In this document: in pieces, positions 1 through 64,000 of the stretch | Layout: every line of letters begins with the position of its first letter | Position numbering within the stretch: position 1 is the stretch's first letter | Source of the DNA: Streptomyces sp. AJS327 | GTDB taxonomy: Bacteria > Actinomycetota > Actinomycetes > Streptomycetales > Streptomycetaceae | DNA length: 64,000 bases | Reading direction: 5' to 3' | Assembly (NCBI RefSeq): GCF_013450295.1 | Contig: NZ_SKBR01000001.1 | Coordinates: forward strand, 62,001-126,000 | Translations under genes and position numbers: made by a program | Notes under the pieces: generated by a model | Seen by the model: the letters and a program-made list of their open reading frames with translations, nothing else | What the model was told of the DNA's origin: nothing | Databases searched by the model: none

Positions 1-83
1 GCCCGTCCACGGCGGCCGGTCCATCCGCCGGTTCGGAATCGGGCGTTCCGGGCCTGGCCAGGGAAACCGGGTGCGCTCGGTCG

Positions 84-89
84 TACGCT
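84..89 (+). promoter_or_regulatory. Candidate -10 box of a leaderless promoter (TACGCT)
   Basis: TACGCT lies 7 nt before the ATG at 97, the usual geometry of a leaderless actinobacterial promoter, and no Shine-Dalgarno sequence precedes the ATG. The same string occurs upstream of mfd at 14248. The -35 element is not evident. Confidence 0.45.
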
Positions 90-96
90 GGGCGGT

Positions 97-1701
97 ATGA
101 CCGAGACGGGGGAGCGCCCCGCCCGTGCCGGGCCGTGGTGGTGGCAGCGGCGCCGAAGCGCGGTACTGGACGCGGCGCTGGGGCTGATATCCGCGGGCGA
201 GTGCGTCTTCCAGGGCGTGGCCTTCGCCTCGCGCACCGGGGTGCCGGTCTTCCTGATGGTCGTCTTCGGCGCCCTGGCGGGCGGCACGCTGGTGCTGCGC
301 TCCCGCTGGCCGCTCGCCGTCGTCCTCGTCGCGCTGGCCGTGGCCCCGGCCCAGATGGGGGTGCTGCTCGGCCTCGTGGGCCTCTACACCCTCGCCGCCT
401 CGGACGCGCCCCGGCGGATCATCGCGCTGCTCAGCGGGCTCCATCTGGCGGGCGGATTCCTGGTGATGCAGATCCAGCTGCACCAGGGCGTCGGCGCCGA
501 CCCGGACTTCAACCCGCCCACCTGGTTCATCCCGCTCGTCTCCTTCCTGATGTCGGCCGGATACACCGGCCCGCCCGTCTTCCTCGGCCTGTACGTGGGC
601 GCCCGCCGCCGCCTCGTCGAGTCGCTGCGCGAGCGGGCCGACGGGCTGGAGCGCGAGTTGTCCCTCCTCGCCGACCGGGCGGAGGAGCGCGCCGAGTGGG
701 CACGGAACGAGGAGCGCACCCGGATAGCGCGGGAGATGCACGACGTGGTCGCGCACCGGGTCAGCCTGATGGTGGTGCACGCCTCGGCGCTCCAGGTCAC
801 CGCCGCCAAGGACCCGGAGAAGGCCGCCCGGAACGCCGGTCTGGTGGGCGATATGGGCCGTCAGGCGCTCACGGAACTCCGCACCATGCTGGGCGTGCTG
901 CGCAGCGGCGAGGGCGCGGCGGAGGCCGGTGCGGCGTCCCGCGGGCCCGCGGCCGTCGTAGCGGCGGCGCCGCTCGCGCCGGGTGGCCACTCGCCGGTGG
1001 CGGAGTCCGCCGCGGCCTCCCGGGAGCCGGAGTGGCGGGACGGCGTGGGGGTCGAGGCGGCGCCGCGCCGTATCGGGCTGGGTGTGCTCACCGGCCGGGC
1101 GCGGCAGCAGGCGGCGGAGACGGCTGGCTCCGCCGGTTCGGCCGGACCCGCCGGATCGACCGGGGCGGAGCCGCGGGAGGCGGACGCCGCGCGGGCCACG
1201 GCCGGGGGCGATGCCGAGCCGGAGCGTCCCCAGGGGGCCACGCCGCCCGGCGGCGGCGCGGGCGAGGCGGGGATCGCCGAACTGGAGGCGCTGGTGGGGC
1301 AGTCCAGGGCGGCGGGGATGACGGTGGAGTTCTCGACGCAGGGGGCGGCCCGGGACTACGAGGCGGCGATCGAGCCGACCGTGTACCGGATCGTGCAGGA
1401 GGCCCTCACCAACGTGCACAAGCACGCGCCGGGCGCGCGCACCCGGGTGCGGCTGGCGCACCGGCCGGAGGAGCTGGCCCTCCAGGTGGAGAACGAGCCG
1501 CCGGAGTCGGGGGAGGGCGTCGCGGACGCCGGGCTGCCCAGCGGGGGCAACGGGCTGGTGGGCATGCGGGAGCGGGTCGAGGCGGTCGGCGGCACCCTGG
1601 TGTCCGGGCCGACCGAGGCCGGGGGATTCCGCGTCTCCGCGCTCATTCCGGTCGCGCCCCCTCGGGAGCCGGAAGGGTCCCGGGACGGTCCGCGGGTGTG
1701 A
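97..1701 (+). CDS. Two-component sensor histidine kinase (HisKA_3 / NarL type)
   Basis: This 534-aa protein is a membrane histidine kinase. Residues about 20-175 hold several hydrophobic segments. A short coiled stretch leads to the HisKA_3 phospho-acceptor box, with R-E-M-H-D centred on His215. The N-box of the HATPase_c domain (Q434-E-A-L-T-N439) and a G-N-G-L-V-G-M box near residue 485 follow. Between the dimerisation helix and the ATPase domain is an Ala/Gly/Pro/Glu-rich insert of roughly 110 residues, which makes the protein longer than the usual 380-430 aa. No response regulator lies downstream; a partner could be upstream, outside the window. The last 59 bp overlap the convergent SUKH-3 gene. 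The start looks leaderless. The signal sensed is unknown. Confidence 0.9.
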   Translation: MTETGERPARAGPWWWQRRRSAVLDAALGLISAGECVFQGVAFASRTGVPVFLMVVFGALAGGTLVLRSRWPLAVVLVALAVAPAQMGVLLGLVGLYTLAASDAPRRIIALLSGLHLAGGFLVMQIQLHQGVGADPDFNPPTWFIPLVSFLMSAGYTGPPVFLGLYVGARRRLVESLRERADGLERELSLLADRAEERAEWARNEERTRIAREMHDVVAHRVSLMVVHASALQVTAAKDPEKAARNAGLVGDMGRQALTELRTMLGVLRSGEGAAEAGAASRGPAAVVAAAPLAPGGHSPVAESAAASREPEWRDGVGVEAAPRRIGLGVLTGRARQQAAETAGSAGSAGPAGSTGAEPREADAARATAGGDAEPERPQGATPPGGGAGEAGIAELEALVGQSRAAGMTVEFSTQGAARDYEAAIEPTVYRIVQEALTNVHKHAPGARTRVRLAHRPEELALQVENEPPESGEGVADAGLPSGGNGLVGMRERVEAVGGTLVSGPTEAGGFRVSALIPVAPPREPEGSRDGPRV

Positions 1702-2197
1702 GCCGGTGCGGGCGCTCGCCCAGCAGCAGCGTGGTCAGCGCCGCGTCGAAGTCCGGGCCGAGGTACCAGTCGCCCGCCGGGTCGACGCCGTAGACCCGGC
1801 CCGCCGTGTCGATGGCGAGCAGCGCCTCGCCCCTGCCGTCGACCCCCTCGACGCCGAGCGGGCAGATGTCCGTCTCCAGCGCCCGGCCGAGGTCCCCGAG
1901 GGTGCGGGCGGCGTGCAGCGCCGGAGTGGGGTCGATCAGCACGGAGGTCGGCGCCACCTCCCGGCCCGGGCCGCTCGGGACGATCGGCAGGGTGCCGAAC
2001 TCGGCCCAGATCTCGACCGCGGAGGCCAGCACCGCGTGCTGGTGTCCGGCGGGGGTGGTGTGCGCGCGCAGCGCGTCGGCCCAGACCTCGGCCTGGCGGA
2101 TGTCCCGGCGGCCCGGCCACCAGCCCGCGGCGCGCAGCGCGTCGTCCACGGGGGCGGCGAAGCGGGTGGTGCCGGGGTGCCGCCCGGCGGTGCTCAA
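1643..2197 (-). CDS. SUKH-3 family immunity-type protein
   Basis: This 184-aa protein matches the SUKH-3 pattern: an A-L-R-A-A-G-W-W-P-G-R near the start, a conserved E-V-W-A-D-A-L helix, and a C-terminal half with A-R-V-Y-G-V-D and a W-Y-L-G stretch. SUKH proteins are known immunity partners of nuclease and deaminase toxins. I chose the TTG start because its TTGA overlaps the TGA stop of the upstream deaminase gene, the classic arrangement for translational coupling; no ATG or GTG lies between the coupling point and the conserved region. The two genes form a toxin-immunity pair by family knowledge. The 3' end overlaps the sensor kinase tail by 59 bp in convergent orientation. Confidence 0.75.
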   Translation of the reverse strand: MSTAGRHPGTTRFAAPVDDALRAAGWWPGRRDIRQAEVWADALRAHTTPAGHQHAVLASAVEIWAEFGTLPIVPSGPGREVAPTSVLIDPTPALHAARTLGDLGRALETDICPLGVEGVDGRGEALLAIDTAGRVYGVDPAGDWYLGPDFDAALTTLLLGERPHRLTPADRPGTLPAPEGARPE

Positions 2198-3045
2198 CGC
2201 GCGTACCCCCGGCCCGTGCCGCCCCGGCCGCCCGGTGGGCCGTCCGGTGTGCCGGAGGCCGGATCGCCCTGGGGGAGCGGGGCGTGCGCGGACCGCTGAA
2301 CGGACTGGGCTGGCTGGGCGGGTTGGGCCCGTTGGGGGGTGCGTACCCGCCGGAGGTTCTGGGTCTGCTGGGCGCGCCGGGGGGACGGGCCCGGGGGCGC
2401 GGCCGGGGCGGGGGCACCCGTCGGGGCGCCCGGGGAGGTGGCGCTCGCGGCCATCGCGTGGGCGGACGCGGCGCTCGCGTACCCCCCGGCGGGGGTCCCG
2501 GCGTCGCTCCCGGCCCCCTCCGGGGCGACCGCGCGGACCCCGAAGTGGTCGAGCAGCGCGGTGCAGGAGCGGCACGGGGGCGCGTAGCTGCCGTGCAGCG
2601 GGTCGCCGTCCTCCCGGATGCGACGGGTGGTCAACTTGGCCTGTTTCAGTGCCCGTCGCGCCTCGTTCAGGCCGAGCCGCCGGGGGCGGCGGGCGCTGCC
2701 GCGGCGCTGGCCGCGCTTCGGGGGGCGGGCGTTCTCCAGCGTCGTCAGGCAGCGGGAGAGCAGCAGCGCCTCCGGGCAGCGGCCGGTCTGGCGTTCCCGG
2801 GTCCCGGCGTCGAGGCCGTCCAGGAAGTCCTGGACGAGCGGGTGCAGCGTGGGGGGTTGGTCGCCCCGGCTGGCGGTGCAGGTGTAGGTCTCGCCGCGGA
2901 CGGAGAGCGCGGCGGCGATGGCGGGGAGGATGCCGTCCCGGCGGCGGCGCAGCACCGGTGTGGGGGTGGTGCCGGCGGTGTCGGCCGTGGTCCAGGTGAG
3001 GCGGGGGTCGCGCCGCGCGGTGGACGGCGGTGGTGCGATGGGCAT
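2194..3045 (-). CDS. YwqJ-type deaminase domain protein
   Basis: This 283-aa protein carries a cytidine-deaminase-like zinc site of the YwqJ toxin family: Cys90-Pro-Glu92 on the first catalytic helix and P-C158-R-S-C161 on the second, followed by L-L-D-H-F-G-V. Residues about 105-145 are Arg/Lys-rich. The last 100 residues are Ala/Pro/Gln-rich and carry no recognisable domain. A GGGAGG ribosome site stands 9 nt before the ATG at 3045, which settles the start. There is no signal peptide or secretion module, so it appears cytoplasmic, unlike most polymorphic toxins of this family. It is coupled to the SUKH-3 gene by a TTGA overlap. Activity on free nucleotides or nucleic acid is inferred from the family only. 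Confidence 0.7.
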   Translation of the reverse strand: MPIAPPPSTARRDPRLTWTTADTAGTTPTPVLRRRRDGILPAIAAALSVRGETYTCTASRGDQPPTLHPLVQDFLDGLDAGTRERQTGRCPEALLLSRCLTTLENARPPKRGQRRGSARRPRRLGLNEARRALKQAKLTTRRIREDGDPLHGSYAPPCRSCTALLDHFGVRAVAPEGAGSDAGTPAGGYASAASAHAMAASATSPGAPTGAPAPAAPPGPSPRRAQQTQNLRRVRTPQRAQPAQPAQSVQRSAHAPLPQGDPASGTPDGPPGGRGGTGRGYAR

Positions 3046-3241
3046 GGTGTGATTCCTCCCCTTGCGTCCCCTTCTGTTCGGGGACCACGCCAAAGTATGC
3101 AGGGTCCGCCGGGGAGCGATCACGCCGCATGGCGTGTCATGAGACTGTGACGTTTTCCCGTGTGAACCGCGATAGGGGTGGTGGGATTCGGCGGAGGCGG
3201 CGAGGATCGCCGGGCACTGACCCCACAAGCGGGAGCGAGAT

Positions 3242-4048
3242 ATGTCCACGTCCCTCGTAACCTCCGCGCGCCGTCGCCGCGTCCGGCGTCTGCGCGGCGC
3301 CGCCGCGGCCACCGCGGTACCCGTCCTGCTCTTCTCCCTGGCCGCCTGCGGCAGCGGGGACGACGAGGGCGACGACGACGGCGGCTCCGGTGGCTCCAGC
3401 CAGGGCCAGTCCGGCGGCGACGGCGGGGCCTCCGGCGGAGGCGGGGAGGCGGGGGAGACCCCGACGCTGACCGAGAAGCAGCTGGACGCCGCGCTGTTGA
3501 AGAACGGCGACGTACCCGGCTACAAGGTCCAGAAGTCCAAGGCCGACCTGTTCCCCGAGAAGGAACGCCTCACTCCGGACAAGCCCGAGTGCCAGCCGGT
3601 GGCCGACGTGTTCGGCGCCAAGTCCACCCAGGAGCGGCAGGCGTACACCGGCGGCTCCCTGATGCGCGGGGACTTCAGCACCGGCGGCACCATGAGCCAG
3701 GTGCTCCTCGCCTCCTACAAGGAGGGGGACGCCCAGAAGTGGTTCGCCGACCTGCGGAAGGCGTTCCGCGAGTGTGACGGCTTCACCGCCGCCATGGACG
3801 GCGAGAAGCCGGAGGGCGGCAAGCTCAAGCCGTACGACGGGAAGATCGGGCTCGGTGACGAGGCCCTCCGGTTCTCCTGGCTCGACCCGAAGGACTCGGA
3901 GGCCGGGAAGATGGTCGTGACCCTGGTGCGCACCGGCGCCAACGTCGCCACCTACCTCTCGGTCAACCTGGAGGGCAAGGAGGTGCCGGTGAAGAAGGCC
4001 ATCGCCGAGAAGCAGGACGAGAAGCTGCGCGCGGCCGGCGGGAACTGA
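3242..4048 (+). CDS. Predicted lipoprotein of unknown function
   Basis: This 268-aa protein starts with an Arg-rich n-region and hydrophobic stretch, then a lipobox L-A-A-C with the lipidated Cys at residue 36. A low-complexity Asp/Gly/Ser segment (about 40-75) tethers a globular domain of about 190 residues with two cysteines, near the P-E-C-Q and R-E-C-D-G positions, that could form a disulfide. The fold faintly recalls PknH-like extracellular sensor domains, but I cannot assign it. It lies 196 bp from the divergent deaminase gene start. The start follows a GGGAGCGAGAT leader. Function is unknown; location on the outer face of the membrane is a firm prediction. Confidence 0.75.
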   Translation: MSTSLVTSARRRRVRRLRGAAAATAVPVLLFSLAACGSGDDEGDDDGGSGGSSQGQSGGDGGASGGGGEAGETPTLTEKQLDAALLKNGDVPGYKVQKSKADLFPEKERLTPDKPECQPVADVFGAKSTQERQAYTGGSLMRGDFSTGGTMSQVLLASYKEGDAQKWFADLRKAFRECDGFTAAMDGEKPEGGKLKPYDGKIGLGDEALRFSWLDPKDSEAGKMVVTLVRTGANVATYLSVNLEGKEVPVKKAIAEKQDEKLRAAGGN

Positions 4049-4129
4049 GCAGGCGCGCCCCGTCCGGGCCCCTGTCGGCCGTGCGGAGGCTCCCTCCCGG
4101 GGGCGGTGACTGCCTCTCGGGCTAGCGCA

Positions 4130-4135
4130 TAGGCT
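4130..4135 (+). promoter_or_regulatory. Candidate -10 box (TAGGCT) for the WHH/SUKH operon
   Basis: TAGGCT sits about 37 nt before the ATG at 4173, leaving a short leader that contains GGAG-type ribosome sites. The identical hexamer occurs before eno (26812) and before the tRNA gene (39695). No good -35 was found. Confidence 0.35.
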
Positions 4136-4172
4136 GTGGTGAGTCAGCCAGAAGGAGCAGGGAGCTACCGCC

Positions 4173-5219
4173 ATGACGACAGGTCGGCTCGGGCTGGGGG
4201 AGCCTCCCAGCAGCCAGGCCGGTGCCGGCAGCGGCCAGGCCGGAGGGGACAGCCCCGCCTCCGGTGGCCACGCCGCGCCGCCGAACCGCGCGTACGCGGG
4301 ACAGGTCGTGAGCTTCCCGGATCCCGTCCGGGCGGCGCGCTATCCCGAGGGCGTACCCGTGGGACCGGAGGGGTTCCCCGACTTCTCCCGCTACGCGCGC
4401 GCCGCCGCGGAGATCGCCGATCCCCCCGAGGGCTTCGGCGCGGACGAACTCCGGCTGACGGACTTCGTCTCCGCGAACGTCGCCCTGCACGCCGCCGGGC
4501 ACGAACTCTGGGCCGACGTCGGCCCGGTCGCCACCCCGCACGGCTGGACCTGGCACCACGTCGCGCACAGCAGGCGGCTGGAGCTGGTCCCGGTGGAGGT
4601 CAAGGCCCTGCTGCGGCACCACGGGGGACTCGCCACCGCCACCGTCGACCACGCCAAGACGGGCACCCGCCCGCTCCAGGAGACCCGGCCCGTCCACTTC
4701 GAGGTGGGACAGGACCCGGCCGTCAGCGAGGAGCGCGTCGAGATGGCGGAGGAGCGGCTCGGCTACCGGCTGCCCGGCGCCTACCGCGCCTTCCTGAAGG
4801 CGGCGGGCGGCTGCGCCCCGCGCGGCGTGGGCCTCGACCCGGAGCTGGGGCTGCTGGTGGACCAGCCGTTCCTCACGCTCCGCGAGGAGGCCGCGGTCAA
4901 CGACCTCGTCTACGTCAACAAGTGCCTCCGCGACCACCTCACCAAGGACTACCTGGGCGTCGCGTTCGTCCAGGGCGGGCTGATCGCGGTGAAGGTCAGG
5001 GGCGAGGCGCTGGGCTCGGTCTGGTTCTGCGCCTTCGACGACGCCGCCGACGCCGACGGGCTCAGCGTCGCCGAGCGCGCCGAGCGGCTGCTCCGGCCCT
5101 GCGGCACCGACTTCGACGACTTCCTGCTGCGGCTCGTCGGGAACCCTCCCGAGCTGAAGACCGTGGCGGACCTGATGGTGGACGGCGGCTTCGCCCGGTC
5201 CGTCCCGGTACCCGCGTAA
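4173..5219 (+). CDS. WHH (HNH/ENDO VII-type) nuclease domain fused to SUKH-1 (SMI1/KNR4) domain
   Basis: This 348-aa protein has two parts. After a Gly/Ser/Pro-rich leader, residues about 45-160 look like the WHH branch of HNH/ENDO VII nucleases: a motif with R-Y-P-E-G, then G-W-T-W127-H128-H129, and L-V-P-V-E-V-K-A-L-L-R-H-H-G-G. Residues about 185-340 fit a SUKH-1 fold, with E-R-L-G-Y-R-L-P-G-A-Y-R-A-F-L as the typical first helix and F-A-F-x-G-like strands after it. Toxin and immunity domains are normally separate genes; here both sit in one chain with no secretion signal. A GGGAG site precedes the ATG. The next gene begins 24 bp downstream and likely shares the transcript. Whether the nuclease is active is unknown. 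Confidence 0.7.
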   Translation: MTTGRLGLGEPPSSQAGAGSGQAGGDSPASGGHAAPPNRAYAGQVVSFPDPVRAARYPEGVPVGPEGFPDFSRYARAAAEIADPPEGFGADELRLTDFVSANVALHAAGHELWADVGPVATPHGWTWHHVAHSRRLELVPVEVKALLRHHGGLATATVDHAKTGTRPLQETRPVHFEVGQDPAVSEERVEMAEERLGYRLPGAYRAFLKAAGGCAPRGVGLDPELGLLVDQPFLTLREEAAVNDLVYVNKCLRDHLTKDYLGVAFVQGGLIAVKVRGEALGSVWFCAFDDAADADGLSVAERAERLLRPCGTDFDDFLLRLVGNPPELKTVADLMVDGGFARSVPVPA

Positions 5220-5243
5220 CCCGGATGAAGAGGTGAAGGCCCC

Positions 5244-7832
5244 ATGGTGACCTTGGCGCAGGCCCAGGAGCGCGCCGAGCGCTGGGTCAACGGCGATGTG
5301 CCCGACTACATGCGCCAGCGGGTGCGGGTGCGGGAGTTCGACCTCGGCTTCGTGGCCTGGGCGGAGGACCCGCGCGCGGGCAGTGACTCCTCCCTGGCGG
5401 ACGGGCGGACCTGGGGTGGCGGCTGCGCCCGCCTGGTGATCGCGCGGGACAGCGGCGAGACGACGCTCTGGCCGGGCCTCCCGATCGACGAGGTCATCAG
5501 CGCCTACGAGGAGGAGTACGACCGCACCCCGGAGGCGGACCCCGCCCCCGAACCGCCGCAGCGCCTCGACCTGGAGGCGACGTCCTTCCTGCTGACCCCG
5601 CCCGAGTGGCTCCAGCAGGCGGCCGACCAGATGGGCATCCCGGACAGCCGCTCCGCCAGCTCCTCTTCCTCCGCCTCCACCCCCTCCCCGTCCTCTCCCT
5701 CGTCGTCTCCGTCCTCCTCGTCCTCCGCGGCCGAACCCGCCGCCGCCTCCGCCAGCCCGGTGGGCGAGAGCGCGGGCGGCTCCCCGGGCGGGAGCAGCCC
5801 CTGGGACGCCGCCGACACCAGCGGCTCCGGCGGCGAGGCCCAGCCCCCTCCGGCGACCGTCTTCGCCCCGCCCATCAGCGGCAGCGACGCGGACGACACC
5901 CCGCCGCCCAGCACGCACTCCGAGGCCAAGACGGAACTCCTGCCCGAGGGCAGCGCCCTCCCCAGGACGGCCGTCCGGCCCGCGCTGGACCCGGAGTCCG
6001 GCCCCGCCACGCCGCCGCCCGGCCCGTCGCCGGACGCCTCGGACGGCCAGTCCGCGTCCGACTCCGAGGGGCAGCCCCCGTCCTGGCCGGGTCAGACCTC
6101 GGGCGGCGGCTCCGCGGGCGGCGGCGTCCACCAGGCGGCCACGATGCTCGCGGACCCCTCGATGGGCGGCGGCGGCCTGTCCACACCGCAGGGCTTCGCC
6201 GAGGCCGACACCAGTCGCGCGCCCAGCGGCTCGGTGCCCTCCCGCCCCTCGCGCGGCTCCGGCCCCAGCATCCCCCCGCCGCCCGGCGCGCCCGGCACCC
6301 CGGGCGCCAGGTCCGGCGGCGGCGCGGGCCCCGGCGCCCCCGGCTCGCCCGGCGCCGGATACGTACCGACCCAGATGGTCTCCGCCGAGGACGTGGCGCG
6401 CAGCGGCCAGCAGCCCGCCGCCGATCCGGCACAGCCCGGCCAGGGCGACTCGGACGGCTCCGGCTCCGCGGGCGGCGGCGTCCACCACGCGGCGACGATG
6501 CTCGCGGACCCCTCGATGGGCGGCCCGGGCGCCCCCGCGCCCCCGCGTGCGCCCGGCCCGCCCGGTGCGCCCGCCCCGCCCGGTGCGCCCGCCCCGCCCG
6601 GCGCCCCGGGCGCCCCGGGTGCCGGAACGCCCCCGCCCGGCGGCCCGCCCGCCGGTGGGGTCCACCAGGCGGCGACGATGCTGGCCGACCCCTCGATGGG
6701 CGGCGGCATGCCCGGCGGTGCCACCCCGCCGCACGCCCCCGGACCGCCCCCCGGACCGCCCGGCGCACCCGGGGCCCCCGGCGCCCCGCCCGGAGCGCCG
6801 ATGCCCGGCGGCGCCCCTCCGGCGTACGGCTACCCGCAGCCCGGCCAGCCGCTGGTCGGCCCCGGCTACATGGCGGTGCTGCGCTACCGCGCCCCGGACG
6901 GCTCCGAGCAACAGCTCATCCGCCGCTCCGCGCCCGGCACCCCGCACCCCGAGTGGCAGATCCTGCACGAGCTGCGCCAGCTCAACATCCCGCCGCAGCA
7001 GGTGATCGAGCTCCACACCGAACTGGAGTCCTGTGACCTGCCGGGTGGCTATTGCAGCCGGATGATCCGGGAGAACTGGCCGCAGGTGCGCGTCAGTCAC
7101 ACCGCCGCCTACGGCCGTGACCACGCCACCCGGCAGCAGGGCATGCGTCATCTCGTCGAGCACCAGGGCGAGTTGCACCAGGTGGCCGACGGCCCGGCGC
7201 TCCCCGCGCCGAACCGCGTCCCGCTGCCCCAGCCCGTCCAGCCCGTGCCGCCGGTCCCGCCGGACGTGATCGGGCAGGAGCTGCTCCAGGCCTTCGGGCC
7301 GCAGGGCGTGTTCCGCTTCGACCAGCGGGCGGTCTCCCGGCAGGGCGTGCCGGACATCGTGGCGCAGAGCCTTGTGTGGGCCGGTGTCCCGGTGGACGTC
7401 ACCCCCTTCTTCTGGGGGCAGGCGCAGCCCGGCCGCCCGGTGCCCACCCTGGCCGAACTGGCCCAGGAGCGGGGCGTACAGCCCTCCCAGGACGCCGGTT
7501 CCTACCTGGTCATGGGCAGCGACTTCGGACGGCAGATCTGTGTCCAGTACGGCACGGCGCACATCGTCGCGGTGCCGCTGGAGGCGTCGGTGCCCGGCCA
7601 ACCCGGCCCGCCCGCCCCGCAGTTCGTCAACACCGGACTGCCGGAGTTCATCCGCTGCCTCGCGCTGCTCGGCCGGATGTGGCGACTGCGGTACGGGCTG
7701 AACCAGGAGCAGGCCGGGCGCTGGACGGTGGACTTCCAGCTCCAGCTCGCCGCGCTCGACCAGGCGGCGCTGGCCTCGCCGGAGACCTGGTGGTCGGTGC
7801 TGCTGGAGCAGATGTGGGACGGCCTCTTCTGA
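5244..7832 (+). CDS. Multidomain protein: Imm35/YrhB-like domain, Pro/Gly linker, nucleotide deaminase-like domain, SUKH-4 domain
   Basis: This 862-aa protein has four regions. Residues 1-95 resemble the Imm35/YrhB-type domain (V-T-L-A-Q-A-Q-E-R-A start, W-P-G-L-P-I-D-E-V near residue 75). Residues about 100-535 are a Pro/Ser/Gly-rich linker that carries three copies of a 17-residue motif. Residues about 540-640 resemble SCP1.201/XOO_2897-type deaminases, with His568-Pro-Glu570 and C597-x6-C604 (E-S-C-D-L-P-G-G-Y-C) as the predicted zinc and catalytic site. Residues about 645-862 match SUKH-4 immunity proteins. There is no export signal. It is probably co-transcribed with the preceding WHH-SUKH-1 gene. 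The ATG at 5244 follows GAAGAGGTGAAG. The domains are family-based calls; the biochemical role is unknown. Confidence 0.7.
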   Translation: MVTLAQAQERAERWVNGDVPDYMRQRVRVREFDLGFVAWAEDPRAGSDSSLADGRTWGGGCARLVIARDSGETTLWPGLPIDEVISAYEEEYDRTPEADPAPEPPQRLDLEATSFLLTPPEWLQQAADQMGIPDSRSASSSSSASTPSPSSPSSSPSSSSSAAEPAAASASPVGESAGGSPGGSSPWDAADTSGSGGEAQPPPATVFAPPISGSDADDTPPPSTHSEAKTELLPEGSALPRTAVRPALDPESGPATPPPGPSPDASDGQSASDSEGQPPSWPGQTSGGGSAGGGVHQAATMLADPSMGGGGLSTPQGFAEADTSRAPSGSVPSRPSRGSGPSIPPPPGAPGTPGARSGGGAGPGAPGSPGAGYVPTQMVSAEDVARSGQQPAADPAQPGQGDSDGSGSAGGGVHHAATMLADPSMGGPGAPAPPRAPGPPGAPAPPGAPAPPGAPGAPGAGTPPPGGPPAGGVHQAATMLADPSMGGGMPGGATPPHAPGPPPGPPGAPGAPGAPPGAPMPGGAPPAYGYPQPGQPLVGPGYMAVLRYRAPDGSEQQLIRRSAPGTPHPEWQILHELRQLNIPPQQVIELHTELESCDLPGGYCSRMIRENWPQVRVSHTAAYGRDHATRQQGMRHLVEHQGELHQVADGPALPAPNRVPLPQPVQPVPPVPPDVIGQELLQAFGPQGVFRFDQRAVSRQGVPDIVAQSLVWAGVPVDVTPFFWGQAQPGRPVPTLAELAQERGVQPSQDAGSYLVMGSDFGRQICVQYGTAHIVAVPLEASVPGQPGPPAPQFVNTGLPEFIRCLALLGRMWRLRYGLNQEQAGRWTVDFQLQLAALDQAALASPETWWSVLLEQMWDGLF
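6120..6712 (+). repeat. Three in-gene copies of a 17-residue motif in the linker
   Basis: Three nearly identical segments (GGVH[QH]AATMLADPSMGG) begin at Val295, Val413 and Val473 of the 862-aa protein (DNA about 6120-6170, 6474-6524 and 6654-6704). The text between them is ordinary Pro/Gly/Ala filler, so conservation of the motif suggests a short binding element rather than a spacer. Confidence 0.85.
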
Positions 7833-8632
7833 GCGCCCACCCCCACCCGTCCCCAACGGCCCGCGACGTCCCCCTTCCCTTCCGCTGACCCTCCTCCGAC
7901 CCTTCGGGGCGGCCCCTCCGGCCGCCCCGAACGTCCGTCCGCCGCCGCCCTGTTGGCCTACGCCCTGCTGTCCGCTGCCCTGCTCGCTGACGGGCTGTTG
8001 GCGGCGGGCTGTTCCGGCGCCCCGTCCGTTGACCGTCCGTCCGTTGACCGTCTGGCGGTTGGCTCGGTGGGCCCGGTTGGCCCGTTGACCGGTTGGCGGG
8101 CCGGGGGCTCCGCCCGCGCCGCCGGTCCGGGCCCCGCCTGTCCGCCTTCTGGCCGAGCGCTGTCCTCCGGAGGTGCCCTCTTCGCGACCTCCGGGGGCCT
8201 GGTGCCGGACGTTCCGCTCCGGCCACCGGTGTGAGCGCCCCGCCCTTGAGCGGCCGCCCCGCACCTCTCACCCCGTACCTCCCACCTCGCGCGACCGGCT
8301 GGCGGCCGAGTGGCGTCCGGCCGGTGGCAGGGGTGGGTACGAGGCGGGGCGGCGGGCTGTGAGCGCGGCCACGCGCGCCGTCCGGGAGCCCGTGACCCCG
8401 AACCCCGGAGAGTATCGCGGTGGTTAGATCCGGTATGTCCCCTTTGGTAACTACGGTGCTTGTGACGTGATCCGTCGATTACGGGTACGGCCGTCCCGTA
8501 GCGCATCCTGGGGGTAGCTCGGGTGAAGTGCGGGTTTATGGGTGCCTTCTGGGTTCCCGTCGCGCTTCGCCCGTTCCACCAGATGTCGCGCGACCGCCGC
8601 GCGGGCTGTGTCGCTGAGGTAAGGGGCTCAAT
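7833..8632. other. Gene-free 800 bp between SUKH cluster and coiled-coil gene
   Basis: No convincing gene is seen. After the terminator, 7935-8350 is plain GC-rich DNA with short Pro/Gly-type repeats such as CCGTTGACCG copies near 8026-8050. From 8397 to 8632 the base composition becomes less GC-rich, with several TTA, TAG and TTT strings, which suggests promoter and control sequences for the coiled-coil gene. I could not place a -10/-35 pair with confidence. Confidence 0.5.
7903..7931 (+). terminator. Terminator-like hairpin
   Basis: A perfect 12-bp stem (TTCGGGGCGGCC and its complement) encloses a 5-nt loop. It lies 70 bp past the stop of the SUKH-4 protein gene. There is no U-tract, as is common in Streptomyces. 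Confidence 0.7.
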
Positions 8633-9574
8633 ATGAGTGCGTCGTCGCCGTACGGCTTCGCCGTCGTCCGGGGCCGTGGGTACCGGCCGGAGCAGGTGGA
8701 CCGTCGGGTGGAGGGTCTGCGGGAGGAGCGCGAGGCCGCGCGGGAACGGCTCGCCGGGCTCGCCGCGCGGGCGGAGGAGCTGACCGAGGAGGCCGAGCGG
8801 CTGCGTGGCGTGGTCGCCGCCCTCCCCGAGCAGACCTACGAGGGGCTCGGGGAGCGCGCCCGGCGGCTGTTGCTCCTGGCGCAGGACGAGGCGGCGGAGA
8901 TCAGGGCGGCGGCCGAGACGGCGGCCCGCGGGACGGCGGCGGAGGCGGAGGCCGTCGGTCAGCGGCTGTGGGACGCGGCCGGGGAGGAGGCGGCGGCGCT
9001 GCGCGACGCCGCCGAGGCCAGCGCCGGTAAGCGGCTGGAGGCCGCGCGGCGGGCCGCCGAGGAGGTGCGGGAGACGGCCCGGGAGTACGCCGAGGGGCTG
9101 CGCCGGGACGCCACCGAGACGCTGACCGAGACGGAACGCCGCTGCACCGCGCTCCTCTCCGACCAGGAGACCGGGCAGGGCGCCGAAGCGGAGGCGCTGG
9201 AACGGGAGTTGGCGGAGCGCGAGACGGAGGTTCTGGGACGTCTGGGGGAGTTGGAGGAGCGCGCGGAGAAGGCGCTGGCCGACTCCCGGCGGGCGCACGC
9301 CGAGGCCGAGGAGGCCGCCCGGCACCGGCAGGAGGACGCGGTGGCCCAGGGCGAGGAGCTGCTGGCGCGGGCCCGGGTGCGGGAGGAGGGCGTCGAGCGG
9401 GAGACCGAGCGGGTGTTGCGCGAGCACGAGCAGACGGCGGAGGAGCACCGGCAGCACATGGCCCATGTCCGGTCCAGCCTCGCGACGTTGACGGGCCGGG
9501 TGACGGAGCCGGAGCCGGACTCGCCGCAGCCGGTGGGGAGTTCGGCGTCGGGCACGTCCGGCGAGCCCGCCTGA
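8633..9574 (+). CDS. Coiled-coil protein with DivIVA-like N-terminus ('cellulose-binding protein' family of Streptomyces)
   Basis: This 313-aa protein opens with F-A-V-V-R-G-R-G-Y-R-P-E-Q-V-D-R-R-V, the type of motif that begins DivIVA/Wag31-like proteins (a short hydrophobic patch, then G-Y-x-x-x-Q-V-D). The rest, residues about 25-280, is almost continuous heptad sequence rich in Glu, Ala and Arg, ending in a disordered Ser/Pro tail. Such proteins (FilP/Scy/DivIVA relatives) are known to scaffold polar growth in Streptomyces; many are annotated as 'cellulose-binding' for historical reasons. The AAGGGG site 6 nt before the ATG supports the start. It is monocistronic. A cytoskeletal or polarity role is an inference. 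Confidence 0.7.
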   Translation: MSASSPYGFAVVRGRGYRPEQVDRRVEGLREEREAARERLAGLAARAEELTEEAERLRGVVAALPEQTYEGLGERARRLLLLAQDEAAEIRAAAETAARGTAAEAEAVGQRLWDAAGEEAAALRDAAEASAGKRLEAARRAAEEVRETAREYAEGLRRDATETLTETERRCTALLSDQETGQGAEAEALERELAERETEVLGRLGELEERAEKALADSRRAHAEAEEAARHRQEDAVAQGEELLARARVREEGVERETERVLREHEQTAEEHRQHMAHVRSSLATLTGRVTEPEPDSPQPVGSSASGTSGEPA

Positions 9575-10473
9575 ACCGTCGGTTGACCGTCCCGGGCCGG
9601 TGGCCGGGGTCAGTTGATGCCGCCCAGAGCGCGGGGGCGCCCGCCGTCCCGCCGCCGTCCCCGGGGCCGGGTGCGCCGGACGCCCCCCCCGGGCGGACGT
9701 GCCGGTGTCCGGGGTGCGTGTCAGGGGCGGGGGTCTCGGTCTCGGGGTGCGGTGTGGGGAAGTGGGGGGAGCGGCGCGGGCGCGGGAGGTACGCGCGGTA
9801 CGGGTGCGGGGCGGCGGGCGTGGGTGGGGTGGTTCGGGGCGCGGACGGCGGTGTGCCGCGTCAGGGTGCGTTGGCCCGGGCCCTTAGGGGGCGCCCCGGT
9901 CGGGGTTCCGGGCCGGGGTTCGTCCCGGCGCAGGACGAGCGGGTGCGCGGGCGCTCCTAACGTGGTGAGGGCATCGGGGAGGCGCGCCGCAGTACCGAGG
10001 TGGGGATAACCCCCGGCCGAAGACAGGGACCAGCCTCATCGTGACCGGAGCCACGCTCCGGAAGGCTCTGGGGTACGGAAACGGCCGCTCGGGTCCGGCG
10101 ATCCGGGCGGGGCGGTCGACCGGTGCGGCACGGCCCGTACGGCGTTGGGGGCGGGCCGCGCGCCACGGAGACGTGGTGGCCGGTGCGGCCCGGGCGGGTC
10201 CGCACCGGCTGGCGTCCGTCGGGGCGGCCGGTGGCCGCCACCGGACCGAGCCCGGCGCCGCGACACCCGCCGCACCCACACGCGTGGACCCGTACGGAGC
10301 TGAGCGGACATGCGCGGTTCCGTACGGACCGCGCGGAACCGTACGACCACGAACACCCCGTGGCGCCCGCGGGAGCCGCGAACCACCGAGCACCACGCAC
10401 GAACCGCCAGGTACCCGGCACGACGTACCACCCACCGCGAAGCGCGAACGAGACGACGACGAAGGAGCAGGCT
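9575..10473. other. Gene-free 900 bp upstream of ABC transporter 1; G-rich tract
   Basis: No gene is supported. About 9700-9850 is very G-rich on the + strand, with many GGG/GGGG runs. GGGG-ATAA-CCCC forms a small palindrome at 10002-10013. Around 10318-10350 CGGTTCC and GGAACCG form an inverted repeat within a stretch rich in CGTACGG, possibly an operator for the transporter genes that follow. Confidence 0.4.
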
Positions 10474-11310
10474 GTGACAACGGCTGTAGCGAATCCCAGG
10501 ACCGGGGGCAATGGGGCACACACGGCCGTTGCCGCCTGCGCGCGCCAGGTGGTGAAGGCGTACGGCTCGGGCGAGACCCGGGTGTTGGCGCTGGACCACG
10601 TGGACGCCGACATCGCGCGGGGCGCGCTGACCGCGATCATGGGCCCGTCGGGCTCGGGCAAGTCGACGCTGATGCACTGCATGGCCGGGCTCGACACCGT
10701 CAGCGAGGGCCGGGTCTGGCTGGGCGAGCAGGAGATATCCGGGCTGAGGGACAAGCGGCTGACGCAGTTGCGGCGCGACCGGATCGGCTTCATATTCCAG
10801 GCGTTCAACCTGCTGCCGACGCTGACGGCGCTGGAGAACATCACGCTGCCCATGGACATCGCGGGCCGTAAGCCCGACCGGCAGTGGCTGGACAACGTGG
10901 TGCGCACCGTCGGTCTGGGAGACCGGCTGACGCACCGTCCCAACCAGCTGTCCGGCGGACAGCAGCAGCGCGTGGCCGTCGCCCGCGCCCTGGCCGCCAA
11001 GCCCGAGATCATCTTCGGTGACGAGCCCACCGGGAACCTCGACTCCCGCTCCGGCGCCGAGGTCCTCGGCTTCCTGCGCCGCTCGGTCGACGAGCTGGGC
11101 CAGACCGTCGTCATGGTCACCCACGACCCCGTCGCCGCCTCCTACGCGGACCGCGTCCTGTACCTGGCGGACGGCCGGATCGTCGACGAGATGACGAACC
11201 CGACGGCCGAGGCGGTCCTCGACCGGATGCGCCGCTTCGTGGGCCAGCCCGACGCGGGCCCGGGCGCGCACGGCGGGAACCGGCGGCACGACACCGGGAG
11301 CGCGGCGTGA
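10474..11310 (+). CDS. MacB/LolD-type ABC transporter ATP-binding protein (system 1)
   Basis: This 278-aa ATPase has Walker A (G-P-S-G-S-G-K-S-T), Q-loop (F-Q-A-F-N), signature L-S-G-G-Q-Q-Q-R, Walker B followed by D-E-P-T-G-N-L-D and the switch H of V-M-V-T-H-D-P. This is the subgroup that works with FtsX/MacB-type permeases that move or extract substrates by mechanotransmission rather than by a classical channel. I chose the GTG at 10474 because GAAGGAG lies 6 nt upstream; farther upstream there is no family match. The stop overlaps the permease start in GTGA, so the two are coupled. About 398 bp of this gene (10759-11156) is nearly identical to the ATPase of system 2. Confidence 0.93.
   Translation: MTTAVANPRTGGNGAHTAVAACARQVVKAYGSGETRVLALDHVDADIARGALTAIMGPSGSGKSTLMHCMAGLDTVSEGRVWLGEQEISGLRDKRLTQLRRDRIGFIFQAFNLLPTLTALENITLPMDIAGRKPDRQWLDNVVRTVGLGDRLTHRPNQLSGGQQQRVAVARALAAKPEIIFGDEPTGNLDSRSGAEVLGFLRRSVDELGQTVVMVTHDPVAASYADRVLYLADGRIVDEMTNPTAEAVLDRMRRFVGQPDAGPGAHGGNRRHDTGSAA
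10759..11156 (+). repeat. 398-bp inverted repeat, arm 1 (in ABC ATPase 1)
   Basis: Reading by eye against the reverse complement of 38590-38987, I count 8 differences in 398 bp, with one stretch of about 200 bp identical. The Walker A block upstream (about 10629-10700 against 39048-39119) is also identical. Synonymous sites are conserved, which protein-level selection alone does not explain. Confidence 0.9.
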
Positions 11311-13901
11311 CGGTACTGAGAACCTCGTTGCGCGGATTCCTCGCGCACAAGGGGCGGATGGCGCTCAGCGGGATAGCCGTGCTGCTGTCGGTCGCGTTCG
11401 TCTGCGGAACGCTGGTGTTCACGGACACGATGAACACCACCTTCGACAAGATCTTCGCGCAGACCGCGCCGGACGTGACGGTCAGCAACAAGGACGCCAA
11501 GCCCGGCGAGGAGCAGACGCCCAACGGCAAGCCGGACACCGTGCCCGCCTCGGCGGTGGACCAGGTCCGGAAGGTGGAGGGCGTCAGGTCCGCCGAGGGC
11601 GTGGCGATGAGCCTCGGCGTCACCGTCGTCACGAAGGACAACAAGAACGTCGGCTCGGACACCGGTGCGCCCACCATCGCGTCCAACTGGACCCGGGTGG
11701 ACCAGGAGACCATGAAGGTCACCTCGGGCAAGGTGCCCAGCGGGCCGAACCAGGTCATGGTCGACGCGGACACGGCCGACAAGCACGGGCTGGAACTCGG
11801 TGACTCGCTGCGCACCATCACCGGCACCGGCGAGTTCACCGCCCGGATCTCGGGCGTCGCCACCTTCGAGGTGACCAACCCGGGCGCGGCCATCGTCTAC
11901 CTGGACACCCCCACGGCCCAGCGTGAACTGCTGGGCAGCCAGAAGGTGTTCAGCCAGGTCGCGGTGGCCGGCGAGAGCGGTTACACACACACGCTGCTCA
12001 AGGAGAACGTGGCGGAGGCGCTGGGCGCCTCGGCGTACACCTACCAGACCCAGAAGGAGACGGCGGACGCCAACCGGGGCGAGCTGTCCGAGTTCCTGGA
12101 CGTGCTCAAGTACGGGATGCTCGGCTTCGCCGGGATCGCGCTGCTGGTGGGCATCTTCCTGATCGTCAACACCTTCTCCATGCTGGTCGCGCAGCGCACC
12201 CGGGAGATGGGCCTGATGCGGGCGATCGGCTCCAGCCGCCGTCAGGTGGGGCGGACCGTGCTGCTGGAGGCGCTGCTGCTGGGCGTCATCGGCTCGGTGC
12301 TGGGCGTCGGCGCCGGGGTGGGCCTCGCCGTCGGCCTGATGCAGCTGATGGGCGCCGTCGGGATGAAGCTGTCGACGGACGACCTGACCGTCGCCTGGAC
12401 GACCCCGGTCATCGGGGTGGTCGTCGGGGTGCTCGTCACCATGGTCGCCGCCTACCTGCCCGCGCGCCGGGCCGGGAGGGTCTCGCCGATGGCGGCGATG
12501 CGCGAGGCGGGCACGCCCGCCGACCGCCGCACCGGGGTGCTGCGCGCCGTGGCGGGCGTCGTGCTCAGCGGCGGTGGCGCCGCGCTCCTCGCGCTGACCG
12601 CGAACGCCGACGAGGCCTCCACCGGCGCCCTCTACCTGGCGGGCGGGGTGCTGCTGTCGCTGATCGGCTTCATCGTGATCGGCCCGGTGCTCGCGGGGGT
12701 GCTGGTCCGGCTGCTCTCCGCGGTCATCGCCCGGCCGTTCGGCCGGATCGGGCGGCTCGCCGAGCGGAACGCGCTGCGGAACCCGCGGCGGACGGGCGCT
12801 ACGGCCGCGGCGCTGATGATCGGGCTGGCGCTGGTCGCCTCGCTCTCGGTGGTCGGCTCCTCGATGGTCGCCTCCGCGGAGGACGAGCTGGACAAGACCG
12901 TCGGCGCCGACTTCATCGTCGAGGGCAAGGGCGGCATGGACCGGAACATCATCCCGGCCGTGGAGAGGAAGTTCCGGGCCCAGGACGGGCTGAAGGACAC
13001 CACCAGCTACCGCTGGGTGGATGACGTGCGGATCACCGCGCCGGACGGCGGCGGCAGGAACGACAAGGAGTGGGTGTCCATCACCGACCCCTCGTACGCC
13101 GACGTGCTGAAGCGGGACATGGTGGACGGCGAGCTGGCCGCGGCCTACGAGCGGGGCGCCATCTCGGTCGGCAGCGACTACGCCGAGAAGCACGGGGTGT
13201 CCGTGGGCGACACGATCACCGTCGACTTCCCGCGCGGCACGAAGGAGGCCCGGCTGAAGGTCGCCGCGATCACCTCCGACGACACCGCGCTCGACAAGGG
13301 CGCGAAGTTCGTCAGCCTGGAGACGGCGCGGGACTACCTTCCGGCGAACGCGCTCCCGCAGCCCAACATCCTCTTCGCGACGGCGGTCGACGGTGAGGAG
13401 GAGGCCACCTACGCCGCGCTGAAGAAGCTGCTGGAGCCCTACCCGCAGTACCAGGTCCAGGACCAGGCGGACTACAAGCAGACGCTGAAGGACCAGATCG
13501 GCCAGCTGCTGAACCTGGTCTACGGGCTGCTGGCGCTGGCGATCATCGTGGCCATCCTCGGTGTGGTGAACACCCTGGCGCTCTCGGTCGTCGAGCGGAC
13601 CCGGGAGATCGGGATGCTCCGCGCGATCGGTCTCTCCCGGCGGCAGATGCGCCGCATGATCCGCCTGGAGGCCGTGGTCATCGCCCTGTTCGGCGCGCTC
13701 CTCGGGGTCGGCCTGGGCATGGCCTGGGGCGCCGCGGCCCAGCAGCTGCTGGCGATGGAGGGGCTGGGCGTCCTGGAGATCCCCTGGCCCACGATCGTCA
13801 CGGTGTTCGCCGGATCCGCGCTGGTCGGGCTGATCGCCGCGCTGGTCCCGGCCTTCCGGGCGGGACGGATGAACGTGCTGAACGCCATCGCCACCGAGTG
13901 A
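11307..13901 (+). CDS. FtsX/MacB-type ABC transporter permease (system 1)
   Basis: This 864-aa permease has the layout of the two-repeat type: an N-terminal membrane helix (residues about 17-40), a large extracytoplasmic MacB_PCD domain (about 40-265), then FtsX core helices near 270-390, a central helix pair, a second extracytoplasmic domain (about 525-720) and a final FtsX block (about 735-860) ending in P-A-F-R-A-G-R-M-N-V-L-N-A-I. Each FtsX block carries the R-T-R-E-[MI]-G-[LM]-[ML]-R-A-I-G signature that contacts the ATPase. GTG overlaps the ATPase stop. Two hairpins follow the stop. The substrate is unknown; proteins of this class handle lipoproteins, lipids or antimicrobial peptides. 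Confidence 0.92.
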   Translation: MTVLRTSLRGFLAHKGRMALSGIAVLLSVAFVCGTLVFTDTMNTTFDKIFAQTAPDVTVSNKDAKPGEEQTPNGKPDTVPASAVDQVRKVEGVRSAEGVAMSLGVTVVTKDNKNVGSDTGAPTIASNWTRVDQETMKVTSGKVPSGPNQVMVDADTADKHGLELGDSLRTITGTGEFTARISGVATFEVTNPGAAIVYLDTPTAQRELLGSQKVFSQVAVAGESGYTHTLLKENVAEALGASAYTYQTQKETADANRGELSEFLDVLKYGMLGFAGIALLVGIFLIVNTFSMLVAQRTREMGLMRAIGSSRRQVGRTVLLEALLLGVIGSVLGVGAGVGLAVGLMQLMGAVGMKLSTDDLTVAWTTPVIGVVVGVLVTMVAAYLPARRAGRVSPMAAMREAGTPADRRTGVLRAVAGVVLSGGGAALLALTANADEASTGALYLAGGVLLSLIGFIVIGPVLAGVLVRLLSAVIARPFGRIGRLAERNALRNPRRTGATAAALMIGLALVASLSVVGSSMVASAEDELDKTVGADFIVEGKGGMDRNIIPAVERKFRAQDGLKDTTSYRWVDDVRITAPDGGGRNDKEWVSITDPSYADVLKRDMVDGELAAAYERGAISVGSDYAEKHGVSVGDTITVDFPRGTKEARLKVAAITSDDTALDKGAKFVSLETARDYLPANALPQPNILFATAVDGEEEATYAALKKLLEPYPQYQVQDQADYKQTLKDQIGQLLNLVYGLLALAIIVAILGVVNTLALSVVERTREIGMLRAIGLSRRQMRRMIRLEAVVIALFGALLGVGLGMAWGAAAQQLLAMEGLGVLEIPWPTIVTVFAGSALVGLIAALVPAFRAGRMNVLNAIATE

Positions 13902-13906
13902 CGGCC

Positions 13907-13931
13907 GTGGCCGGGGTCCCGCCCCGGCCAC
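13907..13931 (+). terminator. Hairpin just after the permease stop
   Basis: A perfect 10-bp stem GTGGCCGGGG / CCCCGGCCAC with a 5-nt loop starts 6 nt after the permease stop codon. Confidence 0.6.
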
Positions 13932-13939
13932 CAGGCCAC

Positions 13940-13982
13940 GCGGCGGAGCGGGGCAGTCCGGGGGGCTGCCCCGCTCCGCCGC
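13940..13982 (+). terminator. Strong terminator hairpin
   Basis: A perfect 17-bp stem (13940-13956 pairs with 13966-13982, loop 9 nt) follows the first hairpin. Together they should end transcription of ABC system 1. The remaining 13983-14378 contains no gene, only GC-rich DNA and the mfd promoter. Confidence 0.8.
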
Positions 13983-14247
13983 GTCCGGCCGTTCCGTGGG
14001 CCCGCCCTGGGCGCCCGCTGCGGGCACCCGGGGGCCGTCCCGTTCGGGCCGGGGCGCCCGGGGGGCCGCACGAGCCCCGGGAGCGCGCGGGCTCACCCCC
14101 GTCCGCCCCGCGTCGCCCGGTCCGCGCTGACCACGTCTCGCCGGACGCCCCGCCCGCTGGAGCCTGCCGCCTGCCGTCCGTCGCCCGCCGCCCGTCCGGC
14201 TCCGGGGTGGCGGGGGCGGCTCGGCGCGCGGCGCGCCCGGCCCGTCG

Positions 14248-14253
14248 TACGCT
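14248..14253 (+). promoter_or_regulatory. Candidate -10 box for mfd (TACGCT)
   Basis: TACGCT in the context GTCGTACGCTGG matches the box upstream of the sensor kinase (81-92). It would give a leader of about 120 nt before the mfd start. Confidence 0.35.
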
Positions 14254-14378
14254 GGAGACCCCGGCTCGCAGCGCGTGTCGGGCCGCTCCCGCGTGCGCTC
14301 AGGGTGTGCCGATCCCGCCCCGGGCGGTGGGCGGCGAGGCCAGACTGCAACCCGAACCGACGGGACGGAACGCCCCTC

Positions 14379-17898
<3,520 letters not shown>

Positions 17899-17921
<23 letters not shown>

Positions 17922-19170
17922 GATCCGGCGCCCGGTTGGGCGCCCCGTCCCCAACCGTCGTCCCGTCCCCGCCCGTTGGTCCTTCCCCAACCGCCGCCCG
18001 GTCCCCGCCTGTTGGATCGTCCCCGGACCCCGGTCCGTCCGCCGCGTGTGGCGGGCCGGGAGGCGGACGGGACGGGCCTGGCGGTGGGGCGGCGAACAGC
18101 CACGGCAGCCGGGGCTGGACCAGCGGCCGCGCCGCCCACCGCACCGGCGGTGAGGCCAGGGCGGCGGCGAGCAGCACGCCGACGAGCACCAGCAGCAGCT
18201 GCTCCGGCCAGGGCCCGGCCCAGCGGACGTCCCCGGAGACGTGCAGCACGCGCACCGCCAGCGGATGCAGCAGGTAGAGGTAGAGCCCGCCCGAGCCGAG
18301 GTAACTCACCACCGGCAGACGGCGTCTGGGCACCAGCCGCACGAAGCTCAGCACGATCACCATCCCGCAGAGCAGCACCGCGCCGCGCGGTGCCCACGCC
18401 CAGGGCGCGGCGAGCGGCACCGCCTCCGCGTACGGGTCGCGCAGCGCCAGCAGCGGCTCCCGGAGCACCCGCCGCAGCGGCCAGGCCGCGACCGCCGTCC
18501 CGGCGAGCACCGCCACCGCGAGGTTCCGCGTCCACCGGGCCTCGGTCCACGGCACCGCTCCCGGCCCGCCGCCCGGTCCCGGGCGCGGTGCCCGGCCCTG
18601 CCGCAGCCTCCAGCCGAGCAGGAAGAACGGCAGGAAGGCCACCGTGCGCGAGGCGGAGAGGGTGCTGCCGACCGCGTCCACGTAGCCGACGGTCAGCGCG
18701 GCGGCCAGCGACACCGTCAGCGGATACCGCAGCACCGCGAGCGCGGGCAGCAGCAGCCGCCAGCAGAACAGCGACAGCAGGAACCAGAGCCCCCAGGCCG
18801 GTTCGGCGGTGAAGAACTCCCACTCGCCGTAGTAGTACCGCAGTTGGAGGGTGTGCAGCAGTCCGAGCAGGACGTACGGGACGAGCACCGCCTCCGTCAG
18901 CTGCCTCGCCTCGCGGAAGCCCAGCGGCCCGGCGCTGCTGAAGTACCCGGCCAGCAGCACGAACGCGGGCACCCGCAGCGCCCAGGTGGCGACGTACAGC
19001 CAGCGCAGCCCGTCCGCCGAGGCCAGCAGCGGTTCCGTGAGGTGGCTGAGCAGCACCAGCGTGCCGGAGACGAACCGGACGTTGTCCCAGTGCGGATCGC
19101 GGGCCCGCCGCCGGCCGTGCCGCCCGCGCCGGACCGGCCGCCGCCCGCCGGACGCCGTCCGCACCGCCAT
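17899..19170 (-). CDS. Acyltransferase 3 family membrane protein (fucose 4-O-acetylase-like)
   Basis: This 423-aa protein has about ten hydrophobic helices between residues 35 and 370 and begins its core with W-D-N-V-R-F-V-S-G-T-L-V-L-L-S-H, the D-N-x-R/K...H signature of acyltransferase-3/fucose 4-O-acetylase-like enzymes. They move acyl groups from cytoplasmic donors to sugars outside the membrane, for example on cell-wall polymers or secreted glycans. The last 60 residues are a Pro/Gly/Asp-rich tail. The ATG at 19170 follows GAGGAGGCGGGAG. The gene converges on mfd with a 23-bp overlap. The acceptor is unknown. Confidence 0.8.
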
Positions 19171-19205
19171 CTCCCGCCTCCTCAGCGCCTGTTGACCCGT
19201 CCGCC

Positions 19206-19271
19206 GCCGTCCGCCCCGGACCGTTCCGCCGTCCGCCCCGGACCGTTCCGCCGTCCGCCCCGGACCGTTCC
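19206..19271. repeat. Three perfect tandem copies of a 22-bp unit
   Basis: The unit GCCGTCCGCCCCGGACCGTTCC repeats three times without change, just upstream of the acyltransferase start at 19170. The rest of 19171-19682 is gene-free GC-rich DNA. The repeat could vary in copy number and alter the acyltransferase 5' region. Confidence 0.9.
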
Positions 19272-19682
19272 GTCCGCCGGATCGTTCGCCGTGCCGCGCC
19301 ACCCGCGCGCCGGTGGGTCCGCCCCCGTCCGGTGCCGGGCGCGCCACGCGGCCCGGTGCGTCCGTACGGGCGGACCGGGCCGTTCCGCGGACGCTAACCG
19401 CGCCGCGCGGGCCCCCTCGTGCACGGGCGGTGACCCGGGCGTGAACACTGCCCCGCCCCGCGGTGACCAGGCCCGCCCGCTCCGGATCCCGGCACCCCCA
19501 CACCGCCCGCCCGTTTCCGTCATCCCGCCCGAACCTTCCGCACATCCCACCCCTTCCAGCCGCCGGGCGCCGGGCGCCGGAGGGGTGGGACCCTGGGGAG
19601 ATGGACGGGACGGCGGCGCACCGGAGGGGCGGGGCGCGGGCGGCGTGCCCACGGCGGCGGGCCGACGCGGCCGCGCGGGACG

Positions 19683-20045
19683 ATGCCGCGTAGGGGAGCG
19701 CGTCAACTCCGGGCCCGGGCACGGCTGTCCGCCCGCACCCTCGCCGCCTGCTCGGCGATCGACGGGCTCTCCCCGCGCACCCGGTACGAGATCGCACGGC
19801 TGGAGTGCGCGCGCGGCTACCTCCGCCCCGGCACCACCGCCGTCGCGCTGCGCCACTGGCGGGCGTTCGTCCACGACCCCTACCACCGGCTGTGGGTGGA
19901 CCACGACGGCGGCTGCGGGATCTGGGAGTGCTGCGCCGACCCGCACGAGGCGCGGGAGCTGCTGGAGGGGGTCCGCGGAGCGCTCCGTCCGCGCGCGCGG
20001 CGGGAGTTCGGGCGGCTCCTCGCCCCGCTTGACGCCCGCTACTGA
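19683..20045 (+). CDS. Conserved hypothetical protein, 120 aa
   Basis: A 120-aa soluble protein. The N-terminal third is Arg/Ala-rich; the rest contains L-R-H-W-R-A-F-V-H-D-P-Y-H-R-L-W-V-D-H-D-G-G and C-G-I-W-E-C-C-A-D-P-H-E-A, with three close cysteines. I recognise this pattern as widespread in Streptomyces proteins without assigned function. The ATG at 19683 has a poor ribosome site, so an in-frame internal start is possible. The Cys cluster might bind metal, but nothing else supports this. Confidence 0.6.
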   Translation: MPRRGARQLRARARLSARTLAACSAIDGLSPRTRYEIARLECARGYLRPGTTAVALRHWRAFVHDPYHRLWVDHDGGCGIWECCADPHEARELLEGVRGALRPRARREFGRLLAPLDARY

Positions 20046-20285
20046 CCCGGGCGGGGTCGCCGGTGGGGGCGGTCGGCCGTAGGGTGCCGTCGAACGGGTA
20101 CCACCACCGCGCCGGGCCGGAGCGGGGGACGCGCGTCGACCGAACCGCCGCCCGGCGCCCGGCCGTTGGCCGGACCGCGGACAAGTGCCGCTGAACCAGT
20201 GGTCAGCGCACCGCCGACTACCTACTATCGATCACCGCCAGGTCATGCACCGTCGCACGACCCTCGCCGCCGCCCGGGAGGCCCC

Positions 20286-20993
20286 ATGGAACGCCATCGC
20301 CACAGGTCCGCGCTCGCACCCCGCTCGCGGGGCCCCAGGAGTCCCCGGACGCGCGCGCTCATCGCCGCCCCCGCCCTGCTGGTGGCCGTACCGCTGCTCA
20401 GCGCGTGCGGCGACGAGTCGCACCCGGGCGCGGCGGCCGTCATCGAGGGGGACCGGATCAGCACGGCCCAGCTCCAGTCGTCCGTGAACGCGGTCCGGGA
20501 CGCGCAGCGCGACGCCCCGCGCGGCGAGGACATGATCAAGCACACCGGCCAGCTGTCCCGCGCCACCCTGCACCGTATGATCCACGACGAGGTGATCGCC
20601 CGCGCCGGGAAGGACGCCGGGGTCTCCGTCAGCCGCCGCGACGTGCAGGCCGCGCGCGCCCAGTTCGCCAGCAACATGGGCGGGGCCCGGCAGTTCGAGG
20701 CCGCGCTGCTGCGCGAGGAGCTGATCGCGCCGGGCAAGGTGGACCACTGGGTCCGCTCCCAGGTGACGGTCAGCAAGCTGGCCCGGAAGGACGGCATCGA
20801 CTCCGGGACGCCGCAGGGGAGTCAGGCGCTGGCGCGGAAGCTGTCGAAGGTGTCGGAGTCCATGCGGATCGACGTCAACCCCCGCTACGGCAAGTGGGAC
20901 GCCTCCCGCGCGGTGCTCAGCGACCGCAAGGACGACTGGCTGAAGGACCGCAGCGGCGAGGAGGCCCGCCGCGCCCAGGCCGCCCCCAGCTGA
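20286..20993 (+). CDS. SurA_N-like lipoprotein (putative folding factor)
   Basis: This 235-aa protein has an Arg-rich n-region, a hydrophobic segment and lipobox L-L-S-A-C with Cys41. The mature part A-A-V-I-E-G-D-R-I-S-T-A-Q-L continues into a helical region typical of SurA N-terminal (chaperone) domains. No parvulin isomerase domain follows, so it would be a chaperone-type member only. The ATG at 20286 is preceded by GGGAGG. MazG follows 217 bp downstream; the gap holds several imperfect copies of GGCTGA(G/T)(C/G)CC-type words. A role in folding exported proteins is inferred from the family. Confidence 0.75.
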   Translation: MERHRHRSALAPRSRGPRSPRTRALIAAPALLVAVPLLSACGDESHPGAAAVIEGDRISTAQLQSSVNAVRDAQRDAPRGEDMIKHTGQLSRATLHRMIHDEVIARAGKDAGVSVSRRDVQAARAQFASNMGGARQFEAALLREELIAPGKVDHWVRSQVTVSKLARKDGIDSGTPQGSQALARKLSKVSESMRIDVNPRYGKWDASRAVLSDRKDDWLKDRSGEEARRAQAAPS

Positions 20994-21197
20994 GCCCGTA
21001 CCGGCTGAGCCAGCCCGGTTGAGTCCCTCCGGCTGAGCCCGTATGCGGGCTGATGCCAGCTGATACCGGCTGATGCCGACTGCTACCGCCTGGGAGCCCC
21101 GGTGCTGACGCCGATGCCGGTTCCGCCCGGCCCGCCCGTCCCGCGTCCCCGCCCGCCGGGGCGAGCGACGGGCGGCGGGCCGCCGGAAGCCGTGGGT

Positions 21198-21203
21198 TAG
21201 GTT
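21198..21203 (+). promoter_or_regulatory. Candidate -10 box of a leaderless promoter (TAGGTT)
   Basis: TAGGTT is separated by 7 nt from the GTG at 21211, and there is no Shine-Dalgarno sequence. This supports a leaderless mazG transcript. Confidence 0.5.
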
Positions 21204-21210
21204 CGGTCAC

Positions 21211-22224
21211 GTGACCGACAACGCTCCGCCCACCGGCCGAATCGTCCTGCTGACCACCACCCACCGCGTCGCCCCGGGACTGCTGTCCTGGCCCGCCTGG
21301 CGCGTGCTGCGCGGCGCCGACCGGGTGCTGTGCGCGGACCCCGGCCACCCCCAGCTCCCGTACCTGCGGGAGGCGGAGGTCCCGGTGGAGAGCGGTGCCG
21401 AGATCACCGCGCGGGAGCTGGTCGACGCCTGCGCGCCCGGGGCTGAGGGGGAGTCCGGGCGCACCGTGGTGGTCGTCGCGGGCGCCGAGGGGGAGCCCCG
21501 GCTCACCGACGACCTCGCCCGGCTCGCGGGCTCGGGCCGGGTCGCGATGCCCGAACTGGAGCTGCTGCCCGGCTCGTACGACCTGCCGGGCGCCCGGCTG
21601 CTCGACCTCGTCGGCGTTATGGACCGGATCCGCGCCGAGTGCCCGTGGAGCGGCGAGCGGACCCACACGCAGCTGGTGAAGTACGGCATCGAGGAGGCGT
21701 ACGAGCTGGTCGAGGCCATCGAGGCGGGCGACCGGGAGGCGCTGCGCGAGGAGCTGGGCGACGTGCTCCTCCAGGTGGTCTTCCACGCCCGGATCGCCGA
21801 GGACCACCCCGAGGAGCCGTTCTCGATCGACGAGGTGGCCGGGGGGCTGGTGGCCAAGCTCGTCCACCGGCATCCGCACGTCTTCGGTGGCGAGTCCGCC
21901 GAGACCGCCGAGGACGTCAAGGCGCACTGGCTGCGGACGAAGGCGATCGAGAAGCGCCGCGAGTCGGTCACCGAGGGCGTACCGCTCGGTCAGCCCGCGC
22001 TGGCGCTCACCGCGAAGCTCGCGGGCCGGGCCCGGCAGGCGGGGCTGGCGGAGATCGAGCCCACCGGCGCGGGCGTGGGGTACGAGCTGCTGGCGCTGGC
22101 CCGCCGCGCGGAGGCGGCGGGCACCGACCCGGAGACCGCGCTGCGCGCCGCCGCCCGCACCTACCGGGACGCGATCGTGGCGGCCGAGCGGGCACGCCCC
22201 GCCTCCGGCGGCGACACCGCGTGA
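21211..22224 (+). CDS. mazG: Nucleoside triphosphate pyrophosphohydrolase MazG
   Basis: This 337-aa protein hydrolyses (d)NTPs to monophosphates and pyrophosphate, clearing aberrant nucleotides. Residues about 135-320 hold the MazG fold: L-L-D-L-V-G-V-M-D-R-I-R, C-P-W, then the metal-binding helix E-E-A-Y-E-L-V-E-A and E-E-L-G-D-V-L-L-Q-V-V-F-H, plus H-R-H-P-H-V-F-G. The first 130 residues resemble a worn tetrapyrrole-methylase-like domain, common in actinobacterial MazG. It starts at GTG and looks leaderless. The DUF6479-type gene follows 105 bp downstream. Confidence 0.93.
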   Translation: MTDNAPPTGRIVLLTTTHRVAPGLLSWPAWRVLRGADRVLCADPGHPQLPYLREAEVPVESGAEITARELVDACAPGAEGESGRTVVVVAGAEGEPRLTDDLARLAGSGRVAMPELELLPGSYDLPGARLLDLVGVMDRIRAECPWSGERTHTQLVKYGIEEAYELVEAIEAGDREALREELGDVLLQVVFHARIAEDHPEEPFSIDEVAGGLVAKLVHRHPHVFGGESAETAEDVKAHWLRTKAIEKRRESVTEGVPLGQPALALTAKLAGRARQAGLAEIEPTGAGVGYELLALARRAEAAGTDPETALRAAARTYRDAIVAAERARPASGGDTA

Positions 22225-22329
22225 CCCCGTCGGCGCCGCGCGCCACCCGCCCGACGGCACCTCGCTGAACCGGGCGGACACCGAGGCCGGGGCGTGCATG
22301 GGCGGGGGGCGAGGGGGAACCCGGCGGCC

Positions 22330-22722
22330 ATGGACACTCAGCAGCTGGGCATCGACGCGATACCGCTGGCCCTTGAGCGGGTCCAGCTGGCGCAGACCCG
22401 GGACTTCCTCGTCGGCATCGCCCCCTTCGCACTGGGGCTCGGTGTGGTCGCGGTGCTGATCCTCGCCGTCATGTACGGGATGCGGCTCCGCGACCGGGGC
22501 GACACCCGCCCCTCACGGCCCGGGCCCAAGCGCCCCCGCAGGACCCGCGGCTACGACGAGGGGTACCCGGCGGCCTCCCCCCGGGTGCCGCGCGACGGCG
22601 AGCGTCGGATGCCGTACGAACTCAGCGGGCACCAGGAAGAGGGCGCCGAGGAGGAGGACGAGCCACCGCCCCGGCACCACCGCAGCGGGGCCTTCGGCAG
22701 CGGCGGCCCCGGCCCCACCTGA
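22330..22722 (+). CDS. DUF6479-type single-pass membrane protein
   Basis: This 130-aa protein starts M-D-T-Q-Q-L and has one hydrophobic helix at about residues 28-52, then a basic Arg/Pro-rich tail with P-Y-E-L and a C-terminal G-S-G-G-P-G. This matches small Streptomyces proteins grouped as DUF6479. I chose the ATG at 22330 because the family begins with M-D-T; an in-frame GTG at 22294 would add 12 residues. Its function is unknown. Transcription together with mazG is possible. Confidence 0.6.
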   Translation: MDTQQLGIDAIPLALERVQLAQTRDFLVGIAPFALGLGVVAVLILAVMYGMRLRDRGDTRPSRPGPKRPRRTRGYDEGYPAASPRVPRDGERRMPYELSGHQEEGAEEEDEPPPRHHRSGAFGSGGPGPT

Positions 22723-23072
22723 CCCCGCCCCACCCCGATCCCACGCCACCCGATCCCACGCCACCCGGCCGCGTCACCCCGGCCGCCCCACCCGGGCCGC
22801 GAGCACGGCGCCCCGGACCCCGCCGCCGATCCGAACCGATCCGAAACCGGTCCGGAGGCGGTCGGTTCCGGCCGCGTCCGGCCCGGTACTGGCCCCGCCC
22901 CGACCCCGCCCCGACGGCCCCGATCCGGCCCCGATCCGGCCCCGATCCGGAACCGGTCGGTTCCGGGCGTCCGTGCCGCCCGTCCGTTCTGGGCGGCCGG
23001 TTCCCGGTTCGGCGCAGGTGAGCGAGGCCGAACGGTTGACCGGGAGCGGTCAGCTGGCCACAGTGGACCGCT
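22723..23072. other. Gene-free 350 bp with short tandem repeats
   Basis: The region holds repeats of GATCCCACGCCACCC (near 22737-22770) and CCGATCCGGCCC (near 22918-22950). A TTGACC 17 nt before CACAGT (about 23035-23063) may be a promoter for the YhhN-family gene, whose ATG is 8 nt farther on. Confidence 0.45.
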
Positions 23073-23789
23073 ATGCGGATCACCGGGCGCGGAACGCGCC
23101 AACTGCTCAGGTCAGCGGCCGTCCGGCTGGCGCGCCCCGACGGCCACGGCCGGGGCGCGCTCGTGGCGTACGGGGCGCTCTCCGCCGTCGACCTCCTGGC
23201 CACCGCGCGGTCCCGTACCGCGCGCGGACCGGCGCGGGCCGCCAAGCCCCTGCTGATGCCCGCGCTGCTCAGCCACACGCTCCGCCGCCGCCTGGACCGG
23301 GACGAGCCGCTGCCCGCCCCGCTGCTGGCCGGGCTCGGCTGCGCCACCGTCGGGGACACCGCGCTGCTCCTCGACGACCGGGAGAAGGCGATGTACACGG
23401 GCATCGCGGCCTTCCTCGGCACACAGCTCAGCTACACCGTCGGGATGGCGCGCCTCGGCGGGCTGGACGGCATCCGCCGGAACCCGCGTCCCGCCGTCGG
23501 CTGCCTCGCCGCCTGGGTGGCGGTGAACGCCGCGCTCGCGCCCGCGCTGCCGCCCCGGATGCGGCTGCCCGCTGCCGGGTACAGCCTGGCGCTGACGGCG
23601 ATGACGGCGGTGGCCCTCGGGCTCGGCGGCAAGGTGGCCGTGGGCGCGGTGCTGTTCCTCGCGTCCGACCTGCTGATCGGCGCGCAGCAGGCGGGCGTCC
23701 GGCTCCCGGCCGACGAGGTGCTGGTGATGGCCGGGTACATCGTGGGCCAGTACCTCATCGCGACGGGCTGGGACGCGCACACCCCCTGA
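23073..23789 (+). CDS. YhhN family (lysoplasmalogenase-like) membrane protein
   Basis: This 238-aa protein has about eight hydrophobic helices and the YhhN pattern: A-K-P-L-L-M-P near residue 65, G-D-T-A-L-L-L-D on the third helix, and A-V-L-F-L-A-S-D-L-L-I-G near residue 190. Characterised members hydrolyse the vinyl-ether bond of lysoplasmalogens; the bacterial role is uncertain because many members come from bacteria without plasmalogens. The ATG is 8 nt after a possible -10 box, so the transcript may be leaderless. The P450 gene lies 128 bp downstream in the same direction. Confidence 0.8.
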   Translation: MRITGRGTRQLLRSAAVRLARPDGHGRGALVAYGALSAVDLLATARSRTARGPARAAKPLLMPALLSHTLRRRLDRDEPLPAPLLAGLGCATVGDTALLLDDREKAMYTGIAAFLGTQLSYTVGMARLGGLDGIRRNPRPAVGCLAAWVAVNAALAPALPPRMRLPAAGYSLALTAMTAVALGLGGKVAVGAVLFLASDLLIGAQQAGVRLPADEVLVMAGYIVGQYLIATGWDAHTP

Positions 23790-23917
23790 GGCCCTGCGGG
23801 CTGACGGACCGCCGCCCGCCGGCGATCGTCCGGCGGCGTTCCGCGATCGTCCGATGACGGTCCGGGGCGGTCTGACGGCGGTCCGGTGGGCGTTTGGGGT
23901 CGTATTACCGTCGTGGG

Positions 23918-25348
23918 GTGTCCGATCACCGTCGGGAAGTGTCCGACCCGCTCACCGCACCGCCCTCCGAAGCGGCGTCCGCGGCGCCCTCCGTGGCGTC
24001 CGACCCGTCCGACCGGTCCAGCCCGGCGGGTTCCGGGCCCGGCTGTCCTGACGCGGCGGGTTCCGGGCCCGGCTGTCCCGCACCGCCGCCGCCCGAGCTG
24101 TTCGGCTGGGAGTTCGCCTCCGACCCGTACCCGGCGTACGCGTGGCTCCGGGAGCACGCGCCGGTGCGCTGGACGGAGCTGCCCAGCGGGGTCGAGGCGT
24201 GGCTGGTCACCCGGTACGAGGACGCCCGGCAGGCGCTGGCCGACCAGCGGCTGAGCAAGAACCCCCAGCACCACGGCGAGCGGGGCGCGCACGGCAAGGG
24301 CAAGGTCGGGATCCCCGGCGAGCGCAAGGCCAACCTGATGACGCACCTGCTGAACATCGACCCGCCGGACCACACCCGGCTGCGCAGGCTGGTCTCGCGG
24401 GCGTTCACGCCCCGCCGGGTGGCCGAGTTCGAGCCGCGCGTACGGGAGTTGACCGACCAGCTGATCGACGGCTTCCAGGGGCGCGGCGAGGCCGACCTGA
24501 TCCACGAGTTCGCCTTCCCCCTCCCCATCTACGCCATCTGCGACCTGCTCGGCGTACCCCCCGAGGACCAGGACGACTTCCGGGACTGGGCCGGCATGAT
24601 GCTGCGTCACGGCTCGGCGCCGCGCGGTGGCGTCGGCCGCGCCGTCAAGAAGATGCGCGGCTACCTCGGCGAACTCATCCACCGCAAGCGGCTGTCGCTG
24701 GAGCGGGAACCCGCGGACGACCTCATCTCGGGGCTGATCCGGGCCAGCGACCACGGCGAGCACCTCACCGAGAACGAGGCGGCGGCGATGGCCTTCATCC
24801 TGCTCTTCGCCGGGTTCGAGACCACCGTCAACCTGATCGGCAACGGCACCTACGCGCTGCTGCGCCACCCCGGGCAGCGCGCCACCTTCGAGCGGGCGGT
24901 GCGCGCGGACGACACCGCGTGGCTGGACACGGCGGTCGAGGAACTGCTGCGCTACGACGGCCCGGTGGAGGTCGCGACCTGGCGGTTCGCCACCGAGCCG
25001 CTGACCCTCGGCGGACAGCGGGTCGCGGCCGGCGAACCGGTGCTGGTGGTGCTGGCGGCGGCCGACCGGGACCCGGCGAAGTTCGCCGCACCCGAGGTGC
25101 TCGACCTCACCCGCGCCGAGAACCAGCACCTCGGCTACGGCCACGGCATCCACTACTGCCTCGGCGCCCCGCTGGCCAGGCTGGAGGCGCGGACGGCGCT
25201 GACCGCGCTGCTGCGACGGCTGCCGGACCTCCGGTTGGGGACCGATCCGGACGAACTCCGCTGGCGCGGTGGGCTTATTATGCGCGGACTGCGCACGCTG
25301 CCCGTGGAGTTCAGCCCGAACGCGGATGACGCCCCGTCAACAGCGTGA
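23918..25348 (+). CDS. Cytochrome P450
   Basis: This protein of about 476 aa is a soluble bacterial P450. The I-helix carries F-A-G-F-E-T-T, the K-helix E-E-L-L-R, and the haem loop G-Y-G-H-G-I-H-Y-C414-L-G with the thiolate Cys. The first 45 residues are a Ser/Pro/Gly tail outside the fold, with a 15-residue near-duplication ending in G-S-G-P-G-C-P. Start choice is uncertain: GTG at 23918, TTG at 23894 or GTG at 23939 all fit the frame, and no clear ribosome site exists; TATTAC at 23903 could be a leaderless -10. No ferredoxin or reductase gene is adjacent, so it must use partners encoded elsewhere. The substrate is unknown. Confidence 0.92.
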   Translation: MSDHRREVSDPLTAPPSEAASAAPSVASDPSDRSSPAGSGPGCPDAAGSGPGCPAPPPPELFGWEFASDPYPAYAWLREHAPVRWTELPSGVEAWLVTRYEDARQALADQRLSKNPQHHGERGAHGKGKVGIPGERKANLMTHLLNIDPPDHTRLRRLVSRAFTPRRVAEFEPRVRELTDQLIDGFQGRGEADLIHEFAFPLPIYAICDLLGVPPEDQDDFRDWAGMMLRHGSAPRGGVGRAVKKMRGYLGELIHRKRLSLEREPADDLISGLIRASDHGEHLTENEAAAMAFILLFAGFETTVNLIGNGTYALLRHPGQRATFERAVRADDTAWLDTAVEELLRYDGPVEVATWRFATEPLTLGGQRVAAGEPVLVVLAAADRDPAKFAAPEVLDLTRAENQHLGYGHGIHYCLGAPLARLEARTALTALLRRLPDLRLGTDPDELRWRGGLIMRGLRTLPVEFSPNADDAPSTA

Positions 25349-25375
25349 CCAGGACGTGATCCGCACGACACTGGC

Positions 25376-25404
25376 TTGTGATTCGGCGTACTCGAAGCTA
25401 CGTT
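25376..25404 (+). promoter_or_regulatory. Promoter of the rpf gene (TTGTGA-17-TACGTT)
   Basis: A -35 TTGTGA (25376-25381) is separated by exactly 17 nt from a -10 TACGTT (25399-25404). It fits the main sigma factor and would give a leader of about 30 nt before the ATG at 25441. That leader is too short for a c-di-AMP riboswitch such as the one reported upstream of S. coelicolor rpfA. Confidence 0.6.
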
Positions 25405-25440
25405 CGGCTCGAACTCCAGTGTTCAAACGAGAGGCCCACC

Positions 25441-26514
25441 ATGCGCTCCGGGAACGGACGACACCGCCGCCCCCGCCAGGCCCCCGCGATCTTCGTCGCC
25501 GCGGGCGTCACCGGGGCGGGCCTGGCCATGCCCCTGCTCGCCGCCGGCGGAGCGCAGGCGGCGGACGGCTCGGCCTGGGACCGGGTCGCGCAGTGCGAGA
25601 GCGAGGGCGTCTGGAGCGCGAACGAGGAGAACGGCTACTACGGCGGTCTCCAGATCACCCTCAACACCTGGGAGCAGTACGGCGGTAACGAGTTCGCCGA
25701 GCGCCCCGACCTCGCGAGCCGGAGCGAGCAGATCACCGTCGCCGAGCGCGTCCTGGCCGCCCAGGGCGCGCAGGCGTGGCCCGGCTGCGCCACCGACGGC
25801 GGCCTCACCGAGGGCGGAGCGGAGACATCCGCGCCGGAGCGCCCCGGCGACCCCGAGCAGGGCGAGCCTGACGACCCGTCCGCTCCCGGCGACACCACCG
25901 TCGACCGGGGTGACGCCGAGCGCGGCGAGCGCACCACCCCGCGCGACCCCGACCCCTCCGCGGACGAGCGGGACCGCGGGTACCCCGGAGATCCCGACCC
26001 CGGCGCGCCGGACCCGTCCGAGAGCCCGGAGTCCTCGGAGACCCCGGACTCTCCCGCCTACCCCGCGTTCCCGGCGTCCCCGGAGCGGGGCGGCGAGGCG
26101 GACATGCCGGACCCCGGCCCCTCCCCGTCCCCCTCCACCCCCGGCGAGGACTCCACCACGGACCCGGGCGACGACCCCACCGGCGACCCCGAGGGCGAGC
26201 GGCCCTCGGAGGAGGACGCCGGGCGCACGATCCCCTCGGTACCCGTCCCGGAGGAGGGCTCCGGCAAGCACCGCGGTCAGCCCGACGACCGCGAGCGCGG
26301 CGGGGAACGCGCCGAGCGCGGTGGGGACTCCGGCCGGGACGGCGAGCGGGTCCAGGGCTCCGGCAAGCACCGGGTCACCTCCGGGGAGTCCCTTACCGCC
26401 ATCGCGGAGGAGCGCGGAGTCACGGGCGGCTGGCACGAGTTGTACGAGCGGAACAAGGAGACCGTCGGCGAGGACCCGGACCTCATCCTTCCCGGCCAGT
26501 CCCTCCGTCTCTGA
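25441..26514 (+). CDS. Secreted resuscitation-promoting factor (Rpf transglycosylase + LysM)
   Basis: This 357-aa muralytic enzyme has a signal peptide ending A-Q-A | A-D-G (cut near residue 40), a lysozyme-like Rpf domain (about 43-118) with the catalytic Glu in Q-C-E53-S and the C52/C116 pair, a long Pro/Asp/Glu/Ser-rich acidic linker (about 120-300), and a C-terminal LysM peptidoglycan-binding domain (about 308-357) starting H-R-V-T-S-G-E-S-L. Rpf proteins cleave peptidoglycan and help spores and dormant cells to resume growth. GAGAGG precedes the ATG. The linker is longer than in the short RpfA form. A hairpin follows 18 bp after the stop. Confidence 0.93.
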   Translation: MRSGNGRHRRPRQAPAIFVAAGVTGAGLAMPLLAAGGAQAADGSAWDRVAQCESEGVWSANEENGYYGGLQITLNTWEQYGGNEFAERPDLASRSEQITVAERVLAAQGAQAWPGCATDGGLTEGGAETSAPERPGDPEQGEPDDPSAPGDTTVDRGDAERGERTTPRDPDPSADERDRGYPGDPDPGAPDPSESPESSETPDSPAYPAFPASPERGGEADMPDPGPSPSPSTPGEDSTTDPGDDPTGDPEGERPSEEDAGRTIPSVPVPEEGSGKHRGQPDDRERGGERAERGGDSGRDGERVQGSGKHRVTSGESLTAIAEERGVTGGWHELYERNKETVGEDPDLILPGQSLRL

Positions 26515-26532
26515 CCCCGCGCCCGAACCCCC

Positions 26533-26551
26533 GCCCGCCGAACCGGCGGGC
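26533..26551 (+). terminator. Small hairpin after rpf
   Basis: An 8-bp perfect stem GCCCGCCG / CGGCGGGC with a 3-nt loop. The rest of the 341-bp gap to eno holds CCGAACCACCG direct repeats and the eno promoter, and no gene. Confidence 0.45.
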
Positions 26552-26723
26552 CCCGCGCCACGAACCACGGGCTCCCCGAACCACCGGGTCACCGAACCAC
26601 CGACGGCCGCCCGCACGCCCCGCGCCGCCCGCGCCGGGCGGTGGGCTCGCCCGGCCGCCCGGGGACCGGGCCCGCACGCGCCGTGCCCCGGCCGGGCACC
26701 GATCCGCCCCGAACGCCCCCTGA

Positions 26724-28136
<1,413 letters not shown>

Positions 28137-28141
28137 GCGGC

Positions 28142-28168
28142 GCGGGCTCCCGGGCGCCGGGAGCCCGC
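28142..28168 (+). terminator. Terminator hairpin after eno
   Basis: A perfect 12-bp stem GCGGGCTCCCGG / CCGGGAGCCCGC with a 3-nt loop starts 5 nt after the eno stop codon. The remaining 28169-28584 is gene-free GC-rich DNA leading to the ftsB-like gene. Confidence 0.75.
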
Positions 28169-28584
28169 CCACCGCCCGCCCGCGTCGGTCCGTGCCGGCG
28201 GGCACCCCGCCCGACGCGAGCCCGCGCGCGCTGAGCGCCGGACGCGCCCCCGTCCCGTACGGTGACTGCGGTGGCGCCAGCACGACTTCGGGCCGGATGG
28301 CCACGGGGCACCACGGCGACCACCGGCCGGCGTACCAGCGCCCCCGGTCACCGGCGACGGCTCGCGCACCGTGCGCCACGACTCCGGACCGGAGCGTTCC
28401 GCGTCGCCGTGCCGGGGCCCGTGCCACCGTCGGGGTCCGCGCCGTCGGAGGGTCCACGGTGGCCGGTCCGGGTGGCCCGTTCCGTGTCCCGGGGGCCCGG
28501 AGCGGTTCCGCGCGGGGCGGCCCGGCAGGATGGTGCGGTCCGCCGTCGCACTCCACCGTCGTCCGTCCGTCCCAGGGGAGGAAC

Positions 28585-29055
28585 GTGCCCGCCGATCGGT
28601 TCTCCACCGCGACGCGGCTCAGGGCGCTCGGCAGCCAGGCCGCCGAGCGGGTCTACCGCGCCCAGAGCCGCCGGGTGCGTACCCCGCGCCGCAGCCGTCT
28701 GACCGGACGCGCCGCGCTGCTCGCGCTGGTCGTCTGCTCGCTCATCGTGGCCGTCGCCTACCCGCTCCGCCAGTACGTCTCGCAGCGCTCGGAGATCGCC
28801 GACCAGCGGCGCCAGGCGGAACGCGCCCGGGAGCAGGTGGAGCGGCTGCGGGAGGAGAAGGCCCGCTGGACCGACCCCGCCTACGTCGAGCAGCAGGCCC
28901 GGCGGCACCTCCACTACGTGCGCCCGGGCGAGACCGGGTTCACCGTGCGGGACGGCACCGGTGACGCGCGCCGTCCCCCGGACCCGCGCCCCGCCGACCG
29001 CGCCTGGTACCACAACCTCTGGGAGAGCGTGGACTCCAGCGACGGGGGCGGCTGA
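28585..29055 (+). CDS. FtsB/DivIC-type septum formation initiator
   Basis: This 156-aa cell-division protein has a basic cytoplasmic head (1-43), one membrane helix (about 44-62, A-A-L-L-A-L-V-V-C-S-L-I-V-A-V-A), and an extracellular coiled coil (about 66-95) ending with the family's W-x-D-P-A-Y-V-E-Q-Q-A-R-R-x-L-x-Y-V-x-P-G-E-T. FtsB/DivIC proteins bridge FtsL and FtsQ/DivIB in the divisome. GGGGAGG precedes the GTG start. The eno - divIC - DUF501 - ppx order is typical of actinobacteria. Confidence 0.93.
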   Translation: MPADRFSTATRLRALGSQAAERVYRAQSRRVRTPRRSRLTGRAALLALVVCSLIVAVAYPLRQYVSQRSEIADQRRQAERAREQVERLREEKARWTDPAYVEQQARRHLHYVRPGETGFTVRDGTGDARRPPDPRPADRAWYHNLWESVDSSDGGG

Positions 29056-29183
29056 ACCCACCCGGTGGCCCCCGCGCCCGTCCGACGGCCCGCCAGCTCC
29101 GACGGCCGGCGCGGCACACCGGCGGGCCAGCCCCCGACCCGGCGGACGCCGGGCACCGAAGCGAAGAGAACAGCGGACACCTC

Positions 29184-29786
29184 ATGGACACTCCACCGCC
29201 CCCCACCGAGCCGACCCCGCCCACCCCGGACGATCTCGCCGCCTGCCGCGCCCAGCTGGGCCGGACCCCGCGTGGGCTGCGCGCCGTCGCGCACCGCTGC
29301 CCCTGCGGCCTCCCCGACGTGGTGGAGACCGCGCCGCGCCTGGAGGACGGCACCCCCTTCCCCACGACCTTCTACCTGACCTGCCCCCGCGCCGCCTCCG
29401 CCATCGGGACCCTGGAGGCGGACGGCGTGATGCGGGAGATGAACGCCCGGCTCCAGAGCGACCCCGAACTGGCCGCCGCCTACCGCGCCGCCCACGAGGA
29501 CTACCTCGCCCGCCGCGACGCCATCGAGGTGCTGCCCGGGTTCCCCAGCGCCGGTGGCATGCCGGACCGCGTCAAGTGCCTGCACGTCCTGGTGGGGCAC
29601 GCGCTCGCCGCCGGGCCCGGGGTGAACCCGCTGGGCGACGAGGCGCTGGCGATGCTCCCCGAGTGGTGGCGCAAGGGTCCCTGCGTCAGCCCCGGCACCT
29701 CCGTCGCCGACGTCCCGGCGGCGGACGGCACCGTCACGGGCGCCCCGGCGCCGCACGGCCACGACGGGCGCCGGGGGACCGCGTGA
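29184..29786 (+). CDS. DUF501 family protein
   Basis: This 200-aa protein matches DUF501: L-G-R-T-P-R-G-L-R-A-V-A-H-R-C-P-C-G-L-P-D-V-V near the start, F-P-T-T-F-Y-L-T-C-P mid-way, and M-P-D-R-V-K-C-L-H-V-L-V-G-H-A-L-A later. The conserved Cys/His residues suggest metal binding, though the function of the family is unknown. Its stop overlaps the ppx start in GTGA, so the two are translationally coupled, as usual in actinobacteria. Confidence 0.88.
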   Translation: MDTPPPPTEPTPPTPDDLAACRAQLGRTPRGLRAVAHRCPCGLPDVVETAPRLEDGTPFPTTFYLTCPRAASAIGTLEADGVMREMNARLQSDPELAAAYRAAHEDYLARRDAIEVLPGFPSAGGMPDRVKCLHVLVGHALAAGPGVNPLGDEALAMLPEWWRKGPCVSPGTSVADVPAADGTVTGAPAPHGHDGRRGTA

Positions 29787-30748
29787 GTGCCCGCGTCGCC
29801 GCCATCGACTGCGGCACCAACTCCATCCGGCTGCTCGTCGCGGAGACCGGGCCGACCGGCCCCGGGGGCGAGCCCGGCGAACTCCGGGAGCTGGACCGCC
29901 GGATGCGGATCGTCCGGCTCGGCGAGGGCGTCGACCGCACGGGGCGGTTCGCCCCCGAGGCGCTGGAGCGGACGTTCACCGCCTGCCGTGAGTACGCCGG
30001 GGTGATCGGTGAACTCGGCGCCGAGCGGCTGCGCTTCGTCGCCACCTCCGCCTCCCGGGACGTCCGCAACCGGGACGAGTTCACCCACGGCGTACGCGAC
30101 ATCCTCGGCGTGGAGCCGGAGGTCATCACCGGTGCGCGGGAGGCGGAGTTCTCCTTCACCGGGGCCACCAGGGGCCTGGGCGGCGAGGGCTTCGCCCGCC
30201 CCTACCTGGTCACGGACATCGGCGGCGGCTCCACGGAGTTCGTGGTGGGCGACACCGGGGTGCGCGCGGCGCACAGCGTGGACATCGGCTGCGTCCGGCT
30301 GACCGAACGCCACCTGACCCACCGGGGCGAGATCACCGATCTCCCCACCGCGGCCCAGATCGAGGCCGTACGGGCCGACGTCACCGCGGCGCTGGACGAG
30401 GTGGAGCGGACCGTCCCGATCACCGAGGCCCACACCCTCGTCGGCCTCGCGGGCACCGTCACGACGATCGGCGGGATCGCGCTCGACCTGGCGGCCTACG
30501 ACTCGGCGGCGATCCACCACTCCCGGGTCAGTCGCCAGCGCGTCGAGGAGATCACCCACCGCCTGCTGACCTCGACCCACGAGGAGCGGGCCGCGATCCC
30601 CGTGATGCACCCCGGCCGGGTGGACGTGATCAACGCCGGCGCGCTGGTGCTGCTCTCCGTGATGGAACGCGCCGGGGCCGAGGAGGTCGTCGTCAGCGAA
30701 CACGACATCCTCGACGGCGTCGCGATCCACACGGCACTCGATGCGTAG
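29783..30748 (+). CDS. Exopolyphosphatase / guanosine pentaphosphatase (Ppx/GppA)
   Basis: This 321-aa protein has the ASKHA fold of Ppx/GppA phosphatases: V-A-A-I-D-C-G-T-N-S-I-R-L-L-V at the start, F-V-A-T-S-A-S-R-D near 95, the second phosphate loop D-I-G-G-G-S-T-E-F, and L-A-G-T-V-T-T-I-G-G. It degrades polyphosphate and/or pppGpp. It is the short actinobacterial form without a C-terminal HD domain. GTG overlaps the DUF501 stop. The C-terminus H-D-I-L-D-G-V-A is followed by an altered tail (I-H-T-A-L-D-A), and an 18-bp copy of the DNA encoding I-L-D-G-V-A recurs 656 bp downstream, beyond the TA pair. Confidence 0.93.
   Translation: MSARVAAIDCGTNSIRLLVAETGPTGPGGEPGELRELDRRMRIVRLGEGVDRTGRFAPEALERTFTACREYAGVIGELGAERLRFVATSASRDVRNRDEFTHGVRDILGVEPEVITGAREAEFSFTGATRGLGGEGFARPYLVTDIGGGSTEFVVGDTGVRAAHSVDIGCVRLTERHLTHRGEITDLPTAAQIEAVRADVTAALDEVERTVPITEAHTLVGLAGTVTTIGGIALDLAAYDSAAIHHSRVSRQRVEEITHRLLTSTHEERAAIPVMHPGRVDVINAGALVLLSVMERAGAEEVVVSEHDILDGVAIHTALDA
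30706..30723. repeat. 18-bp direct repeat, left copy (in the ppx 3' end)
   Basis: CATCCTCGACGGCGTCGC here is identical to 31362-31379. A further 10-bp direct repeat, GCGTAGGAGG, lies at 30743-30752 and 31339-31348. The toxin-antitoxin pair lies between the copies. Confidence 0.9.
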
Positions 30749-30761
30749 GAGGAGAGGGCAC

Positions 30762-31031
30762 TCACAGGTTGCGGTAGACGTCCCGCCGGTCGCCCACTTT
30801 GACGACAAGGACGACGAGTTCCCCGTCGTTGACCTGGTACGCGACCCTGTAGTTGCCGACTCGGAGCCGGTAGAGACCCGAGGGTCCTGTGAGCTTCTTG
30901 ATGTCGGCGTCCTCGCGGTACGGATCGTCGCCGAGGGCAGTCAGTGCGGTCAGGATGCGCATGGCTTCGGGTCGGTCGATGGCCCGGATCTGCCGCTGTG
31001 CTGCCGTGGTGAACCGGAACGCGTACTTCAC
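30762..31031 (-). CDS. RelE/ParE-superfamily toxin (type II TA)
   Basis: This 89-aa protein matches RelE-type mRNA interferases: K-Y-A-F-R-F-T-T-A-A-Q-R-Q-I-R-A-I at the start, K-K-L-T-G-P-S-G-L-Y-R-L-R-V-G-N-Y-R-V-A-Y near the middle, and V-K-V-G-D-R-R-D-V-Y at the end, where conserved basic residues and Tyr form the usual active face. GTG at 31031 overlaps the antitoxin stop in GTGA. It converges on ppx with 13 bp between the stop codons. By family it cleaves ribosome-bound mRNA when the antitoxin is degraded. Confidence 0.85.
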   Translation of the reverse strand: MKYAFRFTTAAQRQIRAIDRPEAMRILTALTALGDDPYREDADIKKLTGPSGLYRLRVGNYRVAYQVNDGELVVLVVKVGDRRDVYRNL

Positions 31032-31300
31032 GCGGCGCCTTCACCGCGCTCGCTGAACAGGTCCGCCAGCAGCTCGGCCATCGAGATCGTGGGCTCGCCG
31101 CCGGCCAGAACTGCTTCCGCCTCACGGGCCAGCATCACGTCCGCCGCGTCTTCCAATGCTTCGAAGTCGGCGATTGGCACGACTGCGGCAACGGGTGCGC
31201 CATTGCGTGTGATGACGGTCGCGGTGCCTTCCTCGGCCTGGTTGATGTGTTCCGCGAGGTGTGCGCGCGCGTCTCTGACGGTCGCGGTGTTCTCGGTCAT
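31028..31300 (-). CDS. Phd/YefM-type antitoxin
   Basis: This 90-aa protein starts M-T-E-N-T-A-T-V-R-D-A-R-A-H-L-A-E-H-I-N-Q-A and continues T-V-I-T-R-N-G-A-P-V-A-A-V-V-P, the Phd/YefM DNA-binding fold, with an acidic/helical C-terminus that wraps the toxin. I chose the ATG at 31300 because TACACT (31308-31313 on this strand) is 7 nt upstream, in leaderless geometry; an upstream ATG at 31318 is possible. The toxin gene overlaps by 4 nt. The promoter overlaps TGTAC-type sites, which implies autorepression. Confidence 0.87.
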   Translation of the reverse strand: MTENTATVRDARAHLAEHINQAEEGTATVITRNGAPVAAVVPIADFEALEDAADVMLAREAEAVLAGGEPTISMAELLADLFSERGEGAA

Positions 31301-31307
31301 GGGACTC

Positions 31308-31329
31308 AGTGTACGCATTCGCGTGTACA
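31308..31329 (-). promoter_or_regulatory. TA promoter and YefM-type operator
   Basis: TGTACG (31310-31315) and TGTACA (31324-31329) flank the start region. YefM/YoeB operators are known to use TGTACA cores, and here one half-site covers the -10 TACACT. Both sites placed together fit autoregulation by the antitoxin complex. Confidence 0.55.
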
Positions 31330-31361
31330 CGCTGCCAGGCGTAGGAGGCGCGTTCGTGAGC

Positions 31362-31379
31362 CATCCTCGACGGCGTCGC
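31362..31379. repeat. 18-bp direct repeat, right copy
   Basis: Identical to 30706-30723 and in the same orientation, lying on the far side of the toxin-antitoxin pair. Confidence 0.9.
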
Positions 31380-31407
31380 CCTCCAGGCGGCCCGCGACGC
31401 CGGGTAG
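31363..31407 (+). pseudogene. Displaced 3' end of ppx
   Basis: Read in frame, this piece encodes I-L-D-G-V-A-L-Q-A-A-R-D-A-G and a TAG stop. I-L-D-G-V-A is exactly where the present Ppx ends, so this looks like the older Ppx C-terminus, cut off when the TA segment entered. It has no start and is not expected to be translated. The interpretation rests on 18 identical bp plus a continuing open frame. Confidence 0.6.
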
Positions 31408-31583
31408 CGGCGGCTACTGGTCGCGGCGGACGCCCGCCGGTCGCCCACCCTTCGGGGCGCGGCCGGGTGGGCCGGAGTGGGCGCCGGGTGGGTAAGGGCC
31501 GCTGAAAGGCTCTCACTTGAGCGGTGTGCTTCTCTCCTGATAGACGTGGGGGCGGCCCGGTGAACCGTCCGGCACCCCGGCTT

Positions 31584-31599
31584 CGTGAATTTCTTCACA
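31584..31599. promoter_or_regulatory. Rex-operator-like palindrome 1
   Basis: CGTGAATTTCTTCACA fits the published Streptomyces Rex operator TGTGAAC-N3-TTCACA with two mismatches (the first T and the C of position 7). It lies about 315 bp upstream of ndh, a gene regulated by Rex in other bacteria. Confidence 0.5.
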
Positions 31600-31853
31600 T
31601 GGAAACGTGCCAGGTCGGCCGTGGGGAGTCCCGAATTGTTCGGTGGAACCGGCGCTTCCGGGGTGCGTGGGGTCCCGCGCCGTCGTCGCGGTGCGACCGC
31701 CGGGGTGTGCGGGTGGCGGGAGAATCACCGGGAGGCGCTTGGTAAGCGCAGCTCACGGCGGGGATGAACGTCCTGTGGAGCGGAGGGGTTCCGCCCGGTC
31801 GCTGTGGGCTCGATCACGGGGGGCGCGGAGTGTAGCAGAGAGTCCGGGGGTGC

Positions 31854-31869
31854 TTGTGAAGGCCCTCAC
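31854..31869. promoter_or_regulatory. Rex-operator-like palindrome 2
   Basis: TGTGAAGGCCCTCACG fits TGTGAAC-N3-TTCACA at 9 of 13 fixed positions scored loosely, and CTTGTGA / TCACGAG forms a 6-of-7 inverted repeat around it (31852-31871). It ends 37 nt before the ndh start, where it would cover the -35 region. Confidence 0.5.
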
Positions 31870-31892
31870 GAGGTACCCCCCGACTCCGGGTG

Positions 31893-31898
31893 GATACT
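31893..31898 (+). promoter_or_regulatory. Candidate leaderless -10 box for ndh (GATACT)
   Basis: GATACT is 7 nt before the ATG at 31906, and there is no ribosome-binding sequence between them. Confidence 0.4.
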
Positions 31899-31905
31899 CG
31901 ATTCC

Positions 31906-33369
31906 ATGAGCACCACGGAGCGTCCCCGAATCCTCGTCGTGGGTGGCGGGTACGTCGGTCTGTACGCAGCGCGGCGCATCCTCAAGAAGATGCGCTACGG
32001 CGAGGCGACGGTGACCGTCGTCGACCCGCGCTCCTACATGACGTACCAGCCCTTCCTCCCCGAAGCCGCCGCCGGCAGCATCTCCCCGCGCCACGTCGTG
32101 GTCCCGCTGCGACGCGTGCTGCCCGGGGCCGAGGTCCTGACCGGCCGTGTGACCAGCATCGACCAAGACCGCAAGGTGGCCAGCGTGGCACCGCTCGTGG
32201 GCGACGCCTACGAGCTGCCGTTCGACTACCTCGTCATCGCCATGGGAGCGGTCTCCCGGACCTTCCCGATCCCCGGCCTCGCCGAGCACGGGATCGGGAT
32301 GAAGGGCGTCGAGGAGGCCATCGGCCTCCGCAACCATGTGCTCGAACAGCTCGACAAGGCCGACTCCACCACCGACGAGGAGATCCGCCGCAAGGCGCTG
32401 ACCTTCGTCTTCGTCGGGGGCGGCTTCGCCGGTGCGGAGACCGTCGGCGAGGTCGAGGACATGGCGCGGGACGCCGCGAAGTACTACCCGAACGTCCGGC
32501 GCGAGGACATGCGCTTCGTCCTGGTGGACGCGGCGCCCGGCATCCTCCCCGAGGTCGGGCCGAAGCTCGGCGAGTGGGGGCTGGAGCACCTCAAGAGCCG
32601 CGGCATCGAGGTCTACCTGAACACCTCCATGGACTCCTGCGTCGACGGCCACGTGGTGCTCCGGAACGGCCTGGAGGTCGACTCCCACACCATCGTGTGG
32701 ACGGCGGGCGTCAAGCCCAACCCGGTGCTCTCCCGCTTCGGGCTGCCGCTCGGCCCCAAGGGCCACGTCGACGTCGACGCCACGCTCCAGGTGCGGGGCG
32801 TCGACCACATCTGGGCGGCCGGGGACAACGCCCAGGTGCCGGACCTGGTCGCGCGCAAGGAGGGTGGGCCCGGCCCGCACTTCTGCCCGCCCAACGCGCA
32901 GCACGCGCTGCGTCAGGCGAAGGTGCTCGGCGACAACGTGATCTCCCGGCTGCGTGGCTTCCCGCAGTCCGAGTACCGGCACGCCAACAAGGGCGCCGTC
33001 GCCGGGCTGGGCCTGCACAAGGGCGTCGCGATGATCGTCGTCGGCAAGACCCGGATCCGGCTCAGGGGACGGCTCGCCTGGTACATGCACCGCACGTACC
33101 ACGGGCTCGCCGTGCCCACCTGGAACCGCAAGATCCGGGTGTTCGCGGACTGGACGCTGGCCCTGTTCCTCAAGCGCGAGGTGGTCTCGCTGGGCGCCAT
33201 GGAGCACCCGCGCGGCGAGTTCTACGAGGCCGCCGCACCGGTGATCGCCTCGGCCCGCGCCGCGTCCGACGCGGACGGGGCGCCCGGGCGGGACCGGAAG
33301 GCGCCGACGGAGCGCACGTCCGAGCGGACCGGTACCTCCGAGCGGGCCGAGAAGGCCAAGGTTTCCTGA
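31906..33369 (+). CDS. ndh: Type II NADH dehydrogenase (NDH-2)
   Basis: This 487-aa flavoprotein passes electrons from NADH to quinone without pumping protons. It starts R-P-R-I-L-V-V-G-G-G-Y-V-G-L-Y-A-A (FAD Rossmann), has T-F-V-F-V-G-G-G-F-A-G-A-E near residue 165 (NADH Rossmann), W-A-A-G-D-N-A-Q near 305 (FAD), and a C-terminal amphipathic membrane anchor region around 375-430. The last 50 residues are a charged tail. The start is leaderless-like and is preceded by two Rex-like sites, so control by the NADH/NAD ratio is plausible. A long hairpin follows. Confidence 0.93.
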   Translation: MSTTERPRILVVGGGYVGLYAARRILKKMRYGEATVTVVDPRSYMTYQPFLPEAAAGSISPRHVVVPLRRVLPGAEVLTGRVTSIDQDRKVASVAPLVGDAYELPFDYLVIAMGAVSRTFPIPGLAEHGIGMKGVEEAIGLRNHVLEQLDKADSTTDEEIRRKALTFVFVGGGFAGAETVGEVEDMARDAAKYYPNVRREDMRFVLVDAAPGILPEVGPKLGEWGLEHLKSRGIEVYLNTSMDSCVDGHVVLRNGLEVDSHTIVWTAGVKPNPVLSRFGLPLGPKGHVDVDATLQVRGVDHIWAAGDNAQVPDLVARKEGGPGPHFCPPNAQHALRQAKVLGDNVISRLRGFPQSEYRHANKGAVAGLGLHKGVAMIVVGKTRIRLRGRLAWYMHRTYHGLAVPTWNRKIRVFADWTLALFLKREVVSLGAMEHPRGEFYEAAAPVIASARAASDADGAPGRDRKAPTERTSERTGTSERAEKAKVS

Positions 33370-33559
33370 CCGGTTCGGTCCCGCGGCGGGGGCCGTAGCG
33401 ACGGCGGCGGCCCGCGCGCGCCGCCGGATCCGGCCGTCCGCCGTCGACTGGTCGCGCCGACGGCCGTGCCCTCGGCTCGACGGTGCCTGACGCCGTCGGT
33501 TCCGGCCGTCCGGGCCGGCCGCCGTCAGCACGGGCGCGCCGGTCAACCACAGAGGCTCC

Positions 33560-33599
33560 CGAAGGGGCGCTCGCCATCCGTGGGGCGAGCGCCCCTTCG
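33560..33599 (+). terminator. Strong terminator hairpin after ndh
   Basis: A perfect 16-bp stem (33560-33575 pairs with 33584-33599, loop 8 nt) lies 190 bp after the ndh stop. The remaining gap to 34028 has no gene; the strings just before the next ATG (TGGAGGTG) are its ribosome site. Confidence 0.8.
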
Positions 33600-34028
33600 C
33601 CTGTTCGCGCCCCGGCTCCCGCCGTCCGTCGCCCCTGCCCGCCCTCCCTCCCCGTCCGTGTATGACTCCTGCGGTCCGCCGCTCCCGTCCGTGCTCTCCG
33701 TGTTCTCCGGGCGCCGGGTGCCGGGCACGGGGCGGGCGGGCTCGTACGAGGGGGCGGGCGGAGACGGGACACTCCGGGGTGCGCCGAACGGCCGCGTCGC
33801 CCGCTCGGCCCACCCGTCAACCAGCCCCGGTCCACGGCCCGTTCCGGCTCCGGCCCACAGCCCGTTCCGGCCGGTCGGCGAGGCGGGTTCCGGCCGGTCG
33901 GCCGGGTGGGGAGATGGCCGATTCGCCACGCACCGCGCGGACGGCCTACCCGAAAGCGGGATGCTCCGCGCCGCCTGCGGTGTTGGGTCGAGAAAGCTCT
34001 CTTATCGTCCCTTGTGGAGGTGTGATCC

Positions 34029-35339
34029 ATGGCAGGTGCCGCCACACGGATTGTCGCTCTCGCGGAGGAGACGACGGGCTCCCCGCCGCCGGTGCGCGTC
34101 AGGGCCTGGGACGGAAGCGAGGCGGGCCCGGAGTCGGCGCCGGTGCTGCACGTCCGGCGGCGCCGGGCGCTGCGCCGGGTGCTGTGGCGGCCGGGCGAAC
34201 TCGGCCTCGCCCGGGCCTGGGTGGCCGGTGAGATCACGGTGGAGGGCGACCTCTACGAGGTGCTGGCCCGGCTCGCCGGACTCGTCTGGGAACGTGACGG
34301 CGCCCTGGAGGAGGCGCGGCCCGGACGGCTCGCGCTCGCGCGGGACCCCGCCGTCCGGGCGCGGGCCCTGCGGTTCGCCCGCCTGGCCCGGCCCTGGCCG
34401 CCGCCGCCCCCGCCGCCGGAGGAGGCGCGGCCACAGCGCGGGCTGCGGCACACCCTCCTCCGGGACCGGCGGGCCATCAGCCACCACTACGACGTGGGCA
34501 ACGAGTTCTACCGGCTCGTCCTCGGCCCGAGCATGGTCTACTCCTGCGCCTACTGGACCGAGGGCGGCACCCTGGAGGAGGCGCAGCGGGACAAGCTGGA
34601 CCTCATCTGCCGCAAGCTGGCGCTCCGCCCCGGCCAGCGGCTGCTGGACGTCGGCTGCGGCTGGGGCTCGCTGGTGCTGCACGCGGCGCGGGAGTACGGG
34701 GTGCGCGCCGTCGGGGTGACGCTCTCCCGGGAACAGGCCACCGCCGCGCGGAAGCGGGTCGCCGAGGCGGGTCTCGCGGACCTTGTCGACATCCGGGTGG
34801 AGGACTACCGCGAGGTCGCCGACGGTCCCTACGACGCGGTCGCCTCCGTCGGGATGGCGGAGCACGTCGGGGAGGAGCGGTTCCGTGAGTACGCCGCCAC
34901 CCTGCATGCCCTGCTGAAGCCCGGCGGGCGGCTGCTCAACCACCAGATCTCCCGCCGCCCGCTGGCCGACGAGTCGCGGTACGAGCTGGACGCGTTCATC
35001 GACCGGTACGTCTTCCCCGACGGTGAACTGGCCCCGGTCGGCCGGACCGTCACGCTGCTGGAGGGCGCCGGGTTCGAGGTGCGCGACCAGGAGTCGCTGC
35101 GCGAGCACTACGCCCTGACCCTGCGCGCCTGGGTGGACAACCTCCGCGCGGACGCGGCACGCGCCGCACGGCTCAGCTCGCCGGGGCGCGTCCGGGTCTG
35201 GCTGCTGTACATGGCGGCCTCCGCGCTCGCCTTCGAGCGCAACCGCATCGGCGTCAACCAGCTGCTCGCCGTCCGCACCCCGGAGGACGGCGTCTCCGGT
35301 CTGCCGCTGCGCGCCCGCGTCTGGCAGCCGAGCGCCTAG
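34029..35339 (+). CDS. Cyclopropane-fatty-acid-synthase-like SAM methyltransferase
   Basis: This 436-aa protein belongs to the Cfa/mycolic-acid cyclopropane synthase family. After an N-terminal region with L-A-R-A-W-V-A-G-E-I-T-V-E-G-D-L, it has H-H-Y-D-V-G-N-E-F-Y near residue 155, Y-S-C-A-Y-W near 170, and the SAM loop L-L-D-V-G-C-G-W-G-S-L-V near 210. E-H-V-G-x-E-R-F and a C-terminal Y-M-A-A-S-A-L-A-F-E follow. Members add a methylene or methyl group to unsaturated acyl chains of phospholipids. TGGAGG precedes the ATG. The product, a cyclopropane ring or a methyl branch, cannot be told from sequence alone. Confidence 0.88.
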   Translation: MAGAATRIVALAEETTGSPPPVRVRAWDGSEAGPESAPVLHVRRRRALRRVLWRPGELGLARAWVAGEITVEGDLYEVLARLAGLVWERDGALEEARPGRLALARDPAVRARALRFARLARPWPPPPPPPEEARPQRGLRHTLLRDRRAISHHYDVGNEFYRLVLGPSMVYSCAYWTEGGTLEEAQRDKLDLICRKLALRPGQRLLDVGCGWGSLVLHAAREYGVRAVGVTLSREQATAARKRVAEAGLADLVDIRVEDYREVADGPYDAVASVGMAEHVGEERFREYAATLHALLKPGGRLLNHQISRRPLADESRYELDAFIDRYVFPDGELAPVGRTVTLLEGAGFEVRDQESLREHYALTLRAWVDNLRADAARAARLSSPGRVRVWLLYMAASALAFERNRIGVNQLLAVRTPEDGVSGLPLRARVWQPSA

Positions 35340-35432
35340 CGCCGGAACGCGTCGCTCCGGCGGGGGCCGTCCCCAGGGCGCGGACGGCCCGGAGGCCCGG
35401 ACGTCGGGGACCGGTGGGGCGCCGGGACGAGC

Positions 35433-35472
35433 GCGGGGTGGCGGAACCGGAGATCCGGAACCGCCACCCCGC
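35433..35472. terminator. Bidirectional terminator between two convergent genes
   Basis: GCGGGGTGGCGG and its complement (35433-35444 and 35461-35472) form a 12-bp stem, with a smaller CCGG/CCGG stem inside. It separates the methyltransferase gene from ABC permease 2, which converges from the other strand. Confidence 0.75.
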
Positions 35473-35486
35473 ACGTCCGGAGCGCG

Positions 35487-38027
35487 TCAGTCGCTCTTGA
35501 TCGCCTCCAGCATGTTGAGCTTGGCCGCCCGGCGGGCCGGCCAGAGCGCGGCCAGCACGCCCACCAGCGCGGCCAGGCCGAGGAACACCCCGAAGCTGCC
35601 CCAGGGGATGATGAGTTCGTAGGTGTCCACCCCGGCGGAGGCGATCAGCTCACCGACCGCCCAGCCGAGGAAGAGCCCGAGCGCGATCCCCATCACGCCG
35701 CCGAACAGCGCGATCACCAACGACTCCAGCCGCACCATCCGCTTGGTGCCACGCCGGTCGAGGCCGATGGCGCGCAGCATGCCGATCTCCTGGCGCCGCT
35801 CGAAGACGGACATCGCGAGGGTGTTGACCACCCCGAGCACCGCGACGATCACCGCCATCGCCAGCAGCCCGTAGAGGACGTTCAGCATGATGGTGATCAG
35901 CTGCGCGATCATCTCGGAGATGTCCTCCTTGTCCATGACCGCGATCGCCGGGTTGTCGCCGAGCGCCTTCTCCAGGGTGTCCTTGGTGGCGTCGCTCGCC
36001 CCGTCGACGGTCTTGACCAGGACCTCCATGTCGCCGGGCCGCGCCATGTGCGGGGTGACGCCGTCCACGTCCGTCATCAGGCCGCTCAGCATCTCGTTGC
36101 CCTCGTACAGGCCGACGATCGTCAACTGGGCCTTTTTGCCGTCCTCGTAGGTCGGCTCGATCCGGGTGCCGACCTTCCAGCCCTCGCTGTCGGCGGTCTT
36201 GGCGTCCACGACGGCCTTCGTCGCGTCGACGTCCTTCCAGGAGCCCTCGGTGAACTCCAGGGCGGTCAGCTTGTCCATCGCGCCTGGGTCGACGCCGGTG
36301 ACGGACCGGGTGTCCCCGTCGATCGTGGTGGAGGCCATCCGGAGCGGCGAGGTGGCCGTCACCTGGTCATGGGCGTTCAGCTTCCGCTCCACCTCGGGCG
36401 AGAGTGAGGTGAAGTTGGCCATGGAGACCGAGTAGTCCGCCTTGAGGGACTCGGTGGCCATCCGGTCGATGGCGTTCTGCACCCCGCTGGCGATCACGGT
36501 GAGCCCGGTGATCAGGGTCAGCCCGATCATCAGTGCGGAGGCGGTGGCCGAGGTGCGGCGCGGGTTGCGGACCGCGTTCAGCCGCGCCAGCTTGCCGCTG
36601 ACCCCGAAGAGCCGCAGTACCGGTGCGGCGGCGGCGATCAGCGGGCGGGACAGCAGCGGCGTCAGTACGAAGACGCCGATCAGCAGCAGCCCGGCGCCCA
36701 GGGCCAGCAGCCCCTTGCCGTCGTCCTGGCTGGTCGCGGCGATCGCGGCGACCGCACCGGCGCCCGCGATCAGGGAGCCGATGGTGTTCCGCAGCAGCAG
36801 CGACTTCGTGGTGGCCGGGGCGTGCAGGGCGCCCATCGCCGCCACCGGCGGGATCTTCGCGGCCCGGCGCGCGGGCAGCCAGGCCGCCAGCACCGTGACG
36901 ACCACGCCGACCACCAGCGAGGCGATCACGCTGTTCGCGGAGACCACCAGCGGTCCGTCCGGCATGGTGCCCATCGAACCCACCAGCGCGCGCAGTCCGA
37001 CGGCGATGCCCACCCCGGCGCCCAGGCCCGTCACGGCCGCGACGATGCCCACGGCGCTGGCCTCGATCAGTACCGAACGGGTCACCTGACGGCGGCTGGC
37101 GCCCACCGCGCGGAGCAGCGCCAGCTCCTTGGTGCGCTGCGCGACCAGCATGGTGAAGGTGTTGGCGATGATGAAGACGCCCACGAACAGCGAGATCCCG
37201 GCGAAGGCGAGCATGGCGGTGCGCATCCCGCTCATCTCGTTCTCGATCCGCTTCGCCTGGTCGTCGGCGAGCCACTGCCCGGTGACCACCTTGGCGTGGT
37301 CCGGGATGACCTTCTCGGCCTGCCGCTTCAGCGCCTCCTGCGAGACCCCGTCCCGCGCCTGGAGGTTGATCTGGGTGTACTGGCCGGGCTTGGCGAAGAG
37401 CCGCTGGGCGGTTTCGTTGTCGAACAGCACCAGCGTGCCGCCCGCCGCCACGTTGCCGTCGTCCGTGGTGAAGACGCCGGTGATCTTCTCCTTGCGGAGC
37501 GGCCCGTCGACGGACATCCGCGCGGTGTCACCGACCTCGTACCCGGTGCGCTCGGCGGTCTTGGCGTCCAGGGCGATCTCGCCGTCCGCGCGGGGCGCGC
37601 GCCCGTCGCGCATCGGGTAGCGGTCGTCGCTCCCCTTGCCGTCCGGGCCGGAGTAGTAGTTGGCGCCGGAGCTGCCGAAGCCGTCGCCGACGAGCTTGTC
37701 GTCCTTGTCGGCGAGCGCGGCGAAGCCGGAGACGTCGCCCTGCGCCGAGGCGGCGCCCGGCAGCCGGGTGGCCTGGTCGAGGGTCCGCTGGCTCAGCGCC
37801 GGGGCCGAGTTGGGCGTGCCCGGCATCGGCGCCTCATCGACGTCCTGGCGTATGGAGACGTCGACCGTCGCGTAGCCCTTCTCCGAGCTCTTCTGGAAGG
37901 CTTGCTCGATGGTCGAGGTGAAGACCAGGGTGCCGGAGACGAAGGCGACGCCGAGCAGTACGGCGAGCATGGTCATCAGCAGCCGGGCCTTGTGCGCGAA
38001 CACGTTGCGCAAGGCGGTGCGGAACAT
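35487..38027 (-). CDS. FtsX/MacB-type ABC transporter permease (system 2)
   Basis: This 846-aa permease has the same architecture as system 1: an N-terminal helix with R-N-V-F-A-H-K-A-R-L-L-M-T-M, a large external domain (about 40-240), an FtsX block with R-T-K-E-L-A-L-L-R-A-V-G near 290, a central helical region, a second external domain (about 510-690) and a final FtsX block with R-R-Q-E-I-G-M-L-R-A-I-G and a closing P-A-R-R-A-A-K-L-N-M-L-E-A-I. The two permeases are clearly paralogous but much more diverged than their ATPases. I took the ATG at 38027 with AGGA upstream. It lies 453 bp after the ATPase gene. The substrate is unknown. Confidence 0.9.
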   Translation of the reverse strand: MFRTALRNVFAHKARLLMTMLAVLLGVAFVSGTLVFTSTIEQAFQKSSEKGYATVDVSIRQDVDEAPMPGTPNSAPALSQRTLDQATRLPGAASAQGDVSGFAALADKDDKLVGDGFGSSGANYYSGPDGKGSDDRYPMRDGRAPRADGEIALDAKTAERTGYEVGDTARMSVDGPLRKEKITGVFTTDDGNVAAGGTLVLFDNETAQRLFAKPGQYTQINLQARDGVSQEALKRQAEKVIPDHAKVVTGQWLADDQAKRIENEMSGMRTAMLAFAGISLFVGVFIIANTFTMLVAQRTKELALLRAVGASRRQVTRSVLIEASAVGIVAAVTGLGAGVGIAVGLRALVGSMGTMPDGPLVVSANSVIASLVVGVVVTVLAAWLPARRAAKIPPVAAMGALHAPATTKSLLLRNTIGSLIAGAGAVAAIAATSQDDGKGLLALGAGLLLIGVFVLTPLLSRPLIAAAAPVLRLFGVSGKLARLNAVRNPRRTSATASALMIGLTLITGLTVIASGVQNAIDRMATESLKADYSVSMANFTSLSPEVERKLNAHDQVTATSPLRMASTTIDGDTRSVTGVDPGAMDKLTALEFTEGSWKDVDATKAVVDAKTADSEGWKVGTRIEPTYEDGKKAQLTIVGLYEGNEMLSGLMTDVDGVTPHMARPGDMEVLVKTVDGASDATKDTLEKALGDNPAIAVMDKEDISEMIAQLITIMLNVLYGLLAMAVIVAVLGVVNTLAMSVFERRQEIGMLRAIGLDRRGTKRMVRLESLVIALFGGVMGIALGLFLGWAVGELIASAGVDTYELIIPWGSFGVFLGLAALVGVLAALWPARRAAKLNMLEAIKSD

Positions 38028-38480
38028 AGGCGGTCCTGAGAGTGAGTGCCGACGGCCGGGAGGGGCGCGGCGGTCTGGTACGAGGGGTCGCTGCGGGCGG
38101 GAGACCGGTGCGGGCCGCGCCGCGCCCGCGGCGCGAGCCGTCACCACCGGACGCCCGTCCGCGGCGCCGGTTGCCCGAACCGGCCCCGGACGGACCGGAG
38201 TTGCCCGAACCGGTCGGGCGTCCGGGGGAATCCGGGCGATCCGCGGACACCGTCGACGGACGGGCCGGGCGTGGGCGGTGCGGTCCGTCCGCCGGTCCGG
38301 CGGGGGCGGTCGCTGCCGCCCCCGGGATCCGTCCGGGCCCGTCCGGTCTGTCCGGGGTCCGTCCGGGCCCTTCGGGCGGTGCCGCTGTCACGCGGCGGCC
38401 GCCCCGGTGGCGTGCGGTGGGGCGCGGCGTGCGCCGGTGCCGTGGAGCGGCGGGCGCGCGCGCCGGGTGGTGCGGCCGGG
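38028..38480. other. Gap between ATPase 2 and permease 2
   Basis: These 453 bp separate two genes that are normally coupled; in system 1 they overlap by 4 bp. I see repeats of GTCCGGGCCCGTCCGG-type words but no gene or strong hairpin. Confidence 0.45.
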
Positions 38481-39269
38481 TCAGGACCGAGCGGGCTGCT
38501 GCCCGTCGAATCCCTTCATCCGGTCCAGTACGGCGTCCGCCGTCGGGTCCGCGAGATCGTCGACGATCCGGCCGTCCGCCAGGAAGATCACGCGGTCCGC
38601 GTAGGAGGCGGCGACGGGGTCGTGGGTGACCATGACGACGGTCTGGCCCAGATCGCTGACGGAGCGGCGCAGGAAGCCGAGGACCTCGGCGCCGGAGCGG
38701 GAGTCGAGGTTCCCGGTGGGCTCGTCACCGAAGATGATCTCGGGCTTGGCGGCCAGGGCGCGGGCGACGGCCACGCGCTGCTGCTGTCCGCCGGACAGCT
38801 GGTTGGGACGGTGCGTCAGCCGGTCTCCCAGACCGACGGTGCGCACCACGTTGTCCAGCCATTCCCGGTCGGGCTTACGGCCCGCGATGTCCATGGGCAG
38901 CGTGATGTTCTCCAGCGCGGTCAGCGTCGGCAGCAGGTTGAACGCCTGGAATATGAAGCCGATCCGGTCGCGCCGCAGCTGCGTCAGCTTCTTGTCCTTC
39001 AGCCCCGTCAGCTCGGTGTCCCCCAGCCGGGCACTGCCGCTGGAGACGGTGTCGAGCCCGGCCATGCAGTGCATCAGCGTCGACTTGCCCGAGCCCGACG
39101 GGCCCATGATCGCGGTGAACTCCGCGGCCCGGAACTCGACGGAGACCTGGTCCAGGGCGACCACCCTGGTCTCGCCCTGTCCGTAGACCTTGGACAGGTC
39201 CGTGGCCCGGGCCGCGGCCTCGCGCGTGGGGGCGGCCGGCGTTCCGCCAGGGTGGGTGGTGGTCGTCAC
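38481..39269 (-). CDS. MacB/LolD-type ABC transporter ATP-binding protein (system 2)
   Basis: This 262-aa ATPase has the same motifs as system 1: G-P-S-G-S-G-K-S-T, L-S-G-G-Q-Q-Q-R and D-E-P-T-G-N-L-D, and the central 110 residues differ from system 1 at only one position. The ends of the two proteins differ more. GTG at 39269 follows AGGAG at a good distance. It is transcribed towards permease 2. Shared ATPase sequence with diverged permeases suggests the two systems could exchange ATPase subunits or have undergone gene conversion. Confidence 0.93.
   Translation of the reverse strand: MTTTTHPGGTPAAPTREAAARATDLSKVYGQGETRVVALDQVSVEFRAAEFTAIMGPSGSGKSTLMHCMAGLDTVSSGSARLGDTELTGLKDKKLTQLRRDRIGFIFQAFNLLPTLTALENITLPMDIAGRKPDREWLDNVVRTVGLGDRLTHRPNQLSGGQQQRVAVARALAAKPEIIFGDEPTGNLDSRSGAEVLGFLRRSVSDLGQTVVMVTHDPVAASYADRVIFLADGRIVDDLADPTADAVLDRMKGFDGQQPARS
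38590..38987 (-). repeat. 398-bp inverted repeat, arm 2 (in ABC ATPase 2)
   Basis: Reverse complement of 10759-11156 with about 8 differences. The two arms face each other across 27.4 kb containing mfd, rpf, eno and ndh. Confidence 0.9.
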
Positions 39270-39765
39270 GGGGATCTCCTGTCGGGACGGGGGTGTATCA
39301 CGCCCACCATCCTCGCGAACAGCTCACCCGTTCGTATCAACCCCCGTGCCCGTTTCCGGGGGATCCCTCGGAGGTATGTCCGAGGGCGCCGGTCATTCCC
39401 AGGTAGGAGGGATCTTCTGGGACCACGGGAGGAGGACGGGACGGGAACGGAAGAAGGGCGCCGCGGGCGGCCTCTCCGACGGGTCTCCGACCGTCCCTCG
39501 AAGGGGTGGGAATCGGGTGCCCGGAACTGTGCAACTGAGAAGGAAGCAGACGGCCACTTTCCGTCATTCCTCGGCTCGAAGGCATATGCGCCTGTGCCTT
39601 CCGAAGTGCGCATGGGATCCTGACGGGGTGTCAACTGCCTTGCGAATGAGACAAGATCGGGTGGTTGAACCGATGTGCGAGGGGTCCGCCTGGATAGGCT
39701 CGCTCCTGCGCCCCGGGGGGAGGGGCCGCGCCCTCTGAGCGCGCGCTGCGGGCCCCGGAGCCAGT
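39270..39765. other. Gene-free region before the tRNA gene
   Basis: This roughly 500-bp stretch is less GC-rich than average and has no convincing gene. It should hold the divergent promoters of the ABC ATPase (leftwards) and the tRNA (rightwards). CTCGGAGGTATGTCCGAGG near 39368-39386 is a small inverted repeat. Confidence 0.45.
39695..39700 (+). promoter_or_regulatory. Candidate -10 box for the tRNA gene (TAGGCT)
   Basis: GGATAGGCT at 39692-39700 lies about 66 bp before the mature tRNA 5' end and equals the string before eno. No standard -35 is visible. Confidence 0.45.
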
Positions 39766-39850
39766 GCCCGGATGGTGGAATGCAGACACGACGAGCTTAA
39801 ACCTCGTTGGCCCTCAGGCCGTGCCGGTTCGAGTCCGGCTCCGGGCACCA
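39766..39850 (+). tRNA. bldA: tRNA-Leu, anticodon UAA (bldA type)
   Basis: The 85-nt gene folds as a class II tRNA: acceptor GCCCGGA / TCCGGGC plus encoded ACCA, anticodon stem ACGAG / CTCGT (39791-39795 and 39803-39807) with loop CTTAAAC, variable arm GGCC-CTCA-GGCC, and T arm GCCGG / CCGGC with TTCGAGT. The anticodon is TAA (39798-39800), so it reads UUA. In Streptomyces this is bldA, the only tRNA that reads the rare UUA codon and a switch for development and secondary metabolism. The sequence agrees with the bldA tRNA as I remember it. Confidence 0.95.
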
Positions 39851-40085
39851 CACCTCTCTCCCGGCCCCTCCTCACCGCTCCGGGCATCCGTCTCCCACGG
39901 CCCCCGGCCCCTCGCGGAGTCCCCGTTCCGTACCACCCGACGTCTCCCGAACACCCCTCGCGGCGCGCCGACTTCGCCTCGCGTCCACCCCACGTGCCCC
40001 ATCCGGGTGCCCCGTGCCGAGCGCCCGGGGTGCCGTACGTCGTCCACCGGGGGAGCGGGCCCGGGCCCGCCGGACCGGCCGCCGG

Positions 40086-40592
40086 TCAGCGACGGGCGTG
40101 CGGACACCGCCGCCGCCGCTGCCGCCGCCGGGGGGCGTCCAGCGACTGGAGGGTGGCGTAGGTGGCCAGCCCGAAGGCGAGGTGCGGGACGAGATCGCTG
40201 AGCCAGTCCGGCCCCGACCAGGTCCGCGGGTCGCTGACGCCCAGCGCCCCGATCGGCAGGTCGGTCGCCACCATCGCGCCGACCCCCGCCGCCACCGCGC
40301 CGACCGGCAGCGGCAGCCGCAGCCCCGCGTGGCGGGCCAGCCCGCAGACGGCGCCGACGGCGCAGCCCGCGCCGAGACCCGAGAGGGCGCCGAGCGCGGA
40401 GAGCCGGTTCGCGCGGGTCTCCGCGTCGCCGGGTACCACCACCCCCGCCTTGGTGGCCAGCGCCTCGGCCACCTCGGCCGGCACGTCGCTGGCTCCCCTG
40501 CCGCGCCACAGCATGTCGCCGTAGGTCACCGTGTTCAGGACGGTGGTGCCGACGGCGCCCGCCGCCGCGCCCCGGATCAGGCTCACGAACAT
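40086..40592 (-). CDS. Hypothetical integral membrane protein, 168 aa
   Basis: This 168-aa protein has hydrophobic segments at about residues 4-24, 68-88, 93-116 and 135-150, with the pattern S-L-I-R-G-A-A-A-G-A-V-G-T-T-V-L-N. The C-terminus is strongly Arg-rich. I do not recognise a family; similar Streptomyces proteins are unnamed. The ATG at 40592 follows GGGAG. It stands alone between the tRNA and the lectin gene. Confidence 0.65.
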   Translation of the reverse strand: MFVSLIRGAAAGAVGTTVLNTVTYGDMLWRGRGASDVPAEVAEALATKAGVVVPGDAETRANRLSALGALSGLGAGCAVGAVCGLARHAGLRLPLPVGAVAAGVGAMVATDLPIGALGVSDPRTWSGPDWLSDLVPHLAFGLATYATLQSLDAPRRRQRRRRCPHARR

Positions 40593-41282
40593 GACGCTCC
40601 CGTGCTGGGTACGAGAGGCCGCCGTGTGACGGCCGTACCTCCCACTGTTCGGGAGCCCGGCCCACACCGCAGCCGCGGGGGCGCCGTACTGCGCCGGATG
40701 GCTGGCGGCGACGCCCGCCAGACCGGCGCCCGGCGGTGACGGGGCCGGGCGGTACGGGACGGCGGTACGGGGACGGGCGGTAGGGGGTCGGCCCGCGTGC
40801 GTTCCTGGAGCGGGCCGTGGTTCCGGCTCCCGCGCGATGCCCGCGTATGCGCCCGCGCTAGGGGGCGCCCGTTCGGCGGCGAATGGCCGCCGGGTCGTGG
40901 GCCGCCGGTCAACTCCGCGACAGGGGTGTCGAGTTGAGACGGACCCGCCCTGCTCCCGCGGCCCTCACCCGGACCAAACCCCCTCTTCGGGTGACGGAGA
41001 GGACGACCTCCCGCCATCCGCGCCCGGCTCGCACGACCTGAAGCTCCCACTGCTGCGACGGAACGCCCGAATCTCCGTTTCGAAATGCGGGACCACCCTT
41101 AGGGGTGAAGCAGCGAAGAGGGCTATTCCCATTCGCCGGAGCGCGTTGGATTCTCCTCAGCAGATTCCATCGGTTTCGACGGGGTCCCCGGAAACGGGGA
41201 TTTCGGAAGAGGCTCGGGACGTCACGTCAGAAAGAGCCGCCAGACGTCCGGAATCGACAAACAAAAAGAAAGGTGTGGTTCC
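40593..41282. other. Gene-free 690 bp upstream of the lectin gene
   Basis: No gene is convincing. From about 41040 to 41282 the DNA is notably less GC-rich than its surroundings and ends with an A-rich stretch (AAACAAAAAGAAAGG) that contains the lectin ribosome site, so a promoter probably lies here. CCTTAGGGG-type words recur. Confidence 0.45.
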
Positions 41283-41843
41283 GTGAGTACTCGCTCGATT
41301 ATCCGCGGCGTGGCCACCGGCACGATGGCGGTCGCCATCGCGGCCGGAGGCGCCATGGTCTCCTCGCCACAAGCCGCCGCCACCGCTCCCCAGGAGCAGC
41401 GCGCCAGCGAGCAGGGGCGGTCCGCCCAGCAGCTCCAGTCGGTACGGATCAGGACCTTCGCCAACAAGTGCCTGGACGTGGCCCGCCGTTCGCACGCTGA
41501 TCGCGCGCCGATCATCCAGTACCGCTGCCATAACGCGCCGAACCAGAAGTTCCGCTTCGAGCGTGCTGGTCGTGGCCAGTACCGGATCAAGACGTTCGCC
41601 AACAAGTGTCTGGACGTGGAGCGGGCTTCGCACGCTGATCGCGCGCGGATCATCCAGTACCGCTGCACCAACGGGGCGAACCAGAAGTTCCGGGTGGAGC
41701 GTGCTGGTCGTGGCCAGTACCGGATCAAGACGTTCGCCAACAAGTGTCTGGACGTGGAGCGGGCTTCGCACGCTGATCGCGCGCGGATCATCCAGTACCG
41801 CTGCACCAACGCGGCGAACCAGAAGTTCCGGTTCCAGCGGTAG
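41283..41843 (+). CDS. Secreted protein with three tandem beta-trefoil (ricin-type) repeats
   Basis: This 186-aa protein has a signal peptide (hydrophobic 12-27, cut near A-A-A-T-A-P around residue 35) and three copies of a 46-residue unit: F-A-N-K-C-L-D-V, H-A-D-R-A-x-I-I-Q-Y-R-C, N-Q-K-F-R-F. N-K-C-L-D-V and N-Q-K-F are the hallmarks of ricin_B-like carbohydrate-binding repeats, here with Phe in place of the usual Trp. Each unit carries a Cys pair. Three repeats form one beta-trefoil. Repeats 2 and 3 are almost identical in DNA. No catalytic domain is attached, so it may be a free lectin or an inhibitor. GTG start after AAAGG. Confidence 0.85.
   Translation: MSTRSIIRGVATGTMAVAIAAGGAMVSSPQAAATAPQEQRASEQGRSAQQLQSVRIRTFANKCLDVARRSHADRAPIIQYRCHNAPNQKFRFERAGRGQYRIKTFANKCLDVERASHADRARIIQYRCTNGANQKFRVERAGRGQYRIKTFANKCLDVERASHADRARIIQYRCTNAANQKFRFQR
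41561..41836 (+). repeat. Two near-identical 138-bp tandem repeats in the lectin gene
   Basis: Repeat 2 (41561-41698) and repeat 3 (41699-41836) are identical over their first 112 bp and differ at a few later sites. Repeat 1 (about 41423-41560) is similar but diverged. Recent duplication within the gene, or conversion between repeats, is likely. Confidence 0.92.
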
Positions 41844-42010
41844 GTTCCGGGCGGGAGAGCCGCCCGGCGGCGTACCACGGTGCGGTCACCCCGTCGGGGT
41901 GAGCGCACCGGGTGCCCGCGTGCCGCCACCGCACAGGACAGCCGTGTACGGCGCAACCGCATAGTGAAAAGCCGCGTGCGCGGAGATGTCGCCGCGTTCC
42001 CGCGCACGTG

Positions 42011-42041
42011 TCCCGGCCTCCCCGGCCCTCTCGGGGAGGCC
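42011..42041 (+). terminator. Terminator hairpin after the lectin gene
   Basis: A perfect 12-bp stem CCGGCCTCCCCG / CGGGGAGGCCGG with a 7-nt loop is followed by CCCCTTT. The rest of 41844-42303 holds no gene; CCGGAGTTCCC-like words repeat near 42062-42115. Confidence 0.75.
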
Positions 42042-42303
42042 GGCCCCTTTCTGGAAGTTCCCCGGAGTTCCCCAGGTGCTTCCCGGAGTTCTCCCAGGGC
42101 TCGTGGAGTTTCCCGGAACCCCCCCGCGAGTATTTCCCTGATCCATCGACGGGGATTACCGTTCCTGCAAAAGCGTGGAGTCCACGGTGTGCGGAAAACG
42201 GTCTCCCTGTCCGGCTGACCGATCGGATGTCGCAGGAAACCGAACACGGACGGGCGAGAGCGCGGTCCGATTCCAGCGCGCCGGGTTTGAACGGCGCGAG
42301 CCG

Positions 42304-42591
42304 CTACGGCGCCTCGACGCCGGAGATCCGGTACCGCTGGACCGTCGCCTCCAGGAACTCGCCCACCTCCTCCTGGGCGGGGGCGTCGGCCTTCCGAAAC
42401 CGCTCCAGCGCCGCGTCGGACTCCCAGCGCTCGTACACGTTGACCCTCCCGGGGTCCACCGGGTCGGGGCTCAACGCGAAGTCGAGACAGCCCGGAGCAC
42501 TTCTCGCCAGCTCCGTCACCGACCGACAGCCCGCCAGGTAGGCGTCCCGGGTCTCGGTGGCCACGCGCAGGCTTCCGGCAATGATGATCAT
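42304..42591 (-). CDS. Antibiotic biosynthesis monooxygenase (ABM) domain protein
   Basis: This 95-aa protein has the ferredoxin-like ABM fold pattern: I-I-I-A-G-S-L-R-V at the start, C-R-S-V-T-E-L-A-R-S-A-P-G-C-L-D-F-A-L, then V-N-V-Y-E-R-W-E-S-D-A-A-L-E-R-F. Members range from quinone-forming monooxygenases to haem-degrading enzymes and stress proteins, so the substrate is open. GGAG precedes the ATG at 42591. It lies in the accessory stretch near the cyclic dipeptide genes, but a link is not shown. Confidence 0.8.
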   Translation of the reverse strand: MIIIAGSLRVATETRDAYLAGCRSVTELARSAPGCLDFALSPDPVDPGRVNVYERWESDAALERFRKADAPAQEEVGEFLEATVQRYRISGVEAP

Positions 42592-42883
42592 GGGCTCTCC
42601 TCCGCTCGTCGCTGGTGCCCCGCGCGACGGACCCGTACGGCCGCTCGGGCACACCACCCGGTGCGCCGTGCACCGGACGAGGAGGGAGACCACGCCCACC
42701 GTCGGAAGTCATCGCCCGAACCGGTCCCGTCCCGGCTCCGTCCGGTTCGCGTGTCCTCACCGGGGTCCGATCCGTGCGGCGGTGACGCCTTCCGCGCCGG
42801 GGAGCGTGGTCCCGGGAGTGGGGGGCCGTTGCCCGGGGACGGGGCGTCCTCGCCCCCGGGCCGCGTCGCACGCGCGTACCGGG

Positions 42884-43534
42884 TCAGAGCACCGGTATCT
42901 CGCGGCGCTGGCTGCCAGGAGTGAAGCCGAGCAGCGTCGCCGTCGCGAGTCCGGCGCCGACATCGTGCTGGGACCGGTCGGCCAGCATCTCCAGTGCCGA
43001 GCCCAACTCCCCCTCGTCCAGGCGTCCTTCACCCGCCGCCATCAGCAGCTCGTCGAGGCGTCGCTGCACCTCGTTCAGGCTGTCCTGGTCGTCGCGCGTG
43101 AGGAACTCCGCGAGCCGGTCGGCGAGTCGCTTCCCCGAGTCCATCGGACGTCCCGCGATGTGCGTGCCGTTGGTCTCCACCGCGGAGCCCGCACAGCGCC
43201 AACTCCCGTCCTCCCACCAGAAGCAGAAGCCCACGGGGTCCATCCGCTGCTCCTGGAAGCAGTAGGCGGCCCAGTCCGGGGCGCCGGTCAGCAGCTCGTC
43301 CTCCTTGAGCGGTTCGCTGTGCTCCACGTCGTAGCCGCTCAGTACTGCCCGGTCGCCCTCAACCCAACTGATCTCCCAGCCACTGCCGTTGGCGTCGTCG
43401 TACCAGAGTCCGGTGGCCATGGTCGCCCACTGGCCGAGTGAGCTGAGGTCCGCCGCCGAGTTGAGAGTTGCCATGACCCCGCCTTCGATCCAGTGGCACT
43501 CGGGCGGCGGCGGGGTGTAGGCGGCGTGGGGCAT
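42884..43534 (-). CDS. Hypothetical protein, 216 aa
   Basis: I do not recognise a family. The N-terminal half has Trp-rich strand-like sequence (H-W-I-E-G-G-V, W-Y-D-D-A-N-G-S-G-W-E-I-S-W, C-F-W-W-E-D-G-S-W-R-C-A-G), the C-terminal half is helical with charged heptads (L-N-E-V-Q-R-R-L-D-E-L-L). It has no signal peptide or membrane helix. GAGGAG precedes the ATG at 43534. The 5' side faces a gene-poor region with a TATACC on its strand near 43718 as a possible -10. Confidence 0.65.
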   Translation of the reverse strand: MPHAAYTPPPPECHWIEGGVMATLNSAADLSSLGQWATMATGLWYDDANGSGWEISWVEGDRAVLSGYDVEHSEPLKEDELLTGAPDWAAYCFQEQRMDPVGFCFWWEDGSWRCAGSAVETNGTHIAGRPMDSGKRLADRLAEFLTRDDQDSLNEVQRRLDELLMAAGEGRLDEGELGSALEMLADRSQHDVGAGLATATLLGFTPGSQRREIPVL

Positions 43535-44080
43535 GGCTGGCTCCTCGGTGAATGACTGCGATGTCGTTGTCGAGCAGGGGCGGGAGCGACCGGGGGACCG
43601 CTCGCCGGGCCGGGAAGCGCACCCGTTCCGGGAGGCCGTGTCGCGACCGGGGGCCGGGACTCCCGTGCGATCGCGCTGTCCGGACATCTGTTCCGCTCAT
43701 GGTCGTGGAGGAGAAGGTATAGCCGAACTACCCCCCGGAGCGCGAGAAGTTGCCGCGATCATCGCCCGGCCCCGGTCTCCGGCCACTCGGCGGGCGGTGA
43801 CGCGGCGCGGCGCGCGCGCCGGGGCCCGCTACTACGACGAGAGTGGGAGCCCGGGCCGGGACGGGGCCGGGAGTGGGAGCCCGGACCGGGGCCTGGTCGG
43901 CCGCACGCGGCGGCGGTCGCCGGAGGTGGTACCCCAGGGCGCCGCCCGCCGAGACGTGGCAGGGGCTGCCACATCGCGCGGGCGGCGCCGGGCGCGCGTA
44001 CCGTCCCCTCGGTCCGCGCCTGACGCGATCCCCCATGGCGGGTGCCCGTCGGGGTGGCTCGGGGCGCCTCGCTCGCGTCG

Positions 44081-44134
44081 CCCGTGGTCCGGCTCCGGCA
44101 TGAACTTCCCCCGGCGCCGGAGCCGGACCACGGG
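44081..44134. other. Isolated 19-bp perfect inverted repeat
   Basis: 44081-44099 and 44116-44134 are perfectly complementary over 19 bp, with a 16-nt loop. No called gene ends nearby: the closest on the left runs away from it and the AlbA-like gene starts 700 bp to the right. Confidence 0.85.
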
Positions 44135-44788
44135 TGGACTTCGACCGTCCGAATCCGGTGGGCCGCTGAGCGGTCGTCAGCCCACCGCGCGGCCCAGCCA
44201 GCCGAGTTCACCAGGCGGTCCGCGGTTTCCGGGGGACGGTCGTCCACCGCGTCCCGGGTGGTGCGCCACGGTGGGCGATGGACGGCCGGTCGTTCCCCCG
44301 ACATGACGATCCTCGTCAGTGCGGGATTCCAGATCAAGGGACTTCTGATTCGAAGCGGACGCCGATCCATAGGGGATCGTCTATCGGTCAACGGCTTCGA
44401 CTCTGGGTGGCGGCCCGGACCAGGCGGCCCGTCGGCTGGCCCAACGCCCCTGCCATACCCGTCGGTTGGCCTCCGTATGCACCGCGGTGCCGCCACCGGC
44501 GGGCACCGGAGGCGGAGGGCCCCGAGTCGCGCGGGTGCGGGCGGGCGGTGTGGCGGGGCGCGTCGCGTGCTCCGGGAAGGTGCGTGACTCGACGGTGTGC
44601 GGGGCGCGTTCGGTGACACGCGCGGGCGCGCGGCGGATCGTGGGCGGCGCTTCCACCGGAGGGGTGCTGAGATGTTGTTTTCGGACGGAACATTTCCTGT
44701 CCACATCCGAGTCGCACCACCGCTGTTGTGAACGGTAAAGGCCGTTTGAAAGCCAACTCCCGCGCAGGCCTGGGGCGGTGTGGTTTCG

Positions 44789-44817
44789 TTGTCACTCGGA
44801 AAGGTGAGATGTAATCG
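44789..44817 (+). promoter_or_regulatory. Possible promoter of the AlbA-like gene (TTGTCA-17-TAATCG)
   Basis: TTGTCA at 44789-44794 is 17 nt from TAATCG at 44812-44817. The -10 match is moderate; TATATC just downstream is an alternative. Both sit about 22-28 nt before the start codon. Confidence 0.35.
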
Positions 44818-44839
44818 TATATCGCTGTGAGTGCGCGTG

Positions 44840-45451
44840 ATGAGTCCGTACGTGGGATATACCAGAGACGTGGTTGTAGACATTGCATCTCAGGCGTCCG
44901 CATCCGCGCTGTCCCCCGAGCAGTTCGTGGATGTGCAGCGATCCCGGAGCGCGGTGCGCAGCTATACCGCGGAACCCATCTCGGACGAGACCGTGCGGAC
45001 CCTCGTGACCGCGATGCTGGCCGCCCCTTCCGGTGGCAACAAGCAGGCGTGGTCCTTCGTCGTCGTGCGGGATCCCGGAAACCTGCGCCGTGTCCGGGCC
45101 TTCGCGCCCGGAGTCATCGGCGCGCCGACGCTGCTGCTGGTGGCGTGCGCCGACAACCTGCGCGGCAAGGACGACCCCATCGTTCGGCGGGTCGGCAAGA
45201 TGTGCGTGGCGATGGCCGTGCAGAACTTCCTGCTCGCCGCGCACGCACACGGTCTGGGCGGCTGCCCGATCAGCAGTTTCCGTACCGCCCCGCTGGCCCT
45301 ACTCCTCGATCTGCCACCCCATGTCGAGCCCGCGCTCCTGGTGCCCGTAGGGCGTCCCGCCCGCGAGCCCGAGCGATCGATCCGTCTCCCGCAAGAAGAA
45401 GTGGTCAGTTATGAAGCCTTCGGACAAGGCACTCCCCCCACGACTCCATGA
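44840..45451 (+). CDS. AlbA-like cyclic dipeptide oxidase subunit (nitroreductase fold)
   Basis: This protein of about 203 aa has the nitroreductase fold and reads closely like AlbA of albonoursin synthesis: S-A-V-R-S-Y-T-A-E-P, M-L-A-A-P-S-G-G-N-K-Q-A-W-S-F-V-V-V-R (FMN site), R-A-F-A-P-G-V-I-G-A-P, C-V-A-M-A-V-Q-N-F-L-L-A-A-H, G-L-G-G-C-P-I-S-S-F-R, and V-V-S-Y-E-A-F-G at the end. Together with AlbB, AlbA dehydrogenates cyclic dipeptides at the alpha-beta bonds using O2. The start is uncertain: ATG at 44840, with in-frame GTG codons just before it and no clear ribosome site. The next gene starts 41 bp before this one ends, as reported for albA/albB. Confidence 0.85.
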   Translation: MSPYVGYTRDVVVDIASQASASALSPEQFVDVQRSRSAVRSYTAEPISDETVRTLVTAMLAAPSGGNKQAWSFVVVRDPGNLRRVRAFAPGVIGAPTLLLVACADNLRGKDDPIVRRVGKMCVAMAVQNFLLAAHAHGLGGCPISSFRTAPLALLLDLPPHVEPALLVPVGRPAREPERSIRLPQEEVVSYEAFGQGTPPTTP

Positions 45452-45746
45452 GGATCTGGTCCTGCTCGCCGGGCACTTGCTGAGTTGCGCCAGCGGACTG
45501 GTGGAAGAACCCGCGTACTACGGCATTTTCCGGTGTATGGACAGTGCCCGGCGCACTCTGGAGGTGCTGGCGGAACACGCCGAACTCGATCCCCGACTCG
45601 CGGAACTCCGGGACGAGTTGGAGCGCACGGTGTCCGGGGCGCAGAACGGGCAGTCCGTCGAGGAGTTCCTGGACGACGTATGCCTCCGGATGGCCCGGAT
45701 CGTGAAGGAGGGCGCGGAGGAGCGGACTCCGAGCGTCTCCGTCTGA
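45411..45746 (+). CDS. AlbB-like small subunit of cyclic dipeptide oxidase (DUF6092 type)
   Basis: This 111-aa helical protein has L-H-E-D-L-V-L-L-A-G-H-L-L-S-C-A-S-G-L-V-E-E-P near the start, then Y-Y-G-I-F-R-C-M-D-S-A-R-R-T-L-E-V-L, features of the AlbB/DUF6092 group. AlbB is required for activity and stability of the AlbA oxidase, with which it forms large filament-like complexes. Its start codon ATG at 45411 lies inside the end of the AlbA-like gene, which implies coupled translation in equal amounts. A 10-bp hairpin follows its stop. Confidence 0.8.
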   Translation: MKPSDKALPPRLHEDLVLLAGHLLSCASGLVEEPAYYGIFRCMDSARRTLEVLAEHAELDPRLAELRDELERTVSGAQNGQSVEEFLDDVCLRMARIVKEGAEERTPSVSV

Positions 45747-45781
45747 GCCGGGCCACGGCCCTCTCGCCGGGGGCCCGGCTC
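45745..45781 (+). terminator. Hairpin directly after the AlbB-like gene
   Basis: GAGCCGGGCC and GGCCCGGCTC form a perfect 10-bp stem with a 17-nt loop, and the stem overlaps the stop codon. It may separate the oxidase genes from the synthase gene. Confidence 0.55.
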
Positions 45782-46442
45782 CTCCCCGCCGGGCGCGGGA
45801 GGGCCGTGCACCACCATCCCGTACTCGCCGGAACGTGGCCCCCAACCGCCGTGGCGGTGCCAGGTCCCCGTGTCCGCCCCAACTCACCTCCGCCGCCCAC
45901 CAGTAGTGGCTCCCACGGCGCCACGGTGCCGGACTCCGGCGGGTTCCGCTCCCGCTCGGTCCACCTCCCGTGCGGCACCGCCCGCGAGGGGCACCTCTCG
46001 CCCGACCCGTCTCGCACGAACCCCACGCCTCAACCCCGGCGGAACGAAAGGTGCCGGACGTGCCCACGGGTCAACTGACTCCGAGAGAGGGCGATGTGGG
46101 CCGCTCCCTCGCTCCATGACCTCTGACTCCCCGTCCGCTCCGCCGTGTTCGGGGCGGCACGCCCGCCGCGCGACCTCCCGGGCTTCGGCCGGGATGTCCG
46201 CCCGGAGCCCCAACCACCCACGTTCCGGGGGCGGTCGCCGCTCCCCGACACCGACCCAGACTCTCCAGCACGCCGCCCCGGACCGAGCTTCCGGCCCGGT
46301 CCGCCGCGGGCGAGGCGTGCGCCCACCGTCCCACCAGCCCCCGCGTGCCGGCTGAACGACTCGGGGGTGGCTACCCGTGCCCGCCCTCCGCGTACGCCTC
46401 GCGCCGCCTGGAGGACGGATCCCGCAGAAGGAGTGCGCAACC
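45782..46442. other. Gap of 660 bp between oxidase and synthase genes
   Basis: No intact gene is seen on either strand; the DNA is GC-rich with few structural features. In the albonoursin cluster the synthase gene follows closely, so the gap is unusual. The AAGGAG at 46430 serves the synthase gene. Confidence 0.45.
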
Positions 46443-47195
46443 ATGGACTACGCGGACCCGCTGGATCTCGTGGCTGATTTCGTGGTGCAGCCGTTCGACC
46501 ACCGAAGCCGGATGATCTGGCGCCGGGGCCACCACGTCCTGATCGGCGTCAGCACCGGGAACAGCTACTTCAGCGCCGACCGCATGGTCGCGCTCCTCCG
46601 CTGGGCCCAGCGCAACTTCCAGCAGATCGACCTGGTCTGCGCCGACACCCACATCGACAGCATGCTCATCGCCAACGGTGAGGAGCCCGAGGAGGCCGCG
46701 CGCCGGGCGAAGCGCCGCGTCAAGAGCGTGCTGCGGCGCGTCCGGCAGGCCACCGCGGCCGTCTCGGACGCCGCGCCGCTCCCACGGCACCACCTGCTCT
46801 CGGACTTCCTCCAGGTCCCGGAGTACCGCGTCCTGCGCGAACGCGTCGACGAGGCGCTCCGCGGCGACCAGGACTTCATCGACGCCTGCGAGTTCATGGT
46901 CACGCGTTTCCTGCTGGCCAAGGAGGCGTCGGACAGTGACGAGCCGGATCCGCGGCAGCTCCGGGCGGGGCTGGACTACCTCGCGAACGAGCTGCCGTTC
47001 TTCGTGGACACCCCGAGCATCCTCAACGTCCCCTCCTCGGTGTCGAGTTACCACCTCTTCCCACCGGTGGTGGCGCCGCTCTTCGGCCGGGAGACCGGCC
47101 TGCGCGCCGTGGAGGACCAGGCGTTCATGGTGGTCAGACCAGCTTCGGCACCCGGGGCGGCGCCCGGCGCGGTGGCCGGCCGGCCGATGGGCTGA
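46443..47195 (+). CDS. tRNA-dependent cyclodipeptide synthase (AlbC-like, NYH subfamily)
   Basis: This 250-aa enzyme takes two aminoacyl-tRNAs and makes a cyclic dipeptide. The catalytic Ser is Ser37 in G-V-S37-T-G-N40-S-Y-F, the position used in AlbC. Tyr179 and Glu183 (D-Y-L-A-N-E-L-P-F-F) match the second catalytic pair, and Y203-H204 complete the N40-Y-H signature of the NYH subfamily. The basic helix R-R-A-K-R-R-V-K-S-V-L-R-R-V-R at about 87-101 would bind tRNA. AAGGAG stands 9 nt before the ATG. The adjacent AlbA/AlbB-like genes predict oxidation of the product. The amino acids used cannot be stated from sequence alone. Confidence 0.92.
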   Translation: MDYADPLDLVADFVVQPFDHRSRMIWRRGHHVLIGVSTGNSYFSADRMVALLRWAQRNFQQIDLVCADTHIDSMLIANGEEPEEAARRAKRRVKSVLRRVRQATAAVSDAAPLPRHHLLSDFLQVPEYRVLRERVDEALRGDQDFIDACEFMVTRFLLAKEASDSDEPDPRQLRAGLDYLANELPFFVDTPSILNVPSSVSSYHLFPPVVAPLFGRETGLRAVEDQAFMVVRPASAPGAAPGAVAGRPMG

Positions 47196-47476
47196 GACCC
47201 AGCGCCCGTACCCACGCGACGCACCTCCGCCCCGCCACACCGCCGTCGGCCCTGACGCGCGGCAAGTGACCGACGAGCGACGGGCGTTGGACACGACCGG
47301 CACGCAGGGGCCGATCGACGACGCGGGGAAGGATCGACCGCGCAGGGACCGATCGACCACGAAGGGCGCGATCGATCACCAACCGGGGTTCCGTGCCGCC
47401 GCGTTGGGGCACGCGGGCTCGGGCGAGGAGCGGGGCCGGCGGGTGGGAGTCGGGTTCCGCGCTGAGTCAGCTCAGG
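47196..47476. other. 281-bp convergent gap with GATCGACC repeats
   Basis: Between the synthase and the copper protein genes there are four GATCGA(C/T)-type words (about 47311-47380) spaced 22-32 nt. They could be a protein-binding array or simple repeat DNA. Confidence 0.35.
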
Positions 47477-47887
47477 TCAGCTCATAGCCAACAGCAGTTC
47501 GTCACAGGCGCGTTCACACCGGCGGCAGGCCTCGGCGCAGATCCGGCAGTGCTCGTGACGGTCGCCGTGCAGCTCGCACTCGTCCGCGCACGAGCGGCAG
47601 GCCGTGGCACAGGCCCGTAGCTGGGAGAGGGTGATGTTGGCGTCGTAGCCCGTGTGCCGGGAGAGCACCCGGCCGGTCACGTCGCAGATGTCCGCGCAGT
47701 CCAGATCGGTACGGACGCACTTGACCAGCTCGACGACGTGCGGCTCGGCCAGACAGGCGTCGGCGCAGGCGGTACACGCCTGGGAACAGGCCAGGCACTC
47801 CTGGATGCAGCGGGTGAGCTTCTCGCGGTTCACCCCTCCCAGGTCGGCGGGGTAGGTGCGCACCATGTCGTTCACTGCTGTGGTCAT
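47477..47887 (-). CDS. Cys-rich four-helix-bundle copper-binding protein (DUF326/Csp type)
   Basis: This 136-aa protein has 18 cysteines placed along helices in C-x3-C, C-x2-C patterns: C27/C31/C34/C38/C41/C45, C57/C64/C68, C93/C97/C100/C104, C114/C117/C121/C124/C128. This is the layout of copper storage proteins (Csp), which load many Cu(I) ions in the core of the bundle. It has no signal peptide, so it is the cytosolic Csp3-like form. ATG at 47887 is chosen; one in-frame ATG lies 15 nt upstream. It converges on the synthase gene. A functional tie to the cyclic dipeptide genes is not shown. Confidence 0.88.
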   Translation of the reverse strand: MTTAVNDMVRTYPADLGGVNREKLTRCIQECLACSQACTACADACLAEPHVVELVKCVRTDLDCADICDVTGRVLSRHTGYDANITLSQLRACATACRSCADECELHGDRHEHCRICAEACRRCERACDELLLAMS

Positions 47888-48862
47888 GTCGTTCCGCCTC
47901 ATTCTCACGTCGTGCGGTCTCGCGGCACCGCGTTCCCGGTGCCGGGCGGTGCGGTGCCCGCGCCCTCGGCGGGCGACGCGGCCCGCCCACGGGCCGTGCG
48001 GGACCGGGTAACACGCCTCCGGAGGGCGCAAACCGTGGCCGTACGCGGAGACCGGCCACTGGCGGTGTTCCGGAACGCCGGGTGCCCGGCGGTGCCGGGG
48101 CGCCGCTGCGGGGAGGGCGTGGGCGGTGGGGAGGGGGCGCTCGCGTCCGAGCGGGCTTCCGGCCGCCGACGCGAGGGGACGACGCTCCGCGCACAGCCCG
48201 TCGGCGGTGACCGGCGGGCGGCGAACCGCCGGCGGGGCAGGCTCCGGCCCCGTCCGCTCGTCCGGCGGGGGCCGCCGAGGCGACGGGCCCACCTGGAGGG
48301 ACGCGGGCCGGGGGAGGTCCTCGTGGCGACCCGTGCGGGGGCGGCCCCTGGCGCCGGAAGGCGGACCGGACGGGCCGTCCCGCGGGGCGGCGGCGGGCTC
48401 CCCCGGATGGCGCAGCCCTCCGTTCCGCTACGTGTCGCTCAAACACACGTGGCGATTGGGGAGTTGAGGTACGAACGCCCCTCTCGAATACCAGGCATGT
48501 ACCCCGTTTGCCACGTTTCCCCGTGCGTCGCACGCTCGTTGGTGGGTATGTGCCTGAGACCGTGCTCCGCGCCTTCCGCTCTCCGGGCGGCGCGCTCCGT
48601 CCGCCGGGTGGATCGTGCCCACGATCGCCCGGTGTATCCCCCGACGCCAACAGCCCGCAGGGCGTGGTGCCGGGGCGTCCGCGGAGTGGAAAGCCCGGAC
48701 TGTGCGGCGGAATTCTCGACGGCTTCCTGCGGATATGGAATCGCCGCAGCCCCGTGGACCGCGGTTGTTCAGACAGGGGCTGATCACCACCGTCACGTCA
48801 AGCCGTCCGCCGCACAGTCCACCGTCGCCTCGCGTCGCACCCTCCCCGAGACAGGGAAAGCC
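47888..48862. other. Gene-poor stretch of about 970 bp
   Basis: I find no gene on either strand that reads like a protein. Around 48430-48560 the DNA is less GC-rich (ACACACGTGGCGATTGGGG and nearby), perhaps control sequence. The interval may hold decayed genes. Confidence 0.4.
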
Positions 48863-49651
48863 TTGCACGAAACCCAGCCCTTCGCGTCTCACTTCCCGTA
48901 TGCCGGAAGCCCACACGACACCGTGGAGTTCCGCATCCCGGACGACATGTCCGCCACCACCTCGCCGTCGGACACCTGGTCCAAGCAGACCGCCGTCTGC
49001 CCGTCCGACGTTGTCCCGGAAGCCCGGCCCGTCCGGAACACGCGGGACGATGACCGCGAAGGGCTGGAAGCGGCGCTGGCCCGCCTCCTCGACACCCCGG
49101 AACGCTTCGTTCAGCCCAGATCGGACTGCCCCCACGTGCTCGGGCGGCACCGCAAGCGCCGGAACCGGCAGGCCGAGCAGGGCGACCGCGAGGGGTCCTC
49201 GCTGACCTGGCAGGGGGTACTGAGTCTCACCTCGGTGGTGCTCACGGCGCTGATCATGGTGCTGGTGAGCGTGCTGGGTGCGATCGTCTCCTACGAGCCG
49301 CTGCGGCGGCTGGCCGCCGACACCGGGCCGCCGGTCATGGCCGAGTTGTGGCCCCTGCTGATCTACGCCCCCTGGGTGGCCGCGACCCTCTCCGTCCTGC
49401 GGAACCACGCGGACCGGCGCCGTGCCAAGCACTCCTGGCTGGTCGTGGTGTTCTTCGCGGTCGTCGCGATGGTGCTGTGCGTCATCAGCGCCCCGCACAC
49501 GCCCGCCGGGATCACCGTCGCCGGACTCCCGCCCATCACCGTGCTGCTCTGCTTCCACCAGCTCGTCTGCCAACTCGACCTGGCGCACACCGTCTCGCGC
49601 TCCCCACGGCACGCGGGCACCCCGCGTGCGAACCGCCGCGTCCACCCCTGA
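48863..49651 (+). CDS. DUF2637-type membrane protein
   Basis: This protein of about 262 aa has a hydrophilic N-terminal region (about 1-110, with an Arg-rich R-H-R-K-R-R-N-R) and four or five membrane helices: S-L-T-W-Q-G-V-L-S-L-T-S-V-V-L-T-A-L-I, P-L-L-I-Y-A-P-W-V-A, W-L-V-V-V-F-F-A-V-V-A-M and the last around G-L-P-P-I-T-V-L-L. It fits DUF2637, a family that also occurs in Streptomyces conjugation proteins (SpdB). The start is uncertain: TTG at 48863 follows GGGAAAG, while GTG at 48922 and ATG at 48949 remain options. Its function is unknown. The hairpin at 49678 ends the unit. Confidence 0.65.
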   Translation: MHETQPFASHFPYAGSPHDTVEFRIPDDMSATTSPSDTWSKQTAVCPSDVVPEARPVRNTRDDDREGLEAALARLLDTPERFVQPRSDCPHVLGRHRKRRNRQAEQGDREGSSLTWQGVLSLTSVVLTALIMVLVSVLGAIVSYEPLRRLAADTGPPVMAELWPLLIYAPWVAATLSVLRNHADRRRAKHSWLVVVFFAVVAMVLCVISAPHTPAGITVAGLPPITVLLCFHQLVCQLDLAHTVSRSPRHAGTPRANRRVHP

Positions 49652-49677
49652 CGTCACCGGCGTCCCGCCGTATCCCC

Positions 49678-49706
49678 CGATGGCCCGTGCACCGCGCGGG
49701 CCATCG
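49678..49706 (+). terminator. Terminator hairpin after the DUF2637 gene
   Basis: A perfect 10-bp stem CGATGGCCCG / CGGGCCATCG with a 9-nt loop. The gap to 50283 has a pyrimidine-rich tract (about 49740-49800) and no gene. Confidence 0.65.
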
Positions 49707-50283
49707 TGCCGTGTAGCGGGCCGCTCCTGTCTCCGCCCGGTCCTCGTGCCCCTTCTCCTGCTTCTGTCTCCTCCTCTCCGCTCCTCTCGGGACGTTTCGC
49801 GAGCGGTGCCCGGCACCCGGGTTCTCGTCCCGGCCGCTCCGGGCGTTCCGGACCCCCTCCCGGTTTTCCGCCCGCTCGGGACGTCCCCGACCGCGTCCGC
49901 CCCGGAGCGTCCCGCGGTGACTCCGGTGCGTTCCGCGCGGGTCGCGTCCGTATGAGTCGCGTTTCCTACCGAGTCGCGGGTCGCGCTCCGTGGCGCCGGG
50001 GTCCGCCCCGTGCCGTCCGCCGGGGGCCGGGAACCTGCCCCGGCGCTGGTCAGCGGGGGTTTTCCGCGGGCTACCGGGCCGTCTCCGGGTGCCGGGTACG
50101 GCGGTCGCTGTCATGGTGGGACAGGTGTTCTGACGTCGGTGTGCCCGGTGCCCCGGCCGACTCCCCGAGCGAGTCACCGCCGTCGACGAGACGGCCGCCC
50201 GGCCGAGGGCGCGGGCCCCGAACACCGCACTGTCAGCGCCGTGGCCCCGAGGGCGCGGACGCGTGACACGAGAGTGAGGCTTC

Positions 50284-51363
50284 ATGGCCACCACAGGGCA
50301 ATCGCGGCCCAGGGCGCGCCGCTCCCGGCACAGTCACCATGACGCGCCGGACACGGCCGCCGACTTCGCCCGGCTGGAACGGCTTCCGGACGGCGCGGAA
50401 AAGCGCAGGCTCCAGCAGGAGGTGGCCGCCGCCTGGCTGCCCATGGCCTACCGGCTGGCACGGAAGTACCGCAACCGGGGCGAGGCGCTGGAGGATCTGG
50501 AGCAGATCGCGGCGCTCGCGCTGGTCAAGGCCGTCGAGGGGTACAACCCGTCCCGGGGCTGCGCCTTCGAGTCGTACGCGATCCCCACCATCTACGGGGA
50601 GTTGAAGCGGCACTTCCGGGACAACCTGTGGGACGTGCACGTGCCCCGCCGGGTGCAGAACCTGCGGAATCGGGTCCGGGTGAGCATGCAGGACCTGAGC
50701 GGGGGCAGCCGCGCGCCGACGGTGGCGCAGCTCGCCGAGCACGCGCGGCTGTCGGAGGAGGACGTCCAGCTGGGACTGGAGGCGCTGCACGGCTTCAGTT
50801 CGCTCTCGCTGGACGCGGAGGTGCCCGGCGCGGACAACGGCTACAGCCTGCTCGACTCACTCAGCGTGCAGGAGGCGGACTACGAGCACGTCATCGACCG
50901 GGAGGCGGTCAAGAGCCGCCTGCGCTGTCTCCCGGAGCGCGAACAGTACATCCTCTACCTGCGCTTCTTCCGGGAGATGACGCAGTCGGGGATCGCCCGG
51001 CAGCTGGGCATCTCCCAGATGCACGTCTCCCGGCTCATCGCCGGAGCCTGCCGCCGGGTCCGCGAGGAGATCGACGGGGACCAGGGAGGCGAGCCGGACG
51101 ACCCCGGCCCGCCCGTCTCCCGCGACTCGCCCAGCCCCCCTGGCTCGCCCGTTTCGCCCCGCCCGTCCAACTCCCCCCGTACTCCCGAGACTCCCGGATC
51201 CTCGCCCACCAGGGGGCCCTCGGGTGCTCCCGGCCCACCTGGTTCTCCGGGTTCCCCCGGGGCCCCCGACGCTCCCGGTGCAGCCGGTCCAGCCGGTTCA
51301 CGGGGTTCCTCCGATGCTTCCGCTGAGCGGGGTGAGGCGCCGGGCCCGCACGGCCACCCCTGA
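50284..51363 (+). CDS. SigB/SigF/SigG-family sigma factor with a collagen-like tail
   Basis: This 359-aa sigma factor has region 2 (about 50-115: Y-R-N-R-G-E-A-L-E-D-L-E-Q-I-A-A-L-A-L, G-C-A-F-E-S-Y-A-I-P-T-I-Y-G-E-L-K-R-H-F-R-D), region 3 (about 118-190: P-R-R-V-Q-N-L) and region 4 (about 215-265: L-P-E-R-E-Q-Y-I-L-Y-L-R-F-F, then Q-S-G-I-A-R-Q-L-G-I-S-Q-M-H-V-S-R-L). This is the stress and development group of Streptomyces. After residue 270 comes an unusual Pro/Gly/Ser tail of about 85 residues with Gly-x-y triplets. No anti-sigma factor gene is adjacent. The ATG at 50284 follows GTGAGG. Confidence 0.92.
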   Translation: MATTGQSRPRARRSRHSHHDAPDTAADFARLERLPDGAEKRRLQQEVAAAWLPMAYRLARKYRNRGEALEDLEQIAALALVKAVEGYNPSRGCAFESYAIPTIYGELKRHFRDNLWDVHVPRRVQNLRNRVRVSMQDLSGGSRAPTVAQLAEHARLSEEDVQLGLEALHGFSSLSLDAEVPGADNGYSLLDSLSVQEADYEHVIDREAVKSRLRCLPEREQYILYLRFFREMTQSGIARQLGISQMHVSRLIAGACRRVREEIDGDQGGEPDDPGPPVSRDSPSPPGSPVSPRPSNSPRTPETPGSSPTRGPSGAPGPPGSPGSPGAPDAPGAAGPAGSRGSSDASAERGEAPGPHGHP

Positions 51364-51547
51364 GGTCAGCGCGTCGGTCCGCCCGGGTCGCTCGGGGCGG
51401 CAGGTCGCTCGGGTCGGCCGGATCCACCTCGTCCGCTCGGTCTGGCTGGTTCGCTCGGGCGATCTGGTCCGGCCGGTCGAGCCGGTCCGCCGGGTCTGCT
51501 GGTCCGCCGGGTTCGCTGGGAGGCCGACCCCGGGCGGTCTCTGGCGG

Positions 51548-53059
51548 TCAGCCCGCCCCGTCCCCGCCACCCGGTTCCCGCCGTCCTCGCTGTTCTCCGC
51601 GATCTCCTCGATCTCCGCGATCTCCTCGATCTCCGCGATCTCCGCGATCTCCGCGATCTCCGCGATCTCCTCGATCTCCTCGATCTCCGCGTTCTCCCGG
51701 TTTCCCGCGCGCTCCCCGTGCTCGGCGGTCCCTCCCTTGTCCCCGTTCCCGAGGAGCCGGTCCTGCCCTCCCTTCCCCACCCCTCCCCACCCCGCCGTCG
51801 CTGCTGTCGTCGTCCTCGGGTGGGGGCTGGGCGCCGCCCTCGGAGTGCGCGGAGGCGAACTCCTGGATCAGCCGGTCGGTGTCGGTGAGCAGCAGTCCCT
51901 GGCTGAGCCAGGCCCCGGAGCCGTCCGTGCCGCCGGAGGCCAGCTCGTGGTGGCGTTCGCGCGCCTGGTCCAGGGTGCGGAGCAGCGGGTTGCCGCCGTC
52001 CTGTTCGTCCTCGGCGCCGATCAGTTGGGTGGCTTCTGACAGGTCGCCGACGAGCCTCCCGTACGCGCGCAGGAAGGCGCTGTCGGGGGCGGGCGGCCCC
52101 TGTTCCTCGTCGATGATCCGCAGGAGGCCGTAGCAGATGCTGCGGATCTGCTCGGCGGCCCGGCCCAGCCCCTCGACGAGGACGCGGTATCCGGCGAAGA
52201 CCACCGGGGTGTCCCGGCGCAGCAGCCGCCGGGGGTTGTAGACCACGCTCTCGGCGCCCCGTTCCACCGCGTCCCTGGCCTGCGCGACGGTGTGGTCGAG
52301 TCGGCGGGCGCGGTGCAGCCAGTCCGCCACCGTGTCCCGCTCGGGCAGACCGCCGTCGAGCCCGGACCCGATGTCCCGGAGCAGCACGCGCAGCGACCGC
52401 GCGAGTTCGCGGATGCCCCGGGCGGCGGTGGTGTGCCGCAGCGGCGGGAAGAGCAGCACCGCGACCGCGATACCGACCATCGCGCCCAGCAGCGCCATCA
52501 TGATGATCTGCCAGAGCATGGACTGGTAGCTGCCGGAGAGCGCGTTGTACGCGAAGACGCCCGCGACGGACACCTGCACGCCCTGACTGCCCAGCCGTCG
52601 CCAGCGTCCGATGAGCAGGGTGACGGCGAGCATGGCGGCGAAGGCCCCCGGGTTCTGGCCCAGGAGCGGACCGGCCGCCCCGGCGGCCAGGACCCCGAGG
52701 AGGACGGCCGCGATGTAGCGGACGGACTGGAGCACCGAGCGGTACGCGGTCGACTGCACCACCAGCAGCGCGGTGAAGGGCGCGTAGGTGGGCTGGGGCG
52801 AGGCGACGACGTACTCGGCGAGGACCCAGGCGAGCACCCCGGCGACCCCGCTCTTGAGGAGCAGCACCAGGGTCTCCCGTTCGGGTCCCCGGGTCTGCCG
52901 GGCCCGGCGCAGCCGCGCGCGGACCCGGTCGTACGTCCGCTGGGAGCGGTGGGGCCGTTCCGGTGCTCCGCTGTTCGGTTCGTCGTCCGCGGTGGCGCTC
53001 GCGCTCAATGCTCCCTCAGCTCCCCACTCACCGGCCGGGCTCGGCGCGGAACCCAACAT
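51548..53059 (-). CDS. FUSC family membrane protein (aromatic acid exporter-like) with GDR-repeat tail
   Basis: This protein of about 503 aa has membrane helices between about residues 55 and 215 (V-L-L-L-K-S-G-V-A-G-V-L-A-W-V-L, Y-A-P-F-T-A-L-L-V-V-Q-S-T-A-Y-R-S-V, then A-A-V-L-L-G-V-L-A-A-G-A-A-G). The motif S-x2-R-x6-G in Y-R-S-V-L-Q-S-V-R is typical of FUSC/ArAE efflux proteins. A helical cytoplasmic domain follows, then an Arg/Gly-rich tail with about ten Gly-Asp-Arg triplets from a 9-bp tandem repeat. The start is uncertain (ATG at 53059; TTG at 53008 possible). The substrate is unknown. It converges on the sigma factor gene. Confidence 0.78.
   Translation of the reverse strand: MLGSAPSPAGEWGAEGALSASATADDEPNSGAPERPHRSQRTYDRVRARLRRARQTRGPERETLVLLLKSGVAGVLAWVLAEYVVASPQPTYAPFTALLVVQSTAYRSVLQSVRYIAAVLLGVLAAGAAGPLLGQNPGAFAAMLAVTLLIGRWRRLGSQGVQVSVAGVFAYNALSGSYQSMLWQIIMMALLGAMVGIAVAVLLFPPLRHTTAARGIRELARSLRVLLRDIGSGLDGGLPERDTVADWLHRARRLDHTVAQARDAVERGAESVVYNPRRLLRRDTPVVFAGYRVLVEGLGRAAEQIRSICYGLLRIIDEEQGPPAPDSAFLRAYGRLVGDLSEATQLIGAEDEQDGGNPLLRTLDQARERHHELASGGTDGSGAWLSQGLLLTDTDRLIQEFASAHSEGGAQPPPEDDDSSDGGVGRGGEGRAGPAPRERGQGRDRRARGARGKPGERGDRGDRGDRGDRGDRGDRGDRGDRGDRGDRGEQRGRREPGGGDGAG
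51601..51690 (-). repeat. Ten tandem 9-bp units in the FUSC gene
   Basis: GATCTCC(GC/TC) repeats ten times without a break and encodes Gly-Asp-Arg triplets on the minus strand. Copy-number change would alter the length of the tail without breaking the frame. Confidence 0.95.
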
Positions 53060-53649
53060 CCCGCCCACGGGGCCGGGTTGGGCGACCCGGCGTACCGGCC
53101 CGTGGAGCGGGTGCCCGGGGTCCGCGCCTCCCGGGAACGCGTCCCCCGGGGCGGGGGAGACCGAACGGGCCGAACGGGGGCCGAACGGGGGCGGGCCGGG
53201 GGCGGCGGCCCGAGGGTCCGCCGGTCTGGCCGGGGTGGCGGGAGACGGGACGTGGTGGGCGCGGGGCGTGGTGGGCGCGGGCGCGGGGGCCGTCGGGGTG
53301 GGGTGGGGCGCGGACGGGAGGGGGTGGAGCGGGACGGGCGGGGTGGTGTGGGTGATGTCACGGGCGCGCCACCGTGGCCCCGCCGCCCGGCCACGGGCTG
53401 GTGCCGGAGGGTCATCCGGCGGGTGTCGGACGGGGTTCGGCTGGGTAGCGGTGCGCAGAGGCCCGCTCCCTCCGGGTGCCCGATACGGTGAAGGGGTGCC
53501 GCGAGGACGGGAACACCCCCGGAACGAGTGGCCGTCGGGGGGAACAATCATGTCTCTTTTCTTCGTTCCTCCCTGTGCAGTAACGTGCTGGTTTTGCTAA
53601 CGCATTACTCTGGACGCAAGGCCGTGCCGTGCGGCCATGGAGGAGTGAG
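53060..53649. other. Divergent intergenic region between FUSC and Bax-inhibitor genes
   Basis: About 590 bp without a gene. 53150-53360 is strongly G-rich on the + strand. 53540-53640 is less GC-rich and should carry the promoter of the Bax-inhibitor gene (TTTTGCTAACGCATTACTC around 53591), though I cannot fix the boxes. Confidence 0.4.
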
Positions 53650-54480
53650 ATGAGGAGCAGCAACCCGGTCTTCTCGCGACAGGGATTCACCCGCGACAAC
53701 GGCCAGGCGGGATTCAACGCCGGACCTCAGCCGCAGGCCGGGAATCCGTACGCGACCAACCCGTACGCGCAGCCCCAGGCGCCCGGTCAGCCGCCCGCCG
53801 CCCCGCCCGCCGCGCCCCACGCGGGGCGCATGACGATTGACGACGTCGTCGCCCGTACCGGCGCGACGGTCGGTCTGGTGGTCGTGGCCGCCGCCGCGGC
53901 CTGGATCATGGACCTCTCGCTGGGGCTGGCGATCGGCGCCGCGCTGATCGCGATGGTGCTGGCGCTCGTCCAGTCCTTCAAGCGCTCGGCCTCCCCCGCG
54001 CTGATCCTGACGTACGCGGTCTTCGAGGGCCTGTTCCTCGGCGCGATCAGCAACTTCGTCGACAGCCGGATCGCCAGTGGCGCCGCGATGCAGGCGGTGC
54101 TGGGCACCATGGCGGTCTTCACCGCCGTCCTCGTCATGTACAAGACGCGGATCATCCGGGTCACCCAGCGGTTCTACCGCTTCGTCGTGGCCGCCGCGCT
54201 CGGCTTCGTGCTGCTGATGGGCGTGAACATGCTGTTCGCGGTCTTCGGTGGTGGCGACGGCCTCGGCTTCCGCAGCGGCGGACTGGGCATCCTCTTCGGC
54301 GTCATCGGCATCGTGCTCGGCGCCTGCTTCCTGGCCCTCGACTTCAAGCAGGTCGAGGACGGCATCGCCTACGGCGCCCCCAAGGAGGAGTCCTGGCTGG
54401 CCGCCTTCGGGCTGACCCTGACCCTGGTCTGGATCTACCTGGAGTTCCTGCGCCTCATCGCGCTGCTCCAGGGCGATTGA
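53650..54480 (+). CDS. Bax inhibitor-1 / YccA family membrane protein
   Basis: This 276-aa protein has a Pro/Gln/Ala-rich head (1-58) and about seven membrane helices (about 70-270), ending in the family motif around L-D-F-K-Q-V-E-D-G with an acidic residue near the last helix. Members are pH-sensitive calcium-leak channels or membrane-stress proteins. The start at ATG 53650 has GGAGG 6 nt upstream. A strong bidirectional hairpin follows. The precise role in this organism is unknown. Confidence 0.9.
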   Translation: MRSSNPVFSRQGFTRDNGQAGFNAGPQPQAGNPYATNPYAQPQAPGQPPAAPPAAPHAGRMTIDDVVARTGATVGLVVVAAAAAWIMDLSLGLAIGAALIAMVLALVQSFKRSASPALILTYAVFEGLFLGAISNFVDSRIASGAAMQAVLGTMAVFTAVLVMYKTRIIRVTQRFYRFVVAAALGFVLLMGVNMLFAVFGGGDGLGFRSGGLGILFGVIGIVLGACFLALDFKQVEDGIAYGAPKEESWLAAFGLTLTLVWIYLEFLRLIALLQGD

Positions 54481-54536
54481 CGCCATGGCGTCCGCGGACG
54501 CCCGGCGCCCGCGCGCCCACCGGTGAGCGTGACAAC

Positions 54537-54575
54537 GAAAGGACCCGTGAAGGCCGTTGCCTCACGGGTCCTTTC
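54537..54575. terminator. Strong bidirectional terminator
   Basis: A perfect 14-bp stem GAAAGGACCCGTGA / TCACGGGTCCTTTC with an 11-nt loop. It has A-rich and T-rich ends, so it can stop transcription from both the Bax-inhibitor gene and the opposing DUF4287 gene. Confidence 0.9.
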
Positions 54576-54711
54576 GTCTCTCCAGCCACGGGGACGCGTC
54601 GTTGGCGGCGTCCGCCGGGGGCTCCCGCTCCGGCGGTCCGCCCGGGTGGATGCCCGGGGGCGGTACCGGGGGAGTCGCCGTCAGGGGCTGGGCGCCGGGT
54701 GCGGCGCCGCC

Positions 54712-54939
54712 CTACAGGTTGCGGGCGGCGCGCCGCAGGTCGTGTTCGTGAATGATCGCTTTCGCGTGGCCGTAGGCGAGGTCGTGTTCGCCTCGCAGCC
54801 AGCTCACCTTCTCCTCGAAACGGACGAGCGCTGGGCCGTCGTCAACCGTGCGCAGCCAGTCGGATACTTCACGGCCGGTGCAGTGGGGAATGCGGGACAG
54901 CAGATTCCGGTGGGTCTCTTCGGAGAAGACTTGGGACAT
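54712..54939 (-). CDS. DUF4287 domain protein, 75 aa
   Basis: A small protein with M-S-Q-V-F-S-E-E-T-H-R-N-L-L-S-R-I-P at the start and V-S-W-L-R-G-E-H-D-L-A-Y-G-H-A-K-A-I at the end, as in DUF4287. GGAGG precedes the ATG at 54939. The family has no known function; the helical fold may bind a small ligand or protein. It diverges from the 116-aa gene at 55035. Confidence 0.75.
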   Translation of the reverse strand: MSQVFSEETHRNLLSRIPHCTGREVSDWLRTVDDGPALVRFEEKVSWLRGEHDLAYGHAKAIIHEHDLRRAARNL

Positions 54940-55022
54940 CGGCGCCTCCGACGCTTCTGGTTGAGCCTTGACGCCACGTTGCCTGAGCGCCCCGCCGATG
55001 GCAACACTCCGTCGGCGGCGCA

Positions 55023-55028
55023 TAGGGT
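55023..55028 (+). promoter_or_regulatory. Candidate leaderless -10 box (TAGGGT)
   Basis: TAGGGT stands 6 nt before the ATG at 55035, and there is no ribosome site. Confidence 0.45.
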
Positions 55029-55034
55029 TGCGCG

Positions 55035-55385
55035 ATGGGAGATACGACGGAGCTGCTGTCGGAGGTAGACCGGCTCGCCGATCGGCTGCGCGCGCTGCCG
55101 GAGAGCAGGCTCCGCCGAGGTGCGGCGGCCGAGGGGCTCGCCCTCGCCAGGGAGTTGGCGACGCGGGCGCAGCGCCGGGAGTTCCCGCACCGTGAGCCCG
55201 CGTGGCTGCCCGACGAGGGGTTGTTCGCCGTCGGGGACCAGGTGGCCGTCGCCGGTCACGACCTGGCGCTCGCCCTGGAAGGCCAGCCCGCCGACGGGAC
55301 GTCCGCCGAGGACGGTGACGCGGTGGAGGCCGAACGGGCCGACGCCCTGCGGCTGGTGCGGGAGACCCTGCTCCGGGTGGGGTGA
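55035..55385 (+). CDS. Hypothetical protein, 116 aa
   Basis: A helical, soluble 116-aa protein rich in Leu, Ala, Glu and Arg (L-S-E-V-D-R-L-A-D-R-L-R-A-L-P near the start). I do not recognise a family; the sequence looks like a small four-helix protein. The leaderless-type box just upstream supports the start. It diverges from the DUF4287 gene 95 bp away. Confidence 0.6.
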   Translation: MGDTTELLSEVDRLADRLRALPESRLRRGAAAEGLALARELATRAQRREFPHREPAWLPDEGLFAVGDQVAVAGHDLALALEGQPADGTSAEDGDAVEAERADALRLVRETLLRVG

Positions 55386-55449
55386 CGCCCGGGTCCCTTC
55401 GCCCCGGCCGTGACGCCCCGGCCGGTGACGCCCGGCCGTGACGCCCGGG

Positions 55450-56508
55450 TCAGGGTGAGGTGATGACCCGGTCCGCCAGCAGGTACGCCGTCTCGCTGTG
55501 CCCGTAGGAGAAGGTCAGGGCGTAGGAGCCGGAGACCCCGCTGCCTCCCATCAGGAACGGCGCGTCCCCGCCGCGCAGCGCCCGCGCGAGCCGTTCGCTC
55601 GTCTCGGGGTGGCCGGGGGACAGGCAGACGGTGCTGCCGTCCGCGAAGTGGTAGACATCCAGGCTGCCGAGCGGCCCCGGCCGTACGTCGGCCAGCGGAG
55701 TGCGGGCCTGGGCGAGTTCGGTGAGGCGCGCTACGGTCCGCTCGTGGTGCGGCGCGGACGCGCCGCCGGACGCGGCGGGACCGGGCACGCGGGGCTCCCC
55801 GGTGACGGTGAAGTCGGGGTGCGAGGGGTGACGGCGGCGGGCCGCCGCCAGCTCGGCGGACTCGTCGCGCGGGCCGGGCGAGGCGGTGCCCTCCTCGCCC
55901 GCCGCCGGCCGCTCCGCGGGCTCGGTCCGTTCGGCCGCGTCGGGCCGGGGTGCCGGGCGGCTGGGCAGTCCGTCCTGTTCGGGCTGGCGGGGGATGAAGA
56001 CCTCGCCCTCGCCGCCGTCCGCCTCGTCCGGGGCCTGGTCCGGCCGCTCGGGGAGCGGGGAGTCCAGCAGCGCCGCGTCGAGGCCGGTGATCTCGGGAGC
56101 CACCTCGTACTCGACGCCGTGCCCGGCGAGCAGGGAACCGCCGTCCGAGTCGCGGGCCTCCCGGGCCGCCCAGAACGCGCGGGCCTCCGCGAGTTCGCGC
56201 TCGCGCTCCTCGGCCAGCGCCTCGGCGACGGCGGCGCGGATCTCCGCGAGGGTGGCGCCGCGGGGGTCGTCCTCGGGGTGGGCCGCGGGGGTGGAGGCGC
56301 CGGGCGCGGTGGGGGAGGTGCTCCGGGCGTGCGGGAGGGCGGTCGCCCGGGGGCCGGTACCGGGACGCGCGGCCGCCAGCTCGGCGCGCAGCTCCGCCAG
56401 CTCGCGCCGCGCGCCGCGAGCGGTGAGCAGGGCCGCACCGCCCAGAGCCGTCGCCGCCGTCGCCGTCGTCGCGATGGCTATCAGCAGGGTGAGGGGTATG
56501 GCGCTCAC
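55450..56508 (-). CDS. Hypothetical membrane-anchored protein, 352 aa
   Basis: This protein has one N-terminal membrane helix (about 5-30), a coiled segment with A-R-R-E-L-A-E-L-R-A-E-L, a Pro/Ala/Glu-rich central region and a C-terminal domain (about 255-352: L-G-S-L-D-V-Y-H-F-A-D-G-S-T-V-C-L and S-Y-A-L-T-F-S-Y-G-H). I do not recognise the C-terminal fold. GGGAG precedes the GTG at 56508. It may present a domain at the inner membrane face. Confidence 0.6.
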   Translation of the reverse strand: MSAIPLTLLIAIATTATAATALGGAALLTARGARRELAELRAELAAARPGTGPRATALPHARSTSPTAPGASTPAAHPEDDPRGATLAEIRAAVAEALAEERERELAEARAFWAAREARDSDGGSLLAGHGVEYEVAPEITGLDAALLDSPLPERPDQAPDEADGGEGEVFIPRQPEQDGLPSRPAPRPDAAERTEPAERPAAGEEGTASPGPRDESAELAAARRRHPSHPDFTVTGEPRVPGPAASGGASAPHHERTVARLTELAQARTPLADVRPGPLGSLDVYHFADGSTVCLSPGHPETSERLARALRGGDAPFLMGGSGVSGSYALTFSYGHSETAYLLADRVITSP

Positions 56509-56904
56509 GGACGTACTCCCGGGTTCGGTCTTGTTCCCCCTGAATTCCTCCAGCGGCTTTCATATGCGAAAGCTTTTCGACCGTAGTGCAAAACGCCTGG
56601 AATGGGACAGTGGTGGGCGGTCGAGATTTCGTGAACACCGCTATGACCTGCGGAGATGTTGAACCCCTTGGGGATATGTCACATCGGGCCGCCGCCCGAC
56701 GGCCCGATCTGGCCGTCGGGGATCACCGGTCCGGTGCCGAATCCGGGACGGGGCGATCGTTTCCTGTCATCCCGGTTTCGGCTGGTTGCCGGGCGAACCC
56801 GGAGACGTACGGGAGTGATCGTTCCCGACCACGCGGCCGGGACCCGGCCCCGGGACCCGGCCCCGGGACCCGGAACCAGCACCCGGGGGCCGGTGACCCG
56901 GAGG
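56509..56904. other. 396-bp gap with a 13-bp tandem repeat
   Basis: GGGACCCGGCCCC repeats 2.7 times at 56839-56873, near the 3' side of the thiolase gene. 56525-56650 is less GC-rich and includes TTGCAC and CATATG words on the minus strand, likely the promoter of the membrane-anchored protein gene. No gene is seen. Confidence 0.45.
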
Positions 56905-58125
56905 TCAGCTCAGCCGCTCCAGCACCATCGCCATGCCCTGGCCACCACCCACGCACATGGTCTCCAGGCCGAACTGCTTGTCGTGCCACTGGAGGGAGTT
57001 GAGCAGCGTGGTGGTGATGCGCGCGCCCGTCATGCCGAAGGGGTGGCCGACGGCGATCGCGCCGCCGTTGACGTTCAGCCGGTCCAGCTCGATGCCGAGG
57101 TCCTGGTACGAGGGGATCACCTGGGCGGCGAACGCCTCGTTGATCTCCACCAGGTCGATGTCGCCGATGGCCATCCCGGCCCGTGCGAGCGCCTGCTTGC
57201 TGGCCTCCACGGGTCCGTAGCCCATGATCTCCGGGGAGAGCCCGGAGACACCGGTGGAGACCACCCGGGCCAGCGGGGTCAGGCCCAGCTCCCGCGCCCT
57301 GGTGTCGGACATGATCACGAGTGCTGCGGCACCGTCGTTCAGCGGGCAGCAGTTGCCCGCCGTGATCCGGCCGTCCGGGCGGAAGACCGGCTTCAGCCCC
57401 TCGACGCCCTCCAGGGTGACACCCGCGCGCGGGCCGTCGTCCGTCGCCACCACGGTGCCGTCCGGCGTGGTGACCGGGGTGATCTCGCGCTCCCAGAAGC
57501 CGTCCGCGAGGGCCTTCTCCGCGAGGTTCTGCGAGCGGACCCCGAACTCGTCCATCTCCCGCCGGGTGACGCCCTTGTGCCGGGCCAGGTTCTCCGCCGT
57601 CTGCCCCATGGCCATGTAGACGTCCGGGACCGCGCCCTCCTCGCGCGGGTCGGTCCACTCCTCGCCGCCCCGCTCCGCGCGCGCCGCCGTACGGGCCTCC
57701 GCGTCGGCGAACAGCGGGTTGTGGGTTCCCGGCATCCCGTCCGAGGAGCCGTTCACGGAGCGCGAGACGGTCTCCACCCCGGCCGATACGAAGACGTCGC
57801 CCTCGCCCGCCTTGATGGCGTGCAGCGCCATCCGCGTGGTCTGGAGAGAGGAGGAGCAGTAGCGGGTGACGGTGCAGCCGGGGAGCCGGTCCATGCCCAG
57901 CTGTACGGCGACCACGCGGCCGAGGTTGTGGCCCTGCTCGCCGCCGGGCAGACCGCAGCCCAGCATCAGGTCGTCGATCTCCGCGGGGTCCAGCTCGGGC
58001 ACCTTGTCGAGCGCGGCCCGCACGATCTCGGCGGTCAGGTCGTCCGGGCGGACGTCCTTGAGTGACCCCTTGAAGGCACGGCCGATCGGTGAACGGGCGG
58101 CAGAGACGATCACTGCTTCGGGCAT
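56905..58125 (-). CDS. Acetyl-CoA acetyltransferase (thiolase)
   Basis: This 406-aa thiolase has the acyl-accepting Cys90 in T-R-Y-C-S-S-S-L-Q, the His of V-G-H-P-F-G-M-T-G-A, and the second Cys in E-T-M-C-V-G-G-G-Q-G near residue 387. It starts P-E-A-V-I-V-S-A-A-R-S-P-I-G. It either joins two acetyl-CoA units or shortens 3-ketoacyl-CoA; the residues allow both, and no neighbouring beta-oxidation gene decides it. GGGAG precedes the ATG at 58125. It is monocistronic here. Confidence 0.93.
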   Translation of the reverse strand: MPEAVIVSAARSPIGRAFKGSLKDVRPDDLTAEIVRAALDKVPELDPAEIDDLMLGCGLPGGEQGHNLGRVVAVQLGMDRLPGCTVTRYCSSSLQTTRMALHAIKAGEGDVFVSAGVETVSRSVNGSSDGMPGTHNPLFADAEARTAARAERGGEEWTDPREEGAVPDVYMAMGQTAENLARHKGVTRREMDEFGVRSQNLAEKALADGFWEREITPVTTPDGTVVATDDGPRAGVTLEGVEGLKPVFRPDGRITAGNCCPLNDGAAALVIMSDTRARELGLTPLARVVSTGVSGLSPEIMGYGPVEASKQALARAGMAIGDIDLVEINEAFAAQVIPSYQDLGIELDRLNVNGGAIAVGHPFGMTGARITTTLLNSLQWHDKQFGLETMCVGGGQGMAMVLERLS

Positions 58126-58359
58126 CACGGCTCCCGGGAGGTGCGACGGGGAAGGGCAGGGCTACGTGGGAAGTTACCCGTACGTAGAAGCTCGGTCACG
58201 GCTCGTGCGGTGTGATGCGGAACTCTTTTCTAAGCGCGCGCTTTCCCGTATCGGGTCCCGCGTCACGCGGATCGTGCTCCGGAGGCAGGCTCCCGGCGGT
58301 GCTCGGCAACCGGTGCTCGGCAACCGGTGCTCGGCGTGCGGAGGGCCGGGGGGCGGGAC

Positions 58360-59355
58360 TCACTCCAGGAAGAGTCCCCGCTCGGTGGCGCGGGTGTCGA
58401 AGTCCTCCAGCCGGGCCTGCGCCTCCGGCAGGTTGTCGCACATCGACTCCAGCAGCGCCCGCCCCAGCAGCATCGGCGCGCAGGCGGTGTCGAAGGCCAG
58501 TCCCGTGCCCACCGCCGCCGGGAGCAGCAGGTCGTCCGGGTGCGCCACCGGCGCGAAGGCGCTGTCCGCGACCGTCACCACGGCCAGTCCCGCCGTCCGC
58601 GCCAGCCGCAGGGCCTCCACCGTCTCCCGGGGGTGCCGGGGCAGCGCGAAGCACAGCAGCGTACGGGCGCCCGCGCGGACCGCCCCGTCGATCCGGTCGC
58701 CCAGCATCGAACCGCCCTCGTCCAGCAGCCGCACCTCCGGGTGCACCTTGGCCGCGAAGTAGGCGAACCCCCGGGCCTGCGGGGAGGCCGCGCGCAGCCC
58801 CAGCACCAGCAGCGGACGCGAGGTCGCCAGCATCCGCCCGGCCCGCTCCACCGGCGCCGGGTCGGACAGCAGCGAGGAGAGGTGCCGCAGGTTGTCGATC
58901 TCCGCCGCGATGGCCTGCTGGTAGGCGTTGACGGCGCCGCCCGTGGCGTGGCCCTCCGCCGCGATCCCGTCCACGCCTCCCGTCGAACCCCTCGGGCCCC
59001 CCGGGCGCGCCGGACCAGTGCCCCCGCCGCCCTCCCCGGTGCCGTCCCGGGGGTCCGCGCCGCGTCCGGCGCCGCCGGTCCGCGAAGGCCGCCCCGCGTC
59101 CGGCGGCGCCTCGGCTCCGGGGGCGGCCGCGCGCAACTCGCGGCGCAGCGCCGGGTATCCGTCGAACCCGAGCGCCACCGCGAAGCGGGTCACCGAGGGC
59201 TGGCTGACGCCGGCCAGCTCGGCCAGTTCCACGCTGGACAGGAACGCCGCCTCGTGCGCGTGCCGGACCAGGCAGTGCGCGATCCGGCGCTGCGCCGGGG
59301 TCAGCCGGTGCCCCTCGCAGAGCCTGAGCAACCGTGTACTGGGGCTGCCGCCCAT
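58360..59355 (-). CDS. MurR/RpiR family transcription regulator (HTH + SIS)
   Basis: This 331-aa regulator has an N-terminal RpiR helix-turn-helix (about 1-80: L-T-P-A-Q-R-R-I-A-H-C-L, S-S-V-E-L-A-E-L-A-G-V-S-Q-P-S-V-T-R-F-A-V-A-L-G-F), a Gly/Pro/Arg-rich linker of about 60 residues, and a SIS sugar-phosphate-binding domain (about 155-310). RpiR regulators usually respond to phosphosugars. The linker is longer than usual. GGAGGACAGC precedes the ATG. It diverges from the small membrane protein gene at 59595, and no sugar gene is adjacent. Confidence 0.88.
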   Translation of the reverse strand: MGGSPSTRLLRLCEGHRLTPAQRRIAHCLVRHAHEAAFLSSVELAELAGVSQPSVTRFAVALGFDGYPALRRELRAAAPGAEAPPDAGRPSRTGGAGRGADPRDGTGEGGGGTGPARPGGPRGSTGGVDGIAAEGHATGGAVNAYQQAIAAEIDNLRHLSSLLSDPAPVERAGRMLATSRPLLVLGLRAASPQARGFAYFAAKVHPEVRLLDEGGSMLGDRIDGAVRAGARTLLCFALPRHPRETVEALRLARTAGLAVVTVADSAFAPVAHPDDLLLPAAVGTGLAFDTACAPMLLGRALLESMCDNLPEAQARLEDFDTRATERGLFLE

Positions 59356-59582
59356 GCTGTCCTCCCGCGTCCGCAGCCGCCTGTGGGGCCCCGCACCCCG
59401 TCCCCCGCGCTCATTCCACCACGTCGGGTGGGGGCGGTACGGAGGGCGGAGTCGGCCAGCGGCGGGGAACCGGCGGCGGGGCGGGCGGCGAGGGCGGCGA
59501 AGGGGTCACCGTGCGGGGACGGGGGGACGGTGGGAGGGCGAGGACGGGGGCTATCCCCCGTGTGCGAGAGGGGAGCCGACCG

Positions 59583-59588
59583 TACTGT
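59583..59588 (+). promoter_or_regulatory. Candidate leaderless -10 box (TACTGT)
   Basis: TACTGT stands 6 nt before the ATG at 59595, and no ribosome site is present. Confidence 0.5.
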
Positions 59589-59594
59589 TGGCCC

Positions 59595-60029
59595 ATGAAC
59601 GACCACGACCCCGAGCTGGGAAAGCAGCTCCACGCGACGCTCCAGACGCGCAAGGAGCTCGGGCCCGAGTACGAGGCCGAACTCGTCCAGTCCTTCCTGG
59701 AGCAGGTGGAGCTGCACGTCGACGGCGTGGTCGAGAAGCGGGTGCGGCGTCAGCTGGCGGAGCAGCAGATGATCGTGGCGCGCGGCTCCTCCCGGCCCCC
59801 GCAGACCCCGTCCAGCGGTATCCCGGTGGGGCTCGGCGCGCGGCTGGGGCTGGCCGTGGCCTCCATCGTCCTCGCCATCCCGCTCTCCGCCATCGCGGCG
59901 GCGTACGGGGGCGTCACCGGGCTGATCGTCTGCTGGACCGGGATCGTCGCCGTCAACGCCGTGCAGGCCAGCCGCAGTTGGTTCCCCGGCCGGGGGCACG
60001 GACGCGCCGGGGACCCCGACGACGAGTAG
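59595..60029 (+). CDS. Small integral membrane protein, 144 aa
   Basis: The first 70 residues are a charged helical cytoplasmic region (Y-E-A-E-L-V-Q-S-F-L-E-Q-V-E-L-H); two membrane helices follow (about 80-102 and 107-125: L-G-L-A-V-A-S-I-V-L-A-I-P, then L-I-V-C-W-T-G-I-V-A-V-N-A). I do not recognise a named family, though this pattern is common in Streptomyces. The start is leaderless-like. Confidence 0.7.
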   Translation: MNDHDPELGKQLHATLQTRKELGPEYEAELVQSFLEQVELHVDGVVEKRVRRQLAEQQMIVARGSSRPPQTPSSGIPVGLGARLGLAVASIVLAIPLSAIAAAYGGVTGLIVCWTGIVAVNAVQASRSWFPGRGHGRAGDPDDE

Positions 60030-60042
60030 GCCCGGGACGGAA

Positions 60043-60068
60043 GCGCCGCCCCGCGAGCGCGGCGGCGC
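60043..60068 (+). terminator. Hairpin after the small membrane protein gene
   Basis: An 8-bp perfect stem GCGCCGCC / GGCGGCGC with a 10-nt loop. The rest of the 338-bp gap to the cbs gene has no gene and no other notable structure. Confidence 0.5.
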
Positions 60069-60367
60069 CGTGCCGGGGGCGGGATGAGATGGCGGGGGCC
60101 GCCTCGGCCTGGGCACGACACCGTGTGGCACCAGGGCGGGACGACGGCGGTCCCCGCCGGACGCGCGCCCGGCCTCGGGGCAGGGGCGCGTGTCCTGGGC
60201 GTTCCGAGACCCGGGAGCCGCACCAGGGGGCCTCGGACGCCGACGTGTTCCACCCTGCGGGACCGGGGTGAACCCCGCGTTTCGGTGCCGTGACAACTCC
60301 GCGCGAGCCCCCGCCCCGTCCCCTCGGGACCGGCCGGAGCCGGGGTGGGGGCGGGGCGGGGGAGCGG

Positions 60368-61756
60368 TCAGCTGGCCTCGGAGGCGAGGTAGGCGAGGAG
60401 GTCCTGGCGGCTGACCACGCCGACCGGCTTGCCCTCGTCGAGCACCACGGCCGCGTCGGCGCCCTGGAGCACCGCCATCAGCTCGGGCACCGACTCACCG
60501 GAGCCGACGTGCGGCAGCGGGGCGGACATGTGCTTCTCCAGCGGGTCGCCGAGCGAGGCCCGCTGGGCGAACAGCGCGTCCAGCAGCTCCCGTTCGACCA
60601 CCGAGCCGACGACCTCGGCGGCCATCACGTCCGGGTGCCCGGCGCCGGGCTTGACCACCGGCATCTGCGAGACGCCGTACTCGCGCAGCACGTCGATGGC
60701 CTCGCCGACGGTCTCCTCGGGGTGCATGTGGACGAGGGTGGGGATAGGGCCCTCCTTGCGGCGGAGCACCTCACCGACCCGGACGTCGCTCTCGCCGCCC
60801 TCCTCCAGGAAGCCGTAGTCGTTCATCCAGTCGTCGTTGAAGATCTTGCTGAGGTAGCCCCGGCCGCTGTCCGGCAGCAGCACGACCACCACGTCGTCGG
60901 GGCCGAGGTCCTTGGCCGCCTCCAGCGCGCCCACGACCGCCATCCCGCAGGAACCGCCGACCAGCAGGCCCTCCTCGCGGGCGAGGCGCCGGGTCATCTG
61001 GAAGGAGTCCTTGTCCGAGACGCCGATGATCCGGTCGGTGACCTCGCGGTCGTACGCGTCCGGCCAGAAGTCCTCACCGACGCCCTCGACGAGGTAGGGG
61101 CGCCCGGAGCCGCCCGAGTAGACCGAGCCCTCCGGGTCGGCGCCGATGATCTCGACCCGGCCCTCGCTGATCTCCTTGAGGTAGCGGCCGGTTCCGGAGA
61201 TGGTGCCGCCGGTGCCGACGCCCGCGACGAAGTGCGTGATGCGGCCCTCGGTCTGCTTCCACAGCTCCGGCCCGGTCGTCTCGTAGTGCGAGCGCGGGTT
61301 GTTCGGGTTGCTGTACTGGTCCGGCTTCCAGGCGCCCGGCGTCTCACGGACCAGCCGGTCGGAGACGTTGTAGTACGAGTCGGGGTGCTCGGGGGCGACG
61401 GCGGTGGGGCAGACGACGACCTCGGCGCCGTACGCCCGCAGCACGTTGATCTTGTCGGTCGAGACCTTGTCCGGGCAGACGAAGACGCAGCGGTAGCCCT
61501 TCCGCTGGGCCACGATGGCGAGCCCCACGCCGGTGTTGCCGGAGGTGGGCTCCACGATCACACCGCCCGGCCGGAGTTCGCCCGACTCCTCGGCGGCCTC
61601 GATCATCCGCACGGCGATCCGGTCCTTCACGGAGCCGCCCGGATTGAAATATTCGATCTTCGCGAGGACGGTCGCCTCGATACCCTGCGTGACACTGTTG
61701 AGCTTCAGCAGCGGGGTGTTGCCCACCAGCTCGATCATCGACTCGTGATACTGCAC
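60368..61756 (-). CDS. cbs: Cystathionine beta-synthase
   Basis: This 462-aa PLP enzyme joins serine and homocysteine. The PLP Lys is Lys44 in P-G-G-S-V-K-D-R, the substrate loop is T-S-G-N-T-G (71-76), and the phosphate-binding loop is G-T-G-G-T-I-S-G-T-G near 183. Two CBS domains follow (about 335-395 and 405-460: M-S-A-P-L-P-H-V, V-S-R-Q-D-L-L-A-Y-L), which distinguishes it from plain cysteine synthases. GTG at 61756 is assigned although the ribosome site is weak; a candidate -10 on this strand lies near 61846-61851 (CAATAT). It belongs to reverse transsulfuration. Confidence 0.93.
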   Translation of the reverse strand: MQYHESMIELVGNTPLLKLNSVTQGIEATVLAKIEYFNPGGSVKDRIAVRMIEAAEESGELRPGGVIVEPTSGNTGVGLAIVAQRKGYRCVFVCPDKVSTDKINVLRAYGAEVVVCPTAVAPEHPDSYYNVSDRLVRETPGAWKPDQYSNPNNPRSHYETTGPELWKQTEGRITHFVAGVGTGGTISGTGRYLKEISEGRVEIIGADPEGSVYSGGSGRPYLVEGVGEDFWPDAYDREVTDRIIGVSDKDSFQMTRRLAREEGLLVGGSCGMAVVGALEAAKDLGPDDVVVVLLPDSGRGYLSKIFNDDWMNDYGFLEEGGESDVRVGEVLRRKEGPIPTLVHMHPEETVGEAIDVLREYGVSQMPVVKPGAGHPDVMAAEVVGSVVERELLDALFAQRASLGDPLEKHMSAPLPHVGSGESVPELMAVLQGADAAVVLDEGKPVGVVSRQDLLAYLASEAS

Positions 61757-62080
61757 CGTGGTCAGCGCCTTTCAGGTTCGCGGTAGGGATCGCCTCACCG
61801 AGGCTTGCGGCCGGTACGGCGCGGTCGCGCCGCCGTGCCGACACCATATTGCGCAACACGCGCACACCGGGGGTGCGTTGCGGGCTGGGCTGGGCGGGGC
61901 ACCACAGTCTTGAGGGGGTTTGCCCCCCTCCGGCCGTCCGCATCGATTCTCCGCCACGGCGAGGCATCCATTCCCGCCGCGGGGGTCCACGGTGCCCGGC
62001 GGTCCCCAGCCAGCAACCAGTCAGCACCAGTTATTTCCTGTCATGTCTCAGCATCTCCAGTCGGGAGGCGGACCAGCACG
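61757..62080. other. Divergent intergenic region between cbs and the SGNH gene
   Basis: About 320 bp with a TTGCGCAA palindrome (61849-61856) and a nearby GTGCGTTGCG word that may bind a regulator. No gene is seen. Confidence 0.4.
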
Positions 62081-63403
62081 ATGCCGATGTCCAGGGCGGC
62101 AAGCGCGAGAGTGGCGCGGCGGATCGCGACGGCGGCCGCGTACGGGGGCGGAGGGATCGGCCTGCTCGGGGGAGCGGTGGTCGGTCTGCTCTTCACCGAG
62201 ATCCAGATGGCCAAACGAAGGGTGGGAAGGGCCGGTTCGGGTCTTCCGCCCACCGCCGACGGGCACTATGGCACCGCCTTCACCGGCCTCCACCCCGGCC
62301 GTCCGCTCCGGCTGGCCTTCCTCGGCGACTCGACGGCGGCCGGTCAGGGGGTGACCCTGGCCCGGCAGACCCCGGCCGGGCTGCTGGCCTCCGCGCTCTC
62401 CGCGGTGGCGGAACGCCCCGTCGAGCTGCGCAACGTCGCGCGGTCCGGTGCCCAGTCGGAGGATCTGGAGCGGCAGGTCTCGGAGGTGCTGGGGTACGGG
62501 CCGGCCCACACTCCGGACATCTGCGTGATCATGGTCGGCGCCAACGACGTCACGCACCGGACCTCGCCCGCGAGGTCGGTACGGCACCTCTCGGAGGCCG
62601 TGGCGCGGCTGCGCACCGCGGGCGGTGCCGTCGTCGTCGGGACCTGCCCCGACCTGGGGACGATCGAGCCGGTGGCGCAGCCGCTGCGCTGGATCGCGCG
62701 GCGGCTCAGCCGCCAGCTCGCGGCGGCGCAGACCATCGCGGTGGTCGAGGAGGGCGGGCGTACGGTCTCGCTCGGTGACCTGCTGGGCCCGGAGTTCGCC
62801 GCCAACCCGCGCGAGCTGTTCGGCCCGGACCGCTACCATCCCTCGGCCGAGGGCTACGCGACGGCGGCGATGGCCGTACTGCCCACCGTCTGCGCGGCGT
62901 TGGGGCTGTGGCCCAGCGAGGACGAGCGGCCGGACGCCGCGCGGCGGGAGGGTGTGCTGCCGGTGGCCCGCGCGGCCGTCGAGGCGGTCTCCGAGGGCGG
63001 CACCGAGGTGGCCGCGATGCGCGGACCGTGGGCGCTACTCAAACGGCGCCGCCGCCGCACCCTGCCCCCGGCCGAGGATCCCGGGGGCGCGGACCCCGGG
63101 CCCCCGGACACCCCGATGACGCGGAACGCGGCCGGGACGGGGGACGGGCTGGGAGCCCCGGACGCGGCGGGTACGGGGGACGGGCCGGACGCCCCCGTTC
63201 CGCCCGCCACCCCGGGGACCGCCGATACCGCCGCCGCCACCGCCGCCACCGACGGTGACGGTGACGGGGACGGCGGTGATGGCGGTGACGGCGGCGGTGA
63301 CCGGACCCCGGACGAGGGCTCCGACGATCTGGGGAACACCCGGCGGGAGGGCGCGGACGTTCCCCGTGGACCGGACGAGCCCGCCGACTCCCGCCTCCGC
63401 TGA
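62081..63403 (+). CDS. SGNH/GDSL-family hydrolase, membrane-anchored
   Basis: This 440-aa protein has an N-terminal hydrophobic anchor (about 20-40) and a SGNH hydrolase domain (about 75-275): F-L-G-D-S84-T-A-A-G-Q-G with the nucleophile Ser, G-A-N155-D with the oxyanion Asn, and D250-R-Y-H253-P with the catalytic pair. The C-terminal 130 residues are a low-complexity Gly/Asp/Ala/Pro tail. It likely cleaves an ester outside or at the membrane; the substrate is unknown. GGGAGG lies 12 nt before the first ATG; a second ATG at 62087 is also possible. Confidence 0.87.
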   Translation: MPMSRAASARVARRIATAAAYGGGGIGLLGGAVVGLLFTEIQMAKRRVGRAGSGLPPTADGHYGTAFTGLHPGRPLRLAFLGDSTAAGQGVTLARQTPAGLLASALSAVAERPVELRNVARSGAQSEDLERQVSEVLGYGPAHTPDICVIMVGANDVTHRTSPARSVRHLSEAVARLRTAGGAVVVGTCPDLGTIEPVAQPLRWIARRLSRQLAAAQTIAVVEEGGRTVSLGDLLGPEFAANPRELFGPDRYHPSAEGYATAAMAVLPTVCAALGLWPSEDERPDAARREGVLPVARAAVEAVSEGGTEVAAMRGPWALLKRRRRRTLPPAEDPGGADPGPPDTPMTRNAAGTGDGLGAPDAAGTGDGPDAPVPPATPGTADTAAATAATDGDGDGDGGDGGDGGGDRTPDEGSDDLGNTRREGADVPRGPDEPADSRLR

Positions 63404-63579
63404 GCCGGAACCGGCCGCCCCCGCTTCGGCGGGCGGAGGCGGATGGAGGTGGGCGGAGTCCGGTGGGCCGGGCGGCGGCCGGGCGGCGGGAAGTGCCCGT
63501 CCGCCTGGCAGCCAGCCCGCCTGAGCTCCCGGCCGCCCGGCCGCCCCTCACGCTCCCCACGGCCGCTTCGGGGGTGCGG

Positions 63580-63954
63580 TCAGCCGGGCTCGTTGATCTG
63601 GAGGAACTGGAGGTAGTTGCCGTCCGGGTCCTCCACCGTCGCGATCTTCCCCGCGTCGAAGTCCTCGACCGGGCGGATCCACCGGACGTTCATGGCGTTC
63701 AGCTGACGCTCGGCCTCCGCCATGTCCGAGACGGTGACGTTGAACAGGTACCGGCCGGGCTCGGCGGGGCGCTCGGCGACGTCGTCCCGCTGGTCGAAGC
63801 CGAGGTAGATGTTGCCCCCGAGGGCGAGCATGTGCTCCTCCCAGACGGCGCCGAGCGGCTCCAGCAGCTCCCGGTACCAGGTGGAGAGCTTCTCCGGCTT
63901 GCTGCTGGCCAGGATCAGGCCGGCGCCGGTCACGTTCGGCGGGTTCGCGGTCAT
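63580..63954 (-). CDS. VOC (glyoxalase/dioxygenase-fold) family protein
   Basis: This 124-aa protein has the two beta-alpha-beta-beta-beta modules of the VOC superfamily: A-G-L-I-L-A-S-S-K-P-E-K-L-S-T-W-Y-R-E-L-L at the start and V-E-D-P-D-G-N-Y-L-Q-F-L near the end with a metal-binding Glu. The His and Glu ligands of true glyoxalases are only partly kept, so the reaction is unknown. AAGGAG precedes the ATG at 63954. Confidence 0.85.
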   Translation of the reverse strand: MTANPPNVTGAGLILASSKPEKLSTWYRELLEPLGAVWEEHMLALGGNIYLGFDQRDDVAERPAEPGRYLFNVTVSDMAEAERQLNAMNVRWIRPVEDFDAGKIATVEDPDGNYLQFLQINEPG

Positions 63955-64000
63955 CTCTGGGCTCCTTGCTGTCAGGGGTGAGTTGTCGCCGGTAGGGACC

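Follow-up and report, generated by a model that had tools for sequence, protein, structure and literature searches.

A predicted Trp-first cyclodipeptide pathway in Streptomyces sp. AJS327 that appears to combine a synthase and an oxidase of different lineages

The question raised by this locus of Streptomyces sp. AJS327 is whether an AlbA-like oxidase, an AlbB-like subunit and an AlbC-like cyclodipeptide synthase, encoded in a window of 64,000 nucleotides (the whole stretch of DNA that was analysed), constitute an albonoursin pathway, and what the wide gap in front of the synthase gene means. We consider it rather probable that the synthase joins Trp and a second residue, that the oxidase subunits CDOA and CDOB desaturate the non-Trp residue, and that synthase and CDOA stem from different lineages. 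Intact frames, catalytic residues, a Trp-type P1 pocket, conflicting trees, the lack of an adjacent P450 gene and a variable chromosomal slot were read directly. Judged from its sequence, the locus is likely an unusual combination of known parts and not a new kind of system. Its features are as follows:

44831..45451, + strand: CDOA, A subunit of an AlbA-like FMN-dependent cyclodipeptide oxidase, 206 aa if the first start is used (PF00881, 1.3e-25)
45411..45451, + strand: reading-frame overlap of CDOA and CDOB, 41 nt, from the coordinates of both open reading frames
45411..45746, + strand: CDOB, the AlbB-like B subunit of the oxidase, 111 aa (PF19585, 6.2e-22)
45744..45810, + strand: G+C-rich hairpin after CDOB (-45.9 kcal/mol, z -1.5)
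45747..46442, no strand: apparently non-coding gap of 696 nt from the CDOB stop to the synthase ATG (GC 0.766)
46443..47195, + strand: NYH-type cyclodipeptide synthase with predicted Trp in P1, 250 aa (PF16715, 2.5e-70)

All three frames are intact. For CDOA, in-frame starts are present at 44831, 44840 and 44870, the true start being uncertain; the synthase ATG at 46443 is directly preceded by AGAAGGAG, and an alternative in-frame GTG lies upstream at 46377. The synthase scored 237.1 bits with PF16715 (cut-off 27) and 239.3 bits with TIGR04539 (cut-off 45) and has the cyclodipeptide synthase fold. The nearest solved structures by sequence were AlbA for CDOA (8uc3_A, 1.4e-51), AlbB for CDOB (8uc3_D, 4.8e-21) and AlbC for the synthase (5e-58), with CDOA also matching NdasCDO-A (9exv_A, 4.6e-44). 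PF00881 A and PF19585 B subunits from adjacent, overlapping genes mark an AlbAB-type cyclodipeptide oxidase (CDO), and this is the arrangement found. The 41-bp overlap of the AlbA-like and AlbB-like frames described in the earlier note was confirmed at 45411-45451 and would likely couple the translation of CDOA and CDOB; loci L089, L090 and L122 are candidates for the same overlap.

The alignment of the synthase with characterised NYH enzymes, which the earlier note had proposed as a check, was run and both pockets were compared, revealing a Trp-type P1 and a P2 without a close motif. The catalytic set is kept (S37, N40, Y179, E183, Y203 and H204, corresponding to S37, N40, Y178, E182, Y202 and H203 in AlbC numbering), with Ser37, N40 and Y203-H204 standing where they had first been read. 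In cyclodipeptide synthases, P1 is lined by eight residues and P2 by seven (PMC5816076). By alignment, these read LGVALFFS and MRFALPP in the window and LGVVLLFL and MAVNITP in AlbC, P1 differing at three of the eight positions. LGVALFFS appears in Table 2 of PMC5816076 for a characterised synthase, with W given as its P1 and Y as its P2 residue, and (V/I)A at P1 positions 3-4 is tied there to Trp instead of Phe. With VA at these positions, where AlbC has VV, the window P1 is of the LG(V/I)ALFFx type of the Trp-first (cW2X) group and predicts Trp as the first residue joined by the synthase. The P2 motif matched none of the characterised motifs in 15 table rows, the best agreement being 4/7 with a cWW row; the P2 pocket motif is described as not predictive (PMC5816076).

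In the synthase tree, the window enzyme fell into one clade (100/99) with those of S. monomycini, S. varsoviensis, S. rimosus, S. niger and HNM0574, which are of guanitrypmycin type, and its forced placement in the AlbC clade was rejected (AU p=0.000555). Because of the P1 motif and this clade of characterised Trp synthases, the enzyme is predicted to form cyclo(Trp-X), where X would be Tyr, Phe or Trp and is probably aromatic, P2 giving no match by which to name it. Derivatives of cWY and cWF are reported from S. monomycini and S. varsoviensis (PMC7954767), and S. rimosus makes cWY plus some cWW (PMC7487605). The suggestion that the product may differ from albonoursin is borne out by P1 and by the rejected placement, the product itself being a prediction, and "albonoursin-like" is likely the wrong label for it.

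The oxidase subunits were compared with AlbAB, which forms a filament; its FMN is linked to AlbA Cys115, and AlbB Tyr37 is the proposed base (PMC11055893). CDOA keeps the FMN-linking Cys125 (AlbA C115) as well as R39, R43, N70, C145, P146 and R185, and CDOB keeps E33, P34, the catalytic Y37 and R41. At two conserved positions the active site is unusual: CDOA Gly69 replaces AlbA Ser54, the residue above the flavin, and CDOB Gln78-Asn79 replaces AlbB Met78-Gly79. AlbA S54A is about 62-fold slower (PMC11055893) and NdasCDO S58A is impaired but not dead (PMC11760959), and by analogy Gly at this position could lower the activity of the window oxidase. Among 80 CDOA rows (excluding L123, L129, L148 and L149, which are without the FMN-linking Cys, and the broken hit L124), the position is occupied by 55 Ser, 13 Ala and 12 Gly, that is by Ala or Gly in 25/80, the window's included; L123, L129 and L149 were excluded from the CDOB counts. 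Among the 25 rows with Ala or Gly are those of S. rimosus (L037) and S. aidingensis (L100), whose oxidases are active in E. coli, where they yield cW-dehydroTyr and cW-dehydroLeu (PMC7487605). Ser54 has been called highly conserved, yet it is replaced in working CDOs and was not used to define the AlbAB type. The loop after V-A-C-A-D, pointed out in the earlier note as different from AlbA, is indeed shorter (20 residues in CDOA vs 25 in AlbA), but 5 of 11 other rows measured share its length (L048, L074, L125, L128 and P0074), with P0069 having 19.

The nocazine CDO (Ndas_1146/1147) resembles that of the window in its two subunits, FMN-linking Cys and catalytic Tyr; unlike the window, it keeps Ser58 and Met77 and has a different synthase type alongside; in CDOB, Gln takes the place of the Met77 that lies over the active site in NdasCDO-B.

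By analogy with these systems, Trp-tRNA and a second, probably aromatic, aminoacyl-tRNA would be joined by the synthase to cyclo(L-Trp-L-X), and the two-subunit FMN oxidase, possibly assembled from dimers of A and B into a filament, would go on to oxidise the non-Trp residue, giving mono-dehydro cyclo(Trp-X). With O2 as the electron acceptor, X would gain one Calpha-Cbeta double bond, as for cW-dehydroTyr in S. rimosus. The solved products of three CDOs with Trp-type synthases are cW-dehydroTyr, cW-dehydroPro and cW-dehydroLeu (PMC7487605), and the window oxidase is expected to be a working enzyme of this kind; a second dehydro-cWY isomer of S. rimosus is without a solved structure (PMC7487605). 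If X were Trp, oxidation would be less sure: CDO2 of A. oligospora showed scarcely any conversion of its own cWW, a ring that other CDOs do convert (PMC7487605).

CDOA appears to be of other descent than the synthase. In the CDOA tree, the window protein groups with P0069 (Actinosynnema sp. CS-041913) and P0074 (S. iconiensis) at 97/95; L048, L074 and L128 join them in a wider, less well supported group (91/86), apart from the guanitrypmycin-type A subunits. Forcing CDOA together with the latter was rejected (AU p=3.3e-5), as was forcing the synthase together with those of L048/L074/L128/P0038 (p=0.00103). CDOB, which is short, was weakly placed (91/81) with a S. rimosus oxidase without a nearby synthase. 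The mosaic is based on CDOA and the synthase, because CDOB alone does not reject the guanitrypmycin-type placement (p=0.0621). On these sequence comparisons, synthase and CDOA appear to be of different lineages and the locus to be a mosaic. Third-position GC also contrasts along the locus, with 0.79 for CDOA and 0.81 for CDOB vs 0.94 for the synthase, and with 0.86-0.96 for the other 12 genes computed. CDOA is 60-61% identical to its counterparts in Goodfellowiella (L048) and Saccharopolyspora (L074), and the short E2 loop is common to these two, the same-genus locus L128 and the window. The synthase P1 motifs of L048, L074 and L128 differ from that of the window (LGLVLFFN, LGMVLFFA and VGITMFFV, respectively), and a Methyltransf_2 gene lies near each.

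The gene order was compared with that of 30 loci, comprising 13 of 68 named loci, in which CDO subunits were found by tblastn, and 17 stretches around PF19585 hits; places duplicating loci already in the set were left out (G449 = L033, G559 = L034, G048:C2 = L037, G508 = L090 and G753 = L078, the last also entered as L146). In 13 of the 30, the order is CDOA-CDOB-synthase on one strand, and the first homologous synthase codon follows the B stop at a distance of -4 to 146 nt. Five start with the synthase, CDOA/CDOB following after more than 1 kb, and in L033 and L035, the two checked with Pfam, a P450 gene lies in the interval. In another five the synthase is on the opposite strand, the synthase match of L124 being weak (29%). 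No synthase was found in the stretch examined for the remaining seven, four of which have A-like proteins without the FMN-linking Cys. Distant or oppositely placed synthases are common among these loci.

With the albonoursin cluster of S. noursei (albA-albB-albC), the window shares the gene order, the overlapping CDOA/CDOB and an NYH synthase; unlike that cluster, it has a Trp-type P1, a synthase outside the AlbC clade, the 696-nt gap and Gly for Ser54. Neither the AlbC-type P1 pocket nor the AlbC clade membership that define an albonoursin pathway was found. What had been described as a split gene order is the albonoursin order itself, and the spacing alone is wide; the gap, given before as 660-700 nt, is corrected to 696 nt from the ATG (630 to the GTG at 46377). 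The guanitrypmycin (gut) clusters of S. monomycini (L035), S. varsoviensis (L036) and S. rimosus (L037) are like the window in synthase clade, Trp-type P1 and CDO pair, and an X-desaturated cyclo(Trp-X) would be expected of both. In guanitrypmycin-type clusters, however, the synthase leads and CDOA-CDOB come after more than 1 kb, with a P450 in that interval in L033 and L035, the two checked with Pfam; in the window, CDOA-CDOB come first, no P450 is adjacent and CDOA is of another lineage.

The cluster occupies a variable slot between conserved core chromosome genes. In 6 relatives, CMAS-FtsX-ABC and Bax1 follow the same order as in the window, with ABC and Bax1 443 to 7,443 nt apart vs 14,359 in the window, and the eight window genes of this interval gave no match at E 1e-5 in the same 6 relatives. 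Of 15 same-genus relatives, 14 carry Bax1 on the same contig as a close match to FtsX, at a distance of about 1.2 to 36 kb; in the remaining one (G010), no close FtsX match was found on the Bax1 contig. PF19585 was found in 8/291, 8/391, 7/394 and 10/392 genomes of draws that overlap and each include the own genome, and such B subunits are rare in the genomes drawn. A search of plasmids with CDOB gave no match. A Pfam scan of the neighbouring genes at 42304-43687 and 47477-51363 found no P450, methyltransferase or prenyltransferase, and a GC-based gene listing offered no candidate gene to scan in 39.3-42.3 and 48.3-50.2 kb.

A hidden gene in the gap was considered and rejected: each of the six frames contains at least one stop, and second-position GC is 0.73-0.81 in every frame vs 0.42-0.64 in the 15 genes computed. 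Third-position GC reaches 0.81, as in CDOB, in one frame per strand, which alone would not exclude a gene there. An Rfam search of the gap gave no match. When 44600-47900 was searched against 41 genomes including the own, 25 matched; the longest match, own locus aside, was 393 nt in the downstream copper-storage-like gene. Inside the gap, the matches listed were all of 35-49 nt: they came from G001, G005 and G299 and, for one piece of 39 nt, from another place in the own genome. In none of the other 40 genomes did more than 49 nt of the gap find a match.

The gap could be a control element, with a terminator after the oxidase genes and the synthase on its own promoter; that synthesis and oxidation are regulated apart had been suggested in the earlier note. 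In keeping with this, the gap is the longest among the 14 same-order loci, the other 13 all having at most 146 nt, and a strong G+C hairpin directly follows CDOB. The hairpin first described after albB is present, at 45744-45810, but its stability is barely beyond chance, being equalled by 12 of 200 shuffles. It is not among the terminator-like sites either, a scan of 44400-47600 giving a sole site, at 44645 (1.0 expected). A promoter scan of the same stretch gave 0 sites (0.1 expected), in the gap and upstream of the oxidase genes alike, which is weak evidence both ways. In addition, by a hand-made gene list, 11 of the 36 intergenic gaps in the window reach or exceed this length, the present one among them. 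Separate control is thus unsupported, and we regard it as unlikely. The preferred, though unproven, reading is that the gap is an assembly scar, and most simply it would be the joint left when the synthase gene landed behind the oxidase pair.

As to the product, an oxidase that has lost all or nearly all activity would leave unoxidised cyclo(Trp-X), and the replacements at AlbA Ser54 and AlbB Met78-Gly79, the slow S54A variant and a third-position GC in CDOA/CDOB that is the lowest of the 15 genes computed all point that way. We think such a loss improbable, given that both frames and their overlap are intact, that the FMN-linking Cys, Tyr37 and Arg41 are kept, and that the 25 of 80 rows with Ala/Gly at the Ser54 position include the working S. 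rimosus and S. aidingensis oxidases. Very unlikely, in our estimate, is a guanitrypmycin-type pathway in which a P450 encoded elsewhere in the genome adds a nucleobase to dehydro-cyclo(Trp-X). The synthase clade agrees with it, and a search with the P450 of the HNM0574 cluster gave 12 matches in the genome, the top-scoring one at C1:2195750 (37% identity) and the next at window 24131-25306 (39%). Against it, identities of 37-39% are ordinary among actinobacterial P450s, no P450 was found among the neighbouring genes scanned, the one in the window being 19 kb off and near enolase, and CDOA is outside the gut lineage. A true albonoursin pathway, with cyclo(Phe-Leu) made and four hydrogens removed by the oxidase, can hardly be credited. 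It would share the A-B-C order and the three families with alb, but not the P1 pocket, which carries the Trp-linked VA pair, nor the synthase clade, and in five AlbC-type loci (L118-L121 and L127) only -4 to 74 nt separate the B stop from the first homologous synthase codon. A Trp-first synthase with an oxidase acting on X is retained as the best explanation of the locus, and such a pathway, with no P450 beside it, would be an addition to those known.

Ser54 has been proposed to assist the catalytic Tyr in AlbA, yet working relatives and the window enzyme are without it, which raises a question about the oxidase mechanism. The residue is absent mostly where the partner synthase is of Trp type: of 12 rows with such a synthase, 11 are non-Ser, vs 1 of 14 others, counting the identical L144 and NdasA both, taking the P0105-P0006 pairing as presumptive and assigning the Trp type of rows without an assay from the motif. 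Ser54 as a marker of Trp specificity was rejected, as the two traits change 3 and 4 times on the tree and the 2-3 independent pairs cannot bring a sign test to significance. A bolder proposal, which we put forward as doubtful, is that a guanitrypmycin-type Trp-first synthase was re-paired with an unrelated oxidase lineage, that Ser54->Gly is a substrate switch opening the pocket for the indole of Trp rings, the "catalytic" Ser being dispensable in Trp pathways, and that the gap is the re-pairing joint. The parts of the literature covered (including PMC13122648, PMC6173783 and PMC10092475, supplements being outside the scope) describe neither Ser54 replacement in Trp-type oxidases nor mosaic synthase-oxidase pairs. 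The locus, with its unusual pairing, suggests that synthases and oxidases have been re-paired independently, and may lend natural support to their mixing in the laboratory. Another re-pairing was seen in L095 and L100, the synthases of which are sisters (100/98) with A subunits in different clades.

The cyclodipeptide synthase and oxidase genes lie in a slot at window positions 38481-53629 that is flanked by conserved ABC-transporter and Bax-inhibitor genes, and the length of this slot is highly variable in relatives, ranging from 0.4 to 7.4 kb in the six tested and being longer in others. Three further genes of the window were recorded:

47477-47908, minus strand, Csp/DUF326-type copper-storage-like protein, directly behind the synthase gene
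23918-25348, P450, near the enolase gene
30762-31031, minus strand, ParE-like toxin (PF05016, 4e-12)

The copper-storage-like gene is matched in one compared genome (G006) over 393 nt with 75% DNA identity, and the family search of genomes revealed a match to PF19585, the oxidase B-subunit family, to be absent from that genome. The P450 shares 39% identity with the P450 of the guanitrypmycin-type cluster of strain HNM0574; we take it to be probably a core gene, outside the synthase-oxidase cluster.

For the B subunit of the window's cyclodipeptide oxidase (CDOB), the sole other protein found with it (51%) was the B subunit encoded at a locus taken to be from S. rimosus, where it belongs to a second cyclodipeptide oxidase of that genome:

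L125:5074-6379, cyclodipeptide oxidase (subunit A gene, minus strand; subunit B gene, plus strand)

The two genes point away from each other, and a synthase was not found near them within the 12.5 kb stretch.

The genome of AJS327 itself carries a second cyclodipeptide synthase gene on another stretch (L002, contig C5), adjoined by an oxygenase gene:

L002:1357-2118, minus strand, second cyclodipeptide synthase (254 aa; PF16715, 53.6 bits)
L002:332-1357, minus strand, 2OG-Fe(II) oxygenase (PF03171)

Close to the C-terminus of this synthase the residues VYP were read, in keeping with the name of the XYP subfamily.
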